Of a stretch of DNA of 64,000 nt, positions 1-64,000 are shown in pieces. The translations under genes were made by a program, and so were the position numbers. This DNA is from Cytophagales bacterium. GTDB taxonomy: Bacteria; Bacteroidota; Bacteroidia; Cytophagales; Cyclobacteriaceae. The stretch is taken from the NCBI GenBank assembly GCA_025359125.1, contig JANYHI010000068.1:1-64000 (forward strand), in the 5' to 3' direction. Each line of letters opens with the position of its first letter. The first letter of the stretch is position 1. Under the pieces are notes generated by a model that worked only from the letters and a program-made list of their open reading frames with translations, searched no databases and had not been told where the DNA came from.

Positions 1-1
1 C

Positions 2-1600
2 ATCGATAAAACTATTGTGGAAGATACCTTGCGCGATGTGAAGTTCAGTGGATTATCATGGAAAGGAAATGAAGGTTTCTATTATAGTAGTTACGATAAA
101 CCTAAAGGAAGTGAACTATCTGCGAAAACGCAGTACCATAAATTATATTTCCATAAACTAGGCGCCAAACAAAACACTGATCAACTGATTTTTGGAGGAG
201 AGAGAACACCACGCAGGTACGTTGGGGCTAGTCTTACGGAAGACGAACGATTCTTAGTAGTATCTGCCGCAACAAGCACTACCGGGAATGAATTGTATGT
301 TCAGGATTTGAAAGATCCAAAAGGAAAGTTGGTAACAGTAGCAGGCAATTTTGATAACGACCACAACTTGATTGACAATGATGGTTCTCGTTTGATCATC
401 CAAACAAATTTAAATGCGCCCAACAATAAAATTGTTGAAGTTGACTTTGCAAAGTCAGGCATTGAAAATTGGAAAGACATTGTGCCCGAAACAGAAAATG
501 CGATGCAGGGGGTGGGCACTGCAAATAAAAAAATGTTTGTCAACTATTTGAAAGATGCAAAAACGCTTATCAAGCAATTTGATTTCGCTGGAAAGCTAGA
601 AAGAGAAGTAGAATTACCAGGCATTGGCACTGCCGGTGGATTTGGCGGTAAAGTTTCAGACCAACAAATTTACTACACGTTTACTTCTTTCACGTATCCT
701 ACCTCTATATTTAAATATGATATCGCGTCAGGAAAATCTTCACTTTATGAAAAACCCAAAGTAGATTTTAACCCTGATGACTACGAAACCAAACAAGTAT
801 TTTATACCAGTAAAGACAGCACGAAGGTTCCGATGTTTATCGTTTATAAAAAGGGAATTGAACTTACTGGTAAAAATCCAACTATGCTTTATGCCTATGG
901 TGGGTTTGGCATTAGCTTAACTCCATCTTTCAATACCTCTCGAATTGTTTGGTTAGAAAATGGTGGCGTTTACGCGCAGCCTAATTTGCGTGGCGGTGGC
1001 GAGTATGGGGAGAAGTGGCATTTGGCCGGAACAAAAATGAATAAGCAAAATGTGTTTGATGATTTCATTGCTGCAGGAGAATACCTGATCAGCGAGAAAT
1101 ATACGTCTAGTCAATACTTAGCAATTTCGGGCGGATCTAACGGAGGTTTATTAGTAGGTGCAACGATGGCACAACGGCCTGACTTGATGAAGGTAGCATT
1201 GCCTGCCGTTGGTGTGATGGATATGTTGCGCTATCATAAATTTACCGCTGGGGCGGGATGGGCTTATGACTATGGAACCGCAGATGATTCGAAAGAAATG
1301 TTTGAGTATTTAAGAAAATATTCTCCTGTGCATGCGCTGAAGCCCAACACTTCTTATCCGGCTACCATGGTGACTACCGCAGATCATGATGATAGAGTAG
1401 TTCCAGCGCACTCGTTTAAGTTTGCAGCCAATCTTCAGCAAAACCATGTTGGCGATAATCCGGTATTGATTCGTATTGAAACAAAATCAGGACACGGCTC
1501 ATCTAACTTATCAAAAGCGATTGAAGGCACTGCCGATCAATATGCATTTACTTGGTATAATATGGGAGTAATTCCTCCGTTGGCGAAGAAGGATATGTAG
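2..1600 (+). CDS. prolyl oligopeptidase (S9A family), 5' end cut by window
   Basis: Serine peptidase that cleaves after proline in oligopeptides. The reading frame is open to the window edge, so the true start lies outside; about 530 residues of a roughly 700-residue family are visible. The first part is the end of the beta-propeller. The C-terminal alpha/beta-hydrolase domain holds the complete triad: the nucleophile Ser in SGGSNGG (codon at 1136), Asp within DHDDRVVP and His in SGHGSS. In the family the propeller screens out large proteins; location (periplasm or cytoplasm) cannot be judged without the N-terminus. A strong bidirectional hairpin terminator follows the stop codon. The family call is secure from the triad motifs; the exact substrate is not known. 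Confidence 0.93.
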   Translation: MDKTIVEDTLRDVKFSGLSWKGNEGFYYSSYDKPKGSELSAKTQYHKLYFHKLGAKQNTDQLIFGGERTPRRYVGASLTEDERFLVVSAATSTTGNELYVQDLKDPKGKLVTVAGNFDNDHNLIDNDGSRLIIQTNLNAPNNKIVEVDFAKSGIENWKDIVPETENAMQGVGTANKKMFVNYLKDAKTLIKQFDFAGKLEREVELPGIGTAGGFGGKVSDQQIYYTFTSFTYPTSIFKYDIASGKSSLYEKPKVDFNPDDYETKQVFYTSKDSTKVPMFIVYKKGIELTGKNPTMLYAYGGFGISLTPSFNTSRIVWLENGGVYAQPNLRGGGEYGEKWHLAGTKMNKQNVFDDFIAAGEYLISEKYTSSQYLAISGGSNGGLLVGATMAQRPDLMKVALPAVGVMDMLRYHKFTAGAGWAYDYGTADDSKEMFEYLRKYSPVHALKPNTSYPATMVTTADHDDRVVPAHSFKFAANLQQNHVGDNPVLIRIETKSGHGSSNLSKAIEGTADQYAFTWYNMGVIPPLAKKDM

Positions 1601-1629
1601 ATTTAGTTGTTGGTTAATAGTTACTAATT

Positions 1630-1667
1630 AAAAGCCTTGAATAATGAAAAGTTATTCAAGGCTTTTT
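1630..1667. terminator. bidirectional intrinsic terminator
   Basis: A perfect 15-bp inverted repeat (1630-1644 and 1652-1666) with a 7-nt loop is flanked by A and T runs, so it can terminate from both sides. It serves the convergent peptidase and paraoxonase-like genes; the stop codon of the latter lies inside the right arm. Confidence 0.85.
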
Positions 1668-2714
1668 GTTTAATGCTATTCTGAGTAGTTTACGTTCAAA
1701 CACAACACCAATCAATAAATCATTTTTGTATTGCACAGCTATACTGGAGCCAGAAATTTCTGTTCCATCATTTACATATACATCTTCTACTCTGTAAGAA
1801 TTTTTATAAGGCGTTAATTTAAAAACTTGGCTGGGAGATTTTTTTGTGGAGTCTTTAGCGTGGCCAACAAACTTTAACATTTTCGGGTGGGCAGCAATCC
1901 ACAGATTATCGAGATCATCTACATGAATATTGTCTAATCCGCTAGCAAGATTTAAAGTATTTAGCAATTCAATTTTTCCGGTTTCACTATTTCTGTTGAA
2001 TGTTAGTAGTTTCCTGCCTGTAGTTTGGGTAAGATATAACTTTGAGCCATCCTTCGAAATATTAACACCATTGCCATAGTTCAAGTCATCATACGCTTTT
2101 GAAAAAGTAGTTCCATCAAAATAAAGTAAATAAGATTTTGGAATTCTTAAATAGTCTTCCGCCACCCTCATCATACCGCTTTTATTACCATGATCATTTG
2201 TAACGTAAAATTTATTCGTATCAACTCCTACCACATCATTTGGGCAACACATACTTGCATCAGCAAAAGTTTTTTGATGAAAGAGCGTGTCATTTCTAAC
2301 TTGAAACAATTCAACAAAATTTCCTTTTTCATTATGGTTGACAACAAATAAATAATCAACTGAATGTTTTGAGATAAATGAAATTCCGTGCGGCTGAAAT
2401 ACTCCTATATAAGTGTGTGCTAATTTTTTCGGAGTATTTCCTGAGTCTAATTGTAAAATATAAATCCCCCCGTTAGATGACCCTCCTTTTAATTGTTTCC
2501 ACCGATCGGTGGAAGAAATAAAAAGTAAGCCTTTACTATAATCAATATCCATATCTTCTGTTCCTGGCATAGTGGTGTATAATTCCTTAACACGACCCTC
2601 GGTATGCGAAATTATTTGTTTGAATACACCTGCACTGTAAAGTGTGTTGATGATAAAGAGAACTAAAACCGCTATTAAAAACCCGAGAGTAAGCTTGATA
2701 ATCTTTTTAATCAT
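1656..2714 (-). CDS. paraoxonase/arylesterase-like six-bladed beta-propeller protein, membrane-anchored
   Basis: A 352-residue protein with an N-terminal hydrophobic segment (about residues 5-25) that would act as an uncleaved signal anchor, leaving the rest in the periplasm. The body resembles the SMP-30/paraoxonase propeller: GTEDMDID near residue 50, QPHGISF, a CPNDVVGVD stretch resembling the calcium-binding GPNDIVAV of paraoxonases, then NGVNIS and LDNIHVDD repeats. Family members are lactonases or arylesterases using calcium; the substrate here is unknown. It is a single gene convergent with the peptidase. The start is ATG at 2714. Strictosidine-synthase-like is the alternative name for the same fold. 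Confidence 0.72.
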   Translation of the reverse strand: MIKKIIKLTLGFLIAVLVLFIINTLYSAGVFKQIISHTEGRVKELYTTMPGTEDMDIDYSKGLLFISSTDRWKQLKGGSSNGGIYILQLDSGNTPKKLAHTYIGVFQPHGISFISKHSVDYLFVVNHNEKGNFVELFQVRNDTLFHQKTFADASMCCPNDVVGVDTNKFYVTNDHGNKSGMMRVAEDYLRIPKSYLLYFDGTTFSKAYDDLNYGNGVNISKDGSKLYLTQTTGRKLLTFNRNSETGKIELLNTLNLASGLDNIHVDDLDNLWIAAHPKMLKFVGHAKDSTKKSPSQVFKLTPYKNSYRVEDVYVNDGTEISGSSIAVQYKNDLLIGVVFERKLLRIALNKKP

Positions 2715-2800
2715 TTAATAGATTTTTTGAAGATATTAAATCTACAATAGAATATTTTTAAACCACAATATTTCTTATTTTGTGATGATAAATAAATACC

Positions 2801-3274
2801 TTGTATAAACTTACTCTCATTGCCGTATTTCTTCCAGCAATTGTTTTTTGTCAAACTGAAATAACGGCCAGCACTGGCTTAGCAGGTGCAAATGCCGAAA
2901 ATACTTACTCCATTTCAATTACCGTAACGAACATTCGTAATACTAATGGCGTCATTCGATTTAAATTTTTTGACGATACCACTCCATTTCCACACGACAC
3001 TGGTTTTCTAAAAAGAGTAGTTCCAAAATCTGAGATGAGAGGAGATTCTCTAACGGTTACCTATCACGGATTTTTATCTAGAAATATGGGTATTGCTTTA
3101 CAGGACGATGAAAATAACAACGTAAAATTGGATATGGGTTGGTTCTTACCAAAAGAAGGTCATGCCTTTTCTGACTACTATCATTCTTCTATGGTGCGCA
3201 AACCTGTATATGGCGACTTTGATTTTGTATTAACGGGTAACAAAAAAGTGGTGATGAAGATGCGCTACTATTAG
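2801..3274 (+). CDS. DUF2141 family secreted protein
   Basis: A 157-residue protein with a signal peptide (LTLIAVFLPAIVFC followed by Q) and a DUF2141 domain: NTNGVIRFKFFDD, then ALQDDENNNVKLDMGWF and PKEGHAFS, close to the conserved D-N-G-x-L-D and PxEGYGFS elements of this domain. The function of DUF2141 is unknown; members are small secreted beta-sandwich-like proteins common in Bacteroidota. The start is uncertain: no in-frame ATG fits, and TTG at 2801 is preceded by an in-frame stop at 2789, so TTG is the most likely start. It stands alone, divergent from the paraoxonase-like gene. Confidence 0.75.
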   Translation: MYKLTLIAVFLPAIVFCQTEITASTGLAGANAENTYSISITVTNIRNTNGVIRFKFFDDTTPFPHDTGFLKRVVPKSEMRGDSLTVTYHGFLSRNMGIALQDDENNNVKLDMGWFLPKEGHAFSDYYHSSMVRKPVYGDFDFVLTGNKKVVMKMRYY

Positions 3275-3646
3275 TTAGTTCGCACTTCAAACCATTTGTG
3301 AAAGAGATATTTCTTTACACCTACTTTTTGGTAATTACAAGATTGAATTTTTTCTTACTTCAAAGGCAGACACCTTTCTCTGTTTATTACTAAAATAAAT
3401 TCTTCGATTTTAAATAATTAAGCAAGATTTTAAATCTCGTGTTCTATTATTATGCCCCTAATCAATGTAGAACCTTAACACTTTCTAAGTAATTTTCTTG
3501 TGGTTTTTTGAAAAAGGTACACGAAAAAATACGGGGTTTTTCCCGTTGATCGCTTTTACACGACAATCTAATTTTAATCTATGAGTAAACATCTACCTCG
3601 CTTGAATTAACGGTATCAAAAATAATTTTAATCAATTTTGAAAACG
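3275..3646. other. intergenic stretch without a recognisable gene
   Basis: About 370 AT-rich bases between the DUF2141 gene and the sensor kinase. I see only a small hairpin around 3530-3545 (ACGGG, T-rich loop, CCCGT) and an AGATTT/AAATCT near-palindrome around 3427-3440. No open frame or clear promoter is convincing; the region may hold the kinase leader. Confidence 0.5.
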
Positions 3647-5812
3647 ATGGAACGAAGAGTGCGGGTACTTTTAGCAATTTCAAAAATACTGCAATGGACT
3701 ATTGTTGCTCTTTCCTTTATTAGTTTAGTGGGGTGGCAAATCAATAGCGATTTATTAAAACGGTTGGTTATAGGTTCTAATTTTATTAACCCCCTAACTG
3801 CCATTCTTTTTTTAGTAACAGCATTAGTAACCGTAAGGCATTTAAAACGCTTTACTATAGCATTTTTATTTTTACAATCCGTTTTTATTCTGTTGTGCGT
3901 TTTTAAACTAATTGATTTCACAACGCCATTGCCGTTTAAAGTGGATCATTTGTTTTTTGGGGATTTCCTTTCTGGAAATGATCAAGTCAATTCAATGGCA
4001 CCCTCATCTGCAATTTTATTTATATTGATTGGGATTGCTCAGACAGCAACTTATTTTAATAATTGGAAAGTTAGGGAAGGTGCATTGGTAACGCTACTAC
4101 TTTTAGATACATTTTTGATTGCAGGTTATTTGATGAGTGTGCCTGAATTCCATTTGTCCATTCCGCTCTTTCCGGCACTTCAAAGTTGTATTCTTTTTCT
4201 TCTGACGATTTCTTCAATTTACTTAGCTGAGCCAGATAAAGGATTGCCATCATTATTGATAAAAGATTTGGAGGGAGCAAAAGTAGGACGCCTTATAATT
4301 CCTTTAATTGTATTAATTCCATTTGCTATTGGCTATTTGAGATTGATGACAGTACGAGCGGATATCTTCTCTAATGAGTTGGGTATTTCTTTGGTTGTGC
4401 TCTGCTACATCATCATTTTCTCTGCTATATTTTTTATTACGGTAAAATATCTCAATAAGAAAAATCAAATTAGAAACCATTATATCGGGGCGATAAAAGC
4501 TTTGAATAATGATTTGAATGATTCAAATAATCAACAGCTCGCATTGAATGAAGAATTGGCAGCCTCCAACGAAGAAGCGCAAGCTTCTAATGAGGAGCTA
4601 ACCGCTATGAATGAAAAGTTGAGCGAGGCATTGCAAACTATTCGAGAGCAAAATGCAGTTATCCTTCAGCAAAAGGAGGAGGCTCTCCTTCGCTCCAAGC
4701 AACATATGGATATTATTTTTTCTAACACTACAGAAGAAATTTTATTGCTGGATGCAGACGGTCGCATCATTGCGTACAATGATGCGCTCAGAAAATTTAT
4801 TGCAATGGCCACTGGCAAACCTCCTAAAGTTGGTATGTATGTGTGGGATATGACGGTGCCTGAGCGTTCGGCCGAATCGCAGCGAATTTTTAAGTTGGTG
4901 TTGCAAGGTCAAACAGTTGTGCAAGAAGTTCCGTTAACTACTCCAAAAGGAAAAGTAGTTCACTTACTAAAGTATGAACCCGTGATTGTCGAAGGCGAGG
5001 TTACCCATGTCACGCTTATTTCGAGAGATATTACAGAGCAGGTTTCATCCTCCGAAAAACTAAAACAGAATTTTGAAGAACTGGAGAAAACAAATCATGA
5101 GCTCGACAGATTTGTCTATAGTGCCTCTCATGATTTGCGTGCGCCACTTTCTTCTATTTTGGGTCTGATAAACCTGGCCGAGCTAGAAGCGAACGGTAAA
5201 GAATCTACCTATCTGCAAATGATCAAAGGAAGAATTCATCGTTTAGATGGATTTATAAAAGATATTTTAGATTATTCGCGCAATGCCCGTTCCGAAATCT
5301 CTTTTCAAGAAATAGATTTTAATACACTCTTGCATGAGTCTGATATTTCGTTGCGCCTAATCAGCTCGTTTGAAAAATTAAAAGTGACTTTTGATGCGCA
5401 AGTAGAGTCTGCTTTCTACTCAGATCCAATCCGGCTTTCTATAATTTTTAACAACCTGATTTCGAACGCCATTAAATTTCAAGATCAAAATAAATCAGAA
5501 TCGTTCCTTTCGGTGATAGTAAACGCTACAGAGCAAGAGGCATACGTACAGGTAAAAGATAATGGAATTGGAATAGATGAACATCATATGCCGAAAATAT
5601 TTAATATGTTCTATAGAGGTACTGAGCGCTCCAGCGGTTCGGGCATTGGATTATACATTGTAAAAGAAACGGTTGAGAAACTGGGAGGTAGTATTTCCGT
5701 TGAATCAATAGTTGGAGCATATACTTTATTTGAAATGAAAATTCCGAATGCGATACAACAAGCGACTGAGGATAATCTGATTAACAGTCAAAATAGTATG
5801 ATTGAAAAATAA
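3647..5812 (+). CDS. membrane PAS-domain sensor histidine kinase
   Basis: A 721-residue hybrid-free histidine kinase. An N-terminal membrane region of about eight hydrophobic segments (to about residue 275) is followed by a long coiled coil rich in NEELAASNEE-type repeats, a PAS domain (about 355-465), a HisKA dimerisation helix with the phospho-acceptor His495 in SASHDLRAPLSS, and a HATPase domain with N box (NNLISNAIKF), G1 (DNGIGID) and G2 (GSGIGLYIV). It should autophosphorylate and pass phosphate to a response regulator, but no regulator gene is adjacent, so it is an orphan. I chose ATG 3647 over TTG 3638. Its stop is 1 bp from the convergent uvrC stop. The signal is unknown. Confidence 0.93.
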   Translation: MERRVRVLLAISKILQWTIVALSFISLVGWQINSDLLKRLVIGSNFINPLTAILFLVTALVTVRHLKRFTIAFLFLQSVFILLCVFKLIDFTTPLPFKVDHLFFGDFLSGNDQVNSMAPSSAILFILIGIAQTATYFNNWKVREGALVTLLLLDTFLIAGYLMSVPEFHLSIPLFPALQSCILFLLTISSIYLAEPDKGLPSLLIKDLEGAKVGRLIIPLIVLIPFAIGYLRLMTVRADIFSNELGISLVVLCYIIIFSAIFFITVKYLNKKNQIRNHYIGAIKALNNDLNDSNNQQLALNEELAASNEEAQASNEELTAMNEKLSEALQTIREQNAVILQQKEEALLRSKQHMDIIFSNTTEEILLLDADGRIIAYNDALRKFIAMATGKPPKVGMYVWDMTVPERSAESQRIFKLVLQGQTVVQEVPLTTPKGKVVHLLKYEPVIVEGEVTHVTLISRDITEQVSSSEKLKQNFEELEKTNHELDRFVYSASHDLRAPLSSILGLINLAELEANGKESTYLQMIKGRIHRLDGFIKDILDYSRNARSEISFQEIDFNTLLHESDISLRLISSFEKLKVTFDAQVESAFYSDPIRLSIIFNNLISNAIKFQDQNKSESFLSVIVNATEQEAYVQVKDNGIGIDEHHMPKIFNMFYRGTERSSGSGIGLYIVKETVEKLGGSISVESIVGAYTLFEMKIPNAIQQATEDNLINSQNSMIEK

Positions 5813-5813
5813 A

Positions 5814-7601
5814 TTAATCTACTTCTTTCGAAGACCGAATTTTTTCGGCTGCCGTTTTGCCAGCAATTTTTTCAAGTTCTTCAACACTCGCTTCTTTTAT
5901 TTTTTTGAACGACTTGAAATGTGCTAATAATTTATCGGCTGTTTTTTTACCAATGCCGGGAATATTTTCTAGTTCTGTCACAAAGGTAGAATTGCTTCGC
6001 TTTAGCCGATGAAAAGTAATTCCAAATCGATGTGCTTCATCTCGTATACGTTGAATTAGCAACAAGCCAGGAGATTTTTTGTTGATTAAAAGAGGAATTG
6101 AATCATCTGGATAATAAATTTCTTCCAGCCTTTTTGCGATACCTACAATGGGAATTTTTCCATACAACTTCAACTCTTGCAATGCTTCGCACGCGCTGCT
6201 CAGTTGTCCCTTGCCACCGTCAACAATAATCAGCTGCGGATACTCGCCTTCCTCTTCCATTATTCGTTTGTATCTTCTGCCAACAATCTCTTTCATAGAA
6301 GCGAAGTCGTTGGCACCAACTACTGTTTTGATATTAAAATGCCGATAGCCTTTTTTATCTGGCTTACCATCTACAAAACGAACCATCGCAGCCACGGGGT
6401 TAGTGCCTTGAAAATTGGAATTATCGAAGCACTCAATAATTTTTGGGTATTGAGATAAATGCAAGTTATCCATCAAAATATGAAGCACTTCATTCTTTTT
6501 TGTTTTGCGCTCTTCTTTGTTAATCTCGCGCTCGCGTTTTAGATACAATGCATTTTTCAGCGAGAGGTCAACTAATTTTTTCTTGTCACCAATTAGAGGC
6601 ACCACATTTTCAAATGCATCTGACTTTACACTGAGCGCAATGTTGGTATATACTTCTGCATTATTGCTTTTGTATTCACTGCGAATCTCTTCAACAGCCA
6701 TATTTAGAATGTCCTCATCGGCCTCATCTAATTTCTTTTTAATCTCCAGATTTTTAGAAAAAATAATAGCACCTTCTTTTATTTGCAGGTAATTGACGAA
6801 CGCATCCGTTTCGCTGCTGGCAATTGTGACCACATCAATACCTGTAAGCTTTCGGTTTACCACCAACGATTTGCTTTGGAAATTCTCCAGTTTCTCTAAT
6901 TTGAATTTATAATACCCAGCTTTTTCAAACTCCAATTTTTCAGAAGCGTCTTTCATTTGCGCTTCGAAGTATTCTTCTACCACACTGAGGTTGCCCTTGA
7001 GAACATATCTTGCTTGCGCGATTTCCTCCAAGTACAATTGTTCTTCTTGCTGTCCTTCGCACGGCCCTTTACAATTTCCTATGTGATATTCTAAACATAC
7101 TTTGAATTTTTTCTCTTCAATGCTTTCTTGCGAAAGCAAAAGTGAACAGGTACGAATTGAATATAATTGACGTACTAATTCCAGCACACTATTCATGGAG
7201 CCTACACTTGAATAAGGCCCAAAGTATTCGCCTTGTTTAGGAATATATTTTCGAGTGGAAATAATCCGCGGAAAGCGTTCTTTTAGTATGCAGAGGTATG
7301 GAAATGTTTTATCGTCTTTCAGCAGAATGTTATACTTCGGCTGATTCTGTTTGATGAGGTTGTTTTCTAAAAGTAATGCATCAAACTCACTGTTGGCTAA
7401 TGTATATTCTAATTTAAAAATTTCGGAAACGAGCTTTTCTGTTTTTCGATTGTATTGTGATTGCTTGGTGAAATAACTGCTAACTCTTTTCTTCAGGCTT
7501 TTTGCTTTGCCTACATAAATCAGAATGTCTTCTTTGTTATAATATCGATAAACTCCTGGTGAGTCGGGCAGGGAGGCGACTTGATCTTTTAAATCTGACA
7601 T
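5814..7601 (-). CDS. uvrC: UvrABC excinuclease subunit C
   Basis: The dual-incision nuclease of nucleotide excision repair, 595 residues, full length for Bacteroidota. Order: GIY-YIG nuclease for the 3' cut (SPGVYRYY and LIYVGKAKSLKKR, residues 14-45), a cysteine cluster (CSLL, CLEYHIGNCKGPC) that may bind an iron-sulfur cluster as in other UvrC proteins, the UVR domain binding UvrB (about 205-240), the RNase H-like nuclease for the 5' cut (ECFDNSNFQGT and IIVDGGKGQL), and C-terminal helix-hairpin-helix DNA binding (IPGIGKKTADKL). It is the last gene of a minus-strand run with the PBP and sprE genes but is separated from the PBP gene by a repeat-rich spacer. Confidence 0.97.
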   Translation of the reverse strand: MSDLKDQVASLPDSPGVYRYYNKEDILIYVGKAKSLKKRVSSYFTKQSQYNRKTEKLVSEIFKLEYTLANSEFDALLLENNLIKQNQPKYNILLKDDKTFPYLCILKERFPRIISTRKYIPKQGEYFGPYSSVGSMNSVLELVRQLYSIRTCSLLLSQESIEEKKFKVCLEYHIGNCKGPCEGQQEEQLYLEEIAQARYVLKGNLSVVEEYFEAQMKDASEKLEFEKAGYYKFKLEKLENFQSKSLVVNRKLTGIDVVTIASSETDAFVNYLQIKEGAIIFSKNLEIKKKLDEADEDILNMAVEEIRSEYKSNNAEVYTNIALSVKSDAFENVVPLIGDKKKLVDLSLKNALYLKREREINKEERKTKKNEVLHILMDNLHLSQYPKIIECFDNSNFQGTNPVAAMVRFVDGKPDKKGYRHFNIKTVVGANDFASMKEIVGRRYKRIMEEEGEYPQLIIVDGGKGQLSSACEALQELKLYGKIPIVGIAKRLEEIYYPDDSIPLLINKKSPGLLLIQRIRDEAHRFGITFHRLKRSNSTFVTELENIPGIGKKTADKLLAHFKSFKKIKEASVEELEKIAGKTAAEKIRSSKEVD

Positions 7602-7606
7602 TTGCT

Positions 7607-7687
7607 CGGTTAATAGTTATCTGTGATCAGTTATTTGTTTCCAGGCGCAGCGATTAACCGATTAACTAATAACCGATAACTGTTAAC
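7607..7687. repeat. intergenic inverted GTTAT/ATAAC repeat cluster, copy 1
   Basis: The left half carries GTTA(A/T) words on the plus strand (CGGTTAATAGTTAT at 7607-7620). The right half has five TAAC words ending at 7658, 7666, 7673, 7680 and 7687, so with a 7-8 bp period. The halves are complementary and could fold into a long imperfect hairpin around CCAGGCGCAG. A similar arrangement occurs at 59426-59485. It fills the spacer between the PBP gene and uvrC. Confidence 0.55.
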
Positions 7688-10033
7688 TTAATTCTTAATG
7701 TCCCACTCATCTTCATCTTTTACTTTTACTGAGTCAGAGACGATTACATATTTTCCGCAATCAAAAGAAACATCTACGCCATTGGTAGGTCGTCTAAAAT
7801 ATCCTTTCAGAATTCCAGTTTTAGGGTCAGCATATGCTTTTAACATATATTTTCCCCAAATAGGTAGTGCTGTTTTGCCACCTTGCCCGAAATCCCACGA
7901 GGGGAAATGCACAGCGCGTTCATCGCCACCTACCCAAACGCCTGTTACCAAATTATGAGTTACGCCCATGTACCAACCGTCTGATGCATCATTCGTGGTT
8001 CCTGTCTTCCCTCCAATTTCATTATCAACTCGTAGTTCATAAGGCAAGCCAAGTGATGTTCCACCTTGTTCTTCAACACCACCTTTCAACATATAAATCA
8101 TTCTGTAAGCGGTTTCTTCGTTCAACGCTTGCTTGGTTTTAGGAACAAAATTTTCAATTACATTTCCGTTTTTATCTTCAATGCGAGTGATAAAAAATGG
8201 TTGTGTGTTAATGCCACCATTAACAAATGTGCTATAGGCACCCACCATTTCAAATAAGCTCACATCACTGGTGCCAAGACAAAGTGAAGGTACAGCATCC
8301 AATTTACTTTCAACGCCCATACGATGTGCAAACTCTACAACATTTTCTTCTCCTAATGCTTGCATCAATTGGGCAGTAATTGCATTGACAGATTGCGCCA
8401 TGGCTTGCCTTATTGTCATTGATTTGCCTGAGCCTTTCGATGGCCCGCTTGAATTAGCGGGATACCACGCAGGTTGCCCTGGCATGGTAAATTGCGGTGA
8501 AATATCTTTTAACTTATAGCAAGGTGAATAATTATTTTCCATGGCTAAACCATAAATAAAAGCTTTGAAAGTTGAGCCAGGTTGGCGCTTGCCTTGGCGA
8601 ACGTGATCAAATTTAAAATATTTGTGATTGAAGCCACCTACCCACGCTTTGATATGCCCCGTGTTAGGATCCATCGACATTAAACCTGTTTGTAAAAAGC
8701 GCTTGTAATAATTGAGTGAATCAAAACTGCTAAGCGTAGAATCTCTCTCGCCATTCCATGTGAAAATAGTCATGGGCTTCTTCAGGTTCAGCATGATCTT
8801 CAACGAATCCGAATCTTCTCCATACTTCTCCGCATAGATTTTATACGCATCGGTTTGCTTGATTCTACGTTGTAAAAAATCTTTAATTTCCACACCGTCT
8901 TCATCTACCCAAGGGTTTCGATTTCTTTTTTTCCATTCTGCATAAAATCGTTCTTGCAAAACCTTCATATGTTCGCTCACAGCTTCTTCCGCATACTTTT
9001 GTAAGCGGCTATCAATAGTGGTATAAATTTTTAAACCTGAGTTATAAAGGTCAATTCCCTTTTCGTTGCAATACCTTGTCAAGTAATTACCAAGTACAGT
9101 TCTAAAATAAGTAGCAAGCCCTTCGTTTTGATTTTGAACATTATAAGTTAATTCAATCGGAAGTTCTTTAATAGAATCGTATTGTTCTCTGGTCTTTAAA
9201 ATATATCCTTGCTTGTAAACTTTGTAGAGCACTTCGTTTCTTTTGCTCAACGCATTTTCAGGATTGCGTTTAGGGTTGTATTTCGAAGGCGCTTGCAACA
9301 TACCAACTAAAATAGCAGACTCCAATAAGTTGAGGCTATCGGGGCCTTTATCGAAATAAGTTTCTGCGGCAATTTTTATTCCGAAAGACCCACTGCTGAA
9401 ATCGCATGTGTTTAAATACATGGCAATGATTTCTTTCTTCGTAAAATTCTCTTCCAGTTTTATAGCGATAATCCACTCTTTTGTTTTTTGAATAATTCTT
9501 CGTGGATATTTTCCGAGTTTGGCTAATAAGCCATCCAATCCTTTATCAGGATTTATTGTGTAGAGATTTTTGGCTAATTGTTGTGTGATCGTGCTGCCAC
9601 CTCCTGCGGGCGAGAAAGTGATTAATCCTTTTATTACGCGTAAGAAAGCTTGCAGATCGAGGCCTGAGTGCTCATAGAAGCGATGATCTTCTGAAATCAA
9701 TAAAGTATTTACTAGTTCGGGAGATAGATCTTCATAGCGTACCTGACTTCGGTTGTACCGAAAGTAACGCCCAAGTGAAACGCCATCGGAAGAGAGGATT
9801 TCGGAAGACAAATCATTATCAGGATTTTCAATTTCGGCTAGACTTGGCATCCCCCCAAAGAGCCCGAACAAATCGGCCTTAACAGAAAAGATATAAAGCG
9901 GAAAGCCAATCACAAAACACAAGAAGCCAATCCAGATGTACTTGATTGCTTTGGGTATCCAGGTTTTTTTTACCTGAAAGAATTTATTGATTTTGCTTTT
10001 GGTAGTTCCGGTCGAAGAACGTGAGGTACTCAT
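7688..10033 (-). CDS. class A penicillin-binding protein 1A (transglycosylase/transpeptidase)
   Basis: Bifunctional peptidoglycan synthase of 781 residues anchored by one transmembrane helix (about 30-52). The GT51 glycosyltransferase domain shows SEDHRFYEHSG (catalytic Glu near residue 114) and GGSTITQQLAKN. The transpeptidase domain has all three penicillin-binding motifs: STFK near 488, SVN near 548 and KTGTT near 676. It polymerises lipid II and cross-links strands in the periplasm. The start (ATG, 10033) lies 50 nt inside the 3' end of the upstream sprE-like gene, which suggests a shared transcript and coupled translation. Length and domain order are normal for the family. Confidence 0.96.
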   Translation of the reverse strand: MSTSRSSTGTTKSKINKFFQVKKTWIPKAIKYIWIGFLCFVIGFPLYIFSVKADLFGLFGGMPSLAEIENPDNDLSSEILSSDGVSLGRYFRYNRSQVRYEDLSPELVNTLLISEDHRFYEHSGLDLQAFLRVIKGLITFSPAGGGSTITQQLAKNLYTINPDKGLDGLLAKLGKYPRRIIQKTKEWIIAIKLEENFTKKEIIAMYLNTCDFSSGSFGIKIAAETYFDKGPDSLNLLESAILVGMLQAPSKYNPKRNPENALSKRNEVLYKVYKQGYILKTREQYDSIKELPIELTYNVQNQNEGLATYFRTVLGNYLTRYCNEKGIDLYNSGLKIYTTIDSRLQKYAEEAVSEHMKVLQERFYAEWKKRNRNPWVDEDGVEIKDFLQRRIKQTDAYKIYAEKYGEDSDSLKIMLNLKKPMTIFTWNGERDSTLSSFDSLNYYKRFLQTGLMSMDPNTGHIKAWVGGFNHKYFKFDHVRQGKRQPGSTFKAFIYGLAMENNYSPCYKLKDISPQFTMPGQPAWYPANSSGPSKGSGKSMTIRQAMAQSVNAITAQLMQALGEENVVEFAHRMGVESKLDAVPSLCLGTSDVSLFEMVGAYSTFVNGGINTQPFFITRIEDKNGNVIENFVPKTKQALNEETAYRMIYMLKGGVEEQGGTSLGLPYELRVDNEIGGKTGTTNDASDGWYMGVTHNLVTGVWVGGDERAVHFPSWDFGQGGKTALPIWGKYMLKAYADPKTGILKGYFRRPTNGVDVSFDCGKYVIVSDSVKVKDEDEWDIKN

Positions 10034-12608
10034 CGAGTGCTTTGGTTCGGTAAAAAGTTTGAAAATTATCTTTAGTTATAACAAAATTATAGAATTTATA
10101 ATTGGAAAACGGCTTTGCGTTGGATAGTTGAACGAGAAATTTGTCGAAATAACTTAAGGCACTCTCCCGATCTGGAAATTCCACAATCATCGTCACAATC
10201 TTTTCATCAGTAAGAGCCAAATTGCTAGTGGTGAGTTTTAGTTTGCTCCATAAGGTAGAATTGAATTTTTCAAGGGCATCCACCACTGAATTAGTAATTC
10301 GGTCAGCATTATTATACACCGTAACAAAATAGTGCGTACCACTCAGGGTAGTACTATATTGAATTCCTTTTGCTTTTTCAATTCGCTCCAGTAGCGACTT
10401 AGAAGTTGCCAGTAATTGTTCGGCATAAGATTTTATAGGTTCGGTTGGATATTTTTTAATAAATAATTCCAACTCTAACTGGTAGCGAGTTACATCTTCT
10501 GTTCTTCCGGCAATTAATATTTTTAGTAAGTCTAACTGTGGAGTAAAACCTGTCTCACCCACCTGCGTTGCTTCAGATAACTTTTCTTGTGCGGCTCGTA
10601 AATTATTTTGTTGAAAGAAACGATAGGCCTCTTTGTAAATAAGTTTTTGTTTTTCGGCAGCCACGCTTGTCTCTTTTAAGTAGTTGGGGTTGATTAAGAT
10701 TTTTGCATAAGTGGAAGTTGGATATTTTGATTTTAGTAGATCAGCGTATTGCGCAGCTTTTACTGCATCTGTTTCTAAATAAATAAGGTAGAGTTTGTAA
10801 AGTGCCTCAGCCGTTAATTCAGATTCAGGAAATCTGTCTAGTAATTTTTCGTACGATTCCGCAGCATTTTTTCTTTCGTTCAAGTTAAAATAATATAAAT
10901 CTCCCAACTTAAAATACGCTTTTTCAATTTTTGCCAATGCCTCTGCTTTTTGTTTTTCTGTTCTCGGCAGTTGCTGCATAAATTTCCCTACTTCATCTTG
11001 CTTTTGTTCGGACTTTGCTTCCACTACTTCTTCTGTCTTTCCATTTTTTTGTTCGGTGGGTTGTTGGGCAGTCACTGTTCGTTCACTTAACAGAACTGAT
11101 TTATTTGATCTTCTCCAGTTATCTTCTAAAGGGACTGGCCCCCATATTCGTTGAAATTCAGTTTGTCCAGATGCTACCAATGTTGAATTATCAAAATACC
11201 AATCGCTGGTTGTGGTGGATTCTGTGTTGTTAAAGAAAGGATTGTTGCCGGCCTGGGTATCGTTTGATGCATTCCTTTTCTTTTTCTTTTTTACCGAAGC
11301 AATTTTCTTATCGCGAATAGCAAAGATAGAATCTAGTTGTTTCCGTACCGTTAACGAATCGAAAGAGGCGAGCCTCAATAGGCTATCATTTAAGGTAATG
11401 GTTTCGGTGTGGGTTACAAATTCTCCTAATACTTCTTGTCTCTTTTTAATAGCATCATAATTTTCAAAATCTTTAGGCAAGACTGACACAGCGCTGTCGT
11501 AATATCTTTTGGCTAGACTATATTTTTTTAATGAATCAAAAGTCAATTGACCTACACGCAAAAACGAATGACCCTGAATGCGTTTGCTCTTACCTGCATG
11601 TGCAGCAAGTTTGTAATTAGAAATAGCTTCTGTAACGTACCCTTGTTTCCTTTCAAATTCTCCCCACTCAAAGTAAATCTTGTCTTTGAACTCCTGATTC
11701 TTAGTATCTGTCAAAAGTTTTTCAAATTGTTTGCGCACTAGTTTCACATCTCGTTTATCATCGATTTGTGCTACTTGTGCCATATTTAATCGTGCATAAA
11801 AATCAATTTCATATTCAGGATTGGTAGTCAAACACTTTCTGTAGAAGTTATACGCTTCTGAATTGAAGCCAAGTTTTTGATATACCTGACCAATGATAAA
11901 ATAAATTCTTCCTCTTCTATCTTTTCTTACGAGCAACGAATCTGCGGCTGATAAATTTTGAACCATGTTATCATAATCATTGCGCAGTTGGTAGAAGTAA
12001 GCTTTTTCTAAATACAAGTTTTTTGCATTTACCTTACTTAATTTTTCTTTCCCTAAAAAACGAAAAACTTCCTCAGCCCGATCGTAGTCACCTTGTTCTG
12101 TAAATGTTCTCAGTAAATAAATAAGAGCCGTGTGTCGTGTATCGGGTGACGGACTTTTTGTATTTACAAATTTGAAAGTGAGAATGGCATTTTGAAAATC
12201 GCAGGCATATAATCGCGCACGGCCTACCATTACGTAATTATCATCTACCCATTTGCTGTTAGGATGGCGTTGAATAGAAATGGACGCCATCTTAATAATC
12301 TCCTCTGTATCTTTTGAATAACTTTTTGCCTTGGTAGTATCTAATGACGGAAAAATGCGAAGCACTTGAGTAGGATCGTCATCCAATGTTTTAAGGATAA
12401 TGCCTTCTACTTCACGTGCTTTTTCGCGCGCATAGTAATAGCCATTGTAGTGTGCAGTAAGATTATGAAATGTATTGCTAGTAAAACTTTTTTGCTCAAG
12501 CGAGCAACTCCAAAAAATGATGGCAAAGAGCGCGATAATAGAAGCTCCGCTGCCTCTTGAAATGAGAGAATTTTTTTTGAAATAAAATGCGGTGGAAAGC
12601 CAATTCAT
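9984..12608 (-). CDS. sprE: SprE/PorW-type type IX secretion and gliding lipoprotein
   Basis: An 874-residue TPR lipoprotein. The N-terminal signal ends in a lipobox-like FWSC (Cys about residue 35). It is followed by a conserved block (FHNLTAHYNGYYYAREKA) and many TPR-like helical repeats (about 70-420 and 560-700), separated by a lysine-rich low-complexity linker with a KKKKKR run near 440. The C-terminal domain contains VEFPDRESALSYFDKF and an FQTFYRT element. The N-terminal block, the 870-residue length and the C-terminal domain fit the SprE/PorW family, an outer-membrane-associated component needed for T9SS secretion and gliding in Bacteroidota. No other T9SS gene is adjacent. It overlaps the PBP gene by 50 nt. 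Confidence 0.82.
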   Translation of the reverse strand: MNWLSTAFYFKKNSLISRGSGASIIALFAIIFWSCSLEQKSFTSNTFHNLTAHYNGYYYAREKAREVEGIILKTLDDDPTQVLRIFPSLDTTKAKSYSKDTEEIIKMASISIQRHPNSKWVDDNYVMVGRARLYACDFQNAILTFKFVNTKSPSPDTRHTALIYLLRTFTEQGDYDRAEEVFRFLGKEKLSKVNAKNLYLEKAYFYQLRNDYDNMVQNLSAADSLLVRKDRRGRIYFIIGQVYQKLGFNSEAYNFYRKCLTTNPEYEIDFYARLNMAQVAQIDDKRDVKLVRKQFEKLLTDTKNQEFKDKIYFEWGEFERKQGYVTEAISNYKLAAHAGKSKRIQGHSFLRVGQLTFDSLKKYSLAKRYYDSAVSVLPKDFENYDAIKKRQEVLGEFVTHTETITLNDSLLRLASFDSLTVRKQLDSIFAIRDKKIASVKKKKKRNASNDTQAGNNPFFNNTESTTTSDWYFDNSTLVASGQTEFQRIWGPVPLEDNWRRSNKSVLLSERTVTAQQPTEQKNGKTEEVVEAKSEQKQDEVGKFMQQLPRTEKQKAEALAKIEKAYFKLGDLYYFNLNERKNAAESYEKLLDRFPESELTAEALYKLYLIYLETDAVKAAQYADLLKSKYPTSTYAKILINPNYLKETSVAAEKQKLIYKEAYRFFQQNNLRAAQEKLSEATQVGETGFTPQLDLLKILIAGRTEDVTRYQLELELFIKKYPTEPIKSYAEQLLATSKSLLERIEKAKGIQYSTTLSGTHYFVTVYNNADRITNSVVDALEKFNSTLWSKLKLTTSNLALTDEKIVTMIVEFPDRESALSYFDKFLVQLSNAKPFSNYKFYNFVITKDNFQTFYRTKALDEYLTFFDRNYQKQNQ

Positions 12609-12728
12609 GAATTGATAATAACGGGCAATTTTAAGCCATATTGTAAAGGTAGAAAACGCACTTCAATAAATAAGATTTTCACGTTTCGTAACCCATGTCA
12701 TGTTGGGCATCTCTTTCAGTAAAACAAA

Positions 12729-12760
12729 TTGTTAAGAGTCGGGGGGAATGTCTAGTTTTG
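12729..12760 (+). promoter_or_regulatory. Bacteroidota-type promoter for the M23/bactofilin genes
   Basis: A TTG at 12729-12731 is followed after 21 nt by TAGTTTTG at 12753-12760, matching the TAnnTTTG -7 element. The start codon is 35 nt downstream. Confidence 0.55.
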
Positions 12761-12795
12761 TGGCAAAATGTGATCTTTTGAATAGTAGCTAGCAC

Positions 12796-13662
12796 ATGAA
12801 GCCGAAGAAAACCTTATCAGAAAAACTTACCAATAAGTATCAATTGGTAATTCGCAATGAAGATAATCTGGCAGAAAAAACTTCTATTGGATTTACGTAC
12901 GCTAAACTGTTGGTGGTATCAGCAGCTTTATTCTTATTGATATTTGTAGGCAGTCTTTTTCTTTCCAAAACATTGCTAGCAAAATGGTTTGATCCGAAGT
13001 ATGAACAAACCGAACAAAATAAAAAATTATATGGATTGGCAGTTAAGGTTGATTCGCTCTCTACAGAGGTAGATAGAAAAGATCAATTCATTCAAAATCT
13101 GCAGCGGATATTAAGAGGAGATACTTCAAATGGTTTTGTTGACCCTGCCATGGTTTTGAAGGTGAGCAATGAGCCTATAAAACCGATAGGTAGTTTTAAA
13201 TTGGCCGCCTCTGATTCTCAGTTTCGCAAAGAGTTTGAGCAATCAGAGTTTGCGCTGGTATCGCTGAAAGAACAAAAGTATCACGACATGGAAGGTGTAT
13301 TTTTCTTTACACCCATTACCGGATTTATCAGCGATAAGTATGATGCAAAGAAGTCGCACTTTGGTATTGACATCGTAGCAAAAACAAATGAGCCAGTTAA
13401 GTGCGTAGCAGATGGAACGGTAGTAATGGCTTCGTGGACACAAGATTCTGGCTATGTAATTGCGGTGCAGCACCGGGGCAACTTGGTGTCGGTTTATAAG
13501 CACAATGCAGGATTATTAAAAAAAGTTGGTAGTTTTGTGAACGCAGGCGACATTATCTCTATAGTTGGCAATAGTGGAGAGATGACAGATGGACCACACT
13601 TGCATTTTGAATTGTGGCACAATGGAAACTCGCTTAATCCGGAAGAATTTGTAACTTTTTAA
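12796..13662 (+). CDS. M23 (LytM) peptidoglycan endopeptidase, membrane-anchored
   Basis: A 288-residue protein with a short cytoplasmic N-terminus, one transmembrane helix (about 36-57), a coiled-coil stretch (about 72-105) and a C-terminal LytM domain. The zinc ligands are present: HFGID (H-x3-D) and HLHFELW (HxH). Such enzymes cut peptide cross-links in the periplasm. It is followed after 12 nt by the bactofilin gene. This pairing is widespread; in known cases bactofilin polymers localise an M23 enzyme to remodel the wall and set cell shape, and the same is inferred here. The long cytoplasmic-plus-TM N-terminus would allow contact with the cytoskeletal partner. Confidence 0.92.
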   Translation: MKPKKTLSEKLTNKYQLVIRNEDNLAEKTSIGFTYAKLLVVSAALFLLIFVGSLFLSKTLLAKWFDPKYEQTEQNKKLYGLAVKVDSLSTEVDRKDQFIQNLQRILRGDTSNGFVDPAMVLKVSNEPIKPIGSFKLAASDSQFRKEFEQSEFALVSLKEQKYHDMEGVFFFTPITGFISDKYDAKKSHFGIDIVAKTNEPVKCVADGTVVMASWTQDSGYVIAVQHRGNLVSVYKHNAGLLKKVGSFVNAGDIISIVGNSGEMTDGPHLHFELWHNGNSLNPEEFVTF

Positions 13663-13674
13663 ACACTACTAGCC

Positions 13675-14103
13675 ATGTTAACTTCTAAAGAACAAAAAAG
13701 AGCAGCAGACGAAATTAGTAACTCGAGCAACGTAATCGGAAAAGGAACGGTGTTAGAGGGCAACATCGAAACCTATGGTAACATTCGCATTGAAGGAAAG
13801 GTAATCGGTAACATAAAGTCTAAATCAAAAATTGCCTTGGGTAATTCAAGCCAAGTGGAAGGAAATATTGCTGCACAAAATGCAGATATTGAAGGCGAAG
13901 TAAAAGGAAAAATTGAAATCAGTGAATTACTGGTTCTAAAATCAACAGCAGTTATTAATGGCGATATTATTACTAGTAAATTAGTAGTGGAGCCGGGTGC
14001 AGTATTTAACGGAAGCTGTAAGATGGGTGCAGCTATTAAGGATATTAAGATGGGTGAAAATGGAATGCGAGCACCGCATTCTCAAGAAGCGAGAATGAAT
14101 TAA
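13675..14103 (+). CDS. bactofilin (polymer-forming cytoskeletal protein)
   Basis: A 142-residue bactofilin. The central beta-helix (about residues 22-118) shows the repeating hydrophobic/glycine pattern of the family: GTVLEGNIETYGNIRIEG, GKVIGNIKSKSKIALG, GEVKGKIEIS and AVINGDIITSKLVVE. The tails are short and polar. Bactofilins self-assemble into nucleotide-independent filaments lining the membrane. It lies 12 nt after the M23 gene in an obvious operon and ends at a strong terminator, so the two make a two-gene unit. Confidence 0.93.
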   Translation: MLTSKEQKRAADEISNSSNVIGKGTVLEGNIETYGNIRIEGKVIGNIKSKSKIALGNSSQVEGNIAAQNADIEGEVKGKIEISELLVLKSTAVINGDIITSKLVVEPGAVFNGSCKMGAAIKDIKMGENGMRAPHSQEARMN

Positions 14104-14126
14104 TTATTTTTGAAATAAATAAACAG

Positions 14127-14159
14127 GCCGCGGGTAAATTCACCAGCGGCTTTTTTTTT
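14127..14159 (+). terminator. intrinsic terminator after bactofilin
   Basis: GCCGC (14127-14131) pairs with GCGGC (14146-14150), extended inward by a GG/CC pair, and is followed by nine T residues. It ends only 8 nt before the next start codon, so the downstream ATP-synthase-associated genes either depend on read-through or are transcribed from within this region. Confidence 0.82.
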
Positions 14160-14167
14160 GAAAAGAA

Positions 14168-14374
14168 ATGAGCAACCAAAATGCTGGTAATGGTTTTTTA
14201 AAGTATGGAAGCTTAAGTCTTCAATTACTTATTACTATCGCTGTTGCGGGATGGCTTGGTCATCTGCTGGACGATTATCTAGACTTAAAATTTCCGGCCT
14301 TCTTACTGACTTTTATTTTATTTGCCTTTGGCGCAATGATGTATAGAGTTTTTAAATCGTTGAATAATGAATAA
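14168..14374 (+). CDS. AtpZ/AtpI-family ATP-synthase-associated small membrane protein
   Basis: A 68-residue protein with two transmembrane helices (about 18-36 and 43-61) joined by GHLLDDYLDLKFPAFL, a signature of the AtpZ/AtpI group (GxxLDxxLxxxP). In other bacteria such proteins sit at the head of the F0F1 operon and are linked to assembly of the c-ring or to magnesium handling. It overlaps the next gene by 8 nt. The F0 genes expected downstream (atpB and so on) are not here. It begins right after a terminator. Confidence 0.8.
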   Translation: MSNQNAGNGFLKYGSLSLQLLITIAVAGWLGHLLDDYLDLKFPAFLLTFILFAFGAMMYRVFKSLNNE

Positions 14375-14747
14375 GTATTCGATTAGATTTATAATCGCAC
14401 TATTTTTTACTTCTGTAGTATTAGTATTGGGTGTTCATATACTTCATGCCTTGTATCGAATACCCACTCCTTCTTTTTACTTAGAAATCGTTATTTATTT
14501 TTTTTGCTCAGCACTATTTAGCTTTTACAAATTAAATACACCGAAACGGAATGAGCCATTACGCTTTGTTCAAATCTTGATGGCTTCAATCGTTCTTAAA
14601 ATCATTATCGGTTGTGTTCTCGTTTATATTTTATTCCGGTTCAACCCCAACGGGGCTAATAGTAACGCGTTTTTTTTTGTAATTAGCTATTTGTTATTTA
14701 CGGCTTGCGAAGTAACGGTGTTAACAATAAAGAAAAATAAAGAATGA
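14367..14747 (+). CDS. four-helix membrane protein, AtpI-like position
   Basis: A 126-residue protein that is nearly all membrane: hydrophobic segments around 7-26, 38-54, 66-87 and 100-118, with a positively charged KLNTPKRNEP loop and a KKNKE tail. In related genomes a protein of this kind sits between atpZ and atpB, and it is likely an ATP synthase I-like accessory protein, but there is no diagnostic motif. Its ATG lies within the end of atpZ (8-nt overlap), and its own stop overlaps the start of the penicillin acylase gene as ATGA, so all three are probably co-translated. Confidence 0.6.
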   Translation: MNKYSIRFIIALFFTSVVLVLGVHILHALYRIPTPSFYLEIVIYFFCSALFSFYKLNTPKRNEPLRFVQILMASIVLKIIIGCVLVYILFRFNPNGANSNAFFFVISYLLFTACEVTVLTIKKNKE

Positions 14748-16789
14748 AGTGGTTGAGTTTATTATTTCTGCTTGCCGCGATGCAAGTGCAATCTCAAAGT
14801 GTTGATCCTACTGGTATTGATATCATACGCGATAAATGGGGCGTTCCACATATTTATTCAAAGACAGATGCCGGAGTAGCGTATGGTTTAGCTTGGGCAA
14901 ATTCGGAAGACGATTTTAAAACTATTCAACAAGGATTCTTAGCTGGAAAAGCCATGCTTGGTTTATACTCTGGTAAATCAGGAGCAACTATTGATTACGT
15001 GGTACAACTTTTACAGTGTCGTAAAATAGTAGATCAAAGATATGAAATCGATATCGCGCCTGATTATAAGCGTGTATTGGAGGGATATGCAGCCGGCATT
15101 AATGCGTATGCGCAAAATCATGCCGATGAAATTTTAGTGAAACACCTTTTTCCTATTACACCAAAAGATATGCTCACCTATTCAGTTTTGCAGTTGGCAA
15201 TTTCCAGCGGTGTAGATAAGGCTTTGAAAGAAATAACACAGGGAACAATCGCAAAGACGCTTCCACCTCTAGGTGGCTCAAATGCGTATGCGTTCAATTC
15301 TAAAATAACAGAAGATGGAAACGTGTATCTCGCTATAAATTCACATCAGCCGCTAGAGGGGCCAGTTGCTTGGTATGAAGCGCACTTGATGAGTGATGAA
15401 GGTTGGAATATTTTGGGAGCACTTTTTCCTGGGGCGCCAAGTATTTTGCATGGATGCAATGAAAATCTCGGATGGGCGCACACCGTTAATTACCCCGATA
15501 AGTTAGATGTGTATCAACTAGAGTTAAATCCTGAAAACAAAAATCAATATAAGTTGGATGGAAAGTGGGAAGAACTGATAACTACTAAAATTAAACTTCG
15601 TGTGAAGGTGGCGGGTATTACAATTGGGGTGAAGAAGAAAATTTGGGAAAGTAAATTCGGGCCAACCATGCTTACTAAGAATGGAGCCTTTGCTATTCGT
15701 ACTGGCGCGCTAATGGAAATTCGCGCATTAGAGCAATGGTATAGAATGAACAAGTCAAAAAACTTTACGGAGTTTAAGAATGCATTAAATATGAATGCCA
15801 TCTCGGGCTACAACATCATGTATGCCGATCGGTTTGATACGATTTATTATTTGAGCAATGCGAAGCTGCCAATTCGAAATCCAAACTATAAATGGAATAC
15901 TACCTTACCGGGAAATATCAGTACCACATTGTGGACAGATTTTCATCCGATAAAAGATTTGCCGCAAGTACTGAACCCCTCTTCGGGTTATCTTTTTAAT
16001 AGCAATCACTCACCATTCAATGCAACTTCTTCCATCGATAATATAAAAACTTCTGAGTATGACCATACCATGGGATACGAAACAAATAATAACAATAGAA
16101 GTTTGCGTTTTATGGAATTGATTAGTCAGTTTCCAAAACTTAGTTATAATAATTTTAAAAGGATAAAATACGATTTACAACTTCCTATAAAGCTGGCGTA
16201 TGAAACAAATACTGACTCGCTCTTTCTGCTTTCGGCAAATGAGTTACCATCATTAAAAGATCTCATCACAACGTTAAAAGAGTGGGATCATAAAGCAGAT
16301 ATCAACAGCAAGGGTGCAGCCCTCTTTGCTATTATTTACTATCAAGTAGTAAAAGAGCAAAGCGAAGGAGCTACCTATCGATCGTTGTCAAAGAAAAAAT
16401 GTGTTGAACTATTAGAGTTCACTAAACAATATTTGATAACAAATTTCGGTAAAACAAATATTGTATTGGGCGAGTACCAGAAATTAGCGAGAGGCAATAA
16501 GCAAGTAGCACTACAGGGAATTCCAGATGTTATTTCCGCCATGCGATCAGTGCCTTTTGAAAATGGCAGAATAAAAGGAGAGCAAGGAGAATCGTATATT
16601 GAATTGGTAAAATTTACAAAGCAAGGTCCTGACATAGAAACCATCAATTGTTACGGTGCTTCTACCAATCCGGCTAGCCCACACTATGCCGATCAGATGA
16701 ATTTGTTTACCGAACAAAAAACAAAGCCGATGACTTTAAATAAAGAACAAGTCTATAAAGAAGCCAGTCGGATTTATCATCCTCAATGA
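14744..16789 (+). CDS. penicillin acylase family N-terminal nucleophile hydrolase
   Basis: A 681-residue secreted precursor (signal about 1-18, AMQVQSQS). The order is that of the penicillin acylase / acyl-homoserine-lactone acylase family: an alpha chain beginning DIIRDKWGVPHIYSKT, a spacer, then Gly178-Ser179 in LGGSNAYAF, the autocatalytic cut site that makes Ser179 the N-terminal nucleophile of the beta chain. HQPLEGP and the GWAHTVNYPD stretch follow as in the family. The enzyme hydrolyses amide bonds; whether it acts on AHLs, peptides or antibiotics cannot be read from sequence. Its ATG overlaps the upstream membrane gene stop (ATGA), an unusual partner. Confidence 0.9.
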   Translation: MKWLSLLFLLAAMQVQSQSVDPTGIDIIRDKWGVPHIYSKTDAGVAYGLAWANSEDDFKTIQQGFLAGKAMLGLYSGKSGATIDYVVQLLQCRKIVDQRYEIDIAPDYKRVLEGYAAGINAYAQNHADEILVKHLFPITPKDMLTYSVLQLAISSGVDKALKEITQGTIAKTLPPLGGSNAYAFNSKITEDGNVYLAINSHQPLEGPVAWYEAHLMSDEGWNILGALFPGAPSILHGCNENLGWAHTVNYPDKLDVYQLELNPENKNQYKLDGKWEELITTKIKLRVKVAGITIGVKKKIWESKFGPTMLTKNGAFAIRTGALMEIRALEQWYRMNKSKNFTEFKNALNMNAISGYNIMYADRFDTIYYLSNAKLPIRNPNYKWNTTLPGNISTTLWTDFHPIKDLPQVLNPSSGYLFNSNHSPFNATSSIDNIKTSEYDHTMGYETNNNNRSLRFMELISQFPKLSYNNFKRIKYDLQLPIKLAYETNTDSLFLLSANELPSLKDLITTLKEWDHKADINSKGAALFAIIYYQVVKEQSEGATYRSLSKKKCVELLEFTKQYLITNFGKTNIVLGEYQKLARGNKQVALQGIPDVISAMRSVPFENGRIKGEQGESYIELVKFTKQGPDIETINCYGASTNPASPHYADQMNLFTEQKTKPMTLNKEQVYKEASRIYHPQ

Positions 16790-16869
16790 TAAAAAGAAAA
16801 GGCAGGCTCAGTAAAAGTTAACAATGCGTTCTTTTCTTACTAACTTCACTGCCCAAAAGAATTTGTCCA

Positions 16870-18234
16870 ATGAGAAAGTTTATTTTGCCAATAATCATTT
16901 TTTCACTTTTATTTTCATGCGATAAGAAAAATGATTTTGAAACGAAGAATTCTAAATTATTTTTAGACTCTCTTTCGAGAGAAACATTTAATTTTTTTTG
17001 GGAACAGGCCGATTCTGTTACAGGTAATCATCCGGATAGGTGGCCCACACAATCTTTTTCAAGTATTGCCTCTACTGGTTTTGGATTGACTTCTTATTTA
17101 GTAGGAGTGGAGCGCGGATACATTACGCGCGCACAAGCCGCAGAAAGAGTATTGAAGACGTTACAATTTTTTCAGCATTCGAAAAAAGGTGCCACCCCCG
17201 AAGGCGTTACTGGGTACAAAGGTTTTTTTTACCATTTTATTGATATGAGATCGGGCGAGCGATTTCGGGAGGTAGAACTTTCAACAATTGATACCGGATT
17301 ACTGATGATGGGCGTGCTGGCATGCCAAACTTATTTTGATAAAGAAGATGAATCTGAAAAAGCAATAAGACGCTATTCAGATTCTTTATATCAGGCAGTT
17401 GACTGGCAGTGGGCGATGAATGGTAAGACTACCATGAGCATGGGTTGGAAACCCGAATCAGGATTTTTAGATGCATCATGGAAAGGCTATAACGAGGCCA
17501 TGATACTTTATATACTTGGTGCGGCTTCTCCCACACATTCCATTTCTGCTGATACGTGGAATGCGTGGACATCCACCTATCAATGGGGAACCTACTACCA
17601 ACAAGAGCACGTAAACTTTGGGCCGTTATTTGGTCATCAATATTCTCACGTGTGGATAGACTTCAGAGGAATTCAAGACTTATACATGAAGCAAAAGGGG
17701 ATTGATTATTTTGAAAATTCGCGCAGAGCTACGTATGCAAATAAATCATATTGTGTAAATAATTCTGGGGGCTATTTAGGTTACGAAGAAAATATATGGG
17801 GCTTAACAGCTTGCGATGGCCCCGAAAATAATGGTAAATTAAATGTCAACGTCAGTTTCGGTGGATATTCTGCCAGGGGCGCAGCCCAATGGTATGTAAA
17901 TGACGATGGCACGATTGCACCCACTGCAGCAGGCGGATCAATTGCTTTTGCTCCTGAAATTTGTATTCCCGCATTGCAGAATATGAAATATCAATTTAAA
18001 GATAAACTCTATGGAAGGTATGGTTTTAAAGATGCCTTCAATCTCACCATTGAACGATCGGGCGGAGTGAAAGGATGGTTTGATCAGGATTATTTAGGGA
18101 TCGATCAAGGGCCTATTTTACTCCAAACTGAAAATTATCAAACGCAATTCATTTGGAAATTGATGCGGAAAAATAAGTACATAAAAACCGGATTGAAAAA
18201 GATTGGCTTTGAAGGTGGGTGGCTGAACGGATGA
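16870..18234 (+). CDS. GH144-type (glycoamylase domain) lipoprotein, probable endo-beta-1,2-glucanase
   Basis: A 454-residue lipoprotein: signal with lipobox LLFSC (Cys17), then a glycoamylase-domain (alpha/alpha)6 barrel. Family blocks are visible: ETFNFFWEQAD, STGFGLTSYLVGVERG, ETxL-like ELSTIDTGLLMMG, SWKGYNEAMILYILGAASPTH, WGLTACDGP and the end GIDQGPILLQTENY. Bacteroidota proteins of this family (GH144) include endo-beta-1,2-glucanases that cut linear beta-1,2-glucan to sophoro-oligosaccharides. A lipoprotein anchor places it on the outer membrane. It opens the utilisation locus and overlaps the sensor gene by ATGA. It lacks the N-terminal Ig-like domain of its paralogue at 26 kb. Specificity is inferred from family and neighbours. 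Confidence 0.85.
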   Translation: MRKFILPIIIFSLLFSCDKKNDFETKNSKLFLDSLSRETFNFFWEQADSVTGNHPDRWPTQSFSSIASTGFGLTSYLVGVERGYITRAQAAERVLKTLQFFQHSKKGATPEGVTGYKGFFYHFIDMRSGERFREVELSTIDTGLLMMGVLACQTYFDKEDESEKAIRRYSDSLYQAVDWQWAMNGKTTMSMGWKPESGFLDASWKGYNEAMILYILGAASPTHSISADTWNAWTSTYQWGTYYQQEHVNFGPLFGHQYSHVWIDFRGIQDLYMKQKGIDYFENSRRATYANKSYCVNNSGGYLGYEENIWGLTACDGPENNGKLNVNVSFGGYSARGAAQWYVNDDGTIAPTAAGGSIAFAPEICIPALQNMKYQFKDKLYGRYGFKDAFNLTIERSGGVKGWFDQDYLGIDQGPILLQTENYQTQFIWKLMRKNKYIKTGLKKIGFEGGWLNG

Positions 18235-20162
18235 AATGGATCAAAAATAATTTTCTTTTTTTTATACTATTGGGTGGTGAGTTAGCCAATGCTCAACAAC
18301 CCGTTGTGGTGCTCGATAGTGTGGAAGAGCGAAACTTCATGCCGAACGAGTTAATGTACTATCAAGATGTAACTAATAAAATTTCTTTCCTTCACGTATC
18401 CTCTCAAGAATTCTCCAATCGATTTCAACAACACACCGATTATCGTAACAAGGATTTTATTCCGAATGCTTCGTATTGGGTGCGATTGCCCATCCGCCAC
18501 AAGTCAGACACAGAGAAGGCGTGGCTTCTTGAATTTTATGATCAAACCATCGATAAAATAGACGCCTATATTCCACAACCCGATGGAAGTTATCAGCTCA
18601 TCCAACTGGGCGATCAACAACCATTTACGCATCGATTATTCAGACATAAGAATTTTGAGTTGATGCTTAATATGAAGCACGATACGGTGATGCTCTATTA
18701 TTTTAGAATTCAATCTCACGAGTTTGCCGATATACGGATTGCATTTCGGTCTACCAATCGGTTTATCTATTATTCGCTGAACGAATATTTTCTGTTTGGC
18801 ACCTTCTACGGAATGATTTTGATTATCGCTTTATACAATTTTCTAACCTTTTTAGCGATACGAGAAATAAAATATATCTATTACATTTTCTACATTCTTA
18901 GCGTTGCACTTTATGCATTGAGTTTAGATGGAATTGGGTTTCAATATCTGTGGTCAGGCTTACCGGCATTAAATACCTATGCCACGGGTGTCTCTCTTTA
19001 TTTAGTAATTTTTTGGTCCTTAGTTTTTACAAAACGATTTTTAAGTTTAGCTGCGAAAGCTCCAGTATTAAATACAATCTTTAAGTGGGTAATTATTCTT
19101 CGAACGCTTGTCTTTTTGGTTGCACTCTTTTTAGTGCCCTCTCTCTTTAGCCAACGAATAATTGAAATTGCTCCTTTGTCTCTTATTTTCTATTCCGCCA
19201 TTCGCGTGTGGAGAAATGGCTATCAGCCTGCTAGGTTTTTCGTAATTGCTTATGGAATTTTATTTTCAGGGTTTTTTCTCCGGGCAATGGTTTATTTCAA
19301 CCTTTTGCCTTTTACCATTCTCTCGCATTACAGTCTTCACTTAAGTTTTGTTTTGGAAATGCTTTTTCTTACGCTCGCCTTAGGCGATCGTATTCGAATT
19401 TTAAAAGATAACCGCGATAGAGCACTGCGCAAAATAATTCACCAGCATGAGGCTAATATGAAGTTGAAAGACAAAGTGAATAGAGAGCTAGAGTTGCGGG
19501 TGAAGGAGCGAACCATAGAATTAGATTCTAACAATTTAGCTCTTGAAGAGAGCAACCAAAAATTAGTGAAGCAGGCTACTGAGATAAACCAAATTAACTC
19601 ATTATTGGATTTAGATAATTGGAAGCTGAAGAACAGAGTGAAAGAAGTATTGAATGAAATGTTGATGGAGAAAACCATGAACTATGCGGAATTCAAAACA
19701 CTTTATCAAGATACTCTCAGCGCCTATCGCTTTTTAGAAGAAATGAAGTGGGTTAATGGATTTAGATGCCCTAAGTGTAGAAATGAAAAGTATTTTGACG
19801 GAGCAGTTAAATTTTCGCGTAGATGTACCAAGTGTGGGTACAACGAATCGATTACAGCTTTCACCATTTTTCAAGGAATCAAGTTTCCGATTGAGAAAGC
19901 CTTCTACATTGCTTACTTAACGGTGGTTGGTAAAAAAGAGGGCACTCTAGTAGCCTTCTCTAAACAATTAGAGCTTGGACTTAACACGGTTTGGGCTTTT
20001 CGATCAAAAGTTCAAAGCAGAATGAAGGAAATGGAGGAATCTGGGGTTAGACCTACTGCATCGAGGTGGGAAGAAATAATACTTTCGGCTGACTACCATC
20101 CGAAAGCTAAGGAGTCAAATAGGAGATTTAGTTCAATTAACCAGAAGTCACCCCAGCCTTAA
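18231..20162 (+). CDS. 7TM-DISM membrane receptor fused to IS1595-transposase-like zinc ribbon and HTH
   Basis: A 643-residue protein. A signal peptide (LFFILLGGELANAQ) is followed by a periplasmic DISMED2-like sensor (about 30-170), a 7TM-DISM block of seven helices (about 187-392), a coiled coil (about 395-490), and a C-terminal module. That module has a zinc ribbon, Cys513-x2-Cys516 and Cys532-x2-Cys535, then SITAFTIFQGIKFPIEKAFY and a helix-turn-helix-like stretch (about 573-600, LGLNTVWAFRSKVQSRM). The ribbon plus helices match the N-terminal DNA-binding end of IS1595-family transposases; the DDE catalytic domain is absent. No kinase or cyclase domain is present. ATG 18231 overlaps the GH144 stop. 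I infer a membrane-bound transcription factor for the adjacent locus. Confidence 0.8.
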   Translation: MKWIKNNFLFFILLGGELANAQQPVVVLDSVEERNFMPNELMYYQDVTNKISFLHVSSQEFSNRFQQHTDYRNKDFIPNASYWVRLPIRHKSDTEKAWLLEFYDQTIDKIDAYIPQPDGSYQLIQLGDQQPFTHRLFRHKNFELMLNMKHDTVMLYYFRIQSHEFADIRIAFRSTNRFIYYSLNEYFLFGTFYGMILIIALYNFLTFLAIREIKYIYYIFYILSVALYALSLDGIGFQYLWSGLPALNTYATGVSLYLVIFWSLVFTKRFLSLAAKAPVLNTIFKWVIILRTLVFLVALFLVPSLFSQRIIEIAPLSLIFYSAIRVWRNGYQPARFFVIAYGILFSGFFLRAMVYFNLLPFTILSHYSLHLSFVLEMLFLTLALGDRIRILKDNRDRALRKIIHQHEANMKLKDKVNRELELRVKERTIELDSNNLALEESNQKLVKQATEINQINSLLDLDNWKLKNRVKEVLNEMLMEKTMNYAEFKTLYQDTLSAYRFLEEMKWVNGFRCPKCRNEKYFDGAVKFSRRCTKCGYNESITAFTIFQGIKFPIEKAFYIAYLTVVGKKEGTLVAFSKQLELGLNTVWAFRSKVQSRMKEMEESGVRPTASRWEEIILSADYHPKAKESNRRFSSINQKSPQP

Positions 20163-20181
20163 AAATCAGGCACTTCTTTGA

Positions 20182-20233
20182 GATGTTTTTATCAGAGGAA
20201 AACATCTGGCTGAACAAGTTAAAAATAGCCAGA
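20182..20233. promoter_or_regulatory. two adjacent inverted repeats upstream of susC
   Basis: GATGTTTT (20182-20189) pairs with AAAACATC (20199-20206), loop 9 nt. Overlapping its end, TCTGGCT (20205-20211) pairs with AGCCAGA (20227-20233), loop 15 nt. They lie between the sensor stop and the susC start, about 150-200 nt before the latter. They could be operator, leader hairpins or a weak terminator; no T-run follows either. Confidence 0.45.
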
Positions 20234-20385
20234 AAACGGTTGTAATCAATGTTTTTATTCGGTGAAAAAGAACCTTTACTGTGAACCTATAAGATTGCCA
20301 TTTATTCAAGTAATTCTTAAAAAAAGATGTAATGGGTTTTGTATTTTATAAATTCACCTACATAGATTTTAACTATTCTAAGGGC

Positions 20386-23300
20386 ATGAGCAGAAAAAGC
20401 ATCTGTAAAGTATTGTTAATAACCGTTTTAGGTCTTTTTTTCTTGGAGTCTAACGCTCAGAATAGGAATATTTCAGGTAAGGTAACATCTATTGAAGATG
20501 GTAAGAGCGTTGAATTGCCTGGTGTAAATGTTACGATCCTCGGAACAAGCAAAGGTACCACCACCGATGTAGAGGGCAATTTTAGTCTTGAATTAGCTCC
20601 AGCTGAAACATCTATCTCCTTTTCCTTTATAGGATATAAGACCCAAACAATTGCCATTACAAATCAGACATTCTTAAGTATCACACTTCAAACAGATACA
20701 GAACAGCTGGAAGAAGTGGTGGTAGTTGGTTATGGAGTGCAGAAGAAATCAGATATAACCGGAGCAACTGCAAGTGTAAAAGGCGATGAGCTGTATAGGC
20801 AGCCAGTTCTTACAGCCTCTCAAGCGCTGCAAGGTAAAGTAGCTGGCATACAAATTATAAGTAGTGGGCAACCGGGCTCTTCGCCTCAAATTAGGGTAAG
20901 GGGAATAGGAACAACACTGGGTGGTACCACTTCGCTTTATGTGGTAGATGGAGTGCTCACAGATGATATTTCAAACATAAACACGGCCGATATAGTGGAT
21001 ATGAATATTTTGAAAGATGCTTCTGCTGCCGCGATTTATGGATCGCGCGGTGCGAATGGAGTAATTATCATTACTACTCGTAAGGGAAAGGAAGGGAAGC
21101 TGGTTATTAATTACAACAATAGTGTCGGATTTAGGCAGGCATCTAATCTAGTTGAAATGGCCAATAGTGCAGAGTATAGTAACTATGTGCAGGCAGCTAC
21201 TGGCTTTGCCCCGCCATCGTCTAGTTATGATACAGATTGGTATAAAACAATTTTAAGAAATGCCGTTCAACAAAATCATAATCTTTCCTTTTCGGCAGGC
21301 ACAAATAAGTCTACCTATTTATTTAATGTGGGGTACTTGACAGATGAGGGTATTGTTATCGACAATTCATTCAAACGCTTTACTATGCGCTTGAACAACG
21401 ATTATAAAATTACAGATCAGGTAAAATTCGGGTTTCAAGCTTCGTATGCAAATAGTGCTAATCAAAATGGTTTTAATAATTTGGATATAGATCCGTTTGG
21501 TAATGTAGGCAGTGTGTATAATGATGCCTACAGAGCTGCGCCTTTTATACCCAGTATCGTAAATAGTAAATATGGAAATACCTCTACCTACCAAAATGTT
21601 GGCAATCCATTATTAGATATTAAAAATAACAGTGTAAAAGTAAAAGAAGACAGACTGCAAGGCTCCACCTATTTAGAGGTGAAGCCAATTAGTTGGCTCA
21701 CACTTAAAACCTCTTTCGGTGTAGACGTTCGTAATTCTTTGAACAGAGCCTACAACTATCAATTCGAGAGCGATGAAACCACGTTTATAATAGCTGGAGG
21801 TAATCAGCGAAATCCGTTGAGCGGACTCAACGTAAAAAATACCCAATCTACCCGCTGGGTATGGGACAATACGTTTACGATCTCTAAAAAAATAAATGAT
21901 CACGACTTTACGTTTTTAGGAGGAACTACCGCTGAAGAATTTAATCTTACTTCTTTTTCGGCATTTAGAAAAGATGTTCCGGCCGACCCTAGCTTGTGGT
22001 ACATAGGTGTGGGCGATGCAAATACTTCTCAAAACGGAGGAGGAGGAGATGCTTGGACAAGAAATTCTTATTTAGCTAGACTCAACTATTCCTATGCAGG
22101 GAAATACCTTTTGACAGCTACTGTGCGCAGAGATGGTAGCTCGCGCTTGCCGAGCAAAAACCGTTGGCAAAATTATCCGTCCGTTGGTTTGGCATGGGTA
22201 GCCTCTAAGGAATCTTTCATGCAAAATCAAAATATTTTTGATTTGCTAAAAGTGAGAGCTTCCTACGGGAAAGTAGGAAATGACCAAATTCCATCAGACT
22301 CGTACATTAATACAGTAGCAATTAACATCCCCTATCCATTTACAGGCAATAGCGCACCTGCTACCAATGGCGCTCAGATTAATCAATTTAAAGATCCCAA
22401 TATTACGTGGGAGGTAACGGAAGAATATGACCTAGCGGTTGAATTTGGAATTTTAAATTCAAAACTGTCGGGAGAAATAAATTATTATGATAAGAAGGTA
22501 AACAACGCCTTAATTTTTAAGCCAGTTTTTTCTACTATCTATGACCTCGATCACCTGGTGTTAACAAATGCAGCAATCATTCAAAATAAAGGATTAGAAG
22601 TAGTATTGAATTGGAAAGATCGCCTCAGCGATGATTTCTCTTACACCATAAGTGCAAACGCAACCTTTAATAATAATAACGTGGTTGCATTAAATGGTGG
22701 GCTGCCAGTGTCTGGTGGATTTGTAGGTTCTCAAGGACCTGTCACCAATACAAATGTTGGCCAATCGGTCGGAAGCTTTTATGTGCTCAAAACCACAGGT
22801 GTTTTTAATTCTGATGCAGAGGCTGCAAACTATGTTGACCAAAACGGAAAACAAATTCAACCAACTGCTAAGGCGGGCGATTTTAAATACCAAGATGTAA
22901 ATGGTGATGGCGTTATCGATACGAAAGATCGTCAATATATGGGCTCGTACCAACCCATAGCTTATTTTGGTTTAAATCTGGGAGCCACCTACAAACGCTG
23001 GGATTTTAGTTTAAGCATTTATGGAAACATTGGCAACAAAGTTTATAACGGCAAAAAGGGTGTTCGCATATTAGGAACGGATAATATTGAGAAGAGTATG
23101 GTGTACAATCGCTGGACAGCAGGCGGCAAATCACAAACCGAACCCGCAGCCAATACTGGCAATTTGCCCGCTTCAGATTATTTTGTGGAGTCTGGTTCCT
23201 TTGTGCGAATCAATAATCTAACAATTGGTTATACTCTTTCGCCCGATGTCTTAACCCGCTTACACCTTTCGAGCTGCAGAGTGTTTTTAACTTCTCAGAA

Positions 23301-23430
23301 TCTTTTTACCCTTAAAGCATACAGTGGCTTTACCTCTGAGTTGCCTGGCGATGTAATTAATTCTGGAATTGAATTATCAGCTTACCCAACTACTAGAACA
23401 GTTGCCGTAGGCGTAAATATTGGTTTTTAA
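20386..23430 (+). CDS. SusC-like TonB-dependent outer-membrane glycan transporter
   Basis: A 1014-residue SusC homologue. A signal peptide (LLITVLGLFFLESNAQ) is followed by a carboxypeptidase-D-regulatory-like domain (GKVTSIEDGKSVELPGVNV), a TonB-box-like EEVVVVGYG, the plug domain with SPQIRVRGIGT and KDASAAAIYGSRGANGV, and a 22-strand barrel ending in aromatic VGVNIGF. It imports oligosaccharides across the outer membrane with energy from TonB/ExbBD and a SusD lid. I prefer ATG 20386, which gives a proper signal peptide, over the ATG 54 nt upstream. The susD gene follows after 11 nt. No anti-sigma-interacting STN domain is present, so regulation is not of the FecIR type. Confidence 0.95.
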   Translation: MSRKSICKVLLITVLGLFFLESNAQNRNISGKVTSIEDGKSVELPGVNVTILGTSKGTTTDVEGNFSLELAPAETSISFSFIGYKTQTIAITNQTFLSITLQTDTEQLEEVVVVGYGVQKKSDITGATASVKGDELYRQPVLTASQALQGKVAGIQIISSGQPGSSPQIRVRGIGTTLGGTTSLYVVDGVLTDDISNINTADIVDMNILKDASAAAIYGSRGANGVIIITTRKGKEGKLVINYNNSVGFRQASNLVEMANSAEYSNYVQAATGFAPPSSSYDTDWYKTILRNAVQQNHNLSFSAGTNKSTYLFNVGYLTDEGIVIDNSFKRFTMRLNNDYKITDQVKFGFQASYANSANQNGFNNLDIDPFGNVGSVYNDAYRAAPFIPSIVNSKYGNTSTYQNVGNPLLDIKNNSVKVKEDRLQGSTYLEVKPISWLTLKTSFGVDVRNSLNRAYNYQFESDETTFIIAGGNQRNPLSGLNVKNTQSTRWVWDNTFTISKKINDHDFTFLGGTTAEEFNLTSFSAFRKDVPADPSLWYIGVGDANTSQNGGGGDAWTRNSYLARLNYSYAGKYLLTATVRRDGSSRLPSKNRWQNYPSVGLAWVASKESFMQNQNIFDLLKVRASYGKVGNDQIPSDSYINTVAINIPYPFTGNSAPATNGAQINQFKDPNITWEVTEEYDLAVEFGILNSKLSGEINYYDKKVNNALIFKPVFSTIYDLDHLVLTNAAIIQNKGLEVVLNWKDRLSDDFSYTISANATFNNNNVVALNGGLPVSGGFVGSQGPVTNTNVGQSVGSFYVLKTTGVFNSDAEAANYVDQNGKQIQPTAKAGDFKYQDVNGDGVIDTKDRQYMGSYQPIAYFGLNLGATYKRWDFSLSIYGNIGNKVYNGKKGVRILGTDNIEKSMVYNRWTAGGKSQTEPAANTGNLPASDYFVESGSFVRINNLTIGYTLSPDVLTRLHLSSCRVFLTSQNLFTLKAYSGFTSELPGDVINSGIELSAYPTTRTVAVGVNIGF

Positions 23431-23441
23431 AACAAAATTAA

Positions 23442-24956
23442 ATGAAACGGAGCGTTAACAGAATTGCTGTTTTATTAGTGACCCTAAGCATTGCCATCGC
23501 TTGCAGCGAAGATTTTTTGAATGTGAAAGTGCAGGGCGGTGTTACCCTAGATACCGATCCGGCCTTAGCACAAAAATTGGTAACGGGCGTATACAATAGT
23601 CTTTTGCAAGGCGATTGTTTTGGCAACGGAGACGTTCACGGATGGGGATTGATTTCCGTAACCTGTACTATTTCTGATGATGCAGACAAAGGAAGTACGG
23701 CTGGAGATCAGGCAGTGCCTATTGGCGACTTAGACAACTTCACCACCACTTCTACCAATAAGTTTTGTGAAACTATGTGGAGCGGACATTTTAATGGAAT
23801 TGGTGCAGCCAACCAAGCGCTAGCAGCCTTGGTAAAATCTTCCAGTATTCCACCCGCACAACTCAAGCAATATCAAGCAGAAGTAAAATTTATTAGAGGA
23901 TACTTATACTTTAATATGGTGCGCATGTTTGGCGATGTCCCACTCGTGCTACGTGTACCCAAAGATTTGGAAGATGCTGCCAGTGATCTCTCTCTCATTA
24001 CACGAGCAGCCTCTTCATTAGTGTATGATAGCATTGCCAGAGACTTGCAATTTGCGATAGACAATCTTCCTCTAAAAGCACAATCTCAAGCCGGCCATGT
24101 TAGCAAGGGTACTGCGCAAACTCTATTGGCAAAAGTTTACATGTACAGGCAGCAATGGAACAAGGTGCAACTACTGACAGATGCAGTGATTGCCTCTGGG
24201 CAATATTCTTTGGTGCCTGATTATGCAACTATTTGGCGACAAGTGGGTGACAACAATGTAGAATCAATTTTTGAAATTGAAACCGGAAAATTTAACAATA
24301 GTAATCTAGCGATTGATAATTACATTGTTTCCCAAGGTGTGCGTGTAGGGGGCAAAGGTGGCTGGGATGATTTGGGCTATGGATTCAATAATCCTACTCC
24401 TGATTTAATTAACACCTATGAAGCAGGCGATAAAAGAAAAGATGCCACCATTTTATTCATTGATAATTCGGGCACACATAAAGGCACTATTCTTTGGGAT
24501 GGTAAGAGAATACCAAGTTCAGATTCTGTTCAAAATCTATATTATAACTATAAAGCATATACTAGCGCAACTAAAGAAGAATTTGCCAATAAGCTCGACA
24601 AAAATAGACCTAAAAATGTCCGCATTTTAAGATATGCCGAAGTGTTGTTAATAAATGCGGAAGCAGCCTTCCATACGGGCGGAGATGTACTCACTAATTT
24701 AAACAAGGTGCGCCAACGTGCAGGGCTTGCACCAAAGGGGAGTGCCACACTTGATGACATTTGGAAAGAGCGCAGATTGGAATTTGCGATGGAACACGAT
24801 CGCTTCTGGGATTTGGTGCGGCAAGGCCGCGCGGGGCAAGTGATGCGCTCCTCTGGTAAAACTAATTTTGTAGATGGTAAGCACGAACTATTACCCGTGC
24901 CCAATTCTCAAATTCTATTAAGCGGAGGAAAACTTTTGCAAAATAATGGATACTAA
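23442..24956 (+). CDS. SusD/RagB family glycan-binding lipoprotein
   Basis: A 504-residue partner of the SusC protein. The signal ends in the lipobox AIAC (Cys21) and is followed by SEDFLNVKVQGG, the typical SusD start. The middle contains TPR-like helices (FIRGYLYFNMVRMFGDVPLV) and the C-terminus has the conserved KERRLEFAMEHDRFWDLVRQG. SusD proteins cap the SusC barrel and bind the incoming glycan. It lies 11 nt after susC in the same operon. The ligand is inferred to be beta-1,2-glucan fragments from the GH144 and GH3 neighbours. Confidence 0.95.
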   Translation: MKRSVNRIAVLLVTLSIAIACSEDFLNVKVQGGVTLDTDPALAQKLVTGVYNSLLQGDCFGNGDVHGWGLISVTCTISDDADKGSTAGDQAVPIGDLDNFTTTSTNKFCETMWSGHFNGIGAANQALAALVKSSSIPPAQLKQYQAEVKFIRGYLYFNMVRMFGDVPLVLRVPKDLEDAASDLSLITRAASSLVYDSIARDLQFAIDNLPLKAQSQAGHVSKGTAQTLLAKVYMYRQQWNKVQLLTDAVIASGQYSLVPDYATIWRQVGDNNVESIFEIETGKFNNSNLAIDNYIVSQGVRVGGKGGWDDLGYGFNNPTPDLINTYEAGDKRKDATILFIDNSGTHKGTILWDGKRIPSSDSVQNLYYNYKAYTSATKEEFANKLDKNRPKNVRILRYAEVLLINAEAAFHTGGDVLTNLNKVRQRAGLAPKGSATLDDIWKERRLEFAMEHDRFWDLVRQGRAGQVMRSSGKTNFVDGKHELLPVPNSQILLSGGKLLQNNGY

Positions 24957-25055
24957 AATATGGCCTATGAATGCAGAATTAGATACACGAGGCTCACCAC
25001 TTGTCTGGCTTTTTTAATGTGAATTTTTACTTTTTAACTTTTAAACATAAAACAA

Positions 25056-25952
25056 ATGAAACGAACACTAAATTTTTTAACAGGAGGCGCTATTGTAGTA
25101 GCGCTATTCACTTTTGCAGGATGTAGCAAAGATGATGCGAAACTTCCGGCAATTGATGGATACAACAACTCGAATGAAGTAGCCTCTACCAATCTTTTAG
25201 CGAATTGGACTTTTGATGACACTAATAATGAGCGGATTTCAAGTACCCCGCCAACTAAAACCTATGGAACCGTTGGGTTTACCACTGGACAAATTGGTAA
25301 GGCATTACAATTAACGAAAGGCGCTTTAGTTTATCCTGCTATTACAAAAATAAATACCGCTAATGCATTAAATAACTTTACCATTAGTTTATGGGTTAAT
25401 GTTAAAGGTAGAAAAGGAGGTGATGGTGGTTTTACTGCATTTTTTGGTCTAATACCAACGGGGGTTACTGATGTTTGGGGTGATGCAATGGCCTTAGCAG
25501 AAACAGGACGCCATCTGCCAACATCAGATACATTGGAACTAAAGAATATTTTGAATACTCATCCAGCGGGGGGTGGCAATAGTCTTCAAGATAATATTGC
25601 GCAATTAAATTTAGGATCAGGATTAGGTAAATATTTCTTAGGAGCTAATAAATGGTCACATTATGTTCTTACTTGGAATGCATCTACTCATAAATTTAAA
25701 ATTTATGGTAATGGTGTTTCAGTAGGTGCTTATGATGATCGGGGAACCACTGCGGAGTTAATTATGGCACCTCCTGTACAAGCAGTATTTGGTAGTTTAG
25801 CTTCTAGCGATATTGGATTTACTGGTGCACCTGCACAACAACCTTGGAATCCATGGGCTACTGCATCAATTGATGATGTGAGAGTTTATAATACTGTTTT
25901 GGCCGATAAGGATATTACAGCATTATTTAATTTAGGAACCGCAGGCAGATAA
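25056..25952 (+). CDS. LamG (concanavalin-like) surface lipoprotein
   Basis: A 298-residue lipoprotein: lipobox FAGC (Cys23), a short linker, then one laminin-G/concanavalin-type jelly-roll (about 48-292), recognised from LLANWTFDD, GKALQLTKG, NNFTISLWVN, HYVLTWNAS, and the final SIDDVRVYNTVL. It has no obvious hydrolase residues, so it most likely binds glycan, standing in the position where SusE/SusF-like surface binding proteins are usually encoded. It follows susD by about 100 nt and precedes a clear terminator, so the first transcript of the locus probably ends here. Confidence 0.83.
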   Translation: MKRTLNFLTGGAIVVALFTFAGCSKDDAKLPAIDGYNNSNEVASTNLLANWTFDDTNNERISSTPPTKTYGTVGFTTGQIGKALQLTKGALVYPAITKINTANALNNFTISLWVNVKGRKGGDGGFTAFFGLIPTGVTDVWGDAMALAETGRHLPTSDTLELKNILNTHPAGGGNSLQDNIAQLNLGSGLGKYFLGANKWSHYVLTWNASTHKFKIYGNGVSVGAYDDRGTTAELIMAPPVQAVFGSLASSDIGFTGAPAQQPWNPWATASIDDVRVYNTVLADKDITALFNLGTAGR

Positions 25953-25966
25953 TTTTTTAAATTTTT

Positions 25967-25999
25967 AGGAGCATCTTAGAATAAGATGCTCCTTTTTTT
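25967..25999 (+). terminator. intrinsic terminator inside the utilisation locus
   Basis: An 11-bp perfect stem (25967-25977 with 25983-25993), 5-nt loop, then a T run. It follows the LamG gene and separates susC-susD-lamG from the downstream GH144 and GH3 genes, which may allow higher expression of the uptake genes. Confidence 0.88.
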
Positions 26000-26019
26000 C
26001 TTTAGAATTCTTACTTGGT

Positions 26020-27657
26020 ATGACAAATAAATACTTACTCTTACTAGTTTTTCAAGCAAGTATTTTTTGTTTTTCTTGTACCTCCACCAACCCAACACCT
26101 AAAAATCAAGATCCGTTTGCCTTAAATAACTTTTCACTAGATAACCGGCCCACTTCCTATACCTATCCGAGCACCTCTATAAATCCCATTTTGAAGATTA
26201 GATTTTCAGAACCTGTAGATAAGTCAACCGCAATGTCTGGAATTACTTTATCCAACTCCTTTGGAGATATTCCCTTGCAATTTTCTTACAGTAATCAGGA
26301 CAGCACGGTTGTCATTCAAACCGTTAGCCCATTAAACTATTTAAGTATTTATTTTTTTACTGTTTCAAAATATTTTAAATCGGCTTCTCAAAAAGCATTT
26401 GATTCAAATACCGTTATTAAAATCATAACTCAAATTGATCCTGCACCAAAATTTCCAACCATCACAGATGATGAGCTTCTTACCAAAACTCAACAAAAGA
26501 CATTTCAATATTTTTATGACTTTGCCCACCCGGCCAGTGGCATGGCGCGCGAGCGAAATACTTCTGGTAATACGGTAACTACTGGGGGCACCGGCTTCGG
26601 CATTATGGCCTTAGTGGTAGGCATGGAGCGTAATTTTATTACACGCCAACAAGGCGTTCAACAAATCAATAAGATTGTAACTTTTCTGCAAAAGGCCGAT
26701 CGCTTTCATGGAGCGTGGTCGCATTGGGTAGATGGCAATACCGGCAAAGTAATTCCCTTCAGCACCAAAGATAACGGTGGCGATTTAGTGGAGACCTCCT
26801 TTTTAGTTCAAGGCTTGCTCACCGCGCGTCAATATTTAAACTCAACCGATACGGTCGGAAATAATCTGATCAATAGAATCAGCACCTTATGGCAAACCGT
26901 TGAGTGGGACTGGTATAGAAAAAACAATGAACAAGTGTTGTACTGGCATTGGTCGCCCAACTACAATTGGGATATGAACTTTCCGCTGTACGGATATTTT
27001 GAGGAACAAATCACGTATGTGTTAGCGGCCTCATCGCCCACCCACAGTATACCGAAGAGTGTATACACAAATGGGTTTGCAAAAAATGGGGCCATTAAAA
27101 CAGGCAACACCTACTACGGAATAAAATTACCACTGGGCACACCCAGCCCACTTTTTTGGGTGCAATACTCTTACCTCGGTTTAAACCCGCACTTTACGGA
27201 TGACTATGTCAACTATTGGGAACAAAATGTAAATGCATCAAAGATTAATTATGCGTATTGTGTAGCAAATCCTAAAAAGTATCCCAACTATAGTGCTGAT
27301 TGTTGGGGCTTAACAGCTAGTGATAATCAAGTAGGGTATAATGCACATTCGCCCGAAAATGATTTGGGAGTAATTACACCAACGGCTGCATTATCTTCTT
27401 TTCCTTACACACCGGTAGAATCGATGCGCGCGCTCAAGTTTTTTTATTATACTTTAGGCGATAAGATGTGGGGCACATATGGTTTCTATGATGCTTTTAA
27501 CATTTCAGAAGCCTGGACGGCTACTTCTTATTTGGCAATCGATCAGGGCCCGATTGTGGTGATGATTGAAAATTATAGAACAGGCCTTTTGTGGAATTTA
27601 TTTATGTCGGCACCCGAAGTGCAGGCAGGCACGGTGAAGTTGGGATTTGTTTATTGA
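26020..27657 (+). CDS. GH144-type lipoprotein with N-terminal Ig-like domain
   Basis: A 545-residue lipoprotein: lipobox FSC (Cys19-20 region), an Ig-like Big_5/SbsA-type domain (about 38-140, ILKIRFSEPVDKSTAMSGI), then the glycoamylase-type barrel with TQQKTFQYFYDFAHP, TGGTGFGIMALVVGMERNF, VETSFLVQGLL, ASSPTHSIPKSVY, WGLTASDNQ and AIDQGPIVVMIENYRTGLLW. It is the paralogue of the protein at 16.9 kb, but with an added domain and a longer barrel segment. Such two-enzyme sets usually divide surface cutting and periplasmic trimming; here both are lipoproteins. The likely reaction is endo-hydrolysis of beta-1,2-glucan, from family knowledge and the GH3 neighbour. Confidence 0.85.
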   Translation: MTNKYLLLLVFQASIFCFSCTSTNPTPKNQDPFALNNFSLDNRPTSYTYPSTSINPILKIRFSEPVDKSTAMSGITLSNSFGDIPLQFSYSNQDSTVVIQTVSPLNYLSIYFFTVSKYFKSASQKAFDSNTVIKIITQIDPAPKFPTITDDELLTKTQQKTFQYFYDFAHPASGMARERNTSGNTVTTGGTGFGIMALVVGMERNFITRQQGVQQINKIVTFLQKADRFHGAWSHWVDGNTGKVIPFSTKDNGGDLVETSFLVQGLLTARQYLNSTDTVGNNLINRISTLWQTVEWDWYRKNNEQVLYWHWSPNYNWDMNFPLYGYFEEQITYVLAASSPTHSIPKSVYTNGFAKNGAIKTGNTYYGIKLPLGTPSPLFWVQYSYLGLNPHFTDDYVNYWEQNVNASKINYAYCVANPKKYPNYSADCWGLTASDNQVGYNAHSPENDLGVITPTAALSSFPYTPVESMRALKFFYYTLGDKMWGTYGFYDAFNISEAWTATSYLAIDQGPIVVMIENYRTGLLWNLFMSAPEVQAGTVKLGFVY

Positions 27658-27742
27658 GATTTTTTTGGGCAGTAAAAGAAAGTCAATAGTGCTTCAATGC
27701 TAACAATAGTATCATCTCACCTCTAACTAAACGTACAGAGTT

Positions 27743-30028
27743 ATGCACACCCGAATTCTTTCCATCATCATTTTATTTTTCCTAATCGCGTCTTGCTCCA
27801 AGCCTTCTAAGCCAACCGATCGCATGACTTTTGTTGTCGACTCGATTATGAACCAACTTACGTTGGATGAAAAAATCGGACAACTAAATTTACCTTCATC
27901 GGGCGATATGATTACCGGAGAAACTGGTAGCTCTGACATTGCAAAAAAAATTGAGAAGGGTATGGTGGGCGGTTTGTTCAATATCAAATCAGTTGCTAAG
28001 ATCAAAGAAGTGCAAAAGATAGCAGTTGAAAAAAGTCGGACAAAAATTCCTCTCATTTTTGGGATGGATGTAATTCATGGTTACGAAAGTGTATTTCCGA
28101 TTCCGCTAGGGTTAAGCTGCTCTTGGGATATGAAGTTGATTGAGCAAAGTGCACGCATTGCCGCACAAGAAGCAAGTGCCGATGGAATTAATTGGACGTA
28201 TTCTCCTATGGTAGATATTTCTCGCGATGCACGCTGGGGAAGAATTTCGGAAGGCAGTGGAGAAGATCCCTATCTCGGTTCTGAAATTGCCAGTGCTATG
28301 GTGAGAGGTTATCAGGGCAACGATCTTACTGCAAATAACACGATCATGTCTTGCGTAAAGCATTACGCGTTGTATGGTGCTGCCGAATCGGGTCGTGATT
28401 ACAACACCGTTGATATGAGTAAGCATCGAATGTACAATGAATATCTACCTCCCTATAAAGCAGCTATTGATGCCGGGGCGGGAAGTATCATGGCTTCATT
28501 TAATGAGATTGATGCCGTGCCGGCCACTGCGAATAGATGGTTGCTCACAGATGTGCTACGAAATGAATGGGGCTTTAAAGGATTTGTAGTTTCAGATTAT
28601 ACTGGTGTGAGTGAGATGGTGAATCATGGATACGGAGATCTTCAGTATGTTTCTGCAAAGGCATTAGAAGCAGGCTTAGATATGGATATGGTAAGCGAAG
28701 GATTATTAACTACGCTGACCAAATCTGTAAAAGAAGGAAAGATATCAGAAAAGCAAATTAATGAGGCGTGCAGGCGAATATTGGAAGCAAAATATAAGTT
28801 AGGATTATTTAAAGATCCGTATAAATATTGTGACGATGTTCGAGCGAAGTCAGAAGTGTTTACTGCCGCTAATAGAGCAACAGCACGAAGTACTGCGGCA
28901 CAAAGTTTTGTATTGTTGAAAAACGAAGGGCAAATTCTTCCCATAAAAAAATCAAGTACTATTGCTTTGATAGGACCATTGGCAGATTCAAAAGAAAATA
29001 TGACTGGCACCTGGAGCGTGGCCGCTCGCTTTGCTGAATCTATTTCAGTACGCGATGGATTACAAAAAGCTGTTGGAGCAAATGTAAAAATCTTATATGC
29101 AAAGGGATCTAATTTAGATGAAGATGAGGCTATTGAAGAACGAGCAACTATGTTTGGCAAAACGTTACATCGCGATAAAAGGTCAGCAGAAGAGATGCGC
29201 AACGAAGCCATTAAGATTGCAAAAAGTGCAGATGTAATTGTAGCCGCAGTTGGCGAAGCGGCAGAAATGAGTGGCGAAGCATCGAGCCGAGTGAATATTC
29301 AAATACCGGAAGCTCAAAAGGATTTATTAAAAGCATTACTAAAAACAGGAAAACCGGTGGTGCTTGTATTATTTACTGGTCGCCCACTCATTTTAAAATG
29401 GGAGTCTGAAAATATTCCAGCCATTTTAAATGTTTGGTTTGGCGGCAGCGAAGCAGGCGATGCGATTGCAGATGTATTGTTTGGCGATGTAAATCCTTCA
29501 GGGAAGTTGACAACCACTTTTCCACAGCATGTGGGTCAGTTGCCTATGTATTATGCTCAAAAAAACACGGGCCGCCCATTAGGTAACGATAAGTGGTTTC
29601 AAAAATTCAGATCTAATTACTTAGATGTTTCAAACGAACCCGTTTATCCATTTGGATTTGGGTTAAGTTATACTAATTTCTCTTATGGAGATATTAAATT
29701 GAGTAAGACGGAAATGTCTGCGGAAGATTCCGTCAGCGTATCGATCGATGTTACTAATAACGGATCCTATGAGGGAGCAGAAGTGGTACAGCTTTACATT
29801 CGTGATTTAGTAGGTTCTGTTACGCGCCCTGTAAAAGAATTGAAGGGCTTTCAAAAAATTAATTTGAAAGCCGGAGAAACCAAGCATGTGAGTTTTATGA
29901 TTTTAAACAAAACACTCTCGTTTTATAGACAAGACTTAACCTTTGGCAGCGAGCCCGGAAAATTCCTGTTTATGATAGGAGGAAACTCAAGAGATGTGAA
30001 GCAGCTAGAATTTACATTGAGGCCATAG
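27743..30028 (+). CDS. GH3 beta-glucosidase, periplasmic lipoprotein (BglX-type)
   Basis: A 761-residue GH3 enzyme. The signal has the lipobox IASC (Cys16-18 region). GH3 N-terminal barrel: DEKIGQLN, FGMDVIHGYESVFPIPLG, SPMVDISRDARWGRISEG, and the nucleophile Asp285 in VVSDYTG. The C-terminal sandwich has AVGEAAEMSGEASSR (candidate acid/base Glu near 511), then a fibronectin-III-like domain (FGFGLSYTNF onward). GH3 enzymes of this shape remove terminal glucose; a Bacteroides member encoded with GH144-type genes acts on beta-1,2-gluco-oligosaccharides. It would convert sophoro-oligosaccharides to glucose. It is the last gene of the locus and converges on gapN with 7 nt between stops. Confidence 0.93.
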   Translation: MHTRILSIIILFFLIASCSKPSKPTDRMTFVVDSIMNQLTLDEKIGQLNLPSSGDMITGETGSSDIAKKIEKGMVGGLFNIKSVAKIKEVQKIAVEKSRTKIPLIFGMDVIHGYESVFPIPLGLSCSWDMKLIEQSARIAAQEASADGINWTYSPMVDISRDARWGRISEGSGEDPYLGSEIASAMVRGYQGNDLTANNTIMSCVKHYALYGAAESGRDYNTVDMSKHRMYNEYLPPYKAAIDAGAGSIMASFNEIDAVPATANRWLLTDVLRNEWGFKGFVVSDYTGVSEMVNHGYGDLQYVSAKALEAGLDMDMVSEGLLTTLTKSVKEGKISEKQINEACRRILEAKYKLGLFKDPYKYCDDVRAKSEVFTAANRATARSTAAQSFVLLKNEGQILPIKKSSTIALIGPLADSKENMTGTWSVAARFAESISVRDGLQKAVGANVKILYAKGSNLDEDEAIEERATMFGKTLHRDKRSAEEMRNEAIKIAKSADVIVAAVGEAAEMSGEASSRVNIQIPEAQKDLLKALLKTGKPVVLVLFTGRPLILKWESENIPAILNVWFGGSEAGDAIADVLFGDVNPSGKLTTTFPQHVGQLPMYYAQKNTGRPLGNDKWFQKFRSNYLDVSNEPVYPFGFGLSYTNFSYGDIKLSKTEMSAEDSVSVSIDVTNNGSYEGAEVVQLYIRDLVGSVTRPVKELKGFQKINLKAGETKHVSFMILNKTLSFYRQDLTFGSEPGKFLFMIGGNSRDVKQLEFTLRP

Positions 30029-30035
30029 CCATTGC

Positions 30036-31655
30036 CTAAATAATATAATCCGTACTTAAAAATGCAGATTCTCTGTTGCGGATAATATTGTTGATGATCA
30101 ATTTATTTTTATCTGTACTTTTAGTTGCCACAATCGTTCGGATAGAAAATACTCGCAGTGCATCGGCAATAGAAAGGGTACCTTCGGCAGAATCTTTTCT
30201 TCCATTGAAGGGAAACGTATCGGGCCCGCGTTGCGACTGTGTATTCAAATTAATTCTGCCAACTTGATTGACAAATGCATCCATCATCTTGGCCAATCGC
30301 TTTGAATCCTTTCCAAATAAACTTACCTGTTGCCCAAAGTGCGAGTTGACAACATAGTTAATGGGTTCATCATCATCTTTAAAAGGAACGATTGGCACTA
30401 CAGGGCCAAATTGCTCTTCGCTATAAATATTCATTTTTTCATTTACCGGATAAAGTACGGCCGGGTAGAAAAATGATTCCAAAATTTCTCCGCCATTTTC
30501 ATTTAATACTTTCGCGCCATACAGTTTGGCATTATCTACCAATCCTTTCAGGTAATCTGTTTTACCTGGCTCAGGCAATGGAGTGAGTCCTACGCCCGCA
30601 TCCCATGGCATGCCGGGTTTTAATTTTTTTAATTCCGCCAAATAGCGTTGAGTAAATTCTTCTACAATAGATTGATGAACAAACAATATTTTCAGTGCCG
30701 TACATCGCTGTCCGTTAAAAGAAAGAGAACCTGTTATACACTCGGCCACAGCATTAGTCAAATCAGCATCAGATAAAACAATAGCTGGATTTTTAGCGTC
30801 TAATCCTAAAATAGATTTTAACCGATGTGGTTTAGGATGAAGCCTTTTTAATTCATTCGCGCCTTTGTTCGTTCCGATGAAAGCAAAGACATCTATTTTT
30901 CCCGTTTCCATTAGCGCACCCACGGTATCGCGGCCACGACCGTAAATAATATTAATTACACCAGACGGAAAACTATCGCGGAATGCTTCTAGCAACGGCC
31001 TAATTAAAAGTACACCATACTTTGCTGGCTTAAAAACTACTGTGTTGCCCATGATGAGCGCAGGGATTAACGTTGTAAAGGTTTCGTTAAGCGGATAATT
31101 GAACGGCCCCATACATAAAGCAACACCCAATGGCACTCTTCTTATCTGAGCCATAAACCCTTGCTCTTCTATTAAATTAGCGGCACGCTTGTCTTGGTCT
31201 TTAAGAGCTTTGATCGTGTCAACAATGTAATCGCACGTGCGATCAAATTCTTTTTCTGAATCTTTTAATGATTTACCGATTTCCCACATCAATAGTTTTA
31301 CTACATCAGCACGTTTCGTGCGCATAGCCAGTAAAAAATTTTCTACGTGTTCAATGCGCTTGGCAACGCTCATAGTAGGCCATGCACCGTGTCCTAAATC
31401 GTAAGCCGCAACGGCTGCGTCCAACGCTTCAAGTGCCTCGTATTTTGTTAGCAGGGGTGTGCTTCCAATAATTTTTTGAGAAAGTTTATTTTCACTTTTA
31501 ATATAAACGGGGCTTGCCACCGGATTTAAAGTTCCCTTCCATTGGCGTAGCGTTCCGTTGATAAGATATTCTCTTTGTTCTAAATAAGAATCTAGTTGAT
31601 ATTGTTCAGGTATAGAAGATTCTTCCGGAAACAGGTTTGATAAAAAATTGTTCAT
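30036..31655 (-). CDS. gapN: NADP-dependent non-phosphorylating glyceraldehyde-3-phosphate dehydrogenase
   Basis: Aldehyde dehydrogenase of 539 residues, which oxidises glyceraldehyde 3-phosphate directly to 3-phosphoglycerate and yields NADPH without ATP. The Rossmann part has PLGVALCMGPFNYPLNE and FKPAKYG; the catalytic Cys318 is in FNGQRCTALK. The place of the usual LELGGK motif, which supplies the general-base Glu, reads LGLDAK here. This variant seems to be shared by the Bacteroidota GapN branch, but it is worth noting. The family assignment rests on overall pattern and length (539, longer than ordinary ALDHs). deoC lies upstream on the same strand with a 37-nt gap, suggesting a two-gene operon that feeds glyceraldehyde 3-phosphate to GapN. 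Confidence 0.82.
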   Translation of the reverse strand: MNNFLSNLFPEESSIPEQYQLDSYLEQREYLINGTLRQWKGTLNPVASPVYIKSENKLSQKIIGSTPLLTKYEALEALDAAVAAYDLGHGAWPTMSVAKRIEHVENFLLAMRTKRADVVKLLMWEIGKSLKDSEKEFDRTCDYIVDTIKALKDQDKRAANLIEEQGFMAQIRRVPLGVALCMGPFNYPLNETFTTLIPALIMGNTVVFKPAKYGVLLIRPLLEAFRDSFPSGVINIIYGRGRDTVGALMETGKIDVFAFIGTNKGANELKRLHPKPHRLKSILGLDAKNPAIVLSDADLTNAVAECITGSLSFNGQRCTALKILFVHQSIVEEFTQRYLAELKKLKPGMPWDAGVGLTPLPEPGKTDYLKGLVDNAKLYGAKVLNENGGEILESFFYPAVLYPVNEKMNIYSEEQFGPVVPIVPFKDDDEPINYVVNSHFGQQVSLFGKDSKRLAKMMDAFVNQVGRINLNTQSQRGPDTFPFNGRKDSAEGTLSIADALRVFSIRTIVATKSTDKNKLIINNIIRNRESAFLSTDYII

Positions 31656-31692
31656 GGTGTCAGTTTAGTGACCCCAAGTTAATGATCTTACA

Positions 31693-32340
31693 TCAAACTC
31701 CCACAAGGGAAATTCCAGATGAAGTACCCAATCGATCGGCACCGGCTTCGATCAATTCAATGGCTTGTTCCTTTGTTTTGATTCCTCCCGATGCTTTAAT
31801 GCCAACATGTGGTGGAACGGAATTTCGCATTAGTTTAACATGTTCTGCTGTGGCACCATTTGGCGCAAAGCCTGTTGATGTTTTAACAAAATCCGCTCCG
31901 GCATCTGCGCAAAGCTTGCTGGCTTCTATTATTTCTTTATCAGATAAATAAGCCGTTTCGATAATTACTTTTAAAATTTTTTGATAATCGTGAGCGAGCT
32001 TACTGCATTTGGCAATTTCTATTTTCGTCCACGGAATGCCTGTTTTAAAAGATGATAAATTCATTACTACATCAATCTCATCGGCTCCATTATCAATGGC
32101 GCGTTGTATTTCATCCAGTTTTGTCTCTGCCATAGAATAACCCAGCGGAAATCCAGCAACGGTTACGAGTAAAACTTTTTCATTTCCAATTTCTCGTTGT
32201 GCTCTCTTTACCCAGAAAGGAGGAACACAAATCCCTAAAAAATTATATTGCTTTGCTTCTTCTACAAGTTGATCAATATTTTTACCTGTAAGCGTAGGGC
32301 TAAGGTTCGTGTGTTCAATATAGAGGCAGAGATTTTGCAA
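31693..32340 (-). CDS. deoC: deoxyribose-phosphate aldolase
   Basis: A 215-residue class I aldolase that splits 2-deoxyribose 5-phosphate into acetaldehyde and glyceraldehyde 3-phosphate. Present are YIEHTNLSPT at the start, VVMNLSSFKTG, VIIETAYL, and the Schiff-base lysine in FVKTSTGFAPNGAT, then GIKASGGIKT. No ATG is available upstream or near the conserved start; TTG at 32340 is the best start and lies about 23 nt after a TATCTTTG promoter element. One product, glyceraldehyde 3-phosphate, is the substrate of the downstream gapN product. The length is typical. Confidence 0.95.
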   Translation of the reverse strand: MQNLCLYIEHTNLSPTLTGKNIDQLVEEAKQYNFLGICVPPFWVKRAQREIGNEKVLLVTVAGFPLGYSMAETKLDEIQRAIDNGADEIDVVMNLSSFKTGIPWTKIEIAKCSKLAHDYQKILKVIIETAYLSDKEIIEASKLCADAGADFVKTSTGFAPNGATAEHVKLMRNSVPPHVGIKASGGIKTKEQAIELIEAGADRLGTSSGISLVGV

Positions 32341-32362
32341 CAGAAAATATTTTTTTGCTTTA

Positions 32363-32370
32363 CAAAGATA
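32363..32370 (-). promoter_or_regulatory. -7 element of the deoC promoter
   Basis: On the minus strand this reads TATCTTTG, a perfect TAnnTTTG. It lies 23 nt upstream of the TTG start of deoC and supports that start. No good -33 TTTG is seen at the usual spacing. Confidence 0.5.
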
Positions 32371-32406
32371 GTGATCCGATTATCAAGTTCTTTTACTCTC
32401 AAGTAG

Positions 32407-32781
32407 CTAATGCCGAATGCTACACTCTTTGCAATATTTCATTTCGTACGGTTTGTGTTTTTTAGGTTTGTTTTTGTGGCCGAAATAGGTGAAGTCTGCA
32501 TATTGAGGCTTTGCCAATTTTTTCAGTATGCGTTGTTTCTCTTTAGCGGCTTCTTCTACACGTTGATAAAATTCGTAGCGGGCGGTGTTTTCAACTTTTG
32601 GTTTCCGAAATAGAAGTCTTTGTCTTCTTTTGTCTTTACGAGATACGTGCACTCGATGTGTTTTTTCCTCTGCCACGTTTGGTTGAGGAACCCTGTCGCC
32701 CTTCGTATTAGTTTGGCCAACCGCATACAAAGGCAACGCCAATGTTGCGAAGGCATAAAAAAACCTCCACTTATTTTGCAT
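32407..32781 (-). CDS. small basic secreted protein of unknown function
   Basis: A 124-residue protein with a signal peptide (FFYAFATLALPLYAVGQ) and a very basic body: KDKRRQRLLFRKPK, AAKEKQRILKKLAKP, HKNKPKKHKPYE, and a C-terminal CKEC pair. No known domain is recognised. The ATG codon sits in the loop of a terminator-like hairpin (32763-32790), which would hide it in the transcript; there is no good alternative start that keeps the signal peptide. It follows the nuclease gene on the same strand by about 48 nt. The frame is coherent and the signal peptide makes a real gene likely. Confidence 0.6.
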   Translation of the reverse strand: MQNKWRFFYAFATLALPLYAVGQTNTKGDRVPQPNVAEEKTHRVHVSRKDKRRQRLLFRKPKVENTARYEFYQRVEEAAKEKQRILKKLAKPQYADFTYFGHKNKPKKHKPYEMKYCKECSIRH

Positions 32782-32790
32782 AGTGGAGGT
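32763..32790 (-). terminator. terminator-like hairpin enclosing a start codon
   Basis: On the minus strand ACCTCCACT, a 10-nt loop starting with ATG, AGTGGAGGT, then seven T residues: the form of an intrinsic terminator. It follows the nuclease gene by about 40 nt and overlaps the first codons of the basic secreted protein, so it is either the nuclease terminator or an attenuator of the next gene. Confidence 0.75.
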
Positions 32791-32829
32791 ATAACGGGTT
32801 TTACTAAATAATATTTTAGGTGGGGCTCA

Positions 32830-33339
32830 TCAGCTTGTTTTAAACTGCGTCATAGTTTGTTGTCTTCTAAAAATCCAAGGAGGCGTAGGCTCTTGTTCTT
32901 TCCAAAGACCCTTGCCTTTTTCGCGCGATTTTTCTTTGATGGCTTCCAGTTCGGCTATGGGATTTCTTTCTGCAGTCCATGCTAATCCAGCCTCCAACAA
33001 TTTTTCTCTTGTATCTTCTCCATTCACTGTTAATATCCCTAATCTATTTCCTAGTCTGTCTTTACCTTGTATTTCAATATTTACACTTTTATTCAGAATA
33101 AGTTTTTCTAAAAATTTCTTTGCCTCTTCACCATATTCTTGATTTAGTTCGGGGCTATCTATTCCAAAAAGAAGAATCTTGTAGGTTTCGTTTTCAGCAG
33201 TAAAAACTTCTAAGGTATTACCATCTACTATTGTAATTACTTTTCCGGTGATTGTTTCTGCCCACAATATGGAAGACATCAACAATCCTAAAATGGCGAA
33301 CCCTACACACCTCATAATCATTTTCATTTTAGTGTTCAT
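32830..33339 (-). CDS. thermonuclease-family (SNase-like) secreted nuclease
   Basis: A 169-residue protein with a signal peptide (residues about 1-27, ending SILWAET) and a single staphylococcal-nuclease domain. Family landmarks: KVITIVDGNTLEVF, LLFGIDSPELNQEYGEEAK and DRLGNRLGILTVNGEDTREKLLEAGLAWT. The Arg/Asp/Glu positions of the calcium site (GIDSPE, DRLGNRL) are broadly kept, although the first catalytic Arg (usually R-I-D-A-P) is replaced by GIDSP. It should cut DNA or RNA outside the cytoplasm. Similar proteins are also used in DNA scavenging. It is followed by a terminator-like hairpin. Confidence 0.85.
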   Translation of the reverse strand: MNTKMKMIMRCVGFAILGLLMSSILWAETITGKVITIVDGNTLEVFTAENETYKILLFGIDSPELNQEYGEEAKKFLEKLILNKSVNIEIQGKDRLGNRLGILTVNGEDTREKLLEAGLAWTAERNPIAELEAIKEKSREKGKGLWKEQEPTPPWIFRRQQTMTQFKTS

Positions 33340-33577
33340 GCTGTAAAGATGATACCTGTAACCTACAATTCACCGACCAAAACAACCGTTTGCTGACCAG
33401 TGTAAGATTGAACCTTGAAAATCATTTCAAGTGTTACCAAACGACCTTTTTTGACGGAAATGATTAAACAAAAGAGTGAAGGAATGGCAACGGATGTACT
33501 TTCTTTTTCGCAAAAAAGAAGAATAGAAAAAATTATTTTCCCGAAAAGGAAAAAGTTAATCTCAAATAGAGATAATT

Positions 33578-36500
33578 CTACTTACAATATTGATCCAGTG
33601 AAAATTTGGCTTTGGCATCACCTAGCTCATGGGCTTTTTTCCAATCGGTACAAGCTTGACTTTTATTTTCTAATTGATAGTAGAAGTTGCCACGCTGTTT
33701 GTAGTAGGACGCATTTTTAGGGTTGATTAAAATCGCTTCGTCCAAATCAGAAACGCCAGCGCCATAGTCTCCTAATTCTCCTTTGCAGCCTGCCCTCCCA
33801 TAAAATGCTGCTGCATCTTTAGGATTAAATTTGATGGCTTTGTCATAGTCCGTCCTGGCAGACTCAAACTCTCCATTTTCCTCTTTAATCAGACCGCTAT
33901 TATAATACAAGTCAGCGTTATTTGGATCCAATGCGATTGCCTTAGCGATATTATCTAATGCGCTTTTTCTATTTCCTAATCCAAGGTAAGCTCTGGCTTT
34001 CTCTTGAAATAGAGTGATTGTATTTTCTCCGGCTTTCAAGGCTTCATCAAAATCTTTTATGGCTAACTGAAAATCTTGTTGCTCAGAAAGAGATTTTCCT
34101 CTTTTAAAGAAATTTCCTTTATCGCGGTTGCCACCCTGAATGGCTTTATCTAAATACTCTTGTGTGAGTGGGTAATTTTTCATTTCAAAATAGGCCTCAC
34201 CCAATTTTTGATAAAAATTTACATCTGGTTTTTCAGTAAGTTTTTCTACTGTGCGTAAATCTTTAATAGCCTCGTCAAACTTTTTAATTTTTAAGTATGC
34301 TGCCGCACGATTTTCAAACGCTCTGGTGTAATTTTCTTTTTTTGCAATTGCCACTCCAAAATCTGTTATGGCGTCATCGTACTTTTCTAAATTGAGATAA
34401 GCTTTTCCGCGGTTGTTATATAAAACAGGATCTGCGATTCCACCATTAACTGCCTGCGAATAATCTTGCAATGCCCCCTGAAAGTTGCCAGCTAGAAATT
34501 TCGCATCGCCTCGGTGATAATAAACAGTTAATAGTTTCGGATTTTTTTCAATGGCGACATCAAAATCTGCAAGAGCACCTTCCATATCTTTATTATTCAA
34601 TTTGCAGAGACCTCTCATATCATAAACAGTAGCATCCGTATACCCGTTCACAATTGCTTTTTCAAAATCGGGTAGGGCGGTTTTGTAATCTTGTGCATTG
34701 AATTTACAAGCACCTCGCTTGAAATAGACGTCCGCAGAATTTTCTCCCAGCTCAATTGCTTTGGTTAGGTCAATAATAGCCTTCGTAAAATCTTGGGTTT
34801 CATAATAAGAATCTCCCCGCGCAACGTAGGCTTGCTTTTCTTTTACGCCACCGTCAATCGATTTGCTCAAATCATCGATAGCAGTTTTATAATCTTTTAA
34901 ATGATAGCGTGCACTGCCACTTAATAAAAAATCTTCGGGTGTTCCTTGCCCGTTTGCGGTAACGAATGCCTCGTCTACAATTACTTTAGACCATTCTTTT
35001 AAAGCAGAATTTGCTGTGGCTCTATTTCGCAAGGCTTGCGGGTAGTTAGATTTGAGTTGAAGAGATTTGTCAAAATCTGCAATAGATTCTTTAATAAGAT
35101 TTGAATTAAGTTTTGCCTTCCCTCGGTTGTTGTAAATAACTTCATCATTTGCGCCAAGCGAAATAGCGTTGTCATAAGCTTCAATGGCTCCTGCAAAATT
35201 AGAGTCTTTAAATCTTCCGTTACCAACCTGAAAGTATACTTCTTTATTTTTGCTTCCGGCTATTATTGCTTTTTCAAGATTAAGAAGAGCCTCTTTATTT
35301 TTTTGAATTTGCATGTATGAAAGGCCAAGAGCTTCAAACACAGCCACATCTTGCGAGCCGCTAAGAATTACTTTTTCTAAATCTTTTATCGCACTTCCAT
35401 AATCCTGCGTTTGAAAAAAAGCTTTTCCTCTTTTTTCATAAAGACTATTTTCTTTTTCACCTCCTGCTTCGGCTACCGTCAGGGCTTCAATCGCAGGTTT
35501 AAATTCAGTGGCATCAAAACGCAAATAGCCAACATATAAGTTTGCCTTCACATCTTTCAAGCCTGCTTTCAATCCACTCTCTAAAAAGCTTTTGGCCGCT
35601 GGCTTTTCGTTAAGTTGATATTTGGATATCCCTAGCATTTTTAAAACCTCTGCAGATTCTCCTTCGGTAGCTCTTACCCGATCTAAATCCTCTACTGCGC
35701 CTTTGTAATTCAGTAAATTAAAACGTACTGTTCCACGATTTAAAAGCGCTTTGCCATAATCTGGTTTTAGTTGAATGGCTTTATCAAAATCGACTAAGGC
35801 ATTTTGTAAATCGCCCAATGTCATTTTTGCTTTACCTCTGTTATTAAATAAAATGGCATCCGCGGTTGAAAACGTTGCGGCCTTGTCGTAGAATTGAATG
35901 GCAGCGGCAAAATCATTTTTAATAAATTTGGCATCGCCTACATTTTTTAAAGCTTCATAGTCATTCGCGCCAAGCGAAATGGCTTTTTCTAAATCTTTAA
36001 TCGCATTGTCAATATCTTTTTGATTGAATTCGGAATTACCCTTATAGAGAAAGACTTCCTTGGTATTTACCCCAAGTGTGATGGCTCTACTCAACGATTC
36101 TATAGCACTTTTATAATCTTTAGTTTGATATTGCGCGGTACCTAGGTATTCAAAAACTTCTTTATCGGTTGCCCCCAACGAGACAGCCGCAGCCAATGCA
36201 TTTGCCGCCCCGGTATAATCATTTGTTTTTGCTTGACTAATACCCAACATTCTAAATACATTTTTATCTTTAACACCTTTGCCAACTACTTTATTCAACG
36301 ATTCGGCAGCTCCTTTGAAATCATTTAAATTGAATTTAGCGGTGCCAATGTTTTGGAATAGATCTTCATCACTTCTGCCTGATGAAATAATTTTTTGAAA
36401 ATCTTCAATACTTCCTTTCCAATCTTTTAATTGAAAGCGGGTGTTGGCTCTATTTTCAAGCGCTTTATCATAGTCAGGTTTGAGTGTGAGAGCTTCATCA

Positions 36501-37048
36501 AAATCCGCGACAGCGCCCTGTAAGTCTTTTAAGTTTATTTTGGCTTTGCCGCGATTATTGAAAAGAACCGGATCCTTTTTGCCGGTAGCAAATGCTTTAT
36601 CATAATTACTAATAGCTTCTTTATAATTTTCTAATCTAAATTTTGCATTGCCCAGGTTAGCAAAAGTTTCGAATTGATTTACACCCATTAGAATGGCTTT
36701 TTCTAAATCGGCAATACAACCCCGAAAATCTTCTAACTTATATTTTGCGTTGCCGCGATATTGAAATATTTCGCTGGTGTTGATTCTGTTTTTTACAGCT
36801 TCATCTAAATCGGCCTTAGCTTTTTCAAATTCATTTAGTTGGAAATAAGCAATACCGCGCTTGCTATATACTTCTTTATTACTAAATCCGGTGGTAATCA
36901 ATTGAGAGAATTGAATCGAGGCCTCTTGATAACTTCCTTCCTTCATTTTATCTAATGCCGATTGATAAATGATTTGCCGCAGTGAATCTTGGTTTTGAGC
37001 AACCGATAAAAACGGAAATAAAAAGAAAAGTAGTATAACTATGCGCAT
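33578..37048 (-). CDS. giant periplasmic TPR-repeat protein with a 238-residue super-repeat
   Basis: An 1156-residue protein: signal peptide (VILLFFLFPFLSVAQ) followed by about 32 TPR motifs up to the C-terminus. The motifs are in higher-order order: the landmark N-N-R-G-K-A at residues 164, 402, 640 and 878 is spaced by exactly 238 residues, which is 7 x 34, so the core is four copies of a seven-TPR block. Each block also shares the following DFDxAxxLKPxY and NR(A/G)T elements. No catalytic domain is present; a superhelical scaffold for protein binding in the periplasm is inferred. It is monocistronic on the minus strand. Confidence 0.9.
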   Translation of the reverse strand: MRIVILLFFLFPFLSVAQNQDSLRQIIYQSALDKMKEGSYQEASIQFSQLITTGFSNKEVYSKRGIAYFQLNEFEKAKADLDEAVKNRINTSEIFQYRGNAKYKLEDFRGCIADLEKAILMGVNQFETFANLGNAKFRLENYKEAISNYDKAFATGKKDPVLFNNRGKAKINLKDLQGAVADFDEALTLKPDYDKALENRANTRFQLKDWKGSIEDFQKIISSGRSDEDLFQNIGTAKFNLNDFKGAAESLNKVVGKGVKDKNVFRMLGISQAKTNDYTGAANALAAAVSLGATDKEVFEYLGTAQYQTKDYKSAIESLSRAITLGVNTKEVFLYKGNSEFNQKDIDNAIKDLEKAISLGANDYEALKNVGDAKFIKNDFAAAIQFYDKAATFSTADAILFNNRGKAKMTLGDLQNALVDFDKAIQLKPDYGKALLNRGTVRFNLLNYKGAVEDLDRVRATEGESAEVLKMLGISKYQLNEKPAAKSFLESGLKAGLKDVKANLYVGYLRFDATEFKPAIEALTVAEAGGEKENSLYEKRGKAFFQTQDYGSAIKDLEKVILSGSQDVAVFEALGLSYMQIQKNKEALLNLEKAIIAGSKNKEVYFQVGNGRFKDSNFAGAIEAYDNAISLGANDEVIYNNRGKAKLNSNLIKESIADFDKSLQLKSNYPQALRNRATANSALKEWSKVIVDEAFVTANGQGTPEDFLLSGSARYHLKDYKTAIDDLSKSIDGGVKEKQAYVARGDSYYETQDFTKAIIDLTKAIELGENSADVYFKRGACKFNAQDYKTALPDFEKAIVNGYTDATVYDMRGLCKLNNKDMEGALADFDVAIEKNPKLLTVYYHRGDAKFLAGNFQGALQDYSQAVNGGIADPVLYNNRGKAYLNLEKYDDAITDFGVAIAKKENYTRAFENRAAAYLKIKKFDEAIKDLRTVEKLTEKPDVNFYQKLGEAYFEMKNYPLTQEYLDKAIQGGNRDKGNFFKRGKSLSEQQDFQLAIKDFDEALKAGENTITLFQEKARAYLGLGNRKSALDNIAKAIALDPNNADLYYNSGLIKEENGEFESARTDYDKAIKFNPKDAAAFYGRAGCKGELGDYGAGVSDLDEAILINPKNASYYKQRGNFYYQLENKSQACTDWKKAHELGDAKAKFSLDQYCK

Positions 37049-37283
37049 GGCTCGGATTTTGAACAGTAAAAATAGGAAAATACGTGTGCCGAAAAGTTAC
37101 AATTCTTTCATAACCCTACGCGTGAGTTATTCAGCAGATAGCTAAAACCCATATTATGCAGTAGAAATGCTATTGTATAATGTGACGAATGAAAATCAAA
37201 CCCTCATGCTGAGAAATATTGTACTCACATATCTGAAACTTTATGAAATGCGATTCTAAGGCTTAAGAGTCATTCTTATAGCA

Positions 37284-37391
37284 TTAAACAAAAAATAAAT
37301 TGAATAGATAATAAAATGCAAAGCCTGTGGCAGCTGCAATTAAGATGTACATAAAAACTCTACCTCGCTGGTAATAACCCCTAACATTCAT
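37284..37391 (-). CDS. 35-residue single-pass membrane protein with YYQR motif (copy B)
   Basis: A short frame starting ATG at 37391, encoding a basic N-terminus (NVRGYYQRGR) and one transmembrane helix (about 14-34, YILIAAATGFAFYYLFNLFF). It begins 3 nt after the stop of another short frame that has the same YYQR element ahead of a hydrophobic helix. The tandem order and shared motif make both more likely real than chance. No function is known. The rest of the 592-nt spacer (37049-37283, 37518-37640) shows nothing recognisable. Confidence 0.5.
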   Translation of the reverse strand: MNVRGYYQRGRVFMYILIAAATGFAFYYLFNLFFV

Positions 37392-37394
37392 ACT

Positions 37395-37517
37395 TTATAA
37401 CTGAATATTTTTAGGGAATAGAATTGCCACAAGGAAGTATGCAATAGCACTTAAAACTAATAGATACCCTGAGATGAGAGCTCTTTGATAATAGAATTTG
37501 ACTGGTGTCATTTTCAT
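37395..37517 (-). CDS. 40-residue single-pass membrane protein with YYQR motif (copy A)
   Basis: Starts ATG at 37517 (a second ATG follows at 37511). The N-terminus TPVKFYYQRAL is followed by one hydrophobic helix (about 14-35) and a short NIQL tail. It resembles the next frame downstream in size, position of YYQR and the helix, suggesting an old tandem duplication. The predicted topology is N-in by the positive-inside rule. No homologue is recognised from memory. The pair lies between the giant TPR gene and the DUF2520 gene, all on the minus strand. Confidence 0.5.
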   Translation of the reverse strand: MKMTPVKFYYQRALISGYLLVLSAIAYFLVAILFPKNIQL

Positions 37518-37640
37518 AACTAATTGAATTTAAATTAATTAAGATCAATATAGCAATAAAAACTTAAAATGAATACCTATTTCTGCTAACTAACAGAAAA
37601 TCATGACCAAAGGTTACTTAAAATCGATTTATTGATCTGC

Positions 37641-38426
37641 CTATCTCTGATATTGGTCGATGATATGCTGACTAATGAGCTGATAGATTTCTGAGACTTG
37701 TGGATCTTCTTTGAGGAAATCAAGGTGCATATCTAGTGTTTCCAAATCCCCTCTTTTGGCCGGGCCCGTTTGAGCATTTTCAGGCTCAAGGCTCATACTT
37801 TTTTGTATTGTTTCCTGAATCAATGGCTTAAGCCATTCAAATTCTAAACTATTTTTTTGAAGTATGCCTTTAGAAATAGAAAGCAGGTGATTAGTAAAGT
37901 TAGATGCAAACACGGCAGCTACATGCAGTGCTTTCCTTTCTTCGGATGCTATTTTTTTTACTTCGTTGCTAATAGAATTGCCAATCAATTGTAATAGTTC
38001 AGTTGCCTCTTCATTGTTACTTTCTATAAAGAGCGGAGTATTTTTAAAATTTACTTTTTTCTGTTTGCTAAAAGTTTGCAGTGGGTAGAGCACACCAATG
38101 TTAGCCGTTGCCGCAAACTGAAGATCGCTCAACGGCCTGCTACCAGAAGTGTGAATGAGGAAACCATCTTCGGGCAAAATAATTTCTTGAGCAATGGTTT
38201 TAATGGCATCGTCAGTTACTGCAATAATAAAGATAGAAGAAGAGCTGGTTGAAAAATCAAGGGTGGCTTTTACCTCTGCCTGATACAAACGAGAAGTTAG
38301 CAGCTCGGCATGTTTAGGATTTCGACTGTACACTTCTTTAACCACAAACCCTGCATTGTCTAGCGCGGGCGCCAAATGCCAGGCAACACTACCCGAGCCG
38401 ATAAAAGAAATGGATTGCTCATTCAT
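37641..38426 (-). CDS. Rossmann-fold plus DUF2520 oxidoreductase-like protein
   Basis: A 261-residue protein with a nucleotide-binding start (ISFIGSGSVAWHLAPALDNAG, a GxGxxA-type loop), a Rossmann domain to about residue 120 (IIAVTDDAIKTIA, HTSGS) and an all-helical DUF2520 domain (HVAAVFASNFTNHLL, GPAKRGD). The fold is that of pyrroline-5-carboxylate reductase and 6-phosphogluconate dehydrogenase relatives, so an NAD(P)-linked reaction is likely but the substrate is unknown. I prefer ATG 38426 to a TTG 12 nt upstream. It follows the cysteine desulfurase gene with a gap of about 35 nt on the same strand. Confidence 0.88.
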   Translation of the reverse strand: MNEQSISFIGSGSVAWHLAPALDNAGFVVKEVYSRNPKHAELLTSRLYQAEVKATLDFSTSSSSIFIIAVTDDAIKTIAQEIILPEDGFLIHTSGSRPLSDLQFAATANIGVLYPLQTFSKQKKVNFKNTPLFIESNNEEATELLQLIGNSISNEVKKIASEERKALHVAAVFASNFTNHLLSISKGILQKNSLEFEWLKPLIQETIQKSMSLEPENAQTGPAKRGDLETLDMHLDFLKEDPQVSEIYQLISQHIIDQYQR

Positions 38427-38461
38427 AAATGCAAACAAAAAAATTAACTGGAATAGCCTTC

Positions 38462-39601
38462 CTATACAGCCACTCTACAGATTTCAGCAAGCTTAGCCAC
38501 TACATGATCTATTTCTTCTGTCGTATTGTATTTGCTAAATGAAAAACGGACTGCTCCTCTTTTTGATTCGGGGTATAATGCCCCCAGCACATGAGAGCCC
38601 GTTGAGGCGCCACTGGAGCACGCGCTTCCCCCAGATGCAGATATACTCTGTAAATCTAAATTGAAAAGAAGCATGTCGTTTTCTTCTGATTCTGGCAGAC
38701 TGACATTTAAAATGGTGTATAAACTTTTTTCAAGATTGCCAGAATCGCCATTGAATGTAAGATCTGGCAATGTTGCATTCAATTTTGAAATCATGTGAGC
38801 CTTCAGCTTTTTGATATGACTTTCGTGTTCGGCCATTTCGCGATAGCAAATTTCAAGTGCTTTTGCCAAGCCAATAATTCCGTACACATTTTCCGTTCCG
38901 CCACGCATGTTTCGTTCTTGCGCACCACCATGAATGAACTGATGAATTTTTTTGTCTTTGTTGATGTACATAAATCCTACACCCTTCGGGCCGTGAAACT
39001 TATGTGCGGCTGCAGTCATACCATGTACTTTTAACTTCTTCATATCATGGCGATAGTGCCCAATGGTTTGAACGGTATCAGACTGAAAGTAGGCGTTGTA
39101 AAGATGACAGAGTTCTCCTACTTTTTCCAAGTCTAATAAATTTCCAATTTCATTATTGGCATGCATGAGTGAAACAAGAGCGTTAGGATTTGCCTTTAAT
39201 AAACTTTCTAGATGAGCGTAATCTACATGGCCTTTTTCATCTAGGTTTACATAATGCAATTTTATTTTCCCCTCTTTTTCGAGTGTTTCTAATGTATGCG
39301 TTACAGCATGATGCTCAATAGGAGTGGAGATCGCATGTTTTAGCTTGTAGGTATCAATGCTACACCGAAGCAAGGTGTTATCTGCCTCTGTTCCGCCTGA
39401 GGTAAAAATTATTTCGCCTGGGGTGCAGTTCAGTAATTCAGCTACTTTTTTTCGGGCAGACTCAATGGCCGCGCGCACTTTTCTTCCATGTGCGTGAGTG
39501 GAAGAAGGATTCCCAAAATCTTCTAACATAAAAGGCTTCATCGCCTCAAAAACTTCGGGGTCAAGCGGTGTAGTGGCAGCGTTGTCTAGGTAAACTCTCA
39601 T
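38462..39601 (-). CDS. cysteine desulfurase (NifS/IscS-type)
   Basis: A 379-residue PLP enzyme that removes sulfur from cysteine for Fe-S clusters and thiolation of tRNA. The start VYLDNAATTPLDPEV is typical; the PLP lysine is in TAAAHKFHGPKGVGF, with the active-site cysteine in a long loop (SASGGSACSSGAS) as in the NifS/IscS group. The C-terminal VRFSFSKYNTTEEID is conserved. No scaffold gene (iscU, sufE) is adjacent. It lies 12 nt after a RelE-type toxin gene and may be on the same transcript. Whether it serves Fe-S or tRNA sulfur supply is not decided. Confidence 0.94.
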   Translation of the reverse strand: MRVYLDNAATTPLDPEVFEAMKPFMLEDFGNPSSTHAHGRKVRAAIESARKKVAELLNCTPGEIIFTSGGTEADNTLLRCSIDTYKLKHAISTPIEHHAVTHTLETLEKEGKIKLHYVNLDEKGHVDYAHLESLLKANPNALVSLMHANNEIGNLLDLEKVGELCHLYNAYFQSDTVQTIGHYRHDMKKLKVHGMTAAAHKFHGPKGVGFMYINKDKKIHQFIHGGAQERNMRGGTENVYGIIGLAKALEICYREMAEHESHIKKLKAHMISKLNATLPDLTFNGDSGNLEKSLYTILNVSLPESEENDMLLFNLDLQSISASGGSACSSGASTGSHVLGALYPESKRGAVRFSFSKYNTTEEIDHVVAKLAEICRVAV

Positions 39602-39613
39602 GAGCGTTTCGGA

Positions 39614-39934
39614 TTATAAGCTATCTAATTTCTTAATTTCTTCTGGATCTCTGCTGGTGTGAATAAATCGGAGGATTAGTACTTCATTCTCTTGCACTTT
39701 ATACACGATTTTGTAATGCCATAGTACCACTGATCGGTAATTTCCATTTAAAGACTTTAAAAATACTTCTTTAGAAAATCGCTCGGGTGAAACGCTTAAA
39801 CTTTTAGCTAGCTCTAACAATTTGATGCGAACACTTTTAGCGGCACTAGGTGAGTCTAACTTGATATAGTCAACAATCTCCTTGAGTGATTCTTTGGCCG
39901 AAGGTGGAATAATTACTTTATATATTTTTTCCAT
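39614..39934 (-). CDS. RelE/ParE-family toxin
   Basis: A 106-residue small protein with the RelE/ParE plan: YKVIIPPSAKESLKEIVDYI at the start, a helical pair, then YRSVVLWHYKIVYKVQENEVLILRFIHTSRDP, the usual four-strand sheet with a basic groove and C-terminal His/Arg. RelE members cut mRNA in the ribosome and ParE members poison gyrase; HTSRDP is seen often in ParE-like proteins, so the target is open. The ATG overlaps the stop of the upstream antitoxin gene as TAATG, a typical coupling; the longer TTG start is less likely. Confidence 0.85.
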   Translation of the reverse strand: MEKIYKVIIPPSAKESLKEIVDYIKLDSPSAAKSVRIKLLELAKSLSVSPERFSKEVFLKSLNGNYRSVVLWHYKIVYKVQENEVLILRFIHTSRDPEEIKKLDSL

Positions 39935-40179
39935 TACCAACCTTCCGATTCCTTTCCTACTTCATCGATCGTTTGGTATTTACCTTCCTTAAATTCTTTT
40001 TCTGCTACTTCTATTTTCTTCAGTAAATCACGTTTTGAAATAGGCTGTCCCGTCAATTCATATCCGATTGTATTCGACTCACTGTTGTCCAAGATTTCTC
40101 TAACCTTATTAATTACGGTAGAATCATCCACATGAAGTAACTGTTCTATTAGAATAAGCTTTTGTGTTTGAAGGTCCAT
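39934..40179 (-). CDS. antitoxin partner of the RelE/ParE toxin
   Basis: An 81-residue acidic protein starting MDLQTQK, with helical N-terminus (LIEQLLHVDDSTVINKVREIL) and a C-terminal acidic tail (KEGKYQTIDEVGKE) that would wrap the toxin. The pattern fits the addiction-module component family. A longer frame beginning at 40218 is rejected because the -7 promoter element lies at 40200-40207. It overlaps the toxin start by one base. Like most such antitoxins it probably represses its own promoter, though no HTH is evident. Confidence 0.78.
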   Translation of the reverse strand: MDLQTQKLILIEQLLHVDDSTVINKVREILDNSESNTIGYELTGQPISKRDLLKKIEVAEKEFKEGKYQTIDEVGKESEGW

Positions 40180-40199
40180 AAATAACCAGATTTCAATTT

Positions 40200-40207
40200 C
40201 AAAGATA
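40200..40207 (-). promoter_or_regulatory. -7 element of the toxin-antitoxin promoter
   Basis: On the minus strand this reads TATCTTTG (perfect TAnnTTTG), 21 nt upstream of the antitoxin ATG at 40179. It fixes the antitoxin start at 40179. The -33 box is not clear. Confidence 0.5.
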
Positions 40208-40314
40208 TGAAAATTCAATTTATTGGCTTTTCAATCCTAAATCTCTGCAACCTTGCAGTTCTTGCCTTCCGATAAAACATCAACTACTTTTATCTTCAAA
40301 TTCTGTAAGAATTT

Positions 40315-41433
40315 ATGATTTTAGATTATTTACTTAAACTGAGAAATAGTAGTAAAAAACCAATTCAACCTGCATTCTCAAACTTGCAGGGCTTAAAGAA
40401 CGAAATGCCGCAATTGATTTTTATTAACGCAGCAAACACTACCTTAATAGCTAAAGAAATTGATTTAAATCTTACTAGGATTAAAACTATATGCGCAAAA
40501 AACGGATATGAATTTGTTTGTTACTCTGATGGATTTAAACAAAAGTTGAATGAAGTAAATGTAAAGTCATTATTTTATCGATACCCCTATTTACGGCCTT
40601 ACGAAATTGATTTAGAAGCAGAGATTAGTGAAGAGTTATATAGAGCAGCTTTATGCAAAAGATTTAATTTAGAAATGGACAGGCTGCCCGCCATGCTGTT
40701 TGTCAGTAATTATTTAGAAGAGATTTTTGAGTTGCAAGATTCGCTGCCATTTAGGGAGCAATTCAATAAAATAATAAATGAGGTCTATTCATCAACCCAC
40801 ACATTTTATTCTCTAGTTGAAAATAACGAATCAAAATTGGAGATTACTCCAGAAGAAAAGAATGAATTGAGTATTGACGGTTCTTTTGTAAATGAACTAC
40901 AATTAATCGGAAATGAAATTTATGGTCAAGTTGAAATTCTTTTGTCATCTGGTAACAAAAAGATACTTGAAGAAATATACCAATACTTAGTCACCAAGAA
41001 ATACAATCTAAAGCAAGAAGTAAAAAGCAGATTAAAAATTGACTCCTCATTTAGAATTTGGTTAGTGGACTATGGAAATAGTGAAGTAATACTTACTCCT
41101 TTGCAGAAGACTGTTTATCTTTTCTTTTTAAGCCATCCTTCAGGTGTCTACTTACATGATTTAGTTGATCACAGAGAGGAGTTAATTCAGATCTATAAAA
41201 TGATTAGTAAAACTACTGACGAAGGTAATCTTGAAGATCGAATAAAAGATTTGACTAATATGGAAAGTAACTCTATCAACGAGAAATGTTCAAGAATTAA
41301 GGAGGCCTTTGTTAAAATGATAGATCCGGATTTAGCAAAATACTATTACATCACAGGAGAGCGTGGCCAGAAGAAGGGAGTAAAACTGGGCAAGGAATTT
41401 ATTTTAAATGAATCAATCTTTCAAAAACTATGA
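40315..41433 (+). CDS. Bacteroidota conserved protein with winged-helix-like C-terminus, unknown function
   Basis: A 372-residue cytoplasmic protein. The N-terminal half (IFINAANTTLIAKEIDL and so on) is not recognised. The C-terminal part from about 255 is a module I have seen in many Bacteroidota proteins: ILTPLQKTVYLFFLSHPSGV, LVDHREELIQIYKMIS, SNSINEKCSRIKEAFV and YYITGERGQKKGVKL. It looks like a winged-helix (a short helix set followed by a wing with basic residues), so DNA binding is possible. The stop overlaps the ATG of the next gene (ATGA), so the two are coupled. Confidence 0.6.
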   Translation: MILDYLLKLRNSSKKPIQPAFSNLQGLKNEMPQLIFINAANTTLIAKEIDLNLTRIKTICAKNGYEFVCYSDGFKQKLNEVNVKSLFYRYPYLRPYEIDLEAEISEELYRAALCKRFNLEMDRLPAMLFVSNYLEEIFELQDSLPFREQFNKIINEVYSSTHTFYSLVENNESKLEITPEEKNELSIDGSFVNELQLIGNEIYGQVEILLSSGNKKILEEIYQYLVTKKYNLKQEVKSRLKIDSSFRIWLVDYGNSEVILTPLQKTVYLFFLSHPSGVYLHDLVDHREELIQIYKMISKTTDEGNLEDRIKDLTNMESNSINEKCSRIKEAFVKMIDPDLAKYYYITGERGQKKGVKLGKEFILNESIFQKL

Positions 41434-42089
41434 AGAAGCTTTTTTTAACTTTATTCATCCTAAGTAAAATCGCATTCGAGGCTGTGAGCTTTGAAATTAG
41501 TGATTTCCAACCCACTTTCGATAGAACCGATCAAATACAGGTAACTGTTGATAGTAATAATGAAAACATTGATTCTTCAAAAGATTCAGTCGGCTCTTTC
41601 CGGGAAGTAAAACGCAAAGCGAACCCCATCAATAAAAAACTTTTTAAGAAAATTAATTTAATTCATGACACAGTTTGGCTTCAGACCATGACAGTGAAAG
41701 AATTTAAAGATAAATTGGGTTGGCGCGAGTCAAAAAATAATTATCAAATGGTAAATCGATTTGGATTTAAGGGTAAATATGCGATTTCGGATTATATGCT
41801 TGACCTATTAACGAAAGTCTCAAGAAAGGAATTTCTTGAAAATCCTCAGGAGCAAGAGAGAGTGATGAACGAATCGATTTTTAGATACTTACGATTCTTA
41901 AAACGTGAGAAGTTACTTAAATATTTGAATCGAGAAATAGGGGGTATGAAGATTACTCTTGAAATGCTGTTGGCCGGATCTCATTATTCACCGTATTTTT
42001 TAAAGTTGTTTTTAAAGTCGGATGGAAGAAAAAATGATCCGAATTATGGCATGACTTGTGGCGATTATATGAGATTTTTTAGCGAATAG
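41430..42089 (+). CDS. secreted protein of unknown function
   Basis: A 219-residue protein with an N-terminal signal peptide (LFLTLFILSKIAFEAVS) and a basic middle (REVKRKANPINKKLFKKINL). A compact helical C-terminal part contains TVKEFKDKLGWRESKNNYQMVNRFGFKGKYA, which recalls the LGWRESxxNY-x-GxxGxYQ pattern of the catalytic entry in lysozyme-like (transglycosylase or phage lysin) folds, with Glu in WRES. No clear family match; a murein hydrolase is a tentative idea only. Its ATG overlaps the stop of the winged-helix protein. Confidence 0.5.
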   Translation: MKKLFLTLFILSKIAFEAVSFEISDFQPTFDRTDQIQVTVDSNNENIDSSKDSVGSFREVKRKANPINKKLFKKINLIHDTVWLQTMTVKEFKDKLGWRESKNNYQMVNRFGFKGKYAISDYMLDLLTKVSRKEFLENPQEQERVMNESIFRYLRFLKREKLLKYLNREIGGMKITLEMLLAGSHYSPYFLKLFLKSDGRKNDPNYGMTCGDYMRFFSE

Positions 42090-42284
42090 CGGTATATCAC
42101 GAGATTAGAATTAAATGAGACTTCATTTAACACGAAATCGCGATAATAAATAGAATTACTGTTCACGCAAATGTGATGTTTTTTATTTATAGAATGAGGT
42201 TTTCAAAAGGATTTATGATTTTTCTCCTTTGCGAATATTTAAGTTCAATAACGAATTAATTAATTTATTATAAAGCAAAATTGA

Positions 42285-42836
42285 ATGTGGAGATTTATTA
42301 AGGTAATACTATTCTTGGCTTATATCGGTTATGCATTCAAATTCATGGATGACAGTGCTAGAGAAGGTGGAATTATAGATGCGTTGTTATCTTTAATAGT
42401 TGCGGGACTATTTGGCTATGGTGTATACCATTTTTTATGGATTTATGACGTTGATGAAAATAAATCAGAAGATCAATTGAGCAAAGATTCTAGCAAATTG
42501 TCTGAATTCAATAACAGAGAAGCTCAAACGTTGTATGAAGTAGATATTGCACAATATGTTGAGTCTTTTAAGGACTTCTATTTAATAGCTGACGAAGAAT
42601 ACCAAATTATTTTATTTCGAATGAAAGAAGAAAGAAATTTGGCGAATTTGAATATTGTGGAAGCGATGGAGCGTGCAGAGGATATTAATAAAGTGAATAG
42701 AGAAGCTATGGAATTTTTGGTTAAACATAGGCTGCAAAACGGAATTTTAAAATATGATGAGTTAAAGACCGAAGTACAGAAGGAGACTAAAGCGAAATTA
42801 GCATCTATTCTTCAACTGAGAAAGTCAATTGTGTAG
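42285..42836 (+). CDS. small membrane protein with cytoplasmic helical tail, unknown function
   Basis: A 183-residue protein with two N-terminal hydrophobic helices (FIKVILFLAYIGYAFKFM and IIDALLSLIVAGLFGYGVYHFLW) followed by a charged, helical domain (residues about 60-183), rich in Glu and Lys. No domain recognised. It follows the secreted protein by 195 nt without a shared overlap. It converges with the next TPR gene (18 nt). Appears to be a lineage-specific accessory gene. Confidence 0.5.
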   Translation: MWRFIKVILFLAYIGYAFKFMDDSAREGGIIDALLSLIVAGLFGYGVYHFLWIYDVDENKSEDQLSKDSSKLSEFNNREAQTLYEVDIAQYVESFKDFYLIADEEYQIILFRMKEERNLANLNIVEAMERAEDINKVNREAMEFLVKHRLQNGILKYDELKTEVQKETKAKLASILQLRKSIV

Positions 42837-42853
42837 AAGCTTAAAAAGTAAAA

Positions 42854-44023
42854 TTAGTCAACAATAATATAATTATTTGGCAGTTGATTGCCCGAAAGCA
42901 TTGGATCCCAGTAAAATTTATTATAGCCATCATTTCTAAAGAACATTTCTGGTTGAATTTTTTTAGCTTCTTCATAATCATTTTCCGCTCCTTTAAAGTC
43001 CCCACATACTTTTCGTAATTCAGCTCGATTGAGATAAAAATCAGCGCGCGGGGTCAATTCTATAGCTAAGCTAAAGTCATTACTTGATAATTCGTATTGT
43101 CCTAAATTACATAAGGCAACGCCTCTATTATTATAATACACAGGGTGTTCTGGTGAAATTTCTATAGCACTGTTAAATGATAAAATTGATTTACTTAAAA
43201 AACCCAAATAAGCCATTTCAACACCTAAATTATTGTATCCCTTATCGTGTTTACTAAATAGGGAGATCACTTTTTGAAAATCCAATAATGCATTTTCATG
43301 TAGCTTTTTATCATGTAGGTTCAATCTGATTTTTCTTAAACCACGATTAAAGTAGTGATTTGGATCATTTGGTTCTCTAGAAATAAGCGAAGAAAAATGG
43401 CCTATCTCGTCAAGTACATTTGCACGAAATGGAATATCAAACTCAGTTTTCCTGTATGTAAATTCCAAAATACTTAAAGCGCCCTCAATTGCCTTTTTGA
43501 TTTCATTCAGTTTTTCTGGGAATATTTCAAGGCACTCGATTGCGCTTGTTAATTGGAAATGGCTGTTTAAATGAGCATTTTTCGAAGGGGAAAACTGCAT
43601 TTTAAAGAGGTGATATTCAAAATTTCTTTTTGATAGATCGATAGCTCTATTAATATCCTTTTCGATTTCCACCTCGAAATCAATCTCATTTAAAAAGCCC
43701 TTTTCTAAAAGTTCTGAATAATACAAATGCCGTTCTAATTTGAGATATACTTCGGGGACACGAATTCCAAATACTTCCTTAATTTTTTGTGGAGCATCAA
43801 AGTCGAAATCAGGTTTATAAAGATCAAGTTCACTCTTAAGTAATTTATATGCTTTAGCTCTCTTAAAATAGCTTAAGCTATCCTCTGGATTTATTTGCAA
43901 GCAAACTGTGAATTGTTTGATTGCATTTAAATAATCTCTTTTCAGAAAGGAACTAACGCCCTCATCGAAATAAGATTTTAGCTTTTCCTTAAATCTCATT
44001 TTGTTGAGCTGTATTGTTATCAT
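42854..44023 (-). CDS. TPR-repeat protein, cytoplasmic
   Basis: A 389-residue protein without signal peptide. TPR units are visible at both ends: SFLKRDYLNAIKQFTVCLQI at the start and five to six clear repeats from about 215 (HYFNRGLRKIRLN, YYNNRGVALCNLGQYELS, FYLNRAELRKVCGDFKGA). The middle (about 60-190) has no obvious TPR. It would act as a protein-binding scaffold. ATG 44023 is the first start; ATG 43999 (MRFKEKL) is possible. Composition resembles the neighbouring unknown genes, and the group 40.3-44.0 kb looks like an accessory block. Confidence 0.7.
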   Translation of the reverse strand: MITIQLNKMRFKEKLKSYFDEGVSSFLKRDYLNAIKQFTVCLQINPEDSLSYFKRAKAYKLLKSELDLYKPDFDFDAPQKIKEVFGIRVPEVYLKLERHLYYSELLEKGFLNEIDFEVEIEKDINRAIDLSKRNFEYHLFKMQFSPSKNAHLNSHFQLTSAIECLEIFPEKLNEIKKAIEGALSILEFTYRKTEFDIPFRANVLDEIGHFSSLISREPNDPNHYFNRGLRKIRLNLHDKKLHENALLDFQKVISLFSKHDKGYNNLGVEMAYLGFLSKSILSFNSAIEISPEHPVYYNNRGVALCNLGQYELSSNDFSLAIELTPRADFYLNRAELRKVCGDFKGAENDYEEAKKIQPEMFFRNDGYNKFYWDPMLSGNQLPNNYIIVD

Positions 44024-44060
44024 TTTATCAAATTTTCATTGATTAATTATTTCATTAATA

Positions 44061-44091
44061 AAGAATAAGCCACTGTCTGTGGCTTATTCTT
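44061..44091. terminator. bidirectional terminator
   Basis: A perfect 13-bp stem (44061-44073 with 44079-44091), 5-nt loop, flanked by A- and T-rich runs. It lies just after a 45-codon minus-strand frame, so it may end the glmM transcript or that of the small frame. Confidence 0.85.
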
Positions 44092-44102
44092 TTAATTTTA
44101 AT

Positions 44103-44240
44103 TCATCTTTTTCTTTTAGAAGAAGACTTATCGATAATCATGTAGATTATCAAAAGCATCATTAGATCCTTCATTAATAAATTTATTGGTTTTACAAATA
44201 CATCCCACGGCTTTAAATGACCGCTGGATTCCATAAACAT
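44103..44240 (-). CDS. possible 45-residue membrane-anchored peptide
   Basis: An open frame (ATG 44240; alternative ATG 44234) in the gap between glmM and the TPR gene. It has a polar start, one hydrophobic helix (NLLMKDLMMLLIIYMII) and a basic tail (DKSSSKRKR). A strong terminator follows its stop by 11 nt. The helix and terminator support it, but the frame is short and no homologue is recognised; chance cannot be excluded. Confidence 0.35.
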   Translation of the reverse strand: MFMESSGHLKPWDVFVKPINLLMKDLMMLLIIYMIIDKSSSKRKR

Positions 44241-44314
44241 GAAAATTTTTAATGGAAAGGCAATGGCTTATTTAAAGATTTTTAATCTGGTCTTTAAAAA
44301 TATGAACGATGTGT

Positions 44315-45712
44315 CTAATTTTCATAGGCAATCTCTTGTTTGATATCTTCAATAATTCGTTTTGCCAACGCATCGGCTTTCTTTTCATTTTGCGATTCGG
44401 CATAAATGCGAATGATGGGTTCTGTATTTGACTTGCGTAAGTGCACCCACTCTTTTTTGTTTTCAAAATCGATCTTCACGCCATCGGCTGTATTTATTTT
44501 TTCAGAGGCATACCTGGCTTTTATTTTTTCCAAAACTTCGTCCACATTGATCTGTGGTGTTAGCTCGATTTTATTTTTAGAAATGAAGTAATTAGGATAT
44601 GTTTTTCTCAGCTCTGATGCTTTTAATTTGGATTTCGCGAGGTGAGTGAGAAATAGCGCAATGCCCATCAGTGCATCTCGTCCGTAATGAAGCTCTGGAA
44701 AAATCACTCCACCATTTCCTTCACCACCAATCACAGCTTTTGTTTGCTTCATGGCAGTGACTACGTTCACTTCTCCAACGGAGGCAGCTGTGTAAATTCC
44801 TTTTGCTTTTTCTGTTACATCGCGCAAGGCACGTGTAGATGAAAGATTAGAAACAGTGTTACCCTTTCTTTTACTAAGAACATAATCGGCTACGGCTACC
44901 AAGGTATACTCTTCTCCAAATGGGCTTCCGTCTTCACTTACCAAGGCAAGCCGATCTACATCGGGATCTACGATTATTCCTAAATCACATTTTTCTTTTT
45001 TTACTTCTTTGCAAATGACCTTAATATTTTCCGGAAGTGGCTCAGGGTTGTGAGGGAATTTTCCTGTAGGCTCGCAATAAAGTTTTTTAATTTTCTTTAC
45101 GCCCAATGCTTTTAATAATTCAGGAACAGAAATTCCTCCGGTAGAATTAACGGCATCAACCGCAATTTTAAATTTTGCTTTTTGAATAGCCTTCACATCC
45201 ACCAACTTATTTTTTACAACAAGTTCAATATGCTTTTTGATGTAATGCTTTTTTCTTTGATAGCTTCCCAATTTTTCAACAGGTGCGAAATCAAAGCTTT
45301 CCTTCTCGGCAATTTCTAAAACAAGCGCGCCATCTTCTGCTGAAATAAATTCTCCTTTTTCGTTTAAGAGTTTTAGCGCATTCCATTGAATGGGATTGTG
45401 GCTGGCGGTAAGAATAATTCCTCCGCCTGCTTTTTCTAATGGCACTGCAATTTCAACAGTCGGTGTTGTAGAAAGACCAAGATCGATTACATCAATGCCA
45501 AGGCCTTGCAATGTGGCGCAAACCAAATTGCTTACCATTTCGCCTGAGATGCGTGCATCACGACCAATGACAATTCTCTTTCCTTTGCTGCGGGATTTTA
45601 TCCACGTGCCAAAAGCAGCAGCAAATTTTACCGTGTCAACAGGAGTGAGTGCTTCGCCCGGTTTGCCACCGATGGTTCCGCGAATGCCGGAGATAGATTT
45701 AATGAGAGTCAC
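44315..45712 (-). CDS. glmM: phosphoglucosamine mutase
   Basis: A 465-residue alpha-D-phosphohexomutase. The phosphoserine loop TASHNPIQWNALK, the metal site DPDVDRLALV, the sugar loop GEGNGGVIFPE and the C-terminal phosphate loop KSNTEPIIRIYAES are all present. Glucosamine specificity follows from GEGNGG (GlmM-like); a phosphomannomutase is the alternative. The enzyme makes glucosamine 1-phosphate for UDP-GlcNAc, so peptidoglycan and LPS. It starts ATG 45712. It is transcribed alone, upstream of the small membrane peptide and terminator. Confidence 0.92.
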   Translation of the reverse strand: MTLIKSISGIRGTIGGKPGEALTPVDTVKFAAAFGTWIKSRSKGKRIVIGRDARISGEMVSNLVCATLQGLGIDVIDLGLSTTPTVEIAVPLEKAGGGIILTASHNPIQWNALKLLNEKGEFISAEDGALVLEIAEKESFDFAPVEKLGSYQRKKHYIKKHIELVVKNKLVDVKAIQKAKFKIAVDAVNSTGGISVPELLKALGVKKIKKLYCEPTGKFPHNPEPLPENIKVICKEVKKEKCDLGIIVDPDVDRLALVSEDGSPFGEEYTLVAVADYVLSKRKGNTVSNLSSTRALRDVTEKAKGIYTAASVGEVNVVTAMKQTKAVIGGEGNGGVIFPELHYGRDALMGIALFLTHLAKSKLKASELRKTYPNYFISKNKIELTPQINVDEVLEKIKARYASEKINTADGVKIDFENKKEWVHLRKSNTEPIIRIYAESQNEKKADALAKRIIEDIKQEIAYEN

Positions 45713-45792
45713 GCAGAAATAGTTTGATACTTAATGAGAGGTTAATTCTTTTCTGTTCTGAACAAGAAGATTTGATTTCGAAAATAATTTGC

Positions 45793-46026
45793 TTATTTTT
45801 TTATTTCGGGCAATTCGGCAACATCTTTTTTATCCGGGTCGCCACAGGCTTCGCCAGCACCTACTACTTTGCCACAATAACCACAGGTAATTCCTTCTTT
45901 GGCCAAGAATGGGCTTTGCGTGGCGCATGTGCCTCTAAACTCACCATCTTTAAGAAAAATTAATCTTACTGACATCAAGGCGAAGAAGAGTGCAAAAATG
46001 CCGAGCGAAAGAAGAAAAACTGTCAT
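45793..46026 (-). CDS. NqrM-like small membrane cysteine protein
   Basis: A 77-residue protein starting MTVFLLSLGIFALFFALM, one transmembrane helix followed by FRGTCATQSPF, CGYCGKV and ACGDPD: four or more cysteines after the helix. This resembles NqrM (DUF539), a small membrane protein required for maturation of the Na+-translocating NADH:quinone reductase, probably by delivering iron to a cysteine site. The upstream TTG frame start (46077) is rejected because that TTG is part of a perfect -7 element. The spacing of cysteines differs from the usual RGSCGG...C..CG, so the call is moderate. Confidence 0.55.
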   Translation of the reverse strand: MTVFLLSLGIFALFFALMSVRLIFLKDGEFRGTCATQSPFLAKEGITCGYCGKVVGAGEACGDPDKKDVAELPEIKK

Positions 46027-46074
46027 TTTTAATTTTTGATTTACGAGGTGCGATTCACGATTTTTACGATCGCT

Positions 46075-46082
46075 CAAAGATA
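46075..46082 (-). promoter_or_regulatory. -7 element of the nqrM-like promoter
   Basis: Minus strand TATCTTTG at this place, a perfect TAnnTTTG about 50 nt upstream of the ATG at 46026. It overlaps the TTG of a longer in-frame reading frame and so argues against that start. Confidence 0.5.
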
Positions 46083-46166
46083 ACCAAAGATTGGAAGATT
46101 TAGTTTAGGCATTTCATGCACAGGTGCGAAGCTCGCAAAGTAAAAATGGGCTAATTCCAGGCATGT

Positions 46167-46255
46167 GCTTGCGGCAGGGATAGAAGCGAAAAGCCCGAAG
46201 TGGGTTGGATTTGAGAGCAGCCGGACTTGTAGCGTATAGCCTGCCCGGCCGCCAA
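46167..46255. ncRNA. structured intergenic element (repeat-like, possible RNA)
   Basis: A GC-rich island in AT-rich sequence. GCGGC near 46171 can pair with GCCGC near 46248, an inner hairpin AGCCC/GGGTT (46191-46205) lies in the middle, and words GGGATAGAAGCG and TTGTAGCGTATAGCC form the two sides. I know similar pairs of words from intergenic regions of many Bacteroidota, but cannot give the family name. It lies directly upstream of mazG between divergent genes. The strand and whether it is transcribed are not decided. Confidence 0.5.
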
Positions 46256-46264
46256 AAAACATAG

Positions 46265-47098
46265 ATGAAAGAAAAAAAATTAGTAATGAAGAAACCTTAC
46301 TCTACACCTGACTTACAGCGCGAAGAAAAGTTGAAAGCCTTTGATCGATTACTAACGGTGATGAATGAACTGCGCGAGAATTGTCCGTGGGATAAAAAGC
46401 AAACGTTAGAAACGCTTCGACACTTAACGATTGAGGAAACTTATGAACTCTCGGATGCCATTTTGGAGGGCGACTTGCAAGAAGTGAAAAAAGAACTAGG
46501 TGATTTGATGCTTCACTTAACTTTTTATGCGCGCATTGCTTCTGAGCTCAAGGCGTTTGATATGACCGATGTGCTAAATGGTATTTGTGATAAATTGATT
46601 GAGCGACATCCGCATGTGTATGGAGACGTGACGGCAGAAGATGAAAAAACGGTGAAAGAGAATTGGGAAAAGATAAAGCTGCGCACTGGAAATAAATCGG
46701 TATTACAAGGAGTTCCTTCTTCGTTGCCTGCATTGGTGAAGGCCATTCGCATACAAGACAAGGCACGTGGTGTGGGTTTTGATTGGGAGCGCAAAGAGCA
46801 AGTGTGGGAAAAAGTAGAAGAAGAGATGGGTGAGTTTAAAAATGAATTTAATGTGGCGGCTGACAGGCCCATTGATCATGAGAAGGCAATGGGTGAGTTT
46901 GGAGATTTACTTTTTTCGTTGGTCAATTATGCGCGATTTATAAACATCGATCCGGAAGAAGCATTGGAGCGCACGAATAAAAAATTTATTAAACGATTTC
47001 AATATCTAGAAATAGAATCGGCTAAGGACGGAAAGAGAATGGGTGAGATGACCTTGGCAGAGATGGATGAGTATTGGGAGAGGGCAAAAAACATATAA
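46265..47098 (+). CDS. mazG: nucleoside triphosphate pyrophosphohydrolase MazG
   Basis: A 277-residue all-helical NTP pyrophosphohydrolase with two MazG modules. The first (about 25-130) has CPWDKKQTLETLRHL, the metal-binding E-E-x-x-E motif in TIEETYEL, then KELGDLMLHL. The second (about 150-270) has DKARGVGFDW, EEEMGEF and GDLLFSLVNYARF. It removes pyrophosphate from NTPs and from damaged or starvation nucleotides. The start is at ATG 46265 or the second ATG at residue 8. A structured repeat precedes it within 10 nt. Confidence 0.95.
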   Translation: MKEKKLVMKKPYSTPDLQREEKLKAFDRLLTVMNELRENCPWDKKQTLETLRHLTIEETYELSDAILEGDLQEVKKELGDLMLHLTFYARIASELKAFDMTDVLNGICDKLIERHPHVYGDVTAEDEKTVKENWEKIKLRTGNKSVLQGVPSSLPALVKAIRIQDKARGVGFDWERKEQVWEKVEEEMGEFKNEFNVAADRPIDHEKAMGEFGDLLFSLVNYARFINIDPEEALERTNKKFIKRFQYLEIESAKDGKRMGEMTLAEMDEYWERAKNI

Positions 47099-47101
47099 AA
47101 T

Positions 47102-47117
47102 TACTGTTAAAACGGTA
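47102..47117. promoter_or_regulatory. hipBST operator 1
   Basis: TACTG-TTAAAA-CGGTA: an inverted repeat with one mismatch, first of three sites with the form TACTG-N6-C(A/G)GTA. It begins 61 nt before operator 2. Confidence 0.65.
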
Positions 47118-47162
47118 TTTTATCATTATTTAAGGCTAATAATTCCTCATAATTATAAATAT

Positions 47163-47178
47163 TACTGCCTAAACAGTA
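47163..47178. promoter_or_regulatory. hipBST operator 2
   Basis: TACTG-CCTAAA-CAGTA, a perfect inverted repeat, followed by TTTTAT as in operator 1. It begins 61 nt after operator 1 and 61 nt before operator 3. Confidence 0.72.
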
Positions 47179-47223
47179 TTTTATTGTTTTATTATAAGTA
47201 ATTTATAATTATTTACTTATTTT

Positions 47224-47239
47224 TACTGTCTATACAGTA
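47224..47239. promoter_or_regulatory. hipBST operator 3
   Basis: TACTG-TCTATA-CAGTA, a perfect inverted repeat ending 4 nt before the hipB start codon, so a bound repressor would also block translation initiation or early transcription. Confidence 0.72.
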
Positions 47240-47243
47240 AAAT

Positions 47244-47465
47244 ATGAACTTAAATCAACCTGATCTAGGAGCATTTGTAAGGAAACACCGAAAGCAAACT
47301 GGTCTTTCGCAGGAGAAATTTGCCCAAATGGTTGGGGTAGGAAAAACATTAGTTTATGATTTAGAGAAAGGTAAAGAAACAGTTCAGCTTTCATCGCTCA
47401 ATAAAATATTGAAAGGTTTGAATATAGATGTCAACTTGGTTAGCCCTTTTGAAAAAACATTATGA
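47244..47465 (+). CDS. hipB: HipB-type HTH antitoxin/repressor
   Basis: A 73-residue protein that is nearly all one XRE/HTH_3 domain: LGAFVRKHRKQTGLSQEKFAQMVGVGKTLVYDLEKGK, with the recognition helix in VGKTLVYDLEKG. In HipBA and HipBST systems HipB dimers bind operator palindromes and autoregulate the operon. Three such palindromes precede this gene. The stop overlaps the ATG of the next gene (ATGA). Short length, with no C-terminal extension, fits a pure repressor. Confidence 0.9.
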   Translation: MNLNQPDLGAFVRKHRKQTGLSQEKFAQMVGVGKTLVYDLEKGKETVQLSSLNKILKGLNIDVNLVSPFEKTL

Positions 47466-47776
47466 GAAAGGCCAATATCTTCTTTGATGGCGAGTTGGCC
47501 GGCTACCTAACAGAAATAAACGAAAAGCAATTTGTATTTGAATATATCGAGGCGTATAGCGGCAACTCGATTTCACTCACTATTCCTGTTTCAAAAAAAA
47601 GGAGATTTGAATTTGAAGGTTTTCCCTCTTTCTTCGATGGCCTATTACCTGAAGGAGTACAACTTGATGGGTTGCTACGCCAAAATAAAATTGACAGGAA
47701 TGATAACTTCAGTCAATTGCTAGCAGTAGGTGGTGATTTAGTAGGGGCAATAACTGTTAAAGAAGTGCAGGTATGA
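47462..47776 (+). CDS. hipS: HipS-like: HipA N-terminal subdomain as a separate protein
   Basis: A 104-residue protein equal to the N-subdomain-1 of HipA kinases: RKANIFFDGELAGYLTEIN, then FPSFFDGLLPEGVQLDGLLRQNKIDRNDNF, LLAVGGDLVGAITV. In ordinary HipA this domain is fused to the kinase. Its separate coding here matches the tripartite HipBST organisation of pathogenic E. coli, in which HipS neutralises HipT. It overlaps both neighbours by ATGA. Confidence 0.86.
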   Translation: MRKANIFFDGELAGYLTEINEKQFVFEYIEAYSGNSISLTIPVSKKRRFEFEGFPSFFDGLLPEGVQLDGLLRQNKIDRNDNFSQLLAVGGDLVGAITVKEVQV

Positions 47777-48720
47777 ATCGTTGCCCCATTACCTACGAAC
47801 CTTGCGGTGAAGAAAAATATTCTGCACGCGGACTTTCTCTTTTGTCGCCACGGCTAAAAGAGCTTCATGATTTTCCTTACAACCGAAGCGAACAAATAAA
47901 AGAGGCTATCGCCCGTGCGACTAAAATGTCGATTCAAGGTGTGCAGCCTAAGTTAAGTACAAAGTTGGATGTAACGAATGGGATCTTTTCTATTGTTGAT
48001 CAAGGAGGCACTTACATCATTAAACCACAAAACGATTCGTATCAAGAATTGCCAGAGAACGAAGACCTGACGATGCGCCTAGCGTCTATGGCACGTATTG
48101 AGATACCCATACATGGGATGATTTACTGCAAAGATGGTTCACGCTCTTATTTTATTAAACGCTTTGATAGACTAACGAAAAATAGAAAAGTAGCAATCGA
48201 AGATTTTGCTCAACTGAGTGGTAAAACTAGAGAAACGAAATATAGTTCATCGATGGAAAAGGTAGCGGCTACCTTAGAGGAGTTCTGTACGTTTCCATTA
48301 ATAGAAAAACAGAAATTGTTTAAAATCACACTCTTTAATTTTTTGTGCGGGAATGAGGATATGCATTTAAAAAACTTTTCATTGATCAGACGAAGCGGTA
48401 AAGTTGAATTATCTCCTGCTTACGATTTATTGAATACCACCATCGCTATGCCCAACCCCCAAGAGGAGATGGCGCTAACTTTGATGGGAAGGAAAAGTAA
48501 ATTCAATCGAGAAAATATTGTGGATTATTATGGCTTAGAAAGATTAGGCCTTGCAAAAATAATTGTTGAAAAAACTCTTGCAGAGATAGAGGTAATGAAA
48601 GATGAGTGGCAAAAATTAATTGATATAAGTTTTTTGTCGGAAGACATGAAGAAAAAATATCAAATGCTGTTAGCTGAACGATGGGATCGGTTATTTTTTT
48701 TAAAAAGCAAACATGGGTAG
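47773..48720 (+). CDS. hipT: HipT-like serine/threonine kinase toxin
   Basis: A 315-residue HipA-type kinase without the N-terminal subdomain. The glycine-rich loop reads SIQGVQPKLS (Ser53 as the candidate autophosphorylation site), the lysine is in YIIKPQ, the catalytic segment is CGNEDMHLKNFS (Asp196) and the metal Asp218 is in SPAYDLLN, so it appears active. HipT of E. coli phosphorylates tryptophanyl-tRNA synthetase; the target here is unknown. It overlaps HipS by ATGA, and its 3' end overlaps the start of ruvX by 8 nt. Confidence 0.88.
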   Translation: MNRCPITYEPCGEEKYSARGLSLLSPRLKELHDFPYNRSEQIKEAIARATKMSIQGVQPKLSTKLDVTNGIFSIVDQGGTYIIKPQNDSYQELPENEDLTMRLASMARIEIPIHGMIYCKDGSRSYFIKRFDRLTKNRKVAIEDFAQLSGKTRETKYSSSMEKVAATLEEFCTFPLIEKQKLFKITLFNFLCGNEDMHLKNFSLIRRSGKVELSPAYDLLNTTIAMPNPQEEMALTLMGRKSKFNRENIVDYYGLERLGLAKIIVEKTLAEIEVMKDEWQKLIDISFLSEDMKKKYQMLLAERWDRLFFLKSKHG

Positions 48721-49129
48721 AATTCTCGCAATCGACTATGGAAGTAAACGCACGGGCCTAGCTGTGACGGATCCGATGCGCATTATTGCAACTGCTTTAG
48801 AAACGATTGAGACTCCAAAGCTAATCGAGTATCTGAAAAGTTACTTTAAAAAAGAGGCGGTAGATGAAGTGGTGATTGGCATGCCCAAGCAACTGAACAA
48901 TCAAGATTCAGAATCGGCACCGCTCGTTCGCAAGTTTGTTGAAATCTTCAAAACCACTTTTCCTGATAAACCAATTGCTTTGGCTGATGAACGCTTTACT
49001 AGCGCGCAAGCTCATAGAACCATGCTGGATGGCGGAATGAACAAAAAAAATCGACAAGTAAAAGGAAATGTAGATAAGATCAGCGCTACCCTTATTCTTC
49101 AAAATTACATGCAGGCGAAAGGCTATTGA
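48713..49129 (+). CDS. ruvX: Holliday-junction resolvase-like YqgF/RuvX
   Basis: A 138-residue RNase H-fold nuclease with the YqgF core: RILAIDYGSKRTGLAVTDP (first catalytic Asp), VVIGMPKQLN, ADERFTSAQA (Glu) and VDKISATLILQNYM (final Asp). In other bacteria it works in 16S rRNA 5' processing and perhaps recombination. It is essential in E. coli. Its start lies 8 nt inside the hipT gene; the def gene follows. The overlap ties a housekeeping gene to the toxin operon. Confidence 0.92.
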   Translation: MGRILAIDYGSKRTGLAVTDPMRIIATALETIETPKLIEYLKSYFKKEAVDEVVIGMPKQLNNQDSESAPLVRKFVEIFKTTFPDKPIALADERFTSAQAHRTMLDGGMNKKNRQVKGNVDKISATLILQNYMQAKGY

Positions 49130-49131
49130 GC

Positions 49132-49161
49132 TTTGAGTTTAATTCATAACACCTACCTTTG
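49132..49161 (+). promoter_or_regulatory. promoter of def
   Basis: TTTG at 49132-49135, 18 nt spacer, TACCTTTG at 49154-49161, a strong match to the Bacteroidota sigma consensus. The start codon of def is 21 nt downstream, so the leader is short. Confidence 0.75.
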
Positions 49162-49182
49162 CATTTTATCTTTTTAGAATTT

Positions 49183-49740
49183 ATGATTTACCCAATTGTG
49201 ATGTACGGTGATGCCGTGTTGAGGAAGAAAGCAAAGGAAATTGTGAAGGGAGAACTGGATATGGAGGTGTTTGCCAAAGACATGTTTGAGACGATGGCCG
49301 CTGCACATGGAATTGGATTGGCGGCTCCGCAGATAGGCAAAAGCATTCGCGTGTTTGTGGTAGACGGAACGGTGTTGGAAGATCAGCCCGAATTGAGCGA
49401 TTTCAGAAAAGTATTTATTAATCCTACTATTTTAAAAGAAGAAGGAGAGGCATGGAATTTTGAAGAGGGTTGTTTAAGTATTCCTAATATTCGTGCGGAT
49501 GTTGCTCGCCCCGAAAAAATAACGTTGCGCTACCTAGACGAGAATTGGGTGCAACACGAAGAAGACTTTGATGGCATGAAAGCCAGAATCATTCAACATG
49601 AGTACGATCATATTGAAGGAAAATTGTTCATTGATTACCTCACTCCCCTAAAAAAGAAAATGCTGAAAGGAAAATTGATGGATATTAGTAAAGGCGATGT
49701 AGATACGGAATATCGAATAAGCGCACCACTTAGAAAATAA
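49183..49740 (+). CDS. def: peptide deformylase
   Basis: A 185-residue iron/zinc metallo-enzyme that removes the formyl group from nascent proteins. The three motifs are present: GIGLAAPQIG, EEGCLSIP (Cys ligand) and IQHEYDHIEG (two His and Glu). I use ATG 49183 (MIYPIVMYG), which is 21 nt after a promoter, rather than a start 24 nt upstream, which would overlap the -7 element. Type-I deformylase length. It follows ruvX; the aminotransferase gene is 7 nt downstream. Confidence 0.96.
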   Translation: MIYPIVMYGDAVLRKKAKEIVKGELDMEVFAKDMFETMAAAHGIGLAAPQIGKSIRVFVVDGTVLEDQPELSDFRKVFINPTILKEEGEAWNFEEGCLSIPNIRADVARPEKITLRYLDENWVQHEEDFDGMKARIIQHEYDHIEGKLFIDYLTPLKKKMLKGKLMDISKGDVDTEYRISAPLRK

Positions 49741-49747
49741 TTAGATA

Positions 49748-50890
49748 GTGAACTTTTCTTCTCGACTGCCCGAAGTGGGCACTTCTATTTTTAGTGTAAT
49801 GTCTAAAATGGCGCAAGAGCATCAAGCCATTAATTTAGCGCAAGGTTTCCCTGATTTTCCGGTTTCAGAAAAGCTCATCGACCTTATTTACCAAAACATG
49901 AAGGCGGGGCACAATCAATATGCACCTATGCCAGGCGTGCCTGCTTTACGAAAAATAATTGCACAAGTTGTAGAGCAAACTTATAATCGGGCAACTGATT
50001 TTGAAAATGAAGTAACTATTGCTGCGGGTGGAACCGAAGCTATTTTTTCTACCATTGCGGCATTGATTGACTTTGGCGATGAAGTGATCTTATTTGATCC
50101 TGCTTACGATTGTTACGATCCTGTCATTCGCTTGAATGGCGGTGTTCCAATTCATCTCAACTTAAAGCCGCCACATTTTTCAATTGATTGGCAAGAAGTA
50201 AAGGCCAGCATTACACCTCGCACCAAAATGATGATGATCAACACTCCGCACAACCCGAGCGGAGCGGTAATGAGCGAGGCGGACATGCTGATGCTACAAC
50301 AAATTGCGATCGAGCATGAATTGATTGTGTTGAGCGATGAAGTGTATGAGCGAATTATTTTTGACGAAAAGGTTCATCAAAGTATTTTAAAATATCCAGC
50401 TTTAGCCCAGCAATCTATTGCCGTATTTTCTTTCGGAAAAACGTTTCATGCCACCGGTTGGAAGGTAGGTTACACCGTTGCTTCAGAAGCGATCACGCGC
50501 GAAATAAGAAAAGCACATCAGTTTGTCACCTTCAGTGTAAATACACCACTGCAGTTTGCATTGGCAGAATATTTAAGCGACTCAGAGAATTATTTACATC
50601 TCGGAAAATTCTATCAGCAAAAGCGCGATTTCTTTTTAGCGCAAATTAAAGGTTCTTCTTTTCAGCCATTGCCCTGTTTTGGAAGTTATTTTCAGCTGCT
50701 TTCTTATGAAGGTATTTCTTGTAAAAGCGAAATGGAGATGGCCACCTGGATGACGCAAGAGAAAAAACTTGCTCCCATTCCAGTTTCCGTTTTTTACAAA
50801 GATAGTTCCGATCAAAAACTATTGAGATTTTGTTTTGCGAAAGGAGAAGAAACGCTAACGAAGGCAGGAGAGATTTTAAAAATGATATAA
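49748..50890 (+). CDS. class I aminotransferase, methionine/kynurenine-type (YbdL-like)
   Basis: A 380-residue PLP aminotransferase. LPEVGTSIFSVMSKMA and AINLAQGFPDFP are typical of the YbdL/methionine aminotransferase group. Asn in NTPHNPSGAV, Tyr in SDEVYERI and the PLP lysine 231 in SFGKTFHATGWKVGY are all conserved; the C-terminal Arg is in LRFCFAK. The enzyme likely transfers the amino group from methionine, aromatic amino acids or glutamine. It begins 7 nt after def and belongs to the same transcript. Confidence 0.9.
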   Translation: MNFSSRLPEVGTSIFSVMSKMAQEHQAINLAQGFPDFPVSEKLIDLIYQNMKAGHNQYAPMPGVPALRKIIAQVVEQTYNRATDFENEVTIAAGGTEAIFSTIAALIDFGDEVILFDPAYDCYDPVIRLNGGVPIHLNLKPPHFSIDWQEVKASITPRTKMMMINTPHNPSGAVMSEADMLMLQQIAIEHELIVLSDEVYERIIFDEKVHQSILKYPALAQQSIAVFSFGKTFHATGWKVGYTVASEAITREIRKAHQFVTFSVNTPLQFALAEYLSDSENYLHLGKFYQQKRDFFLAQIKGSSFQPLPCFGSYFQLLSYEGISCKSEMEMATWMTQEKKLAPIPVSVFYKDSSDQKLLRFCFAKGEETLTKAGEILKMI

Positions 50891-50962
50891 CTTTTCAAGT
50901 TTACCGCAGCTGGTTTCATGTTCTTATTCTAATTGCTTTAGATACGTAATTTTTAAAAACTG

Positions 50963-51985
50963 ATGACGATGAGATTTTTTTCCTTCCTGCTATTTACTTT
51001 TCTAATCATCGCTTGCCAGCCAAAGCCTGTAGAAACACATTCAAATGCGTATTACGATTTACAAGAGCCAGGAGTAAAATCAGGAGGCGTTAAAATGATT
51101 TCTATCATGGGTGGGAAGTATAATGTGTGGACGAAGCGAGTTGGGAACAACCCTAGCATTAAACTTCTGCTATTGCATGGTGGCCCCGCGGTAACGCACG
51201 AATATTTTGAAAGCTTCGATAGCTTTTTGCCTAAAGAGGGAATTGAATATTATTATTACGATCAACTTGGGTCTTACTATAGCGACCAGCCTACTGATAG
51301 TAGTTTGTGGACTACAGAAAGATTTGTTGAAGAAGTAGAAGAGGTTAGGCATGCATTGAAATTAGATAGCTCTAACTTTTATTTATTGGGCAGTTCGTGG
51401 GGAGGTATTTTAGCAATGGAGTATGCACTAAAGTATCAGAAAAATTTAAAAGGTTTAATTATTTCTAACATGATGGCTAGCGCCATCGACTATGGGAAAT
51501 ATGCTGATGAGGTTTTGGCTAAACAAATGGATCCAAAAGTTTTGGCTGAAGTGCGAGCCATAGAAGCGAAAAAGGATTTTACTAACCCTCGCTACATGGA
51601 ATTGCTTACTCCAAATTTTTATGAACAGCATTTGTGTAGGTTTCCTTCGGCTGAATGGCCAGAGCCAGTCAACAGGGCGTTTAAGCACATCAACAGTACA
51701 GTTTACACCATGATGCAAGGGCCCAGCGAATTCGGTATTTCAGGCAGACTTGAAAAGTGGGATGTAAAAGCCAGATTACCTGAGTTAAAAGTTCCTACGC
51801 TGGTGATCGGAGCGCAACACGATACCATGGATCCCGAACATATGAAATGGATTTCTACGCAAGTAAAAAAAGGAAGATTTTTGTATTGCCCCAACGGAAG
51901 TCACCTTGCCATGTGGGATGATCAAGCTCATTATTTTCCTGGGCTTATCCAGTTTATGAAAGATGTAGACGCAAAGAAATTTTAA
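50963..51985 (+). CDS. proline iminopeptidase-like alpha/beta hydrolase, lipoprotein
   Basis: A 340-residue lipoprotein with lipobox LIIAC (Cys about 18). The alpha/beta hydrolase shows HGGPAVTHEYFESF (oxyanion loop as in S33 proline iminopeptidases), the nucleophile Ser in LGSSWGGILAMEYA, the Asp in GAQHDTMDPEH and the His in PNGSHLAMWD. S33 enzymes remove N-terminal proline from peptides, and the HGGP motif supports this family. The lipoprotein signal places it in the periplasm or outer membrane. ATG at 50963 or 50969. Single gene. Confidence 0.9.
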   Translation: MTMRFFSFLLFTFLIIACQPKPVETHSNAYYDLQEPGVKSGGVKMISIMGGKYNVWTKRVGNNPSIKLLLLHGGPAVTHEYFESFDSFLPKEGIEYYYYDQLGSYYSDQPTDSSLWTTERFVEEVEEVRHALKLDSSNFYLLGSSWGGILAMEYALKYQKNLKGLIISNMMASAIDYGKYADEVLAKQMDPKVLAEVRAIEAKKDFTNPRYMELLTPNFYEQHLCRFPSAEWPEPVNRAFKHINSTVYTMMQGPSEFGISGRLEKWDVKARLPELKVPTLVIGAQHDTMDPEHMKWISTQVKKGRFLYCPNGSHLAMWDDQAHYFPGLIQFMKDVDAKKF

Positions 51986-51991
51986 ACCTAT

Positions 51992-53092
51992 TTAACTCAC
52001 TTGATTTCGCAGGGCAACTAACTTTTCTTGCAGGGCAATCCCGATGCCACGATCTAGCATGTTGGGTATCTCTTTGATGGCTGTATCAATTTTTTTGAGT
52101 GTATCTACTCGTTCGTTTTTAAGCACGTTGATAGATGCTTCTGTTGCAAAAATTTGTGCCTTAGGAATCATCGCTGCGGGTGTAAATAGATTCCAATAGA
52201 AAGATGCTTTCTCTAAATCTTTTTTAGCGTAAGCGTAGTAGAAAGCTGCATCTAGCCAAACAGCATTTTGAACTCCCGCAGGAATGCTTTCAATTTCACT
52301 TATATAATCTTGTAAATGTTTTTCGGCTGCTTCTAAATTGCCGACATCCCAGTTTAGCTGATGAAAATAGCTGTGAAGATAAACGCCAAAGGGAGCATTA
52401 ATTTTTTTTGCCAATGCTAAGGCTTCCTTTAGATCTGATAAACTTAGTTTAGATGGCCGCAAACCACCAGTACTGCTCGAAATAATCTTTAATATCAATA
52501 ATTCAAATCGAGCTTTATCTCCACCGAGCTGTAAATTCCAAATTCTTCCGCCATCAGAGGTGAAGCCTCCAGTATGAAATGGAATTGCAGTTGATAAAAA
52601 AATGACACCCGATAAAAAAGCGATCAGGGCAAATAAGTACGCTATCATAATAGGTGCTAATATTATAAAAATCAGATAAGATATTCCTACCAATAACAAA
52701 CTAGCCAACGGCCCTCCGGTAGAATAAATTGAAAATCTGTTTTTCAAGTTTTCGTTACCTGTGGGCATACAAATAACCATGCCTCCAAAAGTATTTACAT
52801 TTTTATTCCATTTAAATTTCCAACCACTCTCTTCTTTCTCCCAAAGAAACGGCCCTACTACGTACATCTTAAAATCAAACTTCACTAGCACGCCAGCAAG
52901 CACATGTCCTGCTTCATGAAAACCGATAACAAAAAGGAATGCGGGAACAAATAAAGGAACCCACATAACAATCACACTTTTGGGAAGCGTTTTGGCAGCA
53001 TCTGCCCCGAGTGTGCCTACCAGGAATCCAATGCCAGCACCAATAATTGTCATGATAATGGTACTGATTAGTTTGGATCGTTTTTTCTTCAT
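51992..53092 (-). CDS. M50-like site-2-protease family membrane protein
   Basis: A 366-residue protein with about five to six membrane segments. The zinc motif HEAGH is in the second helix (VIGFHEAGHVLAGVLVKF), and a later FTSDGGRIWN supplies an Asp-Gly-Gly similar to the LDGG motif of M50 proteases. The C-terminal part (about 225-360) is soluble and alpha-helical. It could be an intramembrane protease, though the second motif is not perfect (SDGG, no preceding NPxP), so activity is uncertain. No PDZ domain is present. It is divergent from nothing nearby and precedes the tRNA. Confidence 0.72.
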   Translation of the reverse strand: MKKKRSKLISTIIMTIIGAGIGFLVGTLGADAAKTLPKSVIVMWVPLFVPAFLFVIGFHEAGHVLAGVLVKFDFKMYVVGPFLWEKEESGWKFKWNKNVNTFGGMVICMPTGNENLKNRFSIYSTGGPLASLLLVGISYLIFIILAPIMIAYLFALIAFLSGVIFLSTAIPFHTGGFTSDGGRIWNLQLGGDKARFELLILKIISSSTGGLRPSKLSLSDLKEALALAKKINAPFGVYLHSYFHQLNWDVGNLEAAEKHLQDYISEIESIPAGVQNAVWLDAAFYYAYAKKDLEKASFYWNLFTPAAMIPKAQIFATEASINVLKNERVDTLKKIDTAIKEIPNMLDRGIGIALQEKLVALRNQVS

Positions 53093-53152
53093 CTCAATTT
53101 TAATTTTTTCAATTAGTATTAAAAAAAGATGTTGGATTACAAAGGGGACAAA

Positions 53153-53182
53153 AAAAGACCCCGATTATATTCAGGGTCTTTT
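53153..53182 (-). terminator. terminator of the tRNA-Ser gene
   Basis: A 9-bp stem (53153-53161 with 53174-53182), 12-nt loop, followed on the minus strand by a T run. It lies 6 nt after the tRNA 3' end. Confidence 0.85.
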
Positions 53183-53188
53183 AATCAG

Positions 53189-53275
53189 CAGAGGAAGAGG
53201 GATTCGAACCCCCGGACCCCGTGAAGGGTCTCCGGTTTTCAAGACCGGTGCAATAAACCGCTCTACCATTCCTCT
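53189..53275 (-). tRNA. tRNA-Ser (anticodon UGA)
   Basis: An 87-nt class II tRNA. The 7-bp acceptor stem AGAGGAA/TTCCTCT, D arm with TAGAGCGG, anticodon stem-loop with CTTGAAA giving the UGA anticodon (codon UCA), a long variable arm (GACCC/GGGTC), and the T arm GGGGTTCGAATCCC can all be drawn. Discriminator G. The 3' CCA is not encoded. It has its own promoter (53302-53332) and terminator. Confidence 0.97.
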
Positions 53276-53301
53276 GTGTACGGTTTCTCGATTTTGGATT
53301 G

Positions 53302-53332
53302 CAAAAATAATGGATAATTCCTTTCCTGCAAA
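53302..53332 (-). promoter_or_regulatory. promoter of tRNA-Ser
   Basis: On the minus strand: TTTG (53329-53332), a 19-nt spacer, TATTTTTG (53302-53309). This is a near-perfect Bacteroidota promoter. Transcription should start near 53295, about 20 nt before the mature tRNA. Confidence 0.82.
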
Positions 53333-53352
53333 AGAAAGATTATAGCAACTAG

Positions 53353-54882
53353 TTATTCTTCACTGAAATCAGCGAAGGTCTTTTTTAATTCGGCATTGCT
53401 GTATTTTTTGTAAGCTGGCTTAGAGGCATCTAGCTCTAGATTAACCAACTTTTGATTATTTAAAATAGGCAAGAGCTTATCGCGATCTACATCAAAGGCC
53501 TTGTCTCTTCGGGCAGATTTGAGCGAATACTTCCTTGCAAAACTATCGCCCTCTAATTGTAATTGATTGCGGATTTCGACATTTACTTTTAGCTTTTCGA
53601 GAATATCGTTTTTTGATTTGCCTATTACTTCGGTGGCTTCCAAAGTTCCTAAAGTTAAAACGGTTGTACCGCCAATGGCAGAAACTGCTTTGTAGGTAGT
53701 AGGATCATTGGAAAGAGCTACGGGTGCAAGACCAGTAGTTGCACCTAAAGACGCGTTCAATATCGCTCGGTTTTTCTTTCCTTTTTTTGCTTGCTTGTAC
53801 AGTTTAGTAAGCATTTCATGATTTTTATCGAGCAAGTCAATTAAAGATTTTGCGCTGGTTAAAGCATTTACATATTTCGTATGCAAATGTTTATCTTTTT
53901 CTTCAAGATTTTCAGTGTCAATTACTTTTACCCTCACTCTTCGCTGCACGCGATTAGCTGATTTATCTAAGGCAAAAAATATCAGTTCAATTATTTTTTC
54001 TTTTTCAACCTCTTCTACAAAAGAATAGCCGGGCGACCAAGTAAATTCTGATTGTACAGAAGTGTTTTCGACTAAGCTGAATTTGGGCACTCTACTATCT
54101 GAACAAATAAACCCAGTGCTTGAAACATTCTCATCGCCATTAGGATCGGAGATGTAGATCTTGAAATTAATTCGCTCATCTTCTTTGATGGAAAGAATAC
54201 TATCGCTTGGCACTAATAAAATTTCAGGAGGCAAGTCGAGTTGAGTAGGAGCTATTTTTACTTTGCCGATTGTTTCGGCTTTTTCCGGTTGGTCTTGCAC
54301 AATAAACTCTATAAAGAGCGGATTTTTTTTTAGTGAATTAAACTGATTGCGCGAGGGAGTCCAGATTAATAAACCTTGTGAAGTAAGGTTGGCACCTTCC
54401 GGCAGTTGAGAAGGGATGGCTTTATAAACAATCGGATCGCCATCTTGATCGCTTATATAATCGCTCGATATTTGATATTGATTAAAAGAAGTTTGCTTTA
54501 CATAAAAAGTGGGAAGCTCTTCCACCAAAGGCGAACGATTTTGATGGCTTACTTGAAAACTTACAGCCTTTCGAATTTTTTTGCCGTCCTTCCAATCAGC
54601 CTGAAAATAAACCACCACCTCTTTTTGCTTTTCAATCCTATCAACTAAATCATAAGAAGGTGTCCACGAAAAATTACCGATACTGTCGAATGATATTCCT
54701 TTTGCGTCAGTCACTTCAATAGAATAATGGGGAACAGTGGCTTCACTAGTTGTCAATTTAAAACTGACGAGTTGACCTTCTTTTACATGCTGCCAGTTAT
54801 CTGAAGAGGGGAAAATAAATTGCTGTCCACAAGCCAAAAAGCAAAGCCAATTGAAAAGGAAAAGAAAAAGAACCTGCTTCAT
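53353..54882 (-). CDS. secreted protein with Ig/cadherin-like repeats, unknown function
   Basis: A 509-residue protein with a signal peptide (LFLFLFNWLCFLACGQ). It has three Ig-like/CADG-type repeats, each ending in a W(T/S)P element: FSWTPSYDLVDRIEKQKEV, LIWTPSRNQFNSLKK and FTWSPGYSFVEEVEKEK, at about 60-315. A coiled-coil/helical region with a glycine/alanine-rich hydrophobic patch (about 380-420) and a charged C-terminus follow. Members of this type are found in surface or periplasmic adhesion roles. No enzymatic motif. It is monocistronic with its own -7 promoter element. Confidence 0.72.
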   Translation of the reverse strand: MKQVLFLFLFNWLCFLACGQQFIFPSSDNWQHVKEGQLVSFKLTTSEATVPHYSIEVTDAKGISFDSIGNFSWTPSYDLVDRIEKQKEVVVYFQADWKDGKKIRKAVSFQVSHQNRSPLVEELPTFYVKQTSFNQYQISSDYISDQDGDPIVYKAIPSQLPEGANLTSQGLLIWTPSRNQFNSLKKNPLFIEFIVQDQPEKAETIGKVKIAPTQLDLPPEILLVPSDSILSIKEDERINFKIYISDPNGDENVSSTGFICSDSRVPKFSLVENTSVQSEFTWSPGYSFVEEVEKEKIIELIFFALDKSANRVQRRVRVKVIDTENLEEKDKHLHTKYVNALTSAKSLIDLLDKNHEMLTKLYKQAKKGKKNRAILNASLGATTGLAPVALSNDPTTYKAVSAIGGTTVLTLGTLEATEVIGKSKNDILEKLKVNVEIRNQLQLEGDSFARKYSLKSARRDKAFDVDRDKLLPILNNQKLVNLELDASKPAYKKYSNAELKKTFADFSEE

Positions 54883-54905
54883 TATTATTTTCTAAAATGG
54901 AAGTG

Positions 54906-54913
54906 CAAATTTA
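54906..54913 (-). promoter_or_regulatory. -7 element for the Ig-like protein gene
   Basis: On the minus strand TAAATTTG, matching TAnnTTTG, 23 nt upstream of ATG 54882. A TTTT lies 18 nt upstream as a possible weak -33. Confidence 0.4.
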
Positions 54914-54947
54914 ACCCTTTGATTAGCTTTTAAAACCCATTTGCAAA

Positions 54948-55298
54948 GTGAGCATAAAAAATAAGATCGATTCAAAGCGCAATTTCTTTGAAGATGTGTT
55001 TGAAGTGGTGAAGTTGATTCCGAAAGGGCGCGTTACCAGCTATGGTGCCATTGCCCGTTATTTAGGTGTTGCCTCTAGTGCCCGCATGGTGGGCTGGGCA
55101 ATGAATGCTTCGCATACAGAAAAAGCAGTGCCCGCACACCGAGTTGTAAACAGCCAAGGATTGCTGACAGGCAAGCATCATTTTGTACCGCCAAGTGCCA
55201 TGCAAAAAAATTTAGAGAAAGAAGGTGTAAAAGTGGTGAAAGACAAAGTGCAAGATTTTGAAAAGAAATTTTGGGATCCCGCTAAGGAGTTGCTTTAG
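54948..55298 (+). CDS. alkyltransferase-like protein (MGMT family without catalytic Cys)
   Basis: A 116-residue protein with the MGMT C-terminal DNA-binding domain: FEVVKLIPKGRVTSYGAIA (helix-turn-helix), SSARMVGWAMNA with the Arg finger, then VPAHRVV. The catalytic motif of real alkyltransferases is PCHRV; here the Cys is Ala63. So it probably binds O6-alkylguanine without repairing it and hands the site to nucleotide excision repair, as known for ATL proteins. The uvrC gene in this window is a possible partner in that pathway. GTG start at 54948; no ATG fits. Confidence 0.88.
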   Translation: MSIKNKIDSKRNFFEDVFEVVKLIPKGRVTSYGAIARYLGVASSARMVGWAMNASHTEKAVPAHRVVNSQGLLTGKHHFVPPSAMQKNLEKEGVKVVKDKVQDFEKKFWDPAKELL

Positions 55299-55336
55299 GT
55301 GGAAAATTGAAGTAGCCGGCCTGCCTAGTTTAGAAA

Positions 55337-55367
55337 TTGAAATACTCTCTATTTGATGCTATCTTTG
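55337..55367 (+). promoter_or_regulatory. promoter of hicBA
   Basis: TTG at 55337-55339, 20-nt spacer, TATCTTTG at 55360-55367. A small palindrome CAATTGAATTG (55392-55402) follows, near the expected transcript start, and may be the HicB operator. Confidence 0.65.
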
Positions 55368-55424
55368 AATAATTGACACTCAGCCAGTATACAATTGAAT
55401 TGATAGTTAATTAAAATATATCAA

Positions 55425-55655
55425 ATGAAAACAAAACTAAAACTAACCGCTGTATTTGAAGAGGCCGAAGAGGGTGGTTACTTATCATTTATTGAAGAGT
55501 TACCAGGAGTCAACTCTCAAGGAGAAACAATGGAGGAAGCAAAGGAGAACCTAGTGGAAGCTCTTCATTTAGTGCTAGAAAGCCATCGCGAGATATCGGA
55601 AGCCGGAATAAAAAATAAAAAAATCACGAGAGAATCGTTAGAACTTGTCTCATGA
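55425..55655 (+). CDS. hicB: HicB-family antitoxin
   Basis: A 76-residue protein with the HicB fold: LKLTAVFEEAEEGGYLSFIE, LPGVNSQGETMEEAKENLVEAL and HLVLESHREI. It lacks the C-terminal HTH or RHH domain seen in longer HicBs, so autoregulation may rely on other factors. In the family HicB blocks HicA, an mRNA interferase. The stop overlaps the start of the hicA frame (ATGA). The order hicB-hicA is reversed compared to the classical hicAB but is common. Confidence 0.88.
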   Translation: MKTKLKLTAVFEEAEEGGYLSFIEELPGVNSQGETMEEAKENLVEALHLVLESHREISEAGIKNKKITRESLELVS

Positions 55656-55818
55656 AGACCGTTGATTTTGTACGGCATTTAAAAACCAATCAATGTCAAT
55701 TATATAGAGAAGGTGGCAATCACTCCATTTTCATAAATTCTGAAAATAAAAAACTCTCGTCTGTTCCTCGGCATAAAGAAGTAAAGAATAATCTTGTTCC
55801 AAGATTTGTAAAGATTTA
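55652..55818 (+). pseudogene. hicA: hicA toxin gene with a -1 frameshift
   Basis: The frame begins MKTVDFVRHLK and then needs a -1 shift at an A4 run (55681-55684) to go on as the HicA pattern: TNQCQLYREGGNHSIFIN and SVPRHKEVKNNLVPRFVKI, ending at TAG 55816. One extra A would restore a 55-residue HicA with the catalytic His in GGNHSIF. Without the shift the frame stops early after about 27 codons. The second part has no start codon of its own. A sequencing or assembly error, a real loss-of-function mutation, or frameshifting at the A run are all possible. Confidence 0.8.
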
Positions 55819-55988
55819 GAAATCCCATTTCCTTCTAATTTTCAGTAGATGTAAATTTTTAAATGAACCTACTTAAGATATGTTTCTTTTGAACTAAGCT
55901 AAACTGTTTTCCAAAGAGACTTCACTTTTGTTTAAACGGACGAAGAAAACCAATCTCAGCTTTTAAATTTAAATCTTTATTTTACGAT
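55819..55988. other. intergenic stretch before threonine aldolase
   Basis: 170 AT-rich bases between the hicA remnant and the aldolase gene. No gene, clear promoter or hairpin is recognised. Confidence 0.4.
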
Positions 55989-57014
55989 ATGATTGTAGAC
56001 CTGAGAAGTGATACCGTAACTAAGCCAACACCGGCCATGAAGGACGCCATGTTTAGTGCCGAAGTGGGCGATGATGTTTTTGGAGAAGACCCCACCATCA
56101 AATCACTCGAAAAAAAATGCGCTGATATTTTGGGTATGGAAGCTGCGGTATTCTGTCCATCGGGTACTATGACTAATCAAATAGGCATTAAAATTTTAAC
56201 TCAGCCTTATGATGAAGTAATCTGTTACAAAGGCGCACACATTTATAAATATGAAGGTGGAGGTTTGGCTGGTAATTCTAACATCGGCACTAAATTGCTT
56301 ACCGGAGATAGAGGGCGAATTTCAGTTGAAGAGATAGAACCTGTTATAGGAAACATTAATGATGTTCACCAAGCCAGAACTTCGGTGGTGGCTTTAGAGA
56401 ATACGGTTGTGCGTGAGGCGGGCAGTTACTATACGCTCGATCAAATAAAAAAGATCAGTGAATTTAGCAGAAGCAAAGGCATGGCCATGCACCTAGATGG
56501 AGCCCGATTATTTAATGCGCTTGCAGAAACAAAAGAGAACCCAGTGGAATTTGGAAAATATTTTGATACCATTTCAATTTGCTTATCCAAAGGATTAGGT
56601 ACGCCTATAGGGTCAGTATTGGTTTGCAAAAAAGAATTAGAACTAAAAGCCAGACGAATAAGGAAAGTTTTTGGTGGCGGTATGCGGCAAGCAGGCTTTT
56701 TAGCTGCCGCAGGAATTTATGCGCTCGATAATCACATCACCCGTTTGAAGGAAGATCATCATCGTGCAAAAGAATTAGGTAATATCTTAAGAAAATTGAA
56801 CTGGGTAAAATCAGTAATGCCTGTTGATACCAACATTGTAATCTTTGAAGTGAGAGATGGGCTGACACCAGAAAAATGTCTTGTCAAATTTGCAGAGAAT
56901 CAAATCAAAGCATTGCCATTTAGCGCATCTGAAATTCGGTTGGTTACTCATTTAGATTTTAATGATGCCATGCTTGATAAAACAATAACAGCCTTTACAA
57001 AATTTAGCTTTTAA
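55989..57014 (+). CDS. ltaE: low-specificity L-threonine aldolase
   Basis: A 341-residue PLP enzyme that splits L-threonine or allo-threonine into glycine and acetaldehyde. DLRSDTVTKPTPAM, GDDVFGEDPT, FCPSGTMTNQIG, LDGARLFNA and the lysine in SICLSKGLGTPIGS are all typical of the family. It is followed after 1 nt by the DUF3667 gene and then by rarA, forming a three-gene run, although the functions seem unrelated. Length is normal. Confidence 0.95.
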   Translation: MIVDLRSDTVTKPTPAMKDAMFSAEVGDDVFGEDPTIKSLEKKCADILGMEAAVFCPSGTMTNQIGIKILTQPYDEVICYKGAHIYKYEGGGLAGNSNIGTKLLTGDRGRISVEEIEPVIGNINDVHQARTSVVALENTVVREAGSYYTLDQIKKISEFSRSKGMAMHLDGARLFNALAETKENPVEFGKYFDTISICLSKGLGTPIGSVLVCKKELELKARRIRKVFGGGMRQAGFLAAAGIYALDNHITRLKEDHHRAKELGNILRKLNWVKSVMPVDTNIVIFEVRDGLTPEKCLVKFAENQIKALPFSASEIRLVTHLDFNDAMLDKTITAFTKFSF

Positions 57015-57015
57015 C

Positions 57016-58140
57016 ATGGATGATTTAGTAAAAGCCCTGCCTGGCTCCGAAGGATTCATTGACGCAGAGCAAGGCGGAGACAGAAAACAGCCCAATGAGT
57101 TTTGTTTAAACTGCGGCACCAAGTTGCTAGATACATTTTGCCAGCATTGTGGGCAAAAGGACATTCCTAAAAGACAAACGTTAGATGAGTTGTGGACGAA
57201 TTTTATTTCTTCTTTCTGGAGTTACGAAGGAAAATTCTTTTTAACTACTCGCTACTTAATTACTCGGCCGGGCTTCTTAGCTAAAGAATACAATGCAGGC
57301 AAGCGCGAGAGTTATTATCACCCTGCCAGAATGTATGTGTTTATCAGCTTCGTTTTTTTTCTTCTATTCTCCATTGTTACCTCCCAGTCAATAGATAAAG
57401 ATGTGGTAAAAGCAACAACTGCCGAACTCGATAAAGATGATATTAATGAACTAAAACAAGAACATCCTTCACTCAATATAGATTCCATTTTTAGAAAAGC
57501 CACAGTTAAAGACAGCTCTATAGTTGTATCCAAAATCTTGCTTGACTCCATCAATAAACTGAATCTAAAAGAGAAAAAGAAAAAAGGATTCACCATTATG
57601 GGCAATAAGTATGAATCTAAAACTGCCTATGATTCTATTCAGCAGGCAAAGCCCAAAGAAAAACGCGATGGTTGGTTTATGAAAAAATTAAATCTTCGTG
57701 GTATTGAATTGAACGAGCGATACAAAGAACGAGATGATGAATTTGGAAAAGAATTTGGAAAAGCTTTCCTAGATAATTTTTCAAAAGTACTTTTTTTCTT
57801 ACTTCCAATTTTTGCACTGTTATTAAAATTGCTTTACATCCGAAAAGATTATTTTTATAGCGAGCATCTCGTATTTTCAATATACTATTACAACTTCTTT
57901 TATCTGGCGGGCACTGCGCAGATAGTGTGTGGTTACGTAGAGAATATTTCGTTCTTCGATTATTTGGGAACTGCTATCGGTTTTTGGATATTCTTTTATT
58001 TGTTAGTAGCCATGAAGCGGATGTACAACCAAAGCTGGCGCAAGACAATACTCAAGTTTTTGATTTTTAGTATTCTATTTTTTGTTTTTGTTGCGATTGG
58101 ATTCGCGATCAATGCACTATTTCTCGTCTTCCTGTTTTAA
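57016..58140 (+). CDS. DUF3667 membrane protein with zinc ribbon
   Basis: A 374-residue protein. An N-terminal zinc ribbon (C-x2-C at CLNCGTK and C-x2-C at CQHCG, about 33-51) is followed by LWTNFISSFWSYEGKFFLTTRYLITRPGFLAKEYNAGKR, the signature of DUF3667. Then come one membrane helix (about 105-125), a charged linker of about 120 residues, and four C-terminal helices. The function is unknown; the family is common in Bacteroidota. It begins 1 nt after ltaE and ends 5 nt before rarA. Confidence 0.9.
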   Translation: MDDLVKALPGSEGFIDAEQGGDRKQPNEFCLNCGTKLLDTFCQHCGQKDIPKRQTLDELWTNFISSFWSYEGKFFLTTRYLITRPGFLAKEYNAGKRESYYHPARMYVFISFVFFLLFSIVTSQSIDKDVVKATTAELDKDDINELKQEHPSLNIDSIFRKATVKDSSIVVSKILLDSINKLNLKEKKKKGFTIMGNKYESKTAYDSIQQAKPKEKRDGWFMKKLNLRGIELNERYKERDDEFGKEFGKAFLDNFSKVLFFLLPIFALLLKLLYIRKDYFYSEHLVFSIYYYNFFYLAGTAQIVCGYVENISFFDYLGTAIGFWIFFYLLVAMKRMYNQSWRKTILKFLIFSILFFVFVAIGFAINALFLVFLF

Positions 58141-58145
58141 CTAAA

Positions 58146-59414
58146 ATGTTCAATTCATCTACTTCACCTTTAGCAGAGCGACTCCGGCCTACCAAATTGG
58201 AAGACTTGATTGGGCAAGAGCATTTGGTGGGCGAAAATGGAATTATAAGAAAAGCGATACAAACAGGTAATATTCCCTCAATGATCTTGTGGGGACCGCC
58301 TGGCGTTGGTAAAACAACTATAGCAAACATTATTGCAAATGAAGTGAAGCGACCATTCCAAATGCTAAGTGCAGTAAGTGCAGGTGTAAAGGATGTGAGA
58401 GAAGTAATTGAACAGGCAAAAAGAACAAGTCGGGTTATTTTATTTATTGATGAGATACACCGTTTCAATAAATCGCAACAAGACGCGCTGCTGGGCGCTG
58501 TAGAAAAAGGAACCATCACATTGATTGGAGCCACAACAGAAAATCCATCCTTTGAAGTAAACTCCGCTTTGCTTTCGCGATGCCAAGTTTATACGCTGAA
58601 GTCTTTGAACGAAGAAGATCTCTTGAAATTAATTGATCAGGCATTCAAGCGCGATGTGGAGTTGAAGAACAGAAAAATAATTGTTCAAGAGCATCAAGCA
58701 CTTTTAAACATTTCTGGTGGCGATGCCCGAAAATTATTGAACATCATAGAATTGATAAGCGAGTCTACTTCAGGTGATGTTACTATAACAGACGCACTGG
58801 TTGTAGAAGTTGCTCAAAAGCGAATAGCTATTTACGATAAAAAGGGAGAACAGCATTATGATATCATCTCTGCTTTTATCAAGTCTATAAGAGGCAGCGA
58901 CCCAAATGCAGCTATTTATTATTTGGCAAGAATGATGGAAGGCGGTGAAGATGTCAAGTTCATAGCACGAAGAATGGTGATATTGGCCTCAGAAGATATT
59001 GGCAATGCCAACCCTACTGCGTTAGTAATGGCTACCACCACTTTTCAAGCGGTAGATATGATTGGCTATCCGGAAGCGCAATTAATTCTTTCGCAATGTG
59101 CGATTTATTTGGCAAGTTCGCCCAAGAGCAATTCGGCCACCGTAGCAATTGGAAAAGCAATGAATGTGGTTCGCGAAACAGGAGACCTTGCTGTACCGTT
59201 AGCCATTCGCAATGCGCCTACTAAATTGATGAAAGATCTGAACTATGGAAAAGATTATCAATACGCACATAACTTTGAAAATAATTTTGCTAATATGGAA
59301 TTTTTGCCTGATCAAATTGCCGGTTTAAAATTCTATGAGCCGGGAAATAATCAGCGAGAGATTGAGTTGAGAAATTTTTTAAAGAAACTGTGGAGAGAAA
59401 AATATGAATACTAA
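58146..59414 (+). CDS. rarA: replication-associated recombination protein A (AAA+ ATPase)
   Basis: A 422-residue AAA+ protein of the RarA/MgsA/WRNIP1 family. Walker A GPPGVGKTTIA (about 49-59), Walker B ILFIDEIHRFN, sensor 1 ATTENPS and the sensor-2 SGGDARKLLN are all present, then the C-terminal tetramer domain with AIYYLARMMEGGEDVKFIARR and the MPGC-like C-terminal region. It acts at stalled forks and in clamp handling. The start at 58146 is ATG. It follows DUF3667 by 5 nt. Confidence 0.96.
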   Translation: MFNSSTSPLAERLRPTKLEDLIGQEHLVGENGIIRKAIQTGNIPSMILWGPPGVGKTTIANIIANEVKRPFQMLSAVSAGVKDVREVIEQAKRTSRVILFIDEIHRFNKSQQDALLGAVEKGTITLIGATTENPSFEVNSALLSRCQVYTLKSLNEEDLLKLIDQAFKRDVELKNRKIIVQEHQALLNISGGDARKLLNIIELISESTSGDVTITDALVVEVAQKRIAIYDKKGEQHYDIISAFIKSIRGSDPNAAIYYLARMMEGGEDVKFIARRMVILASEDIGNANPTALVMATTTFQAVDMIGYPEAQLILSQCAIYLASSPKSNSATVAIGKAMNVVRETGDLAVPLAIRNAPTKLMKDLNYGKDYQYAHNFENNFANMEFLPDQIAGLKFYEPGNNQREIELRNFLKKLWREKYEY

Positions 59415-59425
59415 ATCAGTGGAAA

Positions 59426-59485
59426 GTTATTCGTTATCAGTTATAAACCACTCAACTAATCATGAATAGCAATTAACCTTATAAC
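59426..59485. repeat. intergenic inverted GTTAT/ATAAC repeat cluster, copy 2
   Basis: GTTAT words begin at 59426, 59433 and 59440, exactly 7 nt apart; ATTAAC and ATAAC end at 59477 and 59485 on the other side. The two sides are complementary, as in the copy at 7607-7687. It fills the spacer between rarA and the vWA gene. Confidence 0.5.
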
Positions 59486-59494
59486 AGACAAAAA

Positions 59495-61567
59495 ATGCAG
59501 AGCCTTCAATTTGAAACCTCACCTTACTACATACTACTATGTATTGCATTGGGTGTGGGCTATGCATTTGTTCTGTACCGCACCAATCATGTGTGGAGTA
59601 AACTAGTGAATCAAATTCTTTTTGGGTTGAGGGCAGCGATGGTAGCTCTTCTAGCTTTTTTATTGTTAGGGCCTATTTTAAAATTCACTGACAATCTATT
59701 TGAAAAACCATCGGTTGTTTTTTTACTGGATAACTCCACTTCAGTAAAAGAATCGATTGACTCTGTTGGTAGAAAAAAAATCATCAACGATCTTGAACAG
59801 ACGAGTCAAAAAATCAAAAGTCAGGGGTATGATGTTTTGTATAAAGATTTGGCAAATAATAAAATTCAACAAATTCAATTCCTAAATCAAACTTCAGATT
59901 TAAGTGCCGGTATTAAGGCTATTACAACCGAATACGAAGGGAAAAATTTAGGTGCGATCATTTTAGTTTCTGACGGAATCTATAATAATGGAACCTCTCC
60001 ACTCTATACACCCACGCGCGTTCCTATTTATACGGTAGGCATTGGCGATACTACCGATCGTACAGATTTGATATTGAAGAATGTATCTTATAATAAAATT
60101 ACCTATCAAGGAAATAAATTCCCGATTCAGGCTGAGGTTGCAGTAGTTGGCTTGCCCGATCAGCAAGTCGTTGTTTCTGTTTTGAAGAACGGAAAATTAA
60201 TTTTGAAAGAAGAACAAAATTCAAAATCTAAGCTAGTAGCTGATTTTAGTTTTTTAATAGAAGCTACCGAAAAGGGACTGCAACGATTTGATATTGTTGT
60301 TGATCCGGTGCGATCAGAAGTTTCAACAAAGAATAATCGCACTAGTATTTTTATTGACGTAGTAGAAGGCAAAAAGAAAATTTTACTGATTGCCCCCGCA
60401 CCGCATCCTGACATTAAGGCCATCCGATCGGTGATAGAGAAAAATTCTAACTATGAATTCATTTTACACATTCCTACAATAGCCGAGGCGCCTCCGGAAT
60501 TCTTAAAACTAGGAGTAGCCGATTTGGTAATTTTTCATCAGGCATCAGACAGAAGTAATAGAACAGCACCACTGTATCAACGCTTTAAGAATTCAGCTTC
60601 ATTATTTCTCATGTTAGGCACTCAATCGAATCTTCGCAGTTTGGTACAAAATCAAATTCCATTAACTTTTGAAAATCTAGGCCAATGGGATGAGGTAACA
60701 CCCGTTATCAATACTGCATTTCATGATTTTAATTTCCCTGAAAATGCAAATGGTGTGATCGCAAAATATCCACCAATAGAAGTTCCATTTGGGAAATTCT
60801 CTTATCCCAACACAGCAAACATATTAATGCACCAGCGAATTGGCTCAGTAACTACAGATCGCCCGTTATTATTAAGTTGGGATGACGACAAACACAAAAT
60901 TGCAGTATTAGTTGGTGAAGGTATTTGGAAATGGAGATTAGGAGAATTTTCTGATACTGAAAAGACCGAAGTATTTGATGACATTTTTTTGAAACTATTT
61001 CAATACTTAAGCACAATGAACGATAAACGAAAATTTAGAAGTTTTCCGCTGAAAAGTGAATTTGCAAATGCCACCACAGCAGTTATCGAAAGTCAGGTGT
61101 ATAATAGTTTGTTTGAACCTATTTATGGAAATACCATTTCAGTTGAGTTGAAAGATGAGCAAGGTAAAATTACACGATACGAGTACGTAACTAGCCCCGG
61201 AGGCAGCCGCTACCAGATTGGCGGATTGAAAGAAGGTGCTTATCAATTCAAATCATCAACAGAGGTAGATGGGAAAAGAGAAGAAGTGCGCGGACAGTTT
61301 TTAGTAACTGCTCAAAATATTGAATCACAAAATTTAACTGCCGATTTTGGTTTACTCAGGAAGCTATCTGCAACAACGGACGGAAAATTTTATAGTGCTA
61401 ACCAAATGTCAGAACTTTCTGCTCATTTCAAAGAGGAGAAACCGCAAGCATTAATTCATACCGAAGAATCATTCAATTCGCTTATCAATCTAAAATGGTT
61501 TTTCTTTTTGCTGCTTACTTTAATAAGTATCGAATGGTTTTTGAGAAAATATCTTGGTTCTTATTGA
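59495..61567 (+). CDS. von Willebrand factor A-like membrane protein, unknown function
   Basis: A 690-residue protein with two N-terminal membrane helices (about 10-28 and 45-65), a large periplasmic part and one C-terminal helix (WFFFLLLTLISIEWFL). The vWA-like fold begins at about 75: VVFLLDNSTSV provides a D-x-S-x-S MIDAS, and IILVSDGIYNNGT follows. Such proteins in Bacteroidota are relatives of BatA/BatB and of aerotolerance-type membrane proteins, but the remaining length (200-640) with Ig-like sections is not assigned. Convergent with the SOD gene with 2 nt between stops. Confidence 0.75.
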   Translation: MQSLQFETSPYYILLCIALGVGYAFVLYRTNHVWSKLVNQILFGLRAAMVALLAFLLLGPILKFTDNLFEKPSVVFLLDNSTSVKESIDSVGRKKIINDLEQTSQKIKSQGYDVLYKDLANNKIQQIQFLNQTSDLSAGIKAITTEYEGKNLGAIILVSDGIYNNGTSPLYTPTRVPIYTVGIGDTTDRTDLILKNVSYNKITYQGNKFPIQAEVAVVGLPDQQVVVSVLKNGKLILKEEQNSKSKLVADFSFLIEATEKGLQRFDIVVDPVRSEVSTKNNRTSIFIDVVEGKKKILLIAPAPHPDIKAIRSVIEKNSNYEFILHIPTIAEAPPEFLKLGVADLVIFHQASDRSNRTAPLYQRFKNSASLFLMLGTQSNLRSLVQNQIPLTFENLGQWDEVTPVINTAFHDFNFPENANGVIAKYPPIEVPFGKFSYPNTANILMHQRIGSVTTDRPLLLSWDDDKHKIAVLVGEGIWKWRLGEFSDTEKTEVFDDIFLKLFQYLSTMNDKRKFRSFPLKSEFANATTAVIESQVYNSLFEPIYGNTISVELKDEQGKITRYEYVTSPGGSRYQIGGLKEGAYQFKSSTEVDGKREEVRGQFLVTAQNIESQNLTADFGLLRKLSATTDGKFYSANQMSELSAHFKEEKPQALIHTEESFNSLINLKWFFFLLLTLISIEWFLRKYLGSY

Positions 61568-61569
61568 AA

Positions 61570-62304
<735 letters not shown>

Positions 62305-62442
62305 TTTAAGTAGGTTGTGTTTTAATTTCTTGTTGCTCTAATTCAATTTTTATGAAGCCGAAATGACGGGTCTTTCATTTTACAATATTCTAAATTTACT
62401 TAAAAAAATCCATAGCTTGCATTAACCAAAAGTTGTAATCAT

Positions 62443-63414
62443 ATGGCAGAAGTATTATACGATGAAGTCCCCTCACTAGATCTTGCAGATTTCACAGGTA
62501 CGGATCCTCAAAAAAAGAAAAAATTTGTGGCTGCGTTGGGGGCTGCGTATAATAACATTGGGTTTGTTGCCATTCGTAATCATTATTTGACAGACGATCT
62601 TTCCGCTCGTTTGTATGATGTAATCAAAAAGTTTTTTGCGCTACCTGATGCCGCAAAGCAACAATATGAAATAGCTGGATTGGCCGGACAAAGAGGTTAT
62701 ATTGGAAAGGGAAAAGAACACGCAAAAGGAAGAAACACAGGAGACCTAAAGGAATTTTTTCATGTTGGCCAAGAAGTATTGGACGGAGATCCAATAAAAT
62801 CAGAATATCCGGATAATATCTGGCCTAAAGAATTGCCGGAGTTTGAAGCCATTGCCTTAGAAGTTTATAAACGATTGGAGAAAACAGGCGTGCAAATGTT
62901 AAAAGCAATTGCACTTTATTTGAATCTTCCAGAAGATTATTTTGATCAAAAAGTAAAACACGGAAACAGTATTCTTAGGCCGATACACTATTTTCCCATT
63001 AAAAATCCGGATGCCGTTCCTTCTGATGCAGTGCGTGCCGCAGAACATGGAGATATTAATTTGATAACGTTGTTGATGGGCGCTAGCGCAGATGGCTTGC
63101 AAGTGCTGAGGCGCGATGGGAAATGGATTCCAATCACCGCGCTGCCAGAACAACTTGTAGTAAACGTTGGCGACATGCTAGAGCGATTAACTAATAAAAA
63201 ATTAAAGTCAACAATCCATCGGGTTGTTAATCCGCCTCGCGATCAAATGAATAAACCACGATATTCCATTCCTTTTTTTATGCACCCTCGCTCTGAAATG
63301 AGTTTGGCAGCCTTAGCTGGCTGCGTTGATGCTGACCATCCGAAGCAATGGGAAGATATCACAGCAGGAAATTTCTTAAATCAGCGTTTGCGCGAAATTG
63401 GTTTAAAGAAATAA
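62443..63414 (+). CDS. isopenicillin N synthase-family 2OG-Fe(II) oxygenase
   Basis: A 323-residue protein with the DIOX_N region (PSLDLADFTGTDPQKKKKF, NNIGFVAIRNH) and the 2OG-Fe(II) core. The facial triad is present: His and Asp in EHGDINLITLL and His in STIHRVVNP; the 2-oxoglutarate Arg is in PRYSIPFFMHP. It hydroxylates or oxidises an unknown small molecule using 2-oxoglutarate and oxygen. It lies between SOD and the chrA-like gene with no shared function evident. Length fits the family. Confidence 0.93.
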   Translation: MAEVLYDEVPSLDLADFTGTDPQKKKKFVAALGAAYNNIGFVAIRNHYLTDDLSARLYDVIKKFFALPDAAKQQYEIAGLAGQRGYIGKGKEHAKGRNTGDLKEFFHVGQEVLDGDPIKSEYPDNIWPKELPEFEAIALEVYKRLEKTGVQMLKAIALYLNLPEDYFDQKVKHGNSILRPIHYFPIKNPDAVPSDAVRAAEHGDINLITLLMGASADGLQVLRRDGKWIPITALPEQLVVNVGDMLERLTNKKLKSTIHRVVNPPRDQMNKPRYSIPFFMHPRSEMSLAALAGCVDADHPKQWEDITAGNFLNQRLREIGLKK

Positions 63415-63421
63415 TCCAACA

Positions 63422-64000
63422 TTGAACAAACAAGTTCGATATTCAGATTTTTTAAAAGACGTTTTACTTCTTTCTGTTTCTAGCTTTGGTGGACCTCAGG
63501 CGCACATTGGGCATTTTCAAAAAGTGCTAGCACAAAAAAGAAACTACATTACCGAAGAAGAAATTATTGAATTAAATGCATTGTGTCAGGTATTACCCGG
63601 CCCAACATCTACACAAACACTTTCGGCTATTGGCTACAAACTTGGTGGCCCTAACCTAGCCTATTTAACTTTACTAATTTGGATGTTGCCTTCAGTTATC
63701 ATAATGACTGCGGCCGGCTTATTAATAGGAAGTTTCGAATCAAAACAAATAACGCTTTCGTTCACTCGGTTTATTCAACCTATGGCGGTTGGGTTTGTAG
63801 CTTTTGCTGCCTACACAATTAGTTTAAAATCAATCACTAGATTCAGGGCTTTTTTAATTATGATGGGTGCTGGGGTGGCTGCTTTTTTTATCAGAACGCC
63901 ATTTGTATTTCCAATTACATTGTTGATAGCCGGAGCAATAACTGCCTTTAATTATAAGGCTCATCCGCGTGAGCCTAAATCAAAATTTGAAGTGCGTTGG
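63422..64000 (+). CDS. chrA: chromate transporter ChrA-like, 3' end cut by window
   Basis: 193 codons are visible, to the window edge. SVSSFGGPQAHIGHFQK and LNALCQVLPGPTSTQTLSAIGYKLGG are hallmarks of the CHR domain, followed by membrane helices (LTLLIWMLPSVIIMTAAGLL, FIQPMAVGFVAFAAYTISL, RTPFVFPITLLIAGAITAF). TTG at 63422 is the likely start, since no ATG precedes the conserved region, and it lies 7 nt after the 2OG gene stop. Full ChrA has about 390 residues with two CHR domains; only the first is visible. Chromate transport is the family name; the physiological substrate is not shown. Confidence 0.9.
   Translation, partial: MNKQVRYSDFLKDVLLLSVSSFGGPQAHIGHFQKVLAQKRNYITEEEIIELNALCQVLPGPTSTQTLSAIGYKLGGPNLAYLTLLIWMLPSVIIMTAAGLLIGSFESKQITLSFTRFIQPMAVGFVAFAAYTISLKSITRFRAFLIMMGAGVAAFFIRTPFVFPITLLIAGAITAFNYKAHPREPKSKFEVRW

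Follow-up and report, generated by a model that had tools for sequence, protein, structure and literature searches.

The window analysed here (the whole stretch of 64,000 nucleotides) carries a forward-strand gene cluster around an unbroken reading frame of 643 aa (18231..20162; ATG at 18231, stop at 20160-20162) that encodes a receptor with the order DISMED2, 7TMR-DISM, long helix and zinc ribbon/helix-turn-helix (HTH). Directly upstream lies a GH144-type gene (16870..18234; Pfam PF10091, 506 bits to 8xul XCC2207), which overlaps the receptor gene by ATGA (ATG 18231, TGA 18232-18234). Downstream there follow a gene for a susC-type TonB-dependent transporter (20332..23430; Pfam Plug and CarbopepD_reg_2), the presumed target, whose start is probably at 20386 as judged from the sequence, then susD (23442..24956; Pfam SusD_RagB), a LamG/ConA-like lectin protein (25056..25952; Pfam Laminin_G_3), a GH144 endo-beta-1,2-glucanase homologue (26020..27657; Pfam PF10091, 496 bits to the endo-beta-1,2-glucanase 5gzh) and a GH3 beta-glucosidase homologue (27743..30028; Pfam GH3; 1171 and 1092 bits to PDB entries 3u48 and 5xxl). 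With susCD accompanied by GH144 endo-beta-1,2-glucanase and GH3 homologues, the locus fits the utilisation of beta-1,2-glucan, its predicted substrate.

A 7TMR-DISM receptor with a transposase-type C-terminus

A preliminary description of this DNA had proposed a 7TM-DISM receptor with an IS1595-type C-terminal end, and Pfam places all three of the domains concerned above their cut-offs. The seven-helix domain and the DISMED extracellular domain that define 7TMR-DISM receptors are both present, as a periplasmic 7TMR-DISMED2 at residues 40-170 (18348..18740; 91.2 bits, cut-off 22) and a 7TMR-DISM_7TM membrane domain at residues 185-387 (18783..19391; 144.5 bits, cut-off 29), the helices of which are seen in the AlphaFold model. 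The full-length model matched the RetS periplasmic domain 3jyb (E 2.2e-5), and the DISMED2 domain likely binds a ligand. A long helical, coiled-coil-like linker follows at residues 388-480 (19392..19670), recognised from the AlphaFold model, in which residues 362-480 form a single helix with pLDDT below 50 at 452-469, and from conservation, the conserved stretches being ERT and LDLDNWKLKN; it may correspond to an S-helix. Searching the PDB with phmmer returned two matches for the receptor, both to the kinetochore subunit NKP2 (E 0.07-0.08) and over this linker.

The C-terminal part begins with an IS1595-type zinc ribbon (Zn_ribbon_IS1595, PF12760) at residues 497-537 (19719..19841), which scored 31.8 bits against a cut-off of 25.4 in the HMM search that the preliminary description had called for, and 37.2 bits in the genome search. 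Its Cys513-x2-Cys516/Cys532-x2-Cys535 pattern lies at the positions claimed; the four cysteines are invariant in 23 aligned homologues and are retained in 101, 101, 100 and 100 of 101 aligned receptors, the lone exception being a gap. The ribbon putatively binds zinc. Behind it is an HTH part at residues 554-603 (19890..20039), supported by helices in the structure models and by a sub-threshold match of positions 3-56 of the 215-position NCBIfam IS1595 model to residues 551-603 (21 bits, cut-off 75). As this match to the start of the model comes just after the Pfam zinc ribbon, ribbon and HTH are collinear with a transposase N-terminus from which the nuclease part is absent, in keeping with the order first suggested: the DDE nuclease PF12762 had no match in the receptor at E≤1, and the chain ends shortly past the HTH. 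At the same threshold Pfam listed DISMED2, 7TMR-DISM_7TM and Zn_ribbon_IS1595 only, with no nuclease, kinase or receiver. Structure prediction of the 156-aa module, another check put forward beforehand, gave a confident model (mean pLDDT 82), but Foldseek of this model against the PDB found nothing at E≤0.001 (best E 1.1), which leaves the check neutral towards the proposal. An anti-phage defence gene was also considered and rejected, the receptor having no PADLOC match at E≤0.01.

The usual outputs of 7TMR-DISM receptors (PF07695 + PF07696) are kinase, GGDEF, cyclase or PP2C domains, none of which occurs in this receptor. It resembles the family in its periplasmic DISMED2, seven-helix domain and helical linker and differs in its output, a transposase-derived zinc ribbon/HTH, so that sensor, membrane domain and, by homology, a putative DNA-binding domain share one chain without kinase or receiver. 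ToxR and CadC likewise join a periplasmic sensor and a cytoplasmic DNA-binding domain in one chain, but with a single membrane helix and an N-terminal winged HTH, whereas the receptor has seven helices and a C-terminal zinc ribbon/HTH. In the ChiS family, too, a C-terminal DNA-binding domain sits on proteins with sensory domains, 7TMR-DISM among them; these proteins are proteobacterial and have a different DNA-binding fold, a cryptic HTH (PMC8092284). The 7TMR-DISM examples may also carry a kinase.

Distribution, neighbours and ancestry

The architecture is not unique to this genome, a possibility ruled out by relatives across the order: of 291 genomes from the order, 101 gave a match to the module at E≤1e-30, with several copies per genome, and 139 of the 150 module matches listed fall in frames of at least 590 aa. 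Among 12 further 7TM relatives picked by hand for scanning, 7TMR-DISM_7TM was above the Pfam cut-off in every one, while PF12760 was over its cut-off in six, under it in five and not listed in one. A literature search, with most subscription papers and preprints outside its coverage, found no description of this architecture among the matches listed.

The same genome survey, also proposed beforehand, showed that the conserved neighbour of the receptor is the downstream susC with its promoter. The placement just before susC holds in 66 of 80 loci. The ATGA coupling to GH144 is real but local: a homologue of that gene lies directly upstream of the receptor in only 17 of the 80 (15 on the same strand, two on the opposite one), although one is found somewhere in the locus in 64. 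A polysaccharide setting, likewise suggested earlier, stands as far as the susC linkage goes but does not extend to every relative. Two relatives adjoin an outer-membrane efflux gene, and several distant ones neighbour genes without evident glycan link; GH30-type and xylan-type genes were seen beside some relatives.

In the module tree, a branch (97/91) parts the fusion proteins from 31 transposase or stand-alone copies, and IS1595 transposases are, bar one stand-alone protein, the closest outside relatives of the module. Since this branch keeps the fusion proteins together, a single capture is favoured. The receptor shares with these transposases a zinc ribbon followed by an HTH, in the same order, and differs from them in lacking the DDE nuclease and in the boxes described below, which are unlike the ends of related elements. 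Descent of the boxes from transposon ends is not supported, since the 18-bp box matrix applied to eight IS1595-type end stretches (candidate ends, from a simple inverted-repeat alignment) scored none above shuffles (p 0.15-0.77).

Paired boxes in the receptor-susC gap

The gap between receptor and susC contains two direct-repeat boxes. Box 1, TGTTTTTATCAGAGGAAA (20184..20201, forward strand), begins 66 bp before box 2, which spans 20235..20267 on the same strand and consists of a conserved 5' part and the core TGTTTTTATTCGGTGAAA (20250-20267); a position weight matrix (PWM) built without the window's own sequence gave them 16.6 and 22.8 bits. Scores of at least 10 bits were reached in 61 of 72 receptor-susC gaps (the other 11 stayed below); by comparison, five of 199 intergenic stretches elsewhere and two of 34 stretches upstream of the receptor scored as high. 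The second copy of the box was best placed at -65/-66 in 38 of 49 gaps, where the shuffled maximum at any spacing was four. At one locus (L124), where two further genes stand between the receptor and susC, the box pair stays beside susC.

The 33-mer at 20235..20267 occurs once in its own 3.68 Mb genome at up to three mismatches, whereas the 17-bp core alone is unspecific (103 occurrences at up to three mismatches, 69 for a reversed control). Across 196 genomes the exact pair pattern had 39 matches (15 for the reversed-pattern control). A receptor lies no more than about 1.7 kb away from 19 of the 39, a count that takes in the window's own pair; the pattern was missing from three receptor-bearing genomes of the same genus (G094, G163 and G183). 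One further PWM match in the window (59716, 17.6 bits) lies inside an ORF (59495-61567) and was taken as chance.

The gaps of more distant receptors bear different boxes. Counted with patterns chosen by eye from the very gaps concerned, CGTAT[CT]A is present in all 10 retained group-B gaps (expected 0.4) and in 2 of 73 gaps of the window's group, and AAGCGCAA in six of the 14 divergent gaps of group C (expectation 0.1), being missing from the other eight. Ten of the 14 group-B loci have a CGTAT pair, two a single copy and two none.

Possible mechanism and alternatives

With the architecture and its conservation, the one-sided grouping of the module, the susC linkage and the conserved gap boxes established computationally, we consider it likely that the receptor is a membrane-anchored one-component regulator which senses a glycan fragment, binds the paired boxes and turns on susC-susD-GH144-GH3. 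The periplasmic DISMED2 would bind the fragment, for which a beta-1,2-gluco-oligosaccharide is the likeliest candidate at this locus. The seven membrane helices, together with the long linker, would relay the change to the cytoplasm, where the zinc ribbon/HTH derived from an IS1595 transposase would bind the two direct repeats that precede susC at a spacing of 65-66 bp. So bound, the receptor would activate, rather than repress, the susC-susD-GH144-GH3 genes, presumably as an operon.

Another regulator, for example of LacI type, might instead bind the boxes, with the ribbon/HTH serving as a protein-interaction or dimerisation module in indirect signalling. CAAACG/CGTTTG, which we take to resemble LacI operators, is over-represented in those very gaps (present in 47 of 73, where 10.9 were expected), so a different regulator may act there, and some gaps have no recognised box. 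We nevertheless regard this as rather unlikely, given that box sequence changes with receptor group, that the genome-unique 33-bp element adjoins the receptor and that the zinc cysteines are so widely retained.

There is a smaller chance still that the receptor binds DNA as a repressor, or has its main target elsewhere, the gap element being an RNA element of the susC 5' leader. The boxes begin about 136 and 202 bp before the probable susC start and for this reason may be transcribed; against a leader or repressor stand the direct-repeat arrangement at near-fixed spacing and the repetition of other boxes in group-C divergent promoters. Least credible of all is a functionless fusion, in which a decaying or randomly inserted piece of a transposase sits in the receptor gene. 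True transposases of the family do occur in related genomes (L185, DDE_Tnp_IS1595 71.9 bits), but the zinc ribbon is as conserved as the 7TM domain (mean column conservation 0.793 against 0.787 in 23 homologues chosen by C-terminal similarity), which already contradicts a functionless insertion, and the relatives are order-wide, several per genome and on one side of the branch.

To our knowledge, regulators of polysaccharide loci in this bacterial order have been little studied. For the candidate regulator class described here, binding sites and target genes can already be predicted, as can the probable substrate of some groups, which is beta-1,2-glucan at this locus and is hinted at by GH30-type and xylan-type genes beside relatives; this makes the class testable at once. 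More broadly, and with less assurance, we lean towards a single IS1595 capture in Bacteroidota having founded an order-wide receptor class that reads outside signals and makes direct contact with DNA at box pairs spaced by about 65-81 bp, its module being an interchangeable output that moved onto HTCS-type propeller sensors and acquired new targets as recognition residues and boxes changed in parallel. Box spacing so long and so nearly constant suggests that a promoter loop may be held against the membrane by two receptor dimers. The candidate regulator class would, in addition, be a bacterial example of a large receptor family whose output was once the DNA-binding domain of a transposase.

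Hybrid two-component systems (HTCS) are regulators at Bacteroidota polysaccharide loci, and the receptor resembles them in standing beside susCD, although it has no histidine kinase, response regulator or receiver listed at E≤1. The likeness extends to three proteins that bear the module behind Reg_prop/Y_Y_Y sensors, one of which is encoded directly before susC.

Domain architecture of the receptor

The receptor gene (18231–20162, + strand; a frame of 643 aa) encodes DISMED2 (residues 40–170), 7TMR-DISM_7TM (185–387) and Zn_ribbon_IS1595 (497–537, 31.8 bits; cut-off 25.4), with no further Pfam family at E≤1. The cysteines and motifs named in the preliminary description, which had proposed a transposase-like zinc ribbon followed by a helix-turn-helix (HTH), are present at their places, and the residues next after the ribbon (551–603) match the NCBIfam IS1595 model in the correct order, though below cut-off. 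This gene is the single PF12760 match in the window's genome. In the full-length AlphaFold model (mean pLDDT 79), a beta-rich periplasmic domain matching that of RetS (3jyb, E 2.2e-5) and the membrane helices are followed by a single long helix (362–480) running into the zinc ribbon. The isolated module (zinc ribbon plus HTH; mean pLDDT 82) had no significant match in the PDB.

Membrane receptors that contact DNA are a mode known in kind. Among the papers listed by literature searches, none was seen to describe a receptor-transposase module architecture; what looks new is the transposase-derived output, its spread, its occurrence on two sensor types and the paired boxes. The idea of a transposase-derived DNA-binding receptor stands as a sequence-based prediction, with more support than was originally stated. 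PMC1592074 describes signalling helices for which sensor-to-HTH joins occur at low frequency, and the long linker helix would fit that description.

Spread and origin of the module

Surveyed beyond the window, the proposed architecture was found again: of the 196 genomes from the window's family, 117 carry a match to the 155-aa C-terminal stretch, and in at least 94 of these the match lay, by our own count, within an open frame of at least 590 aa, i.e. of receptor size. Fetched matches in frames of ~300 aa resemble transposases. Across the order, 101 of 291 genomes from 13 family codes match profile A2, the profile of the module (E≤1e-30, up to 13 matches per genome); frames are known for the 150 matches listed (139 of at least 590 aa, 11 shorter), so that transposases may be among the matches. 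At phylum level, matches at E≤0.001 occurred in 55 of 395 genomes, with many of the frames being of transposase size.

Of the four zinc-ribbon cysteines, the first two are conserved in all 101 aligned receptors and the other two in 100, the exception being a gap. Mean column conservation among 23 homologues, selected by C-terminal similarity, was 0.62 for DISMED2, 0.79 for 7TM, 0.80 for the linker, 0.79 for the zinc ribbon and 0.71 for the HTH. Both DISM domains exceeded cut-offs in all 12 further, hand-chosen 7TM relatives, with the zinc ribbon over cut-off in six and below it in five. For the remaining relative (L260) no zinc ribbon was listed, yet its module scores 178 bits with profile A2. 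The same C-terminal module ends three proteins (997, 1068 and 1011 aa) in which Reg_prop propellers and Y_Y_Y replace the 7TM part, so it occurs on two unrelated sensor types. Their modules score 161–186 bits with profile A2, the zinc ribbon exceeds the Pfam cut-off in two of the three, and they place among 7TM receptors in the tree, the exact position being without support; the one at L248 lies directly upstream of susC and susD. In these proteins (L247, L248, L249) the transposase-derived module stands where a kinase and receiver would be on Reg_prop/Y_Y_Y sensors.

A careful tree of 82 rows was built without 20 additional receptors and without five odd or long rows, of which two were receptors. 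In it, a single branch separated 51 fusion proteins from 31 sequences that were transposases or stand-alone copies (support 97/91; present in 96% of bootstrap trees). The same split, with support 78, appeared in a quick tree built on 87 rows. Nearest to the fusion proteins in the careful tree was a stand-alone protein of 137 aa (L167). A transposase from the same family of genomes (L185) has a DDE domain exceeding cut-off (71.9 bits). Single capture of the module, then spread, would be the simplest reading, for which 153 columns and an unrooted tree fall short of proof.

Genome G353 carries at least nine copies of IS1595-like proteins, including non-identical paralogues of 304–332 aa (L165, L200, L201, L203); their nuclease motifs look lost, with VEVDE replaced and a sub-cut-off DDE score (21.9 bits) in the one scanned, and they are possibly another domesticated transposase family. 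A stand-alone IS1595-like zinc ribbon/HTH protein (154–155 aa, 48–52 bits by profile) was seen in G220, G411 and G504 (L214, L215, L216), with gene lengths of 125, 210, 118, 161 and 197 aa recurring around it in all three.

Paired boxes downstream of the receptors

From 79 stretches between a receptor and the next same-strand gene (the window and 78 loci), 73 of 120–500 bp were retained. They share a box of TGTTTTT, an A/T-rich part, G and AAA, mostly with AACGnTTGAAATC in front. Using an 18-bp PWM built from 49 clear copies, with each copy's own sequence excluded, the second-best site fell on the same strand at −66/−65 in 38 of the 49; the maximum for any spacing in 20 shuffled sets was 4. 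With the own locus excluded and near relatives retained, 61 of 72 receptor-next-gene gaps had a site of at least 10 bits. Such sites occurred in 2 of 34 stretches upstream of receptor genes and in 5 of 199 intergenic stretches from elsewhere. The top control site (L124, 21.8 bits) lies immediately before a susC parted from the receptor by two genes; there the box pair, 65 bp apart, is located with susC. In the window, the putative boxes 1 and 2 are at 20184–20201 and 20250–20267.

A longer 33-mer has one place in the 3.68 Mb genome at ≤3 mismatches (control 0); at this tolerance the 17-bp core alone is unspecific (103 places, control 69). The exact pair pattern gave 39 matches in 196 genomes and its reversed control 15; by comparison of places, 19 matches (that of the window among them) have a receptor about 1.7 kb away or closer, and the remaining 20 are about the number predicted by the control. 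This strict pattern is absent from most receptor genomes, including three of the same genus.

More distant receptors have other boxes. Among 14 loci of group B and outliers, CGTAT[CT]A occurs as pairs 76–81 bp apart in 10, as a single copy in two and not at all in two. Since the group words were picked by eye from the same gaps, expected counts flatter the enrichment: with four outliers removed (L204, and L205, L206 and L208 as a separate set with TGTTTTT in 3/3), CGTAT[CT]A is in 10/10 remaining group-B gaps against 0.4 expected (2/73 in the window's group), AAGCGCAA is on the target strand in 6/14 divergent group-C promoters against 0.1, and TGTTTTT is in 5 of 10 loci of a second GH144-type group against 1.1. 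Fourteen of 20 group-C loci were used, the other six being not divergent or too long; where two AAGCG repeats are present they are 68 or ~120 bp apart. The HTH recognition part also varies by group (NTVW-, QSTCW- and RETCW-like), an apparent covariation with the boxes. GH30 genes were found in the single group-B locus scanned and xylan-type genes in both group-C loci scanned.

CAAACG/CGTTTG, which resembles LacI-type operators, is present in 47 of 73 receptor-susC gaps (10.9 expected), and a second regulator may act there. Box-like sites also lie upstream of the receptor gene itself in L081 (9820–9991, 12.3 bits) and L118 (1227–1680, 13.6 bits), possibly indicating autoregulation.

Gene neighbourhoods and likely substrate

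In the best 80 of 173 loci, several clipped by contig ends, homologues of the window's own proteins (blastp, with half or more of the window protein covered) numbered 71 for susC, 61 for susD, 64 for GH144 and 28 for GH3. Of the proposed setting between GH144 and susC, the susC side held, a same-strand susC being next after the receptor in 66/80 (another gene in 12, the stretch end in two), but GH144 was immediately upstream in only 17/80. The position of susC is kept though the gene is often distant (31–39% identical to the window's).

Ten neighbour proteins of more distant family receptors, which are mostly beside susC/susD, were scanned with Pfam, giving GH30 twice with SusE (L136), GH30 (L135), GH10, GH43 and GH115 (L149) and GH43 (L141). 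GH144 profile matches adjoin the receptors of L137, L140, L142, L145, L148, L150, L152 and L259. Ten neighbours were also scanned in the order's other families: a GH81 protein lies beside L254, outer-membrane efflux genes adjoin the L261 and L263 receptors, and neighbours in L250, L251, L260 and L264, among them a histidine kinase, are without evident glycan link, so the receptor class extends beyond glycan loci.

Two window proteins belong to PF10091. That at 26020–27657 scores 496 bits to the endo-beta-1,2-glucanase 5gzh and 503 to 4gl3, named a putative glucoamylase; that at 16870–18234 scores 506 bits to XCC2207 (8xul), which we take to be XcSGL. PMC12102758 describes XcSGL as a GH144 beta-1,2-glucanase. 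Since both match solved GH144-type enzymes and the window's GH3 matches 5xxl (1092 bits, yet 1171 to 3u48), beta-1,2-glucan is the likely substrate of the locus, and its oligosaccharides are likely the receptor signal. Two genes upstream of the receptor lies a penicillin-amidase family gene (14744–16789).
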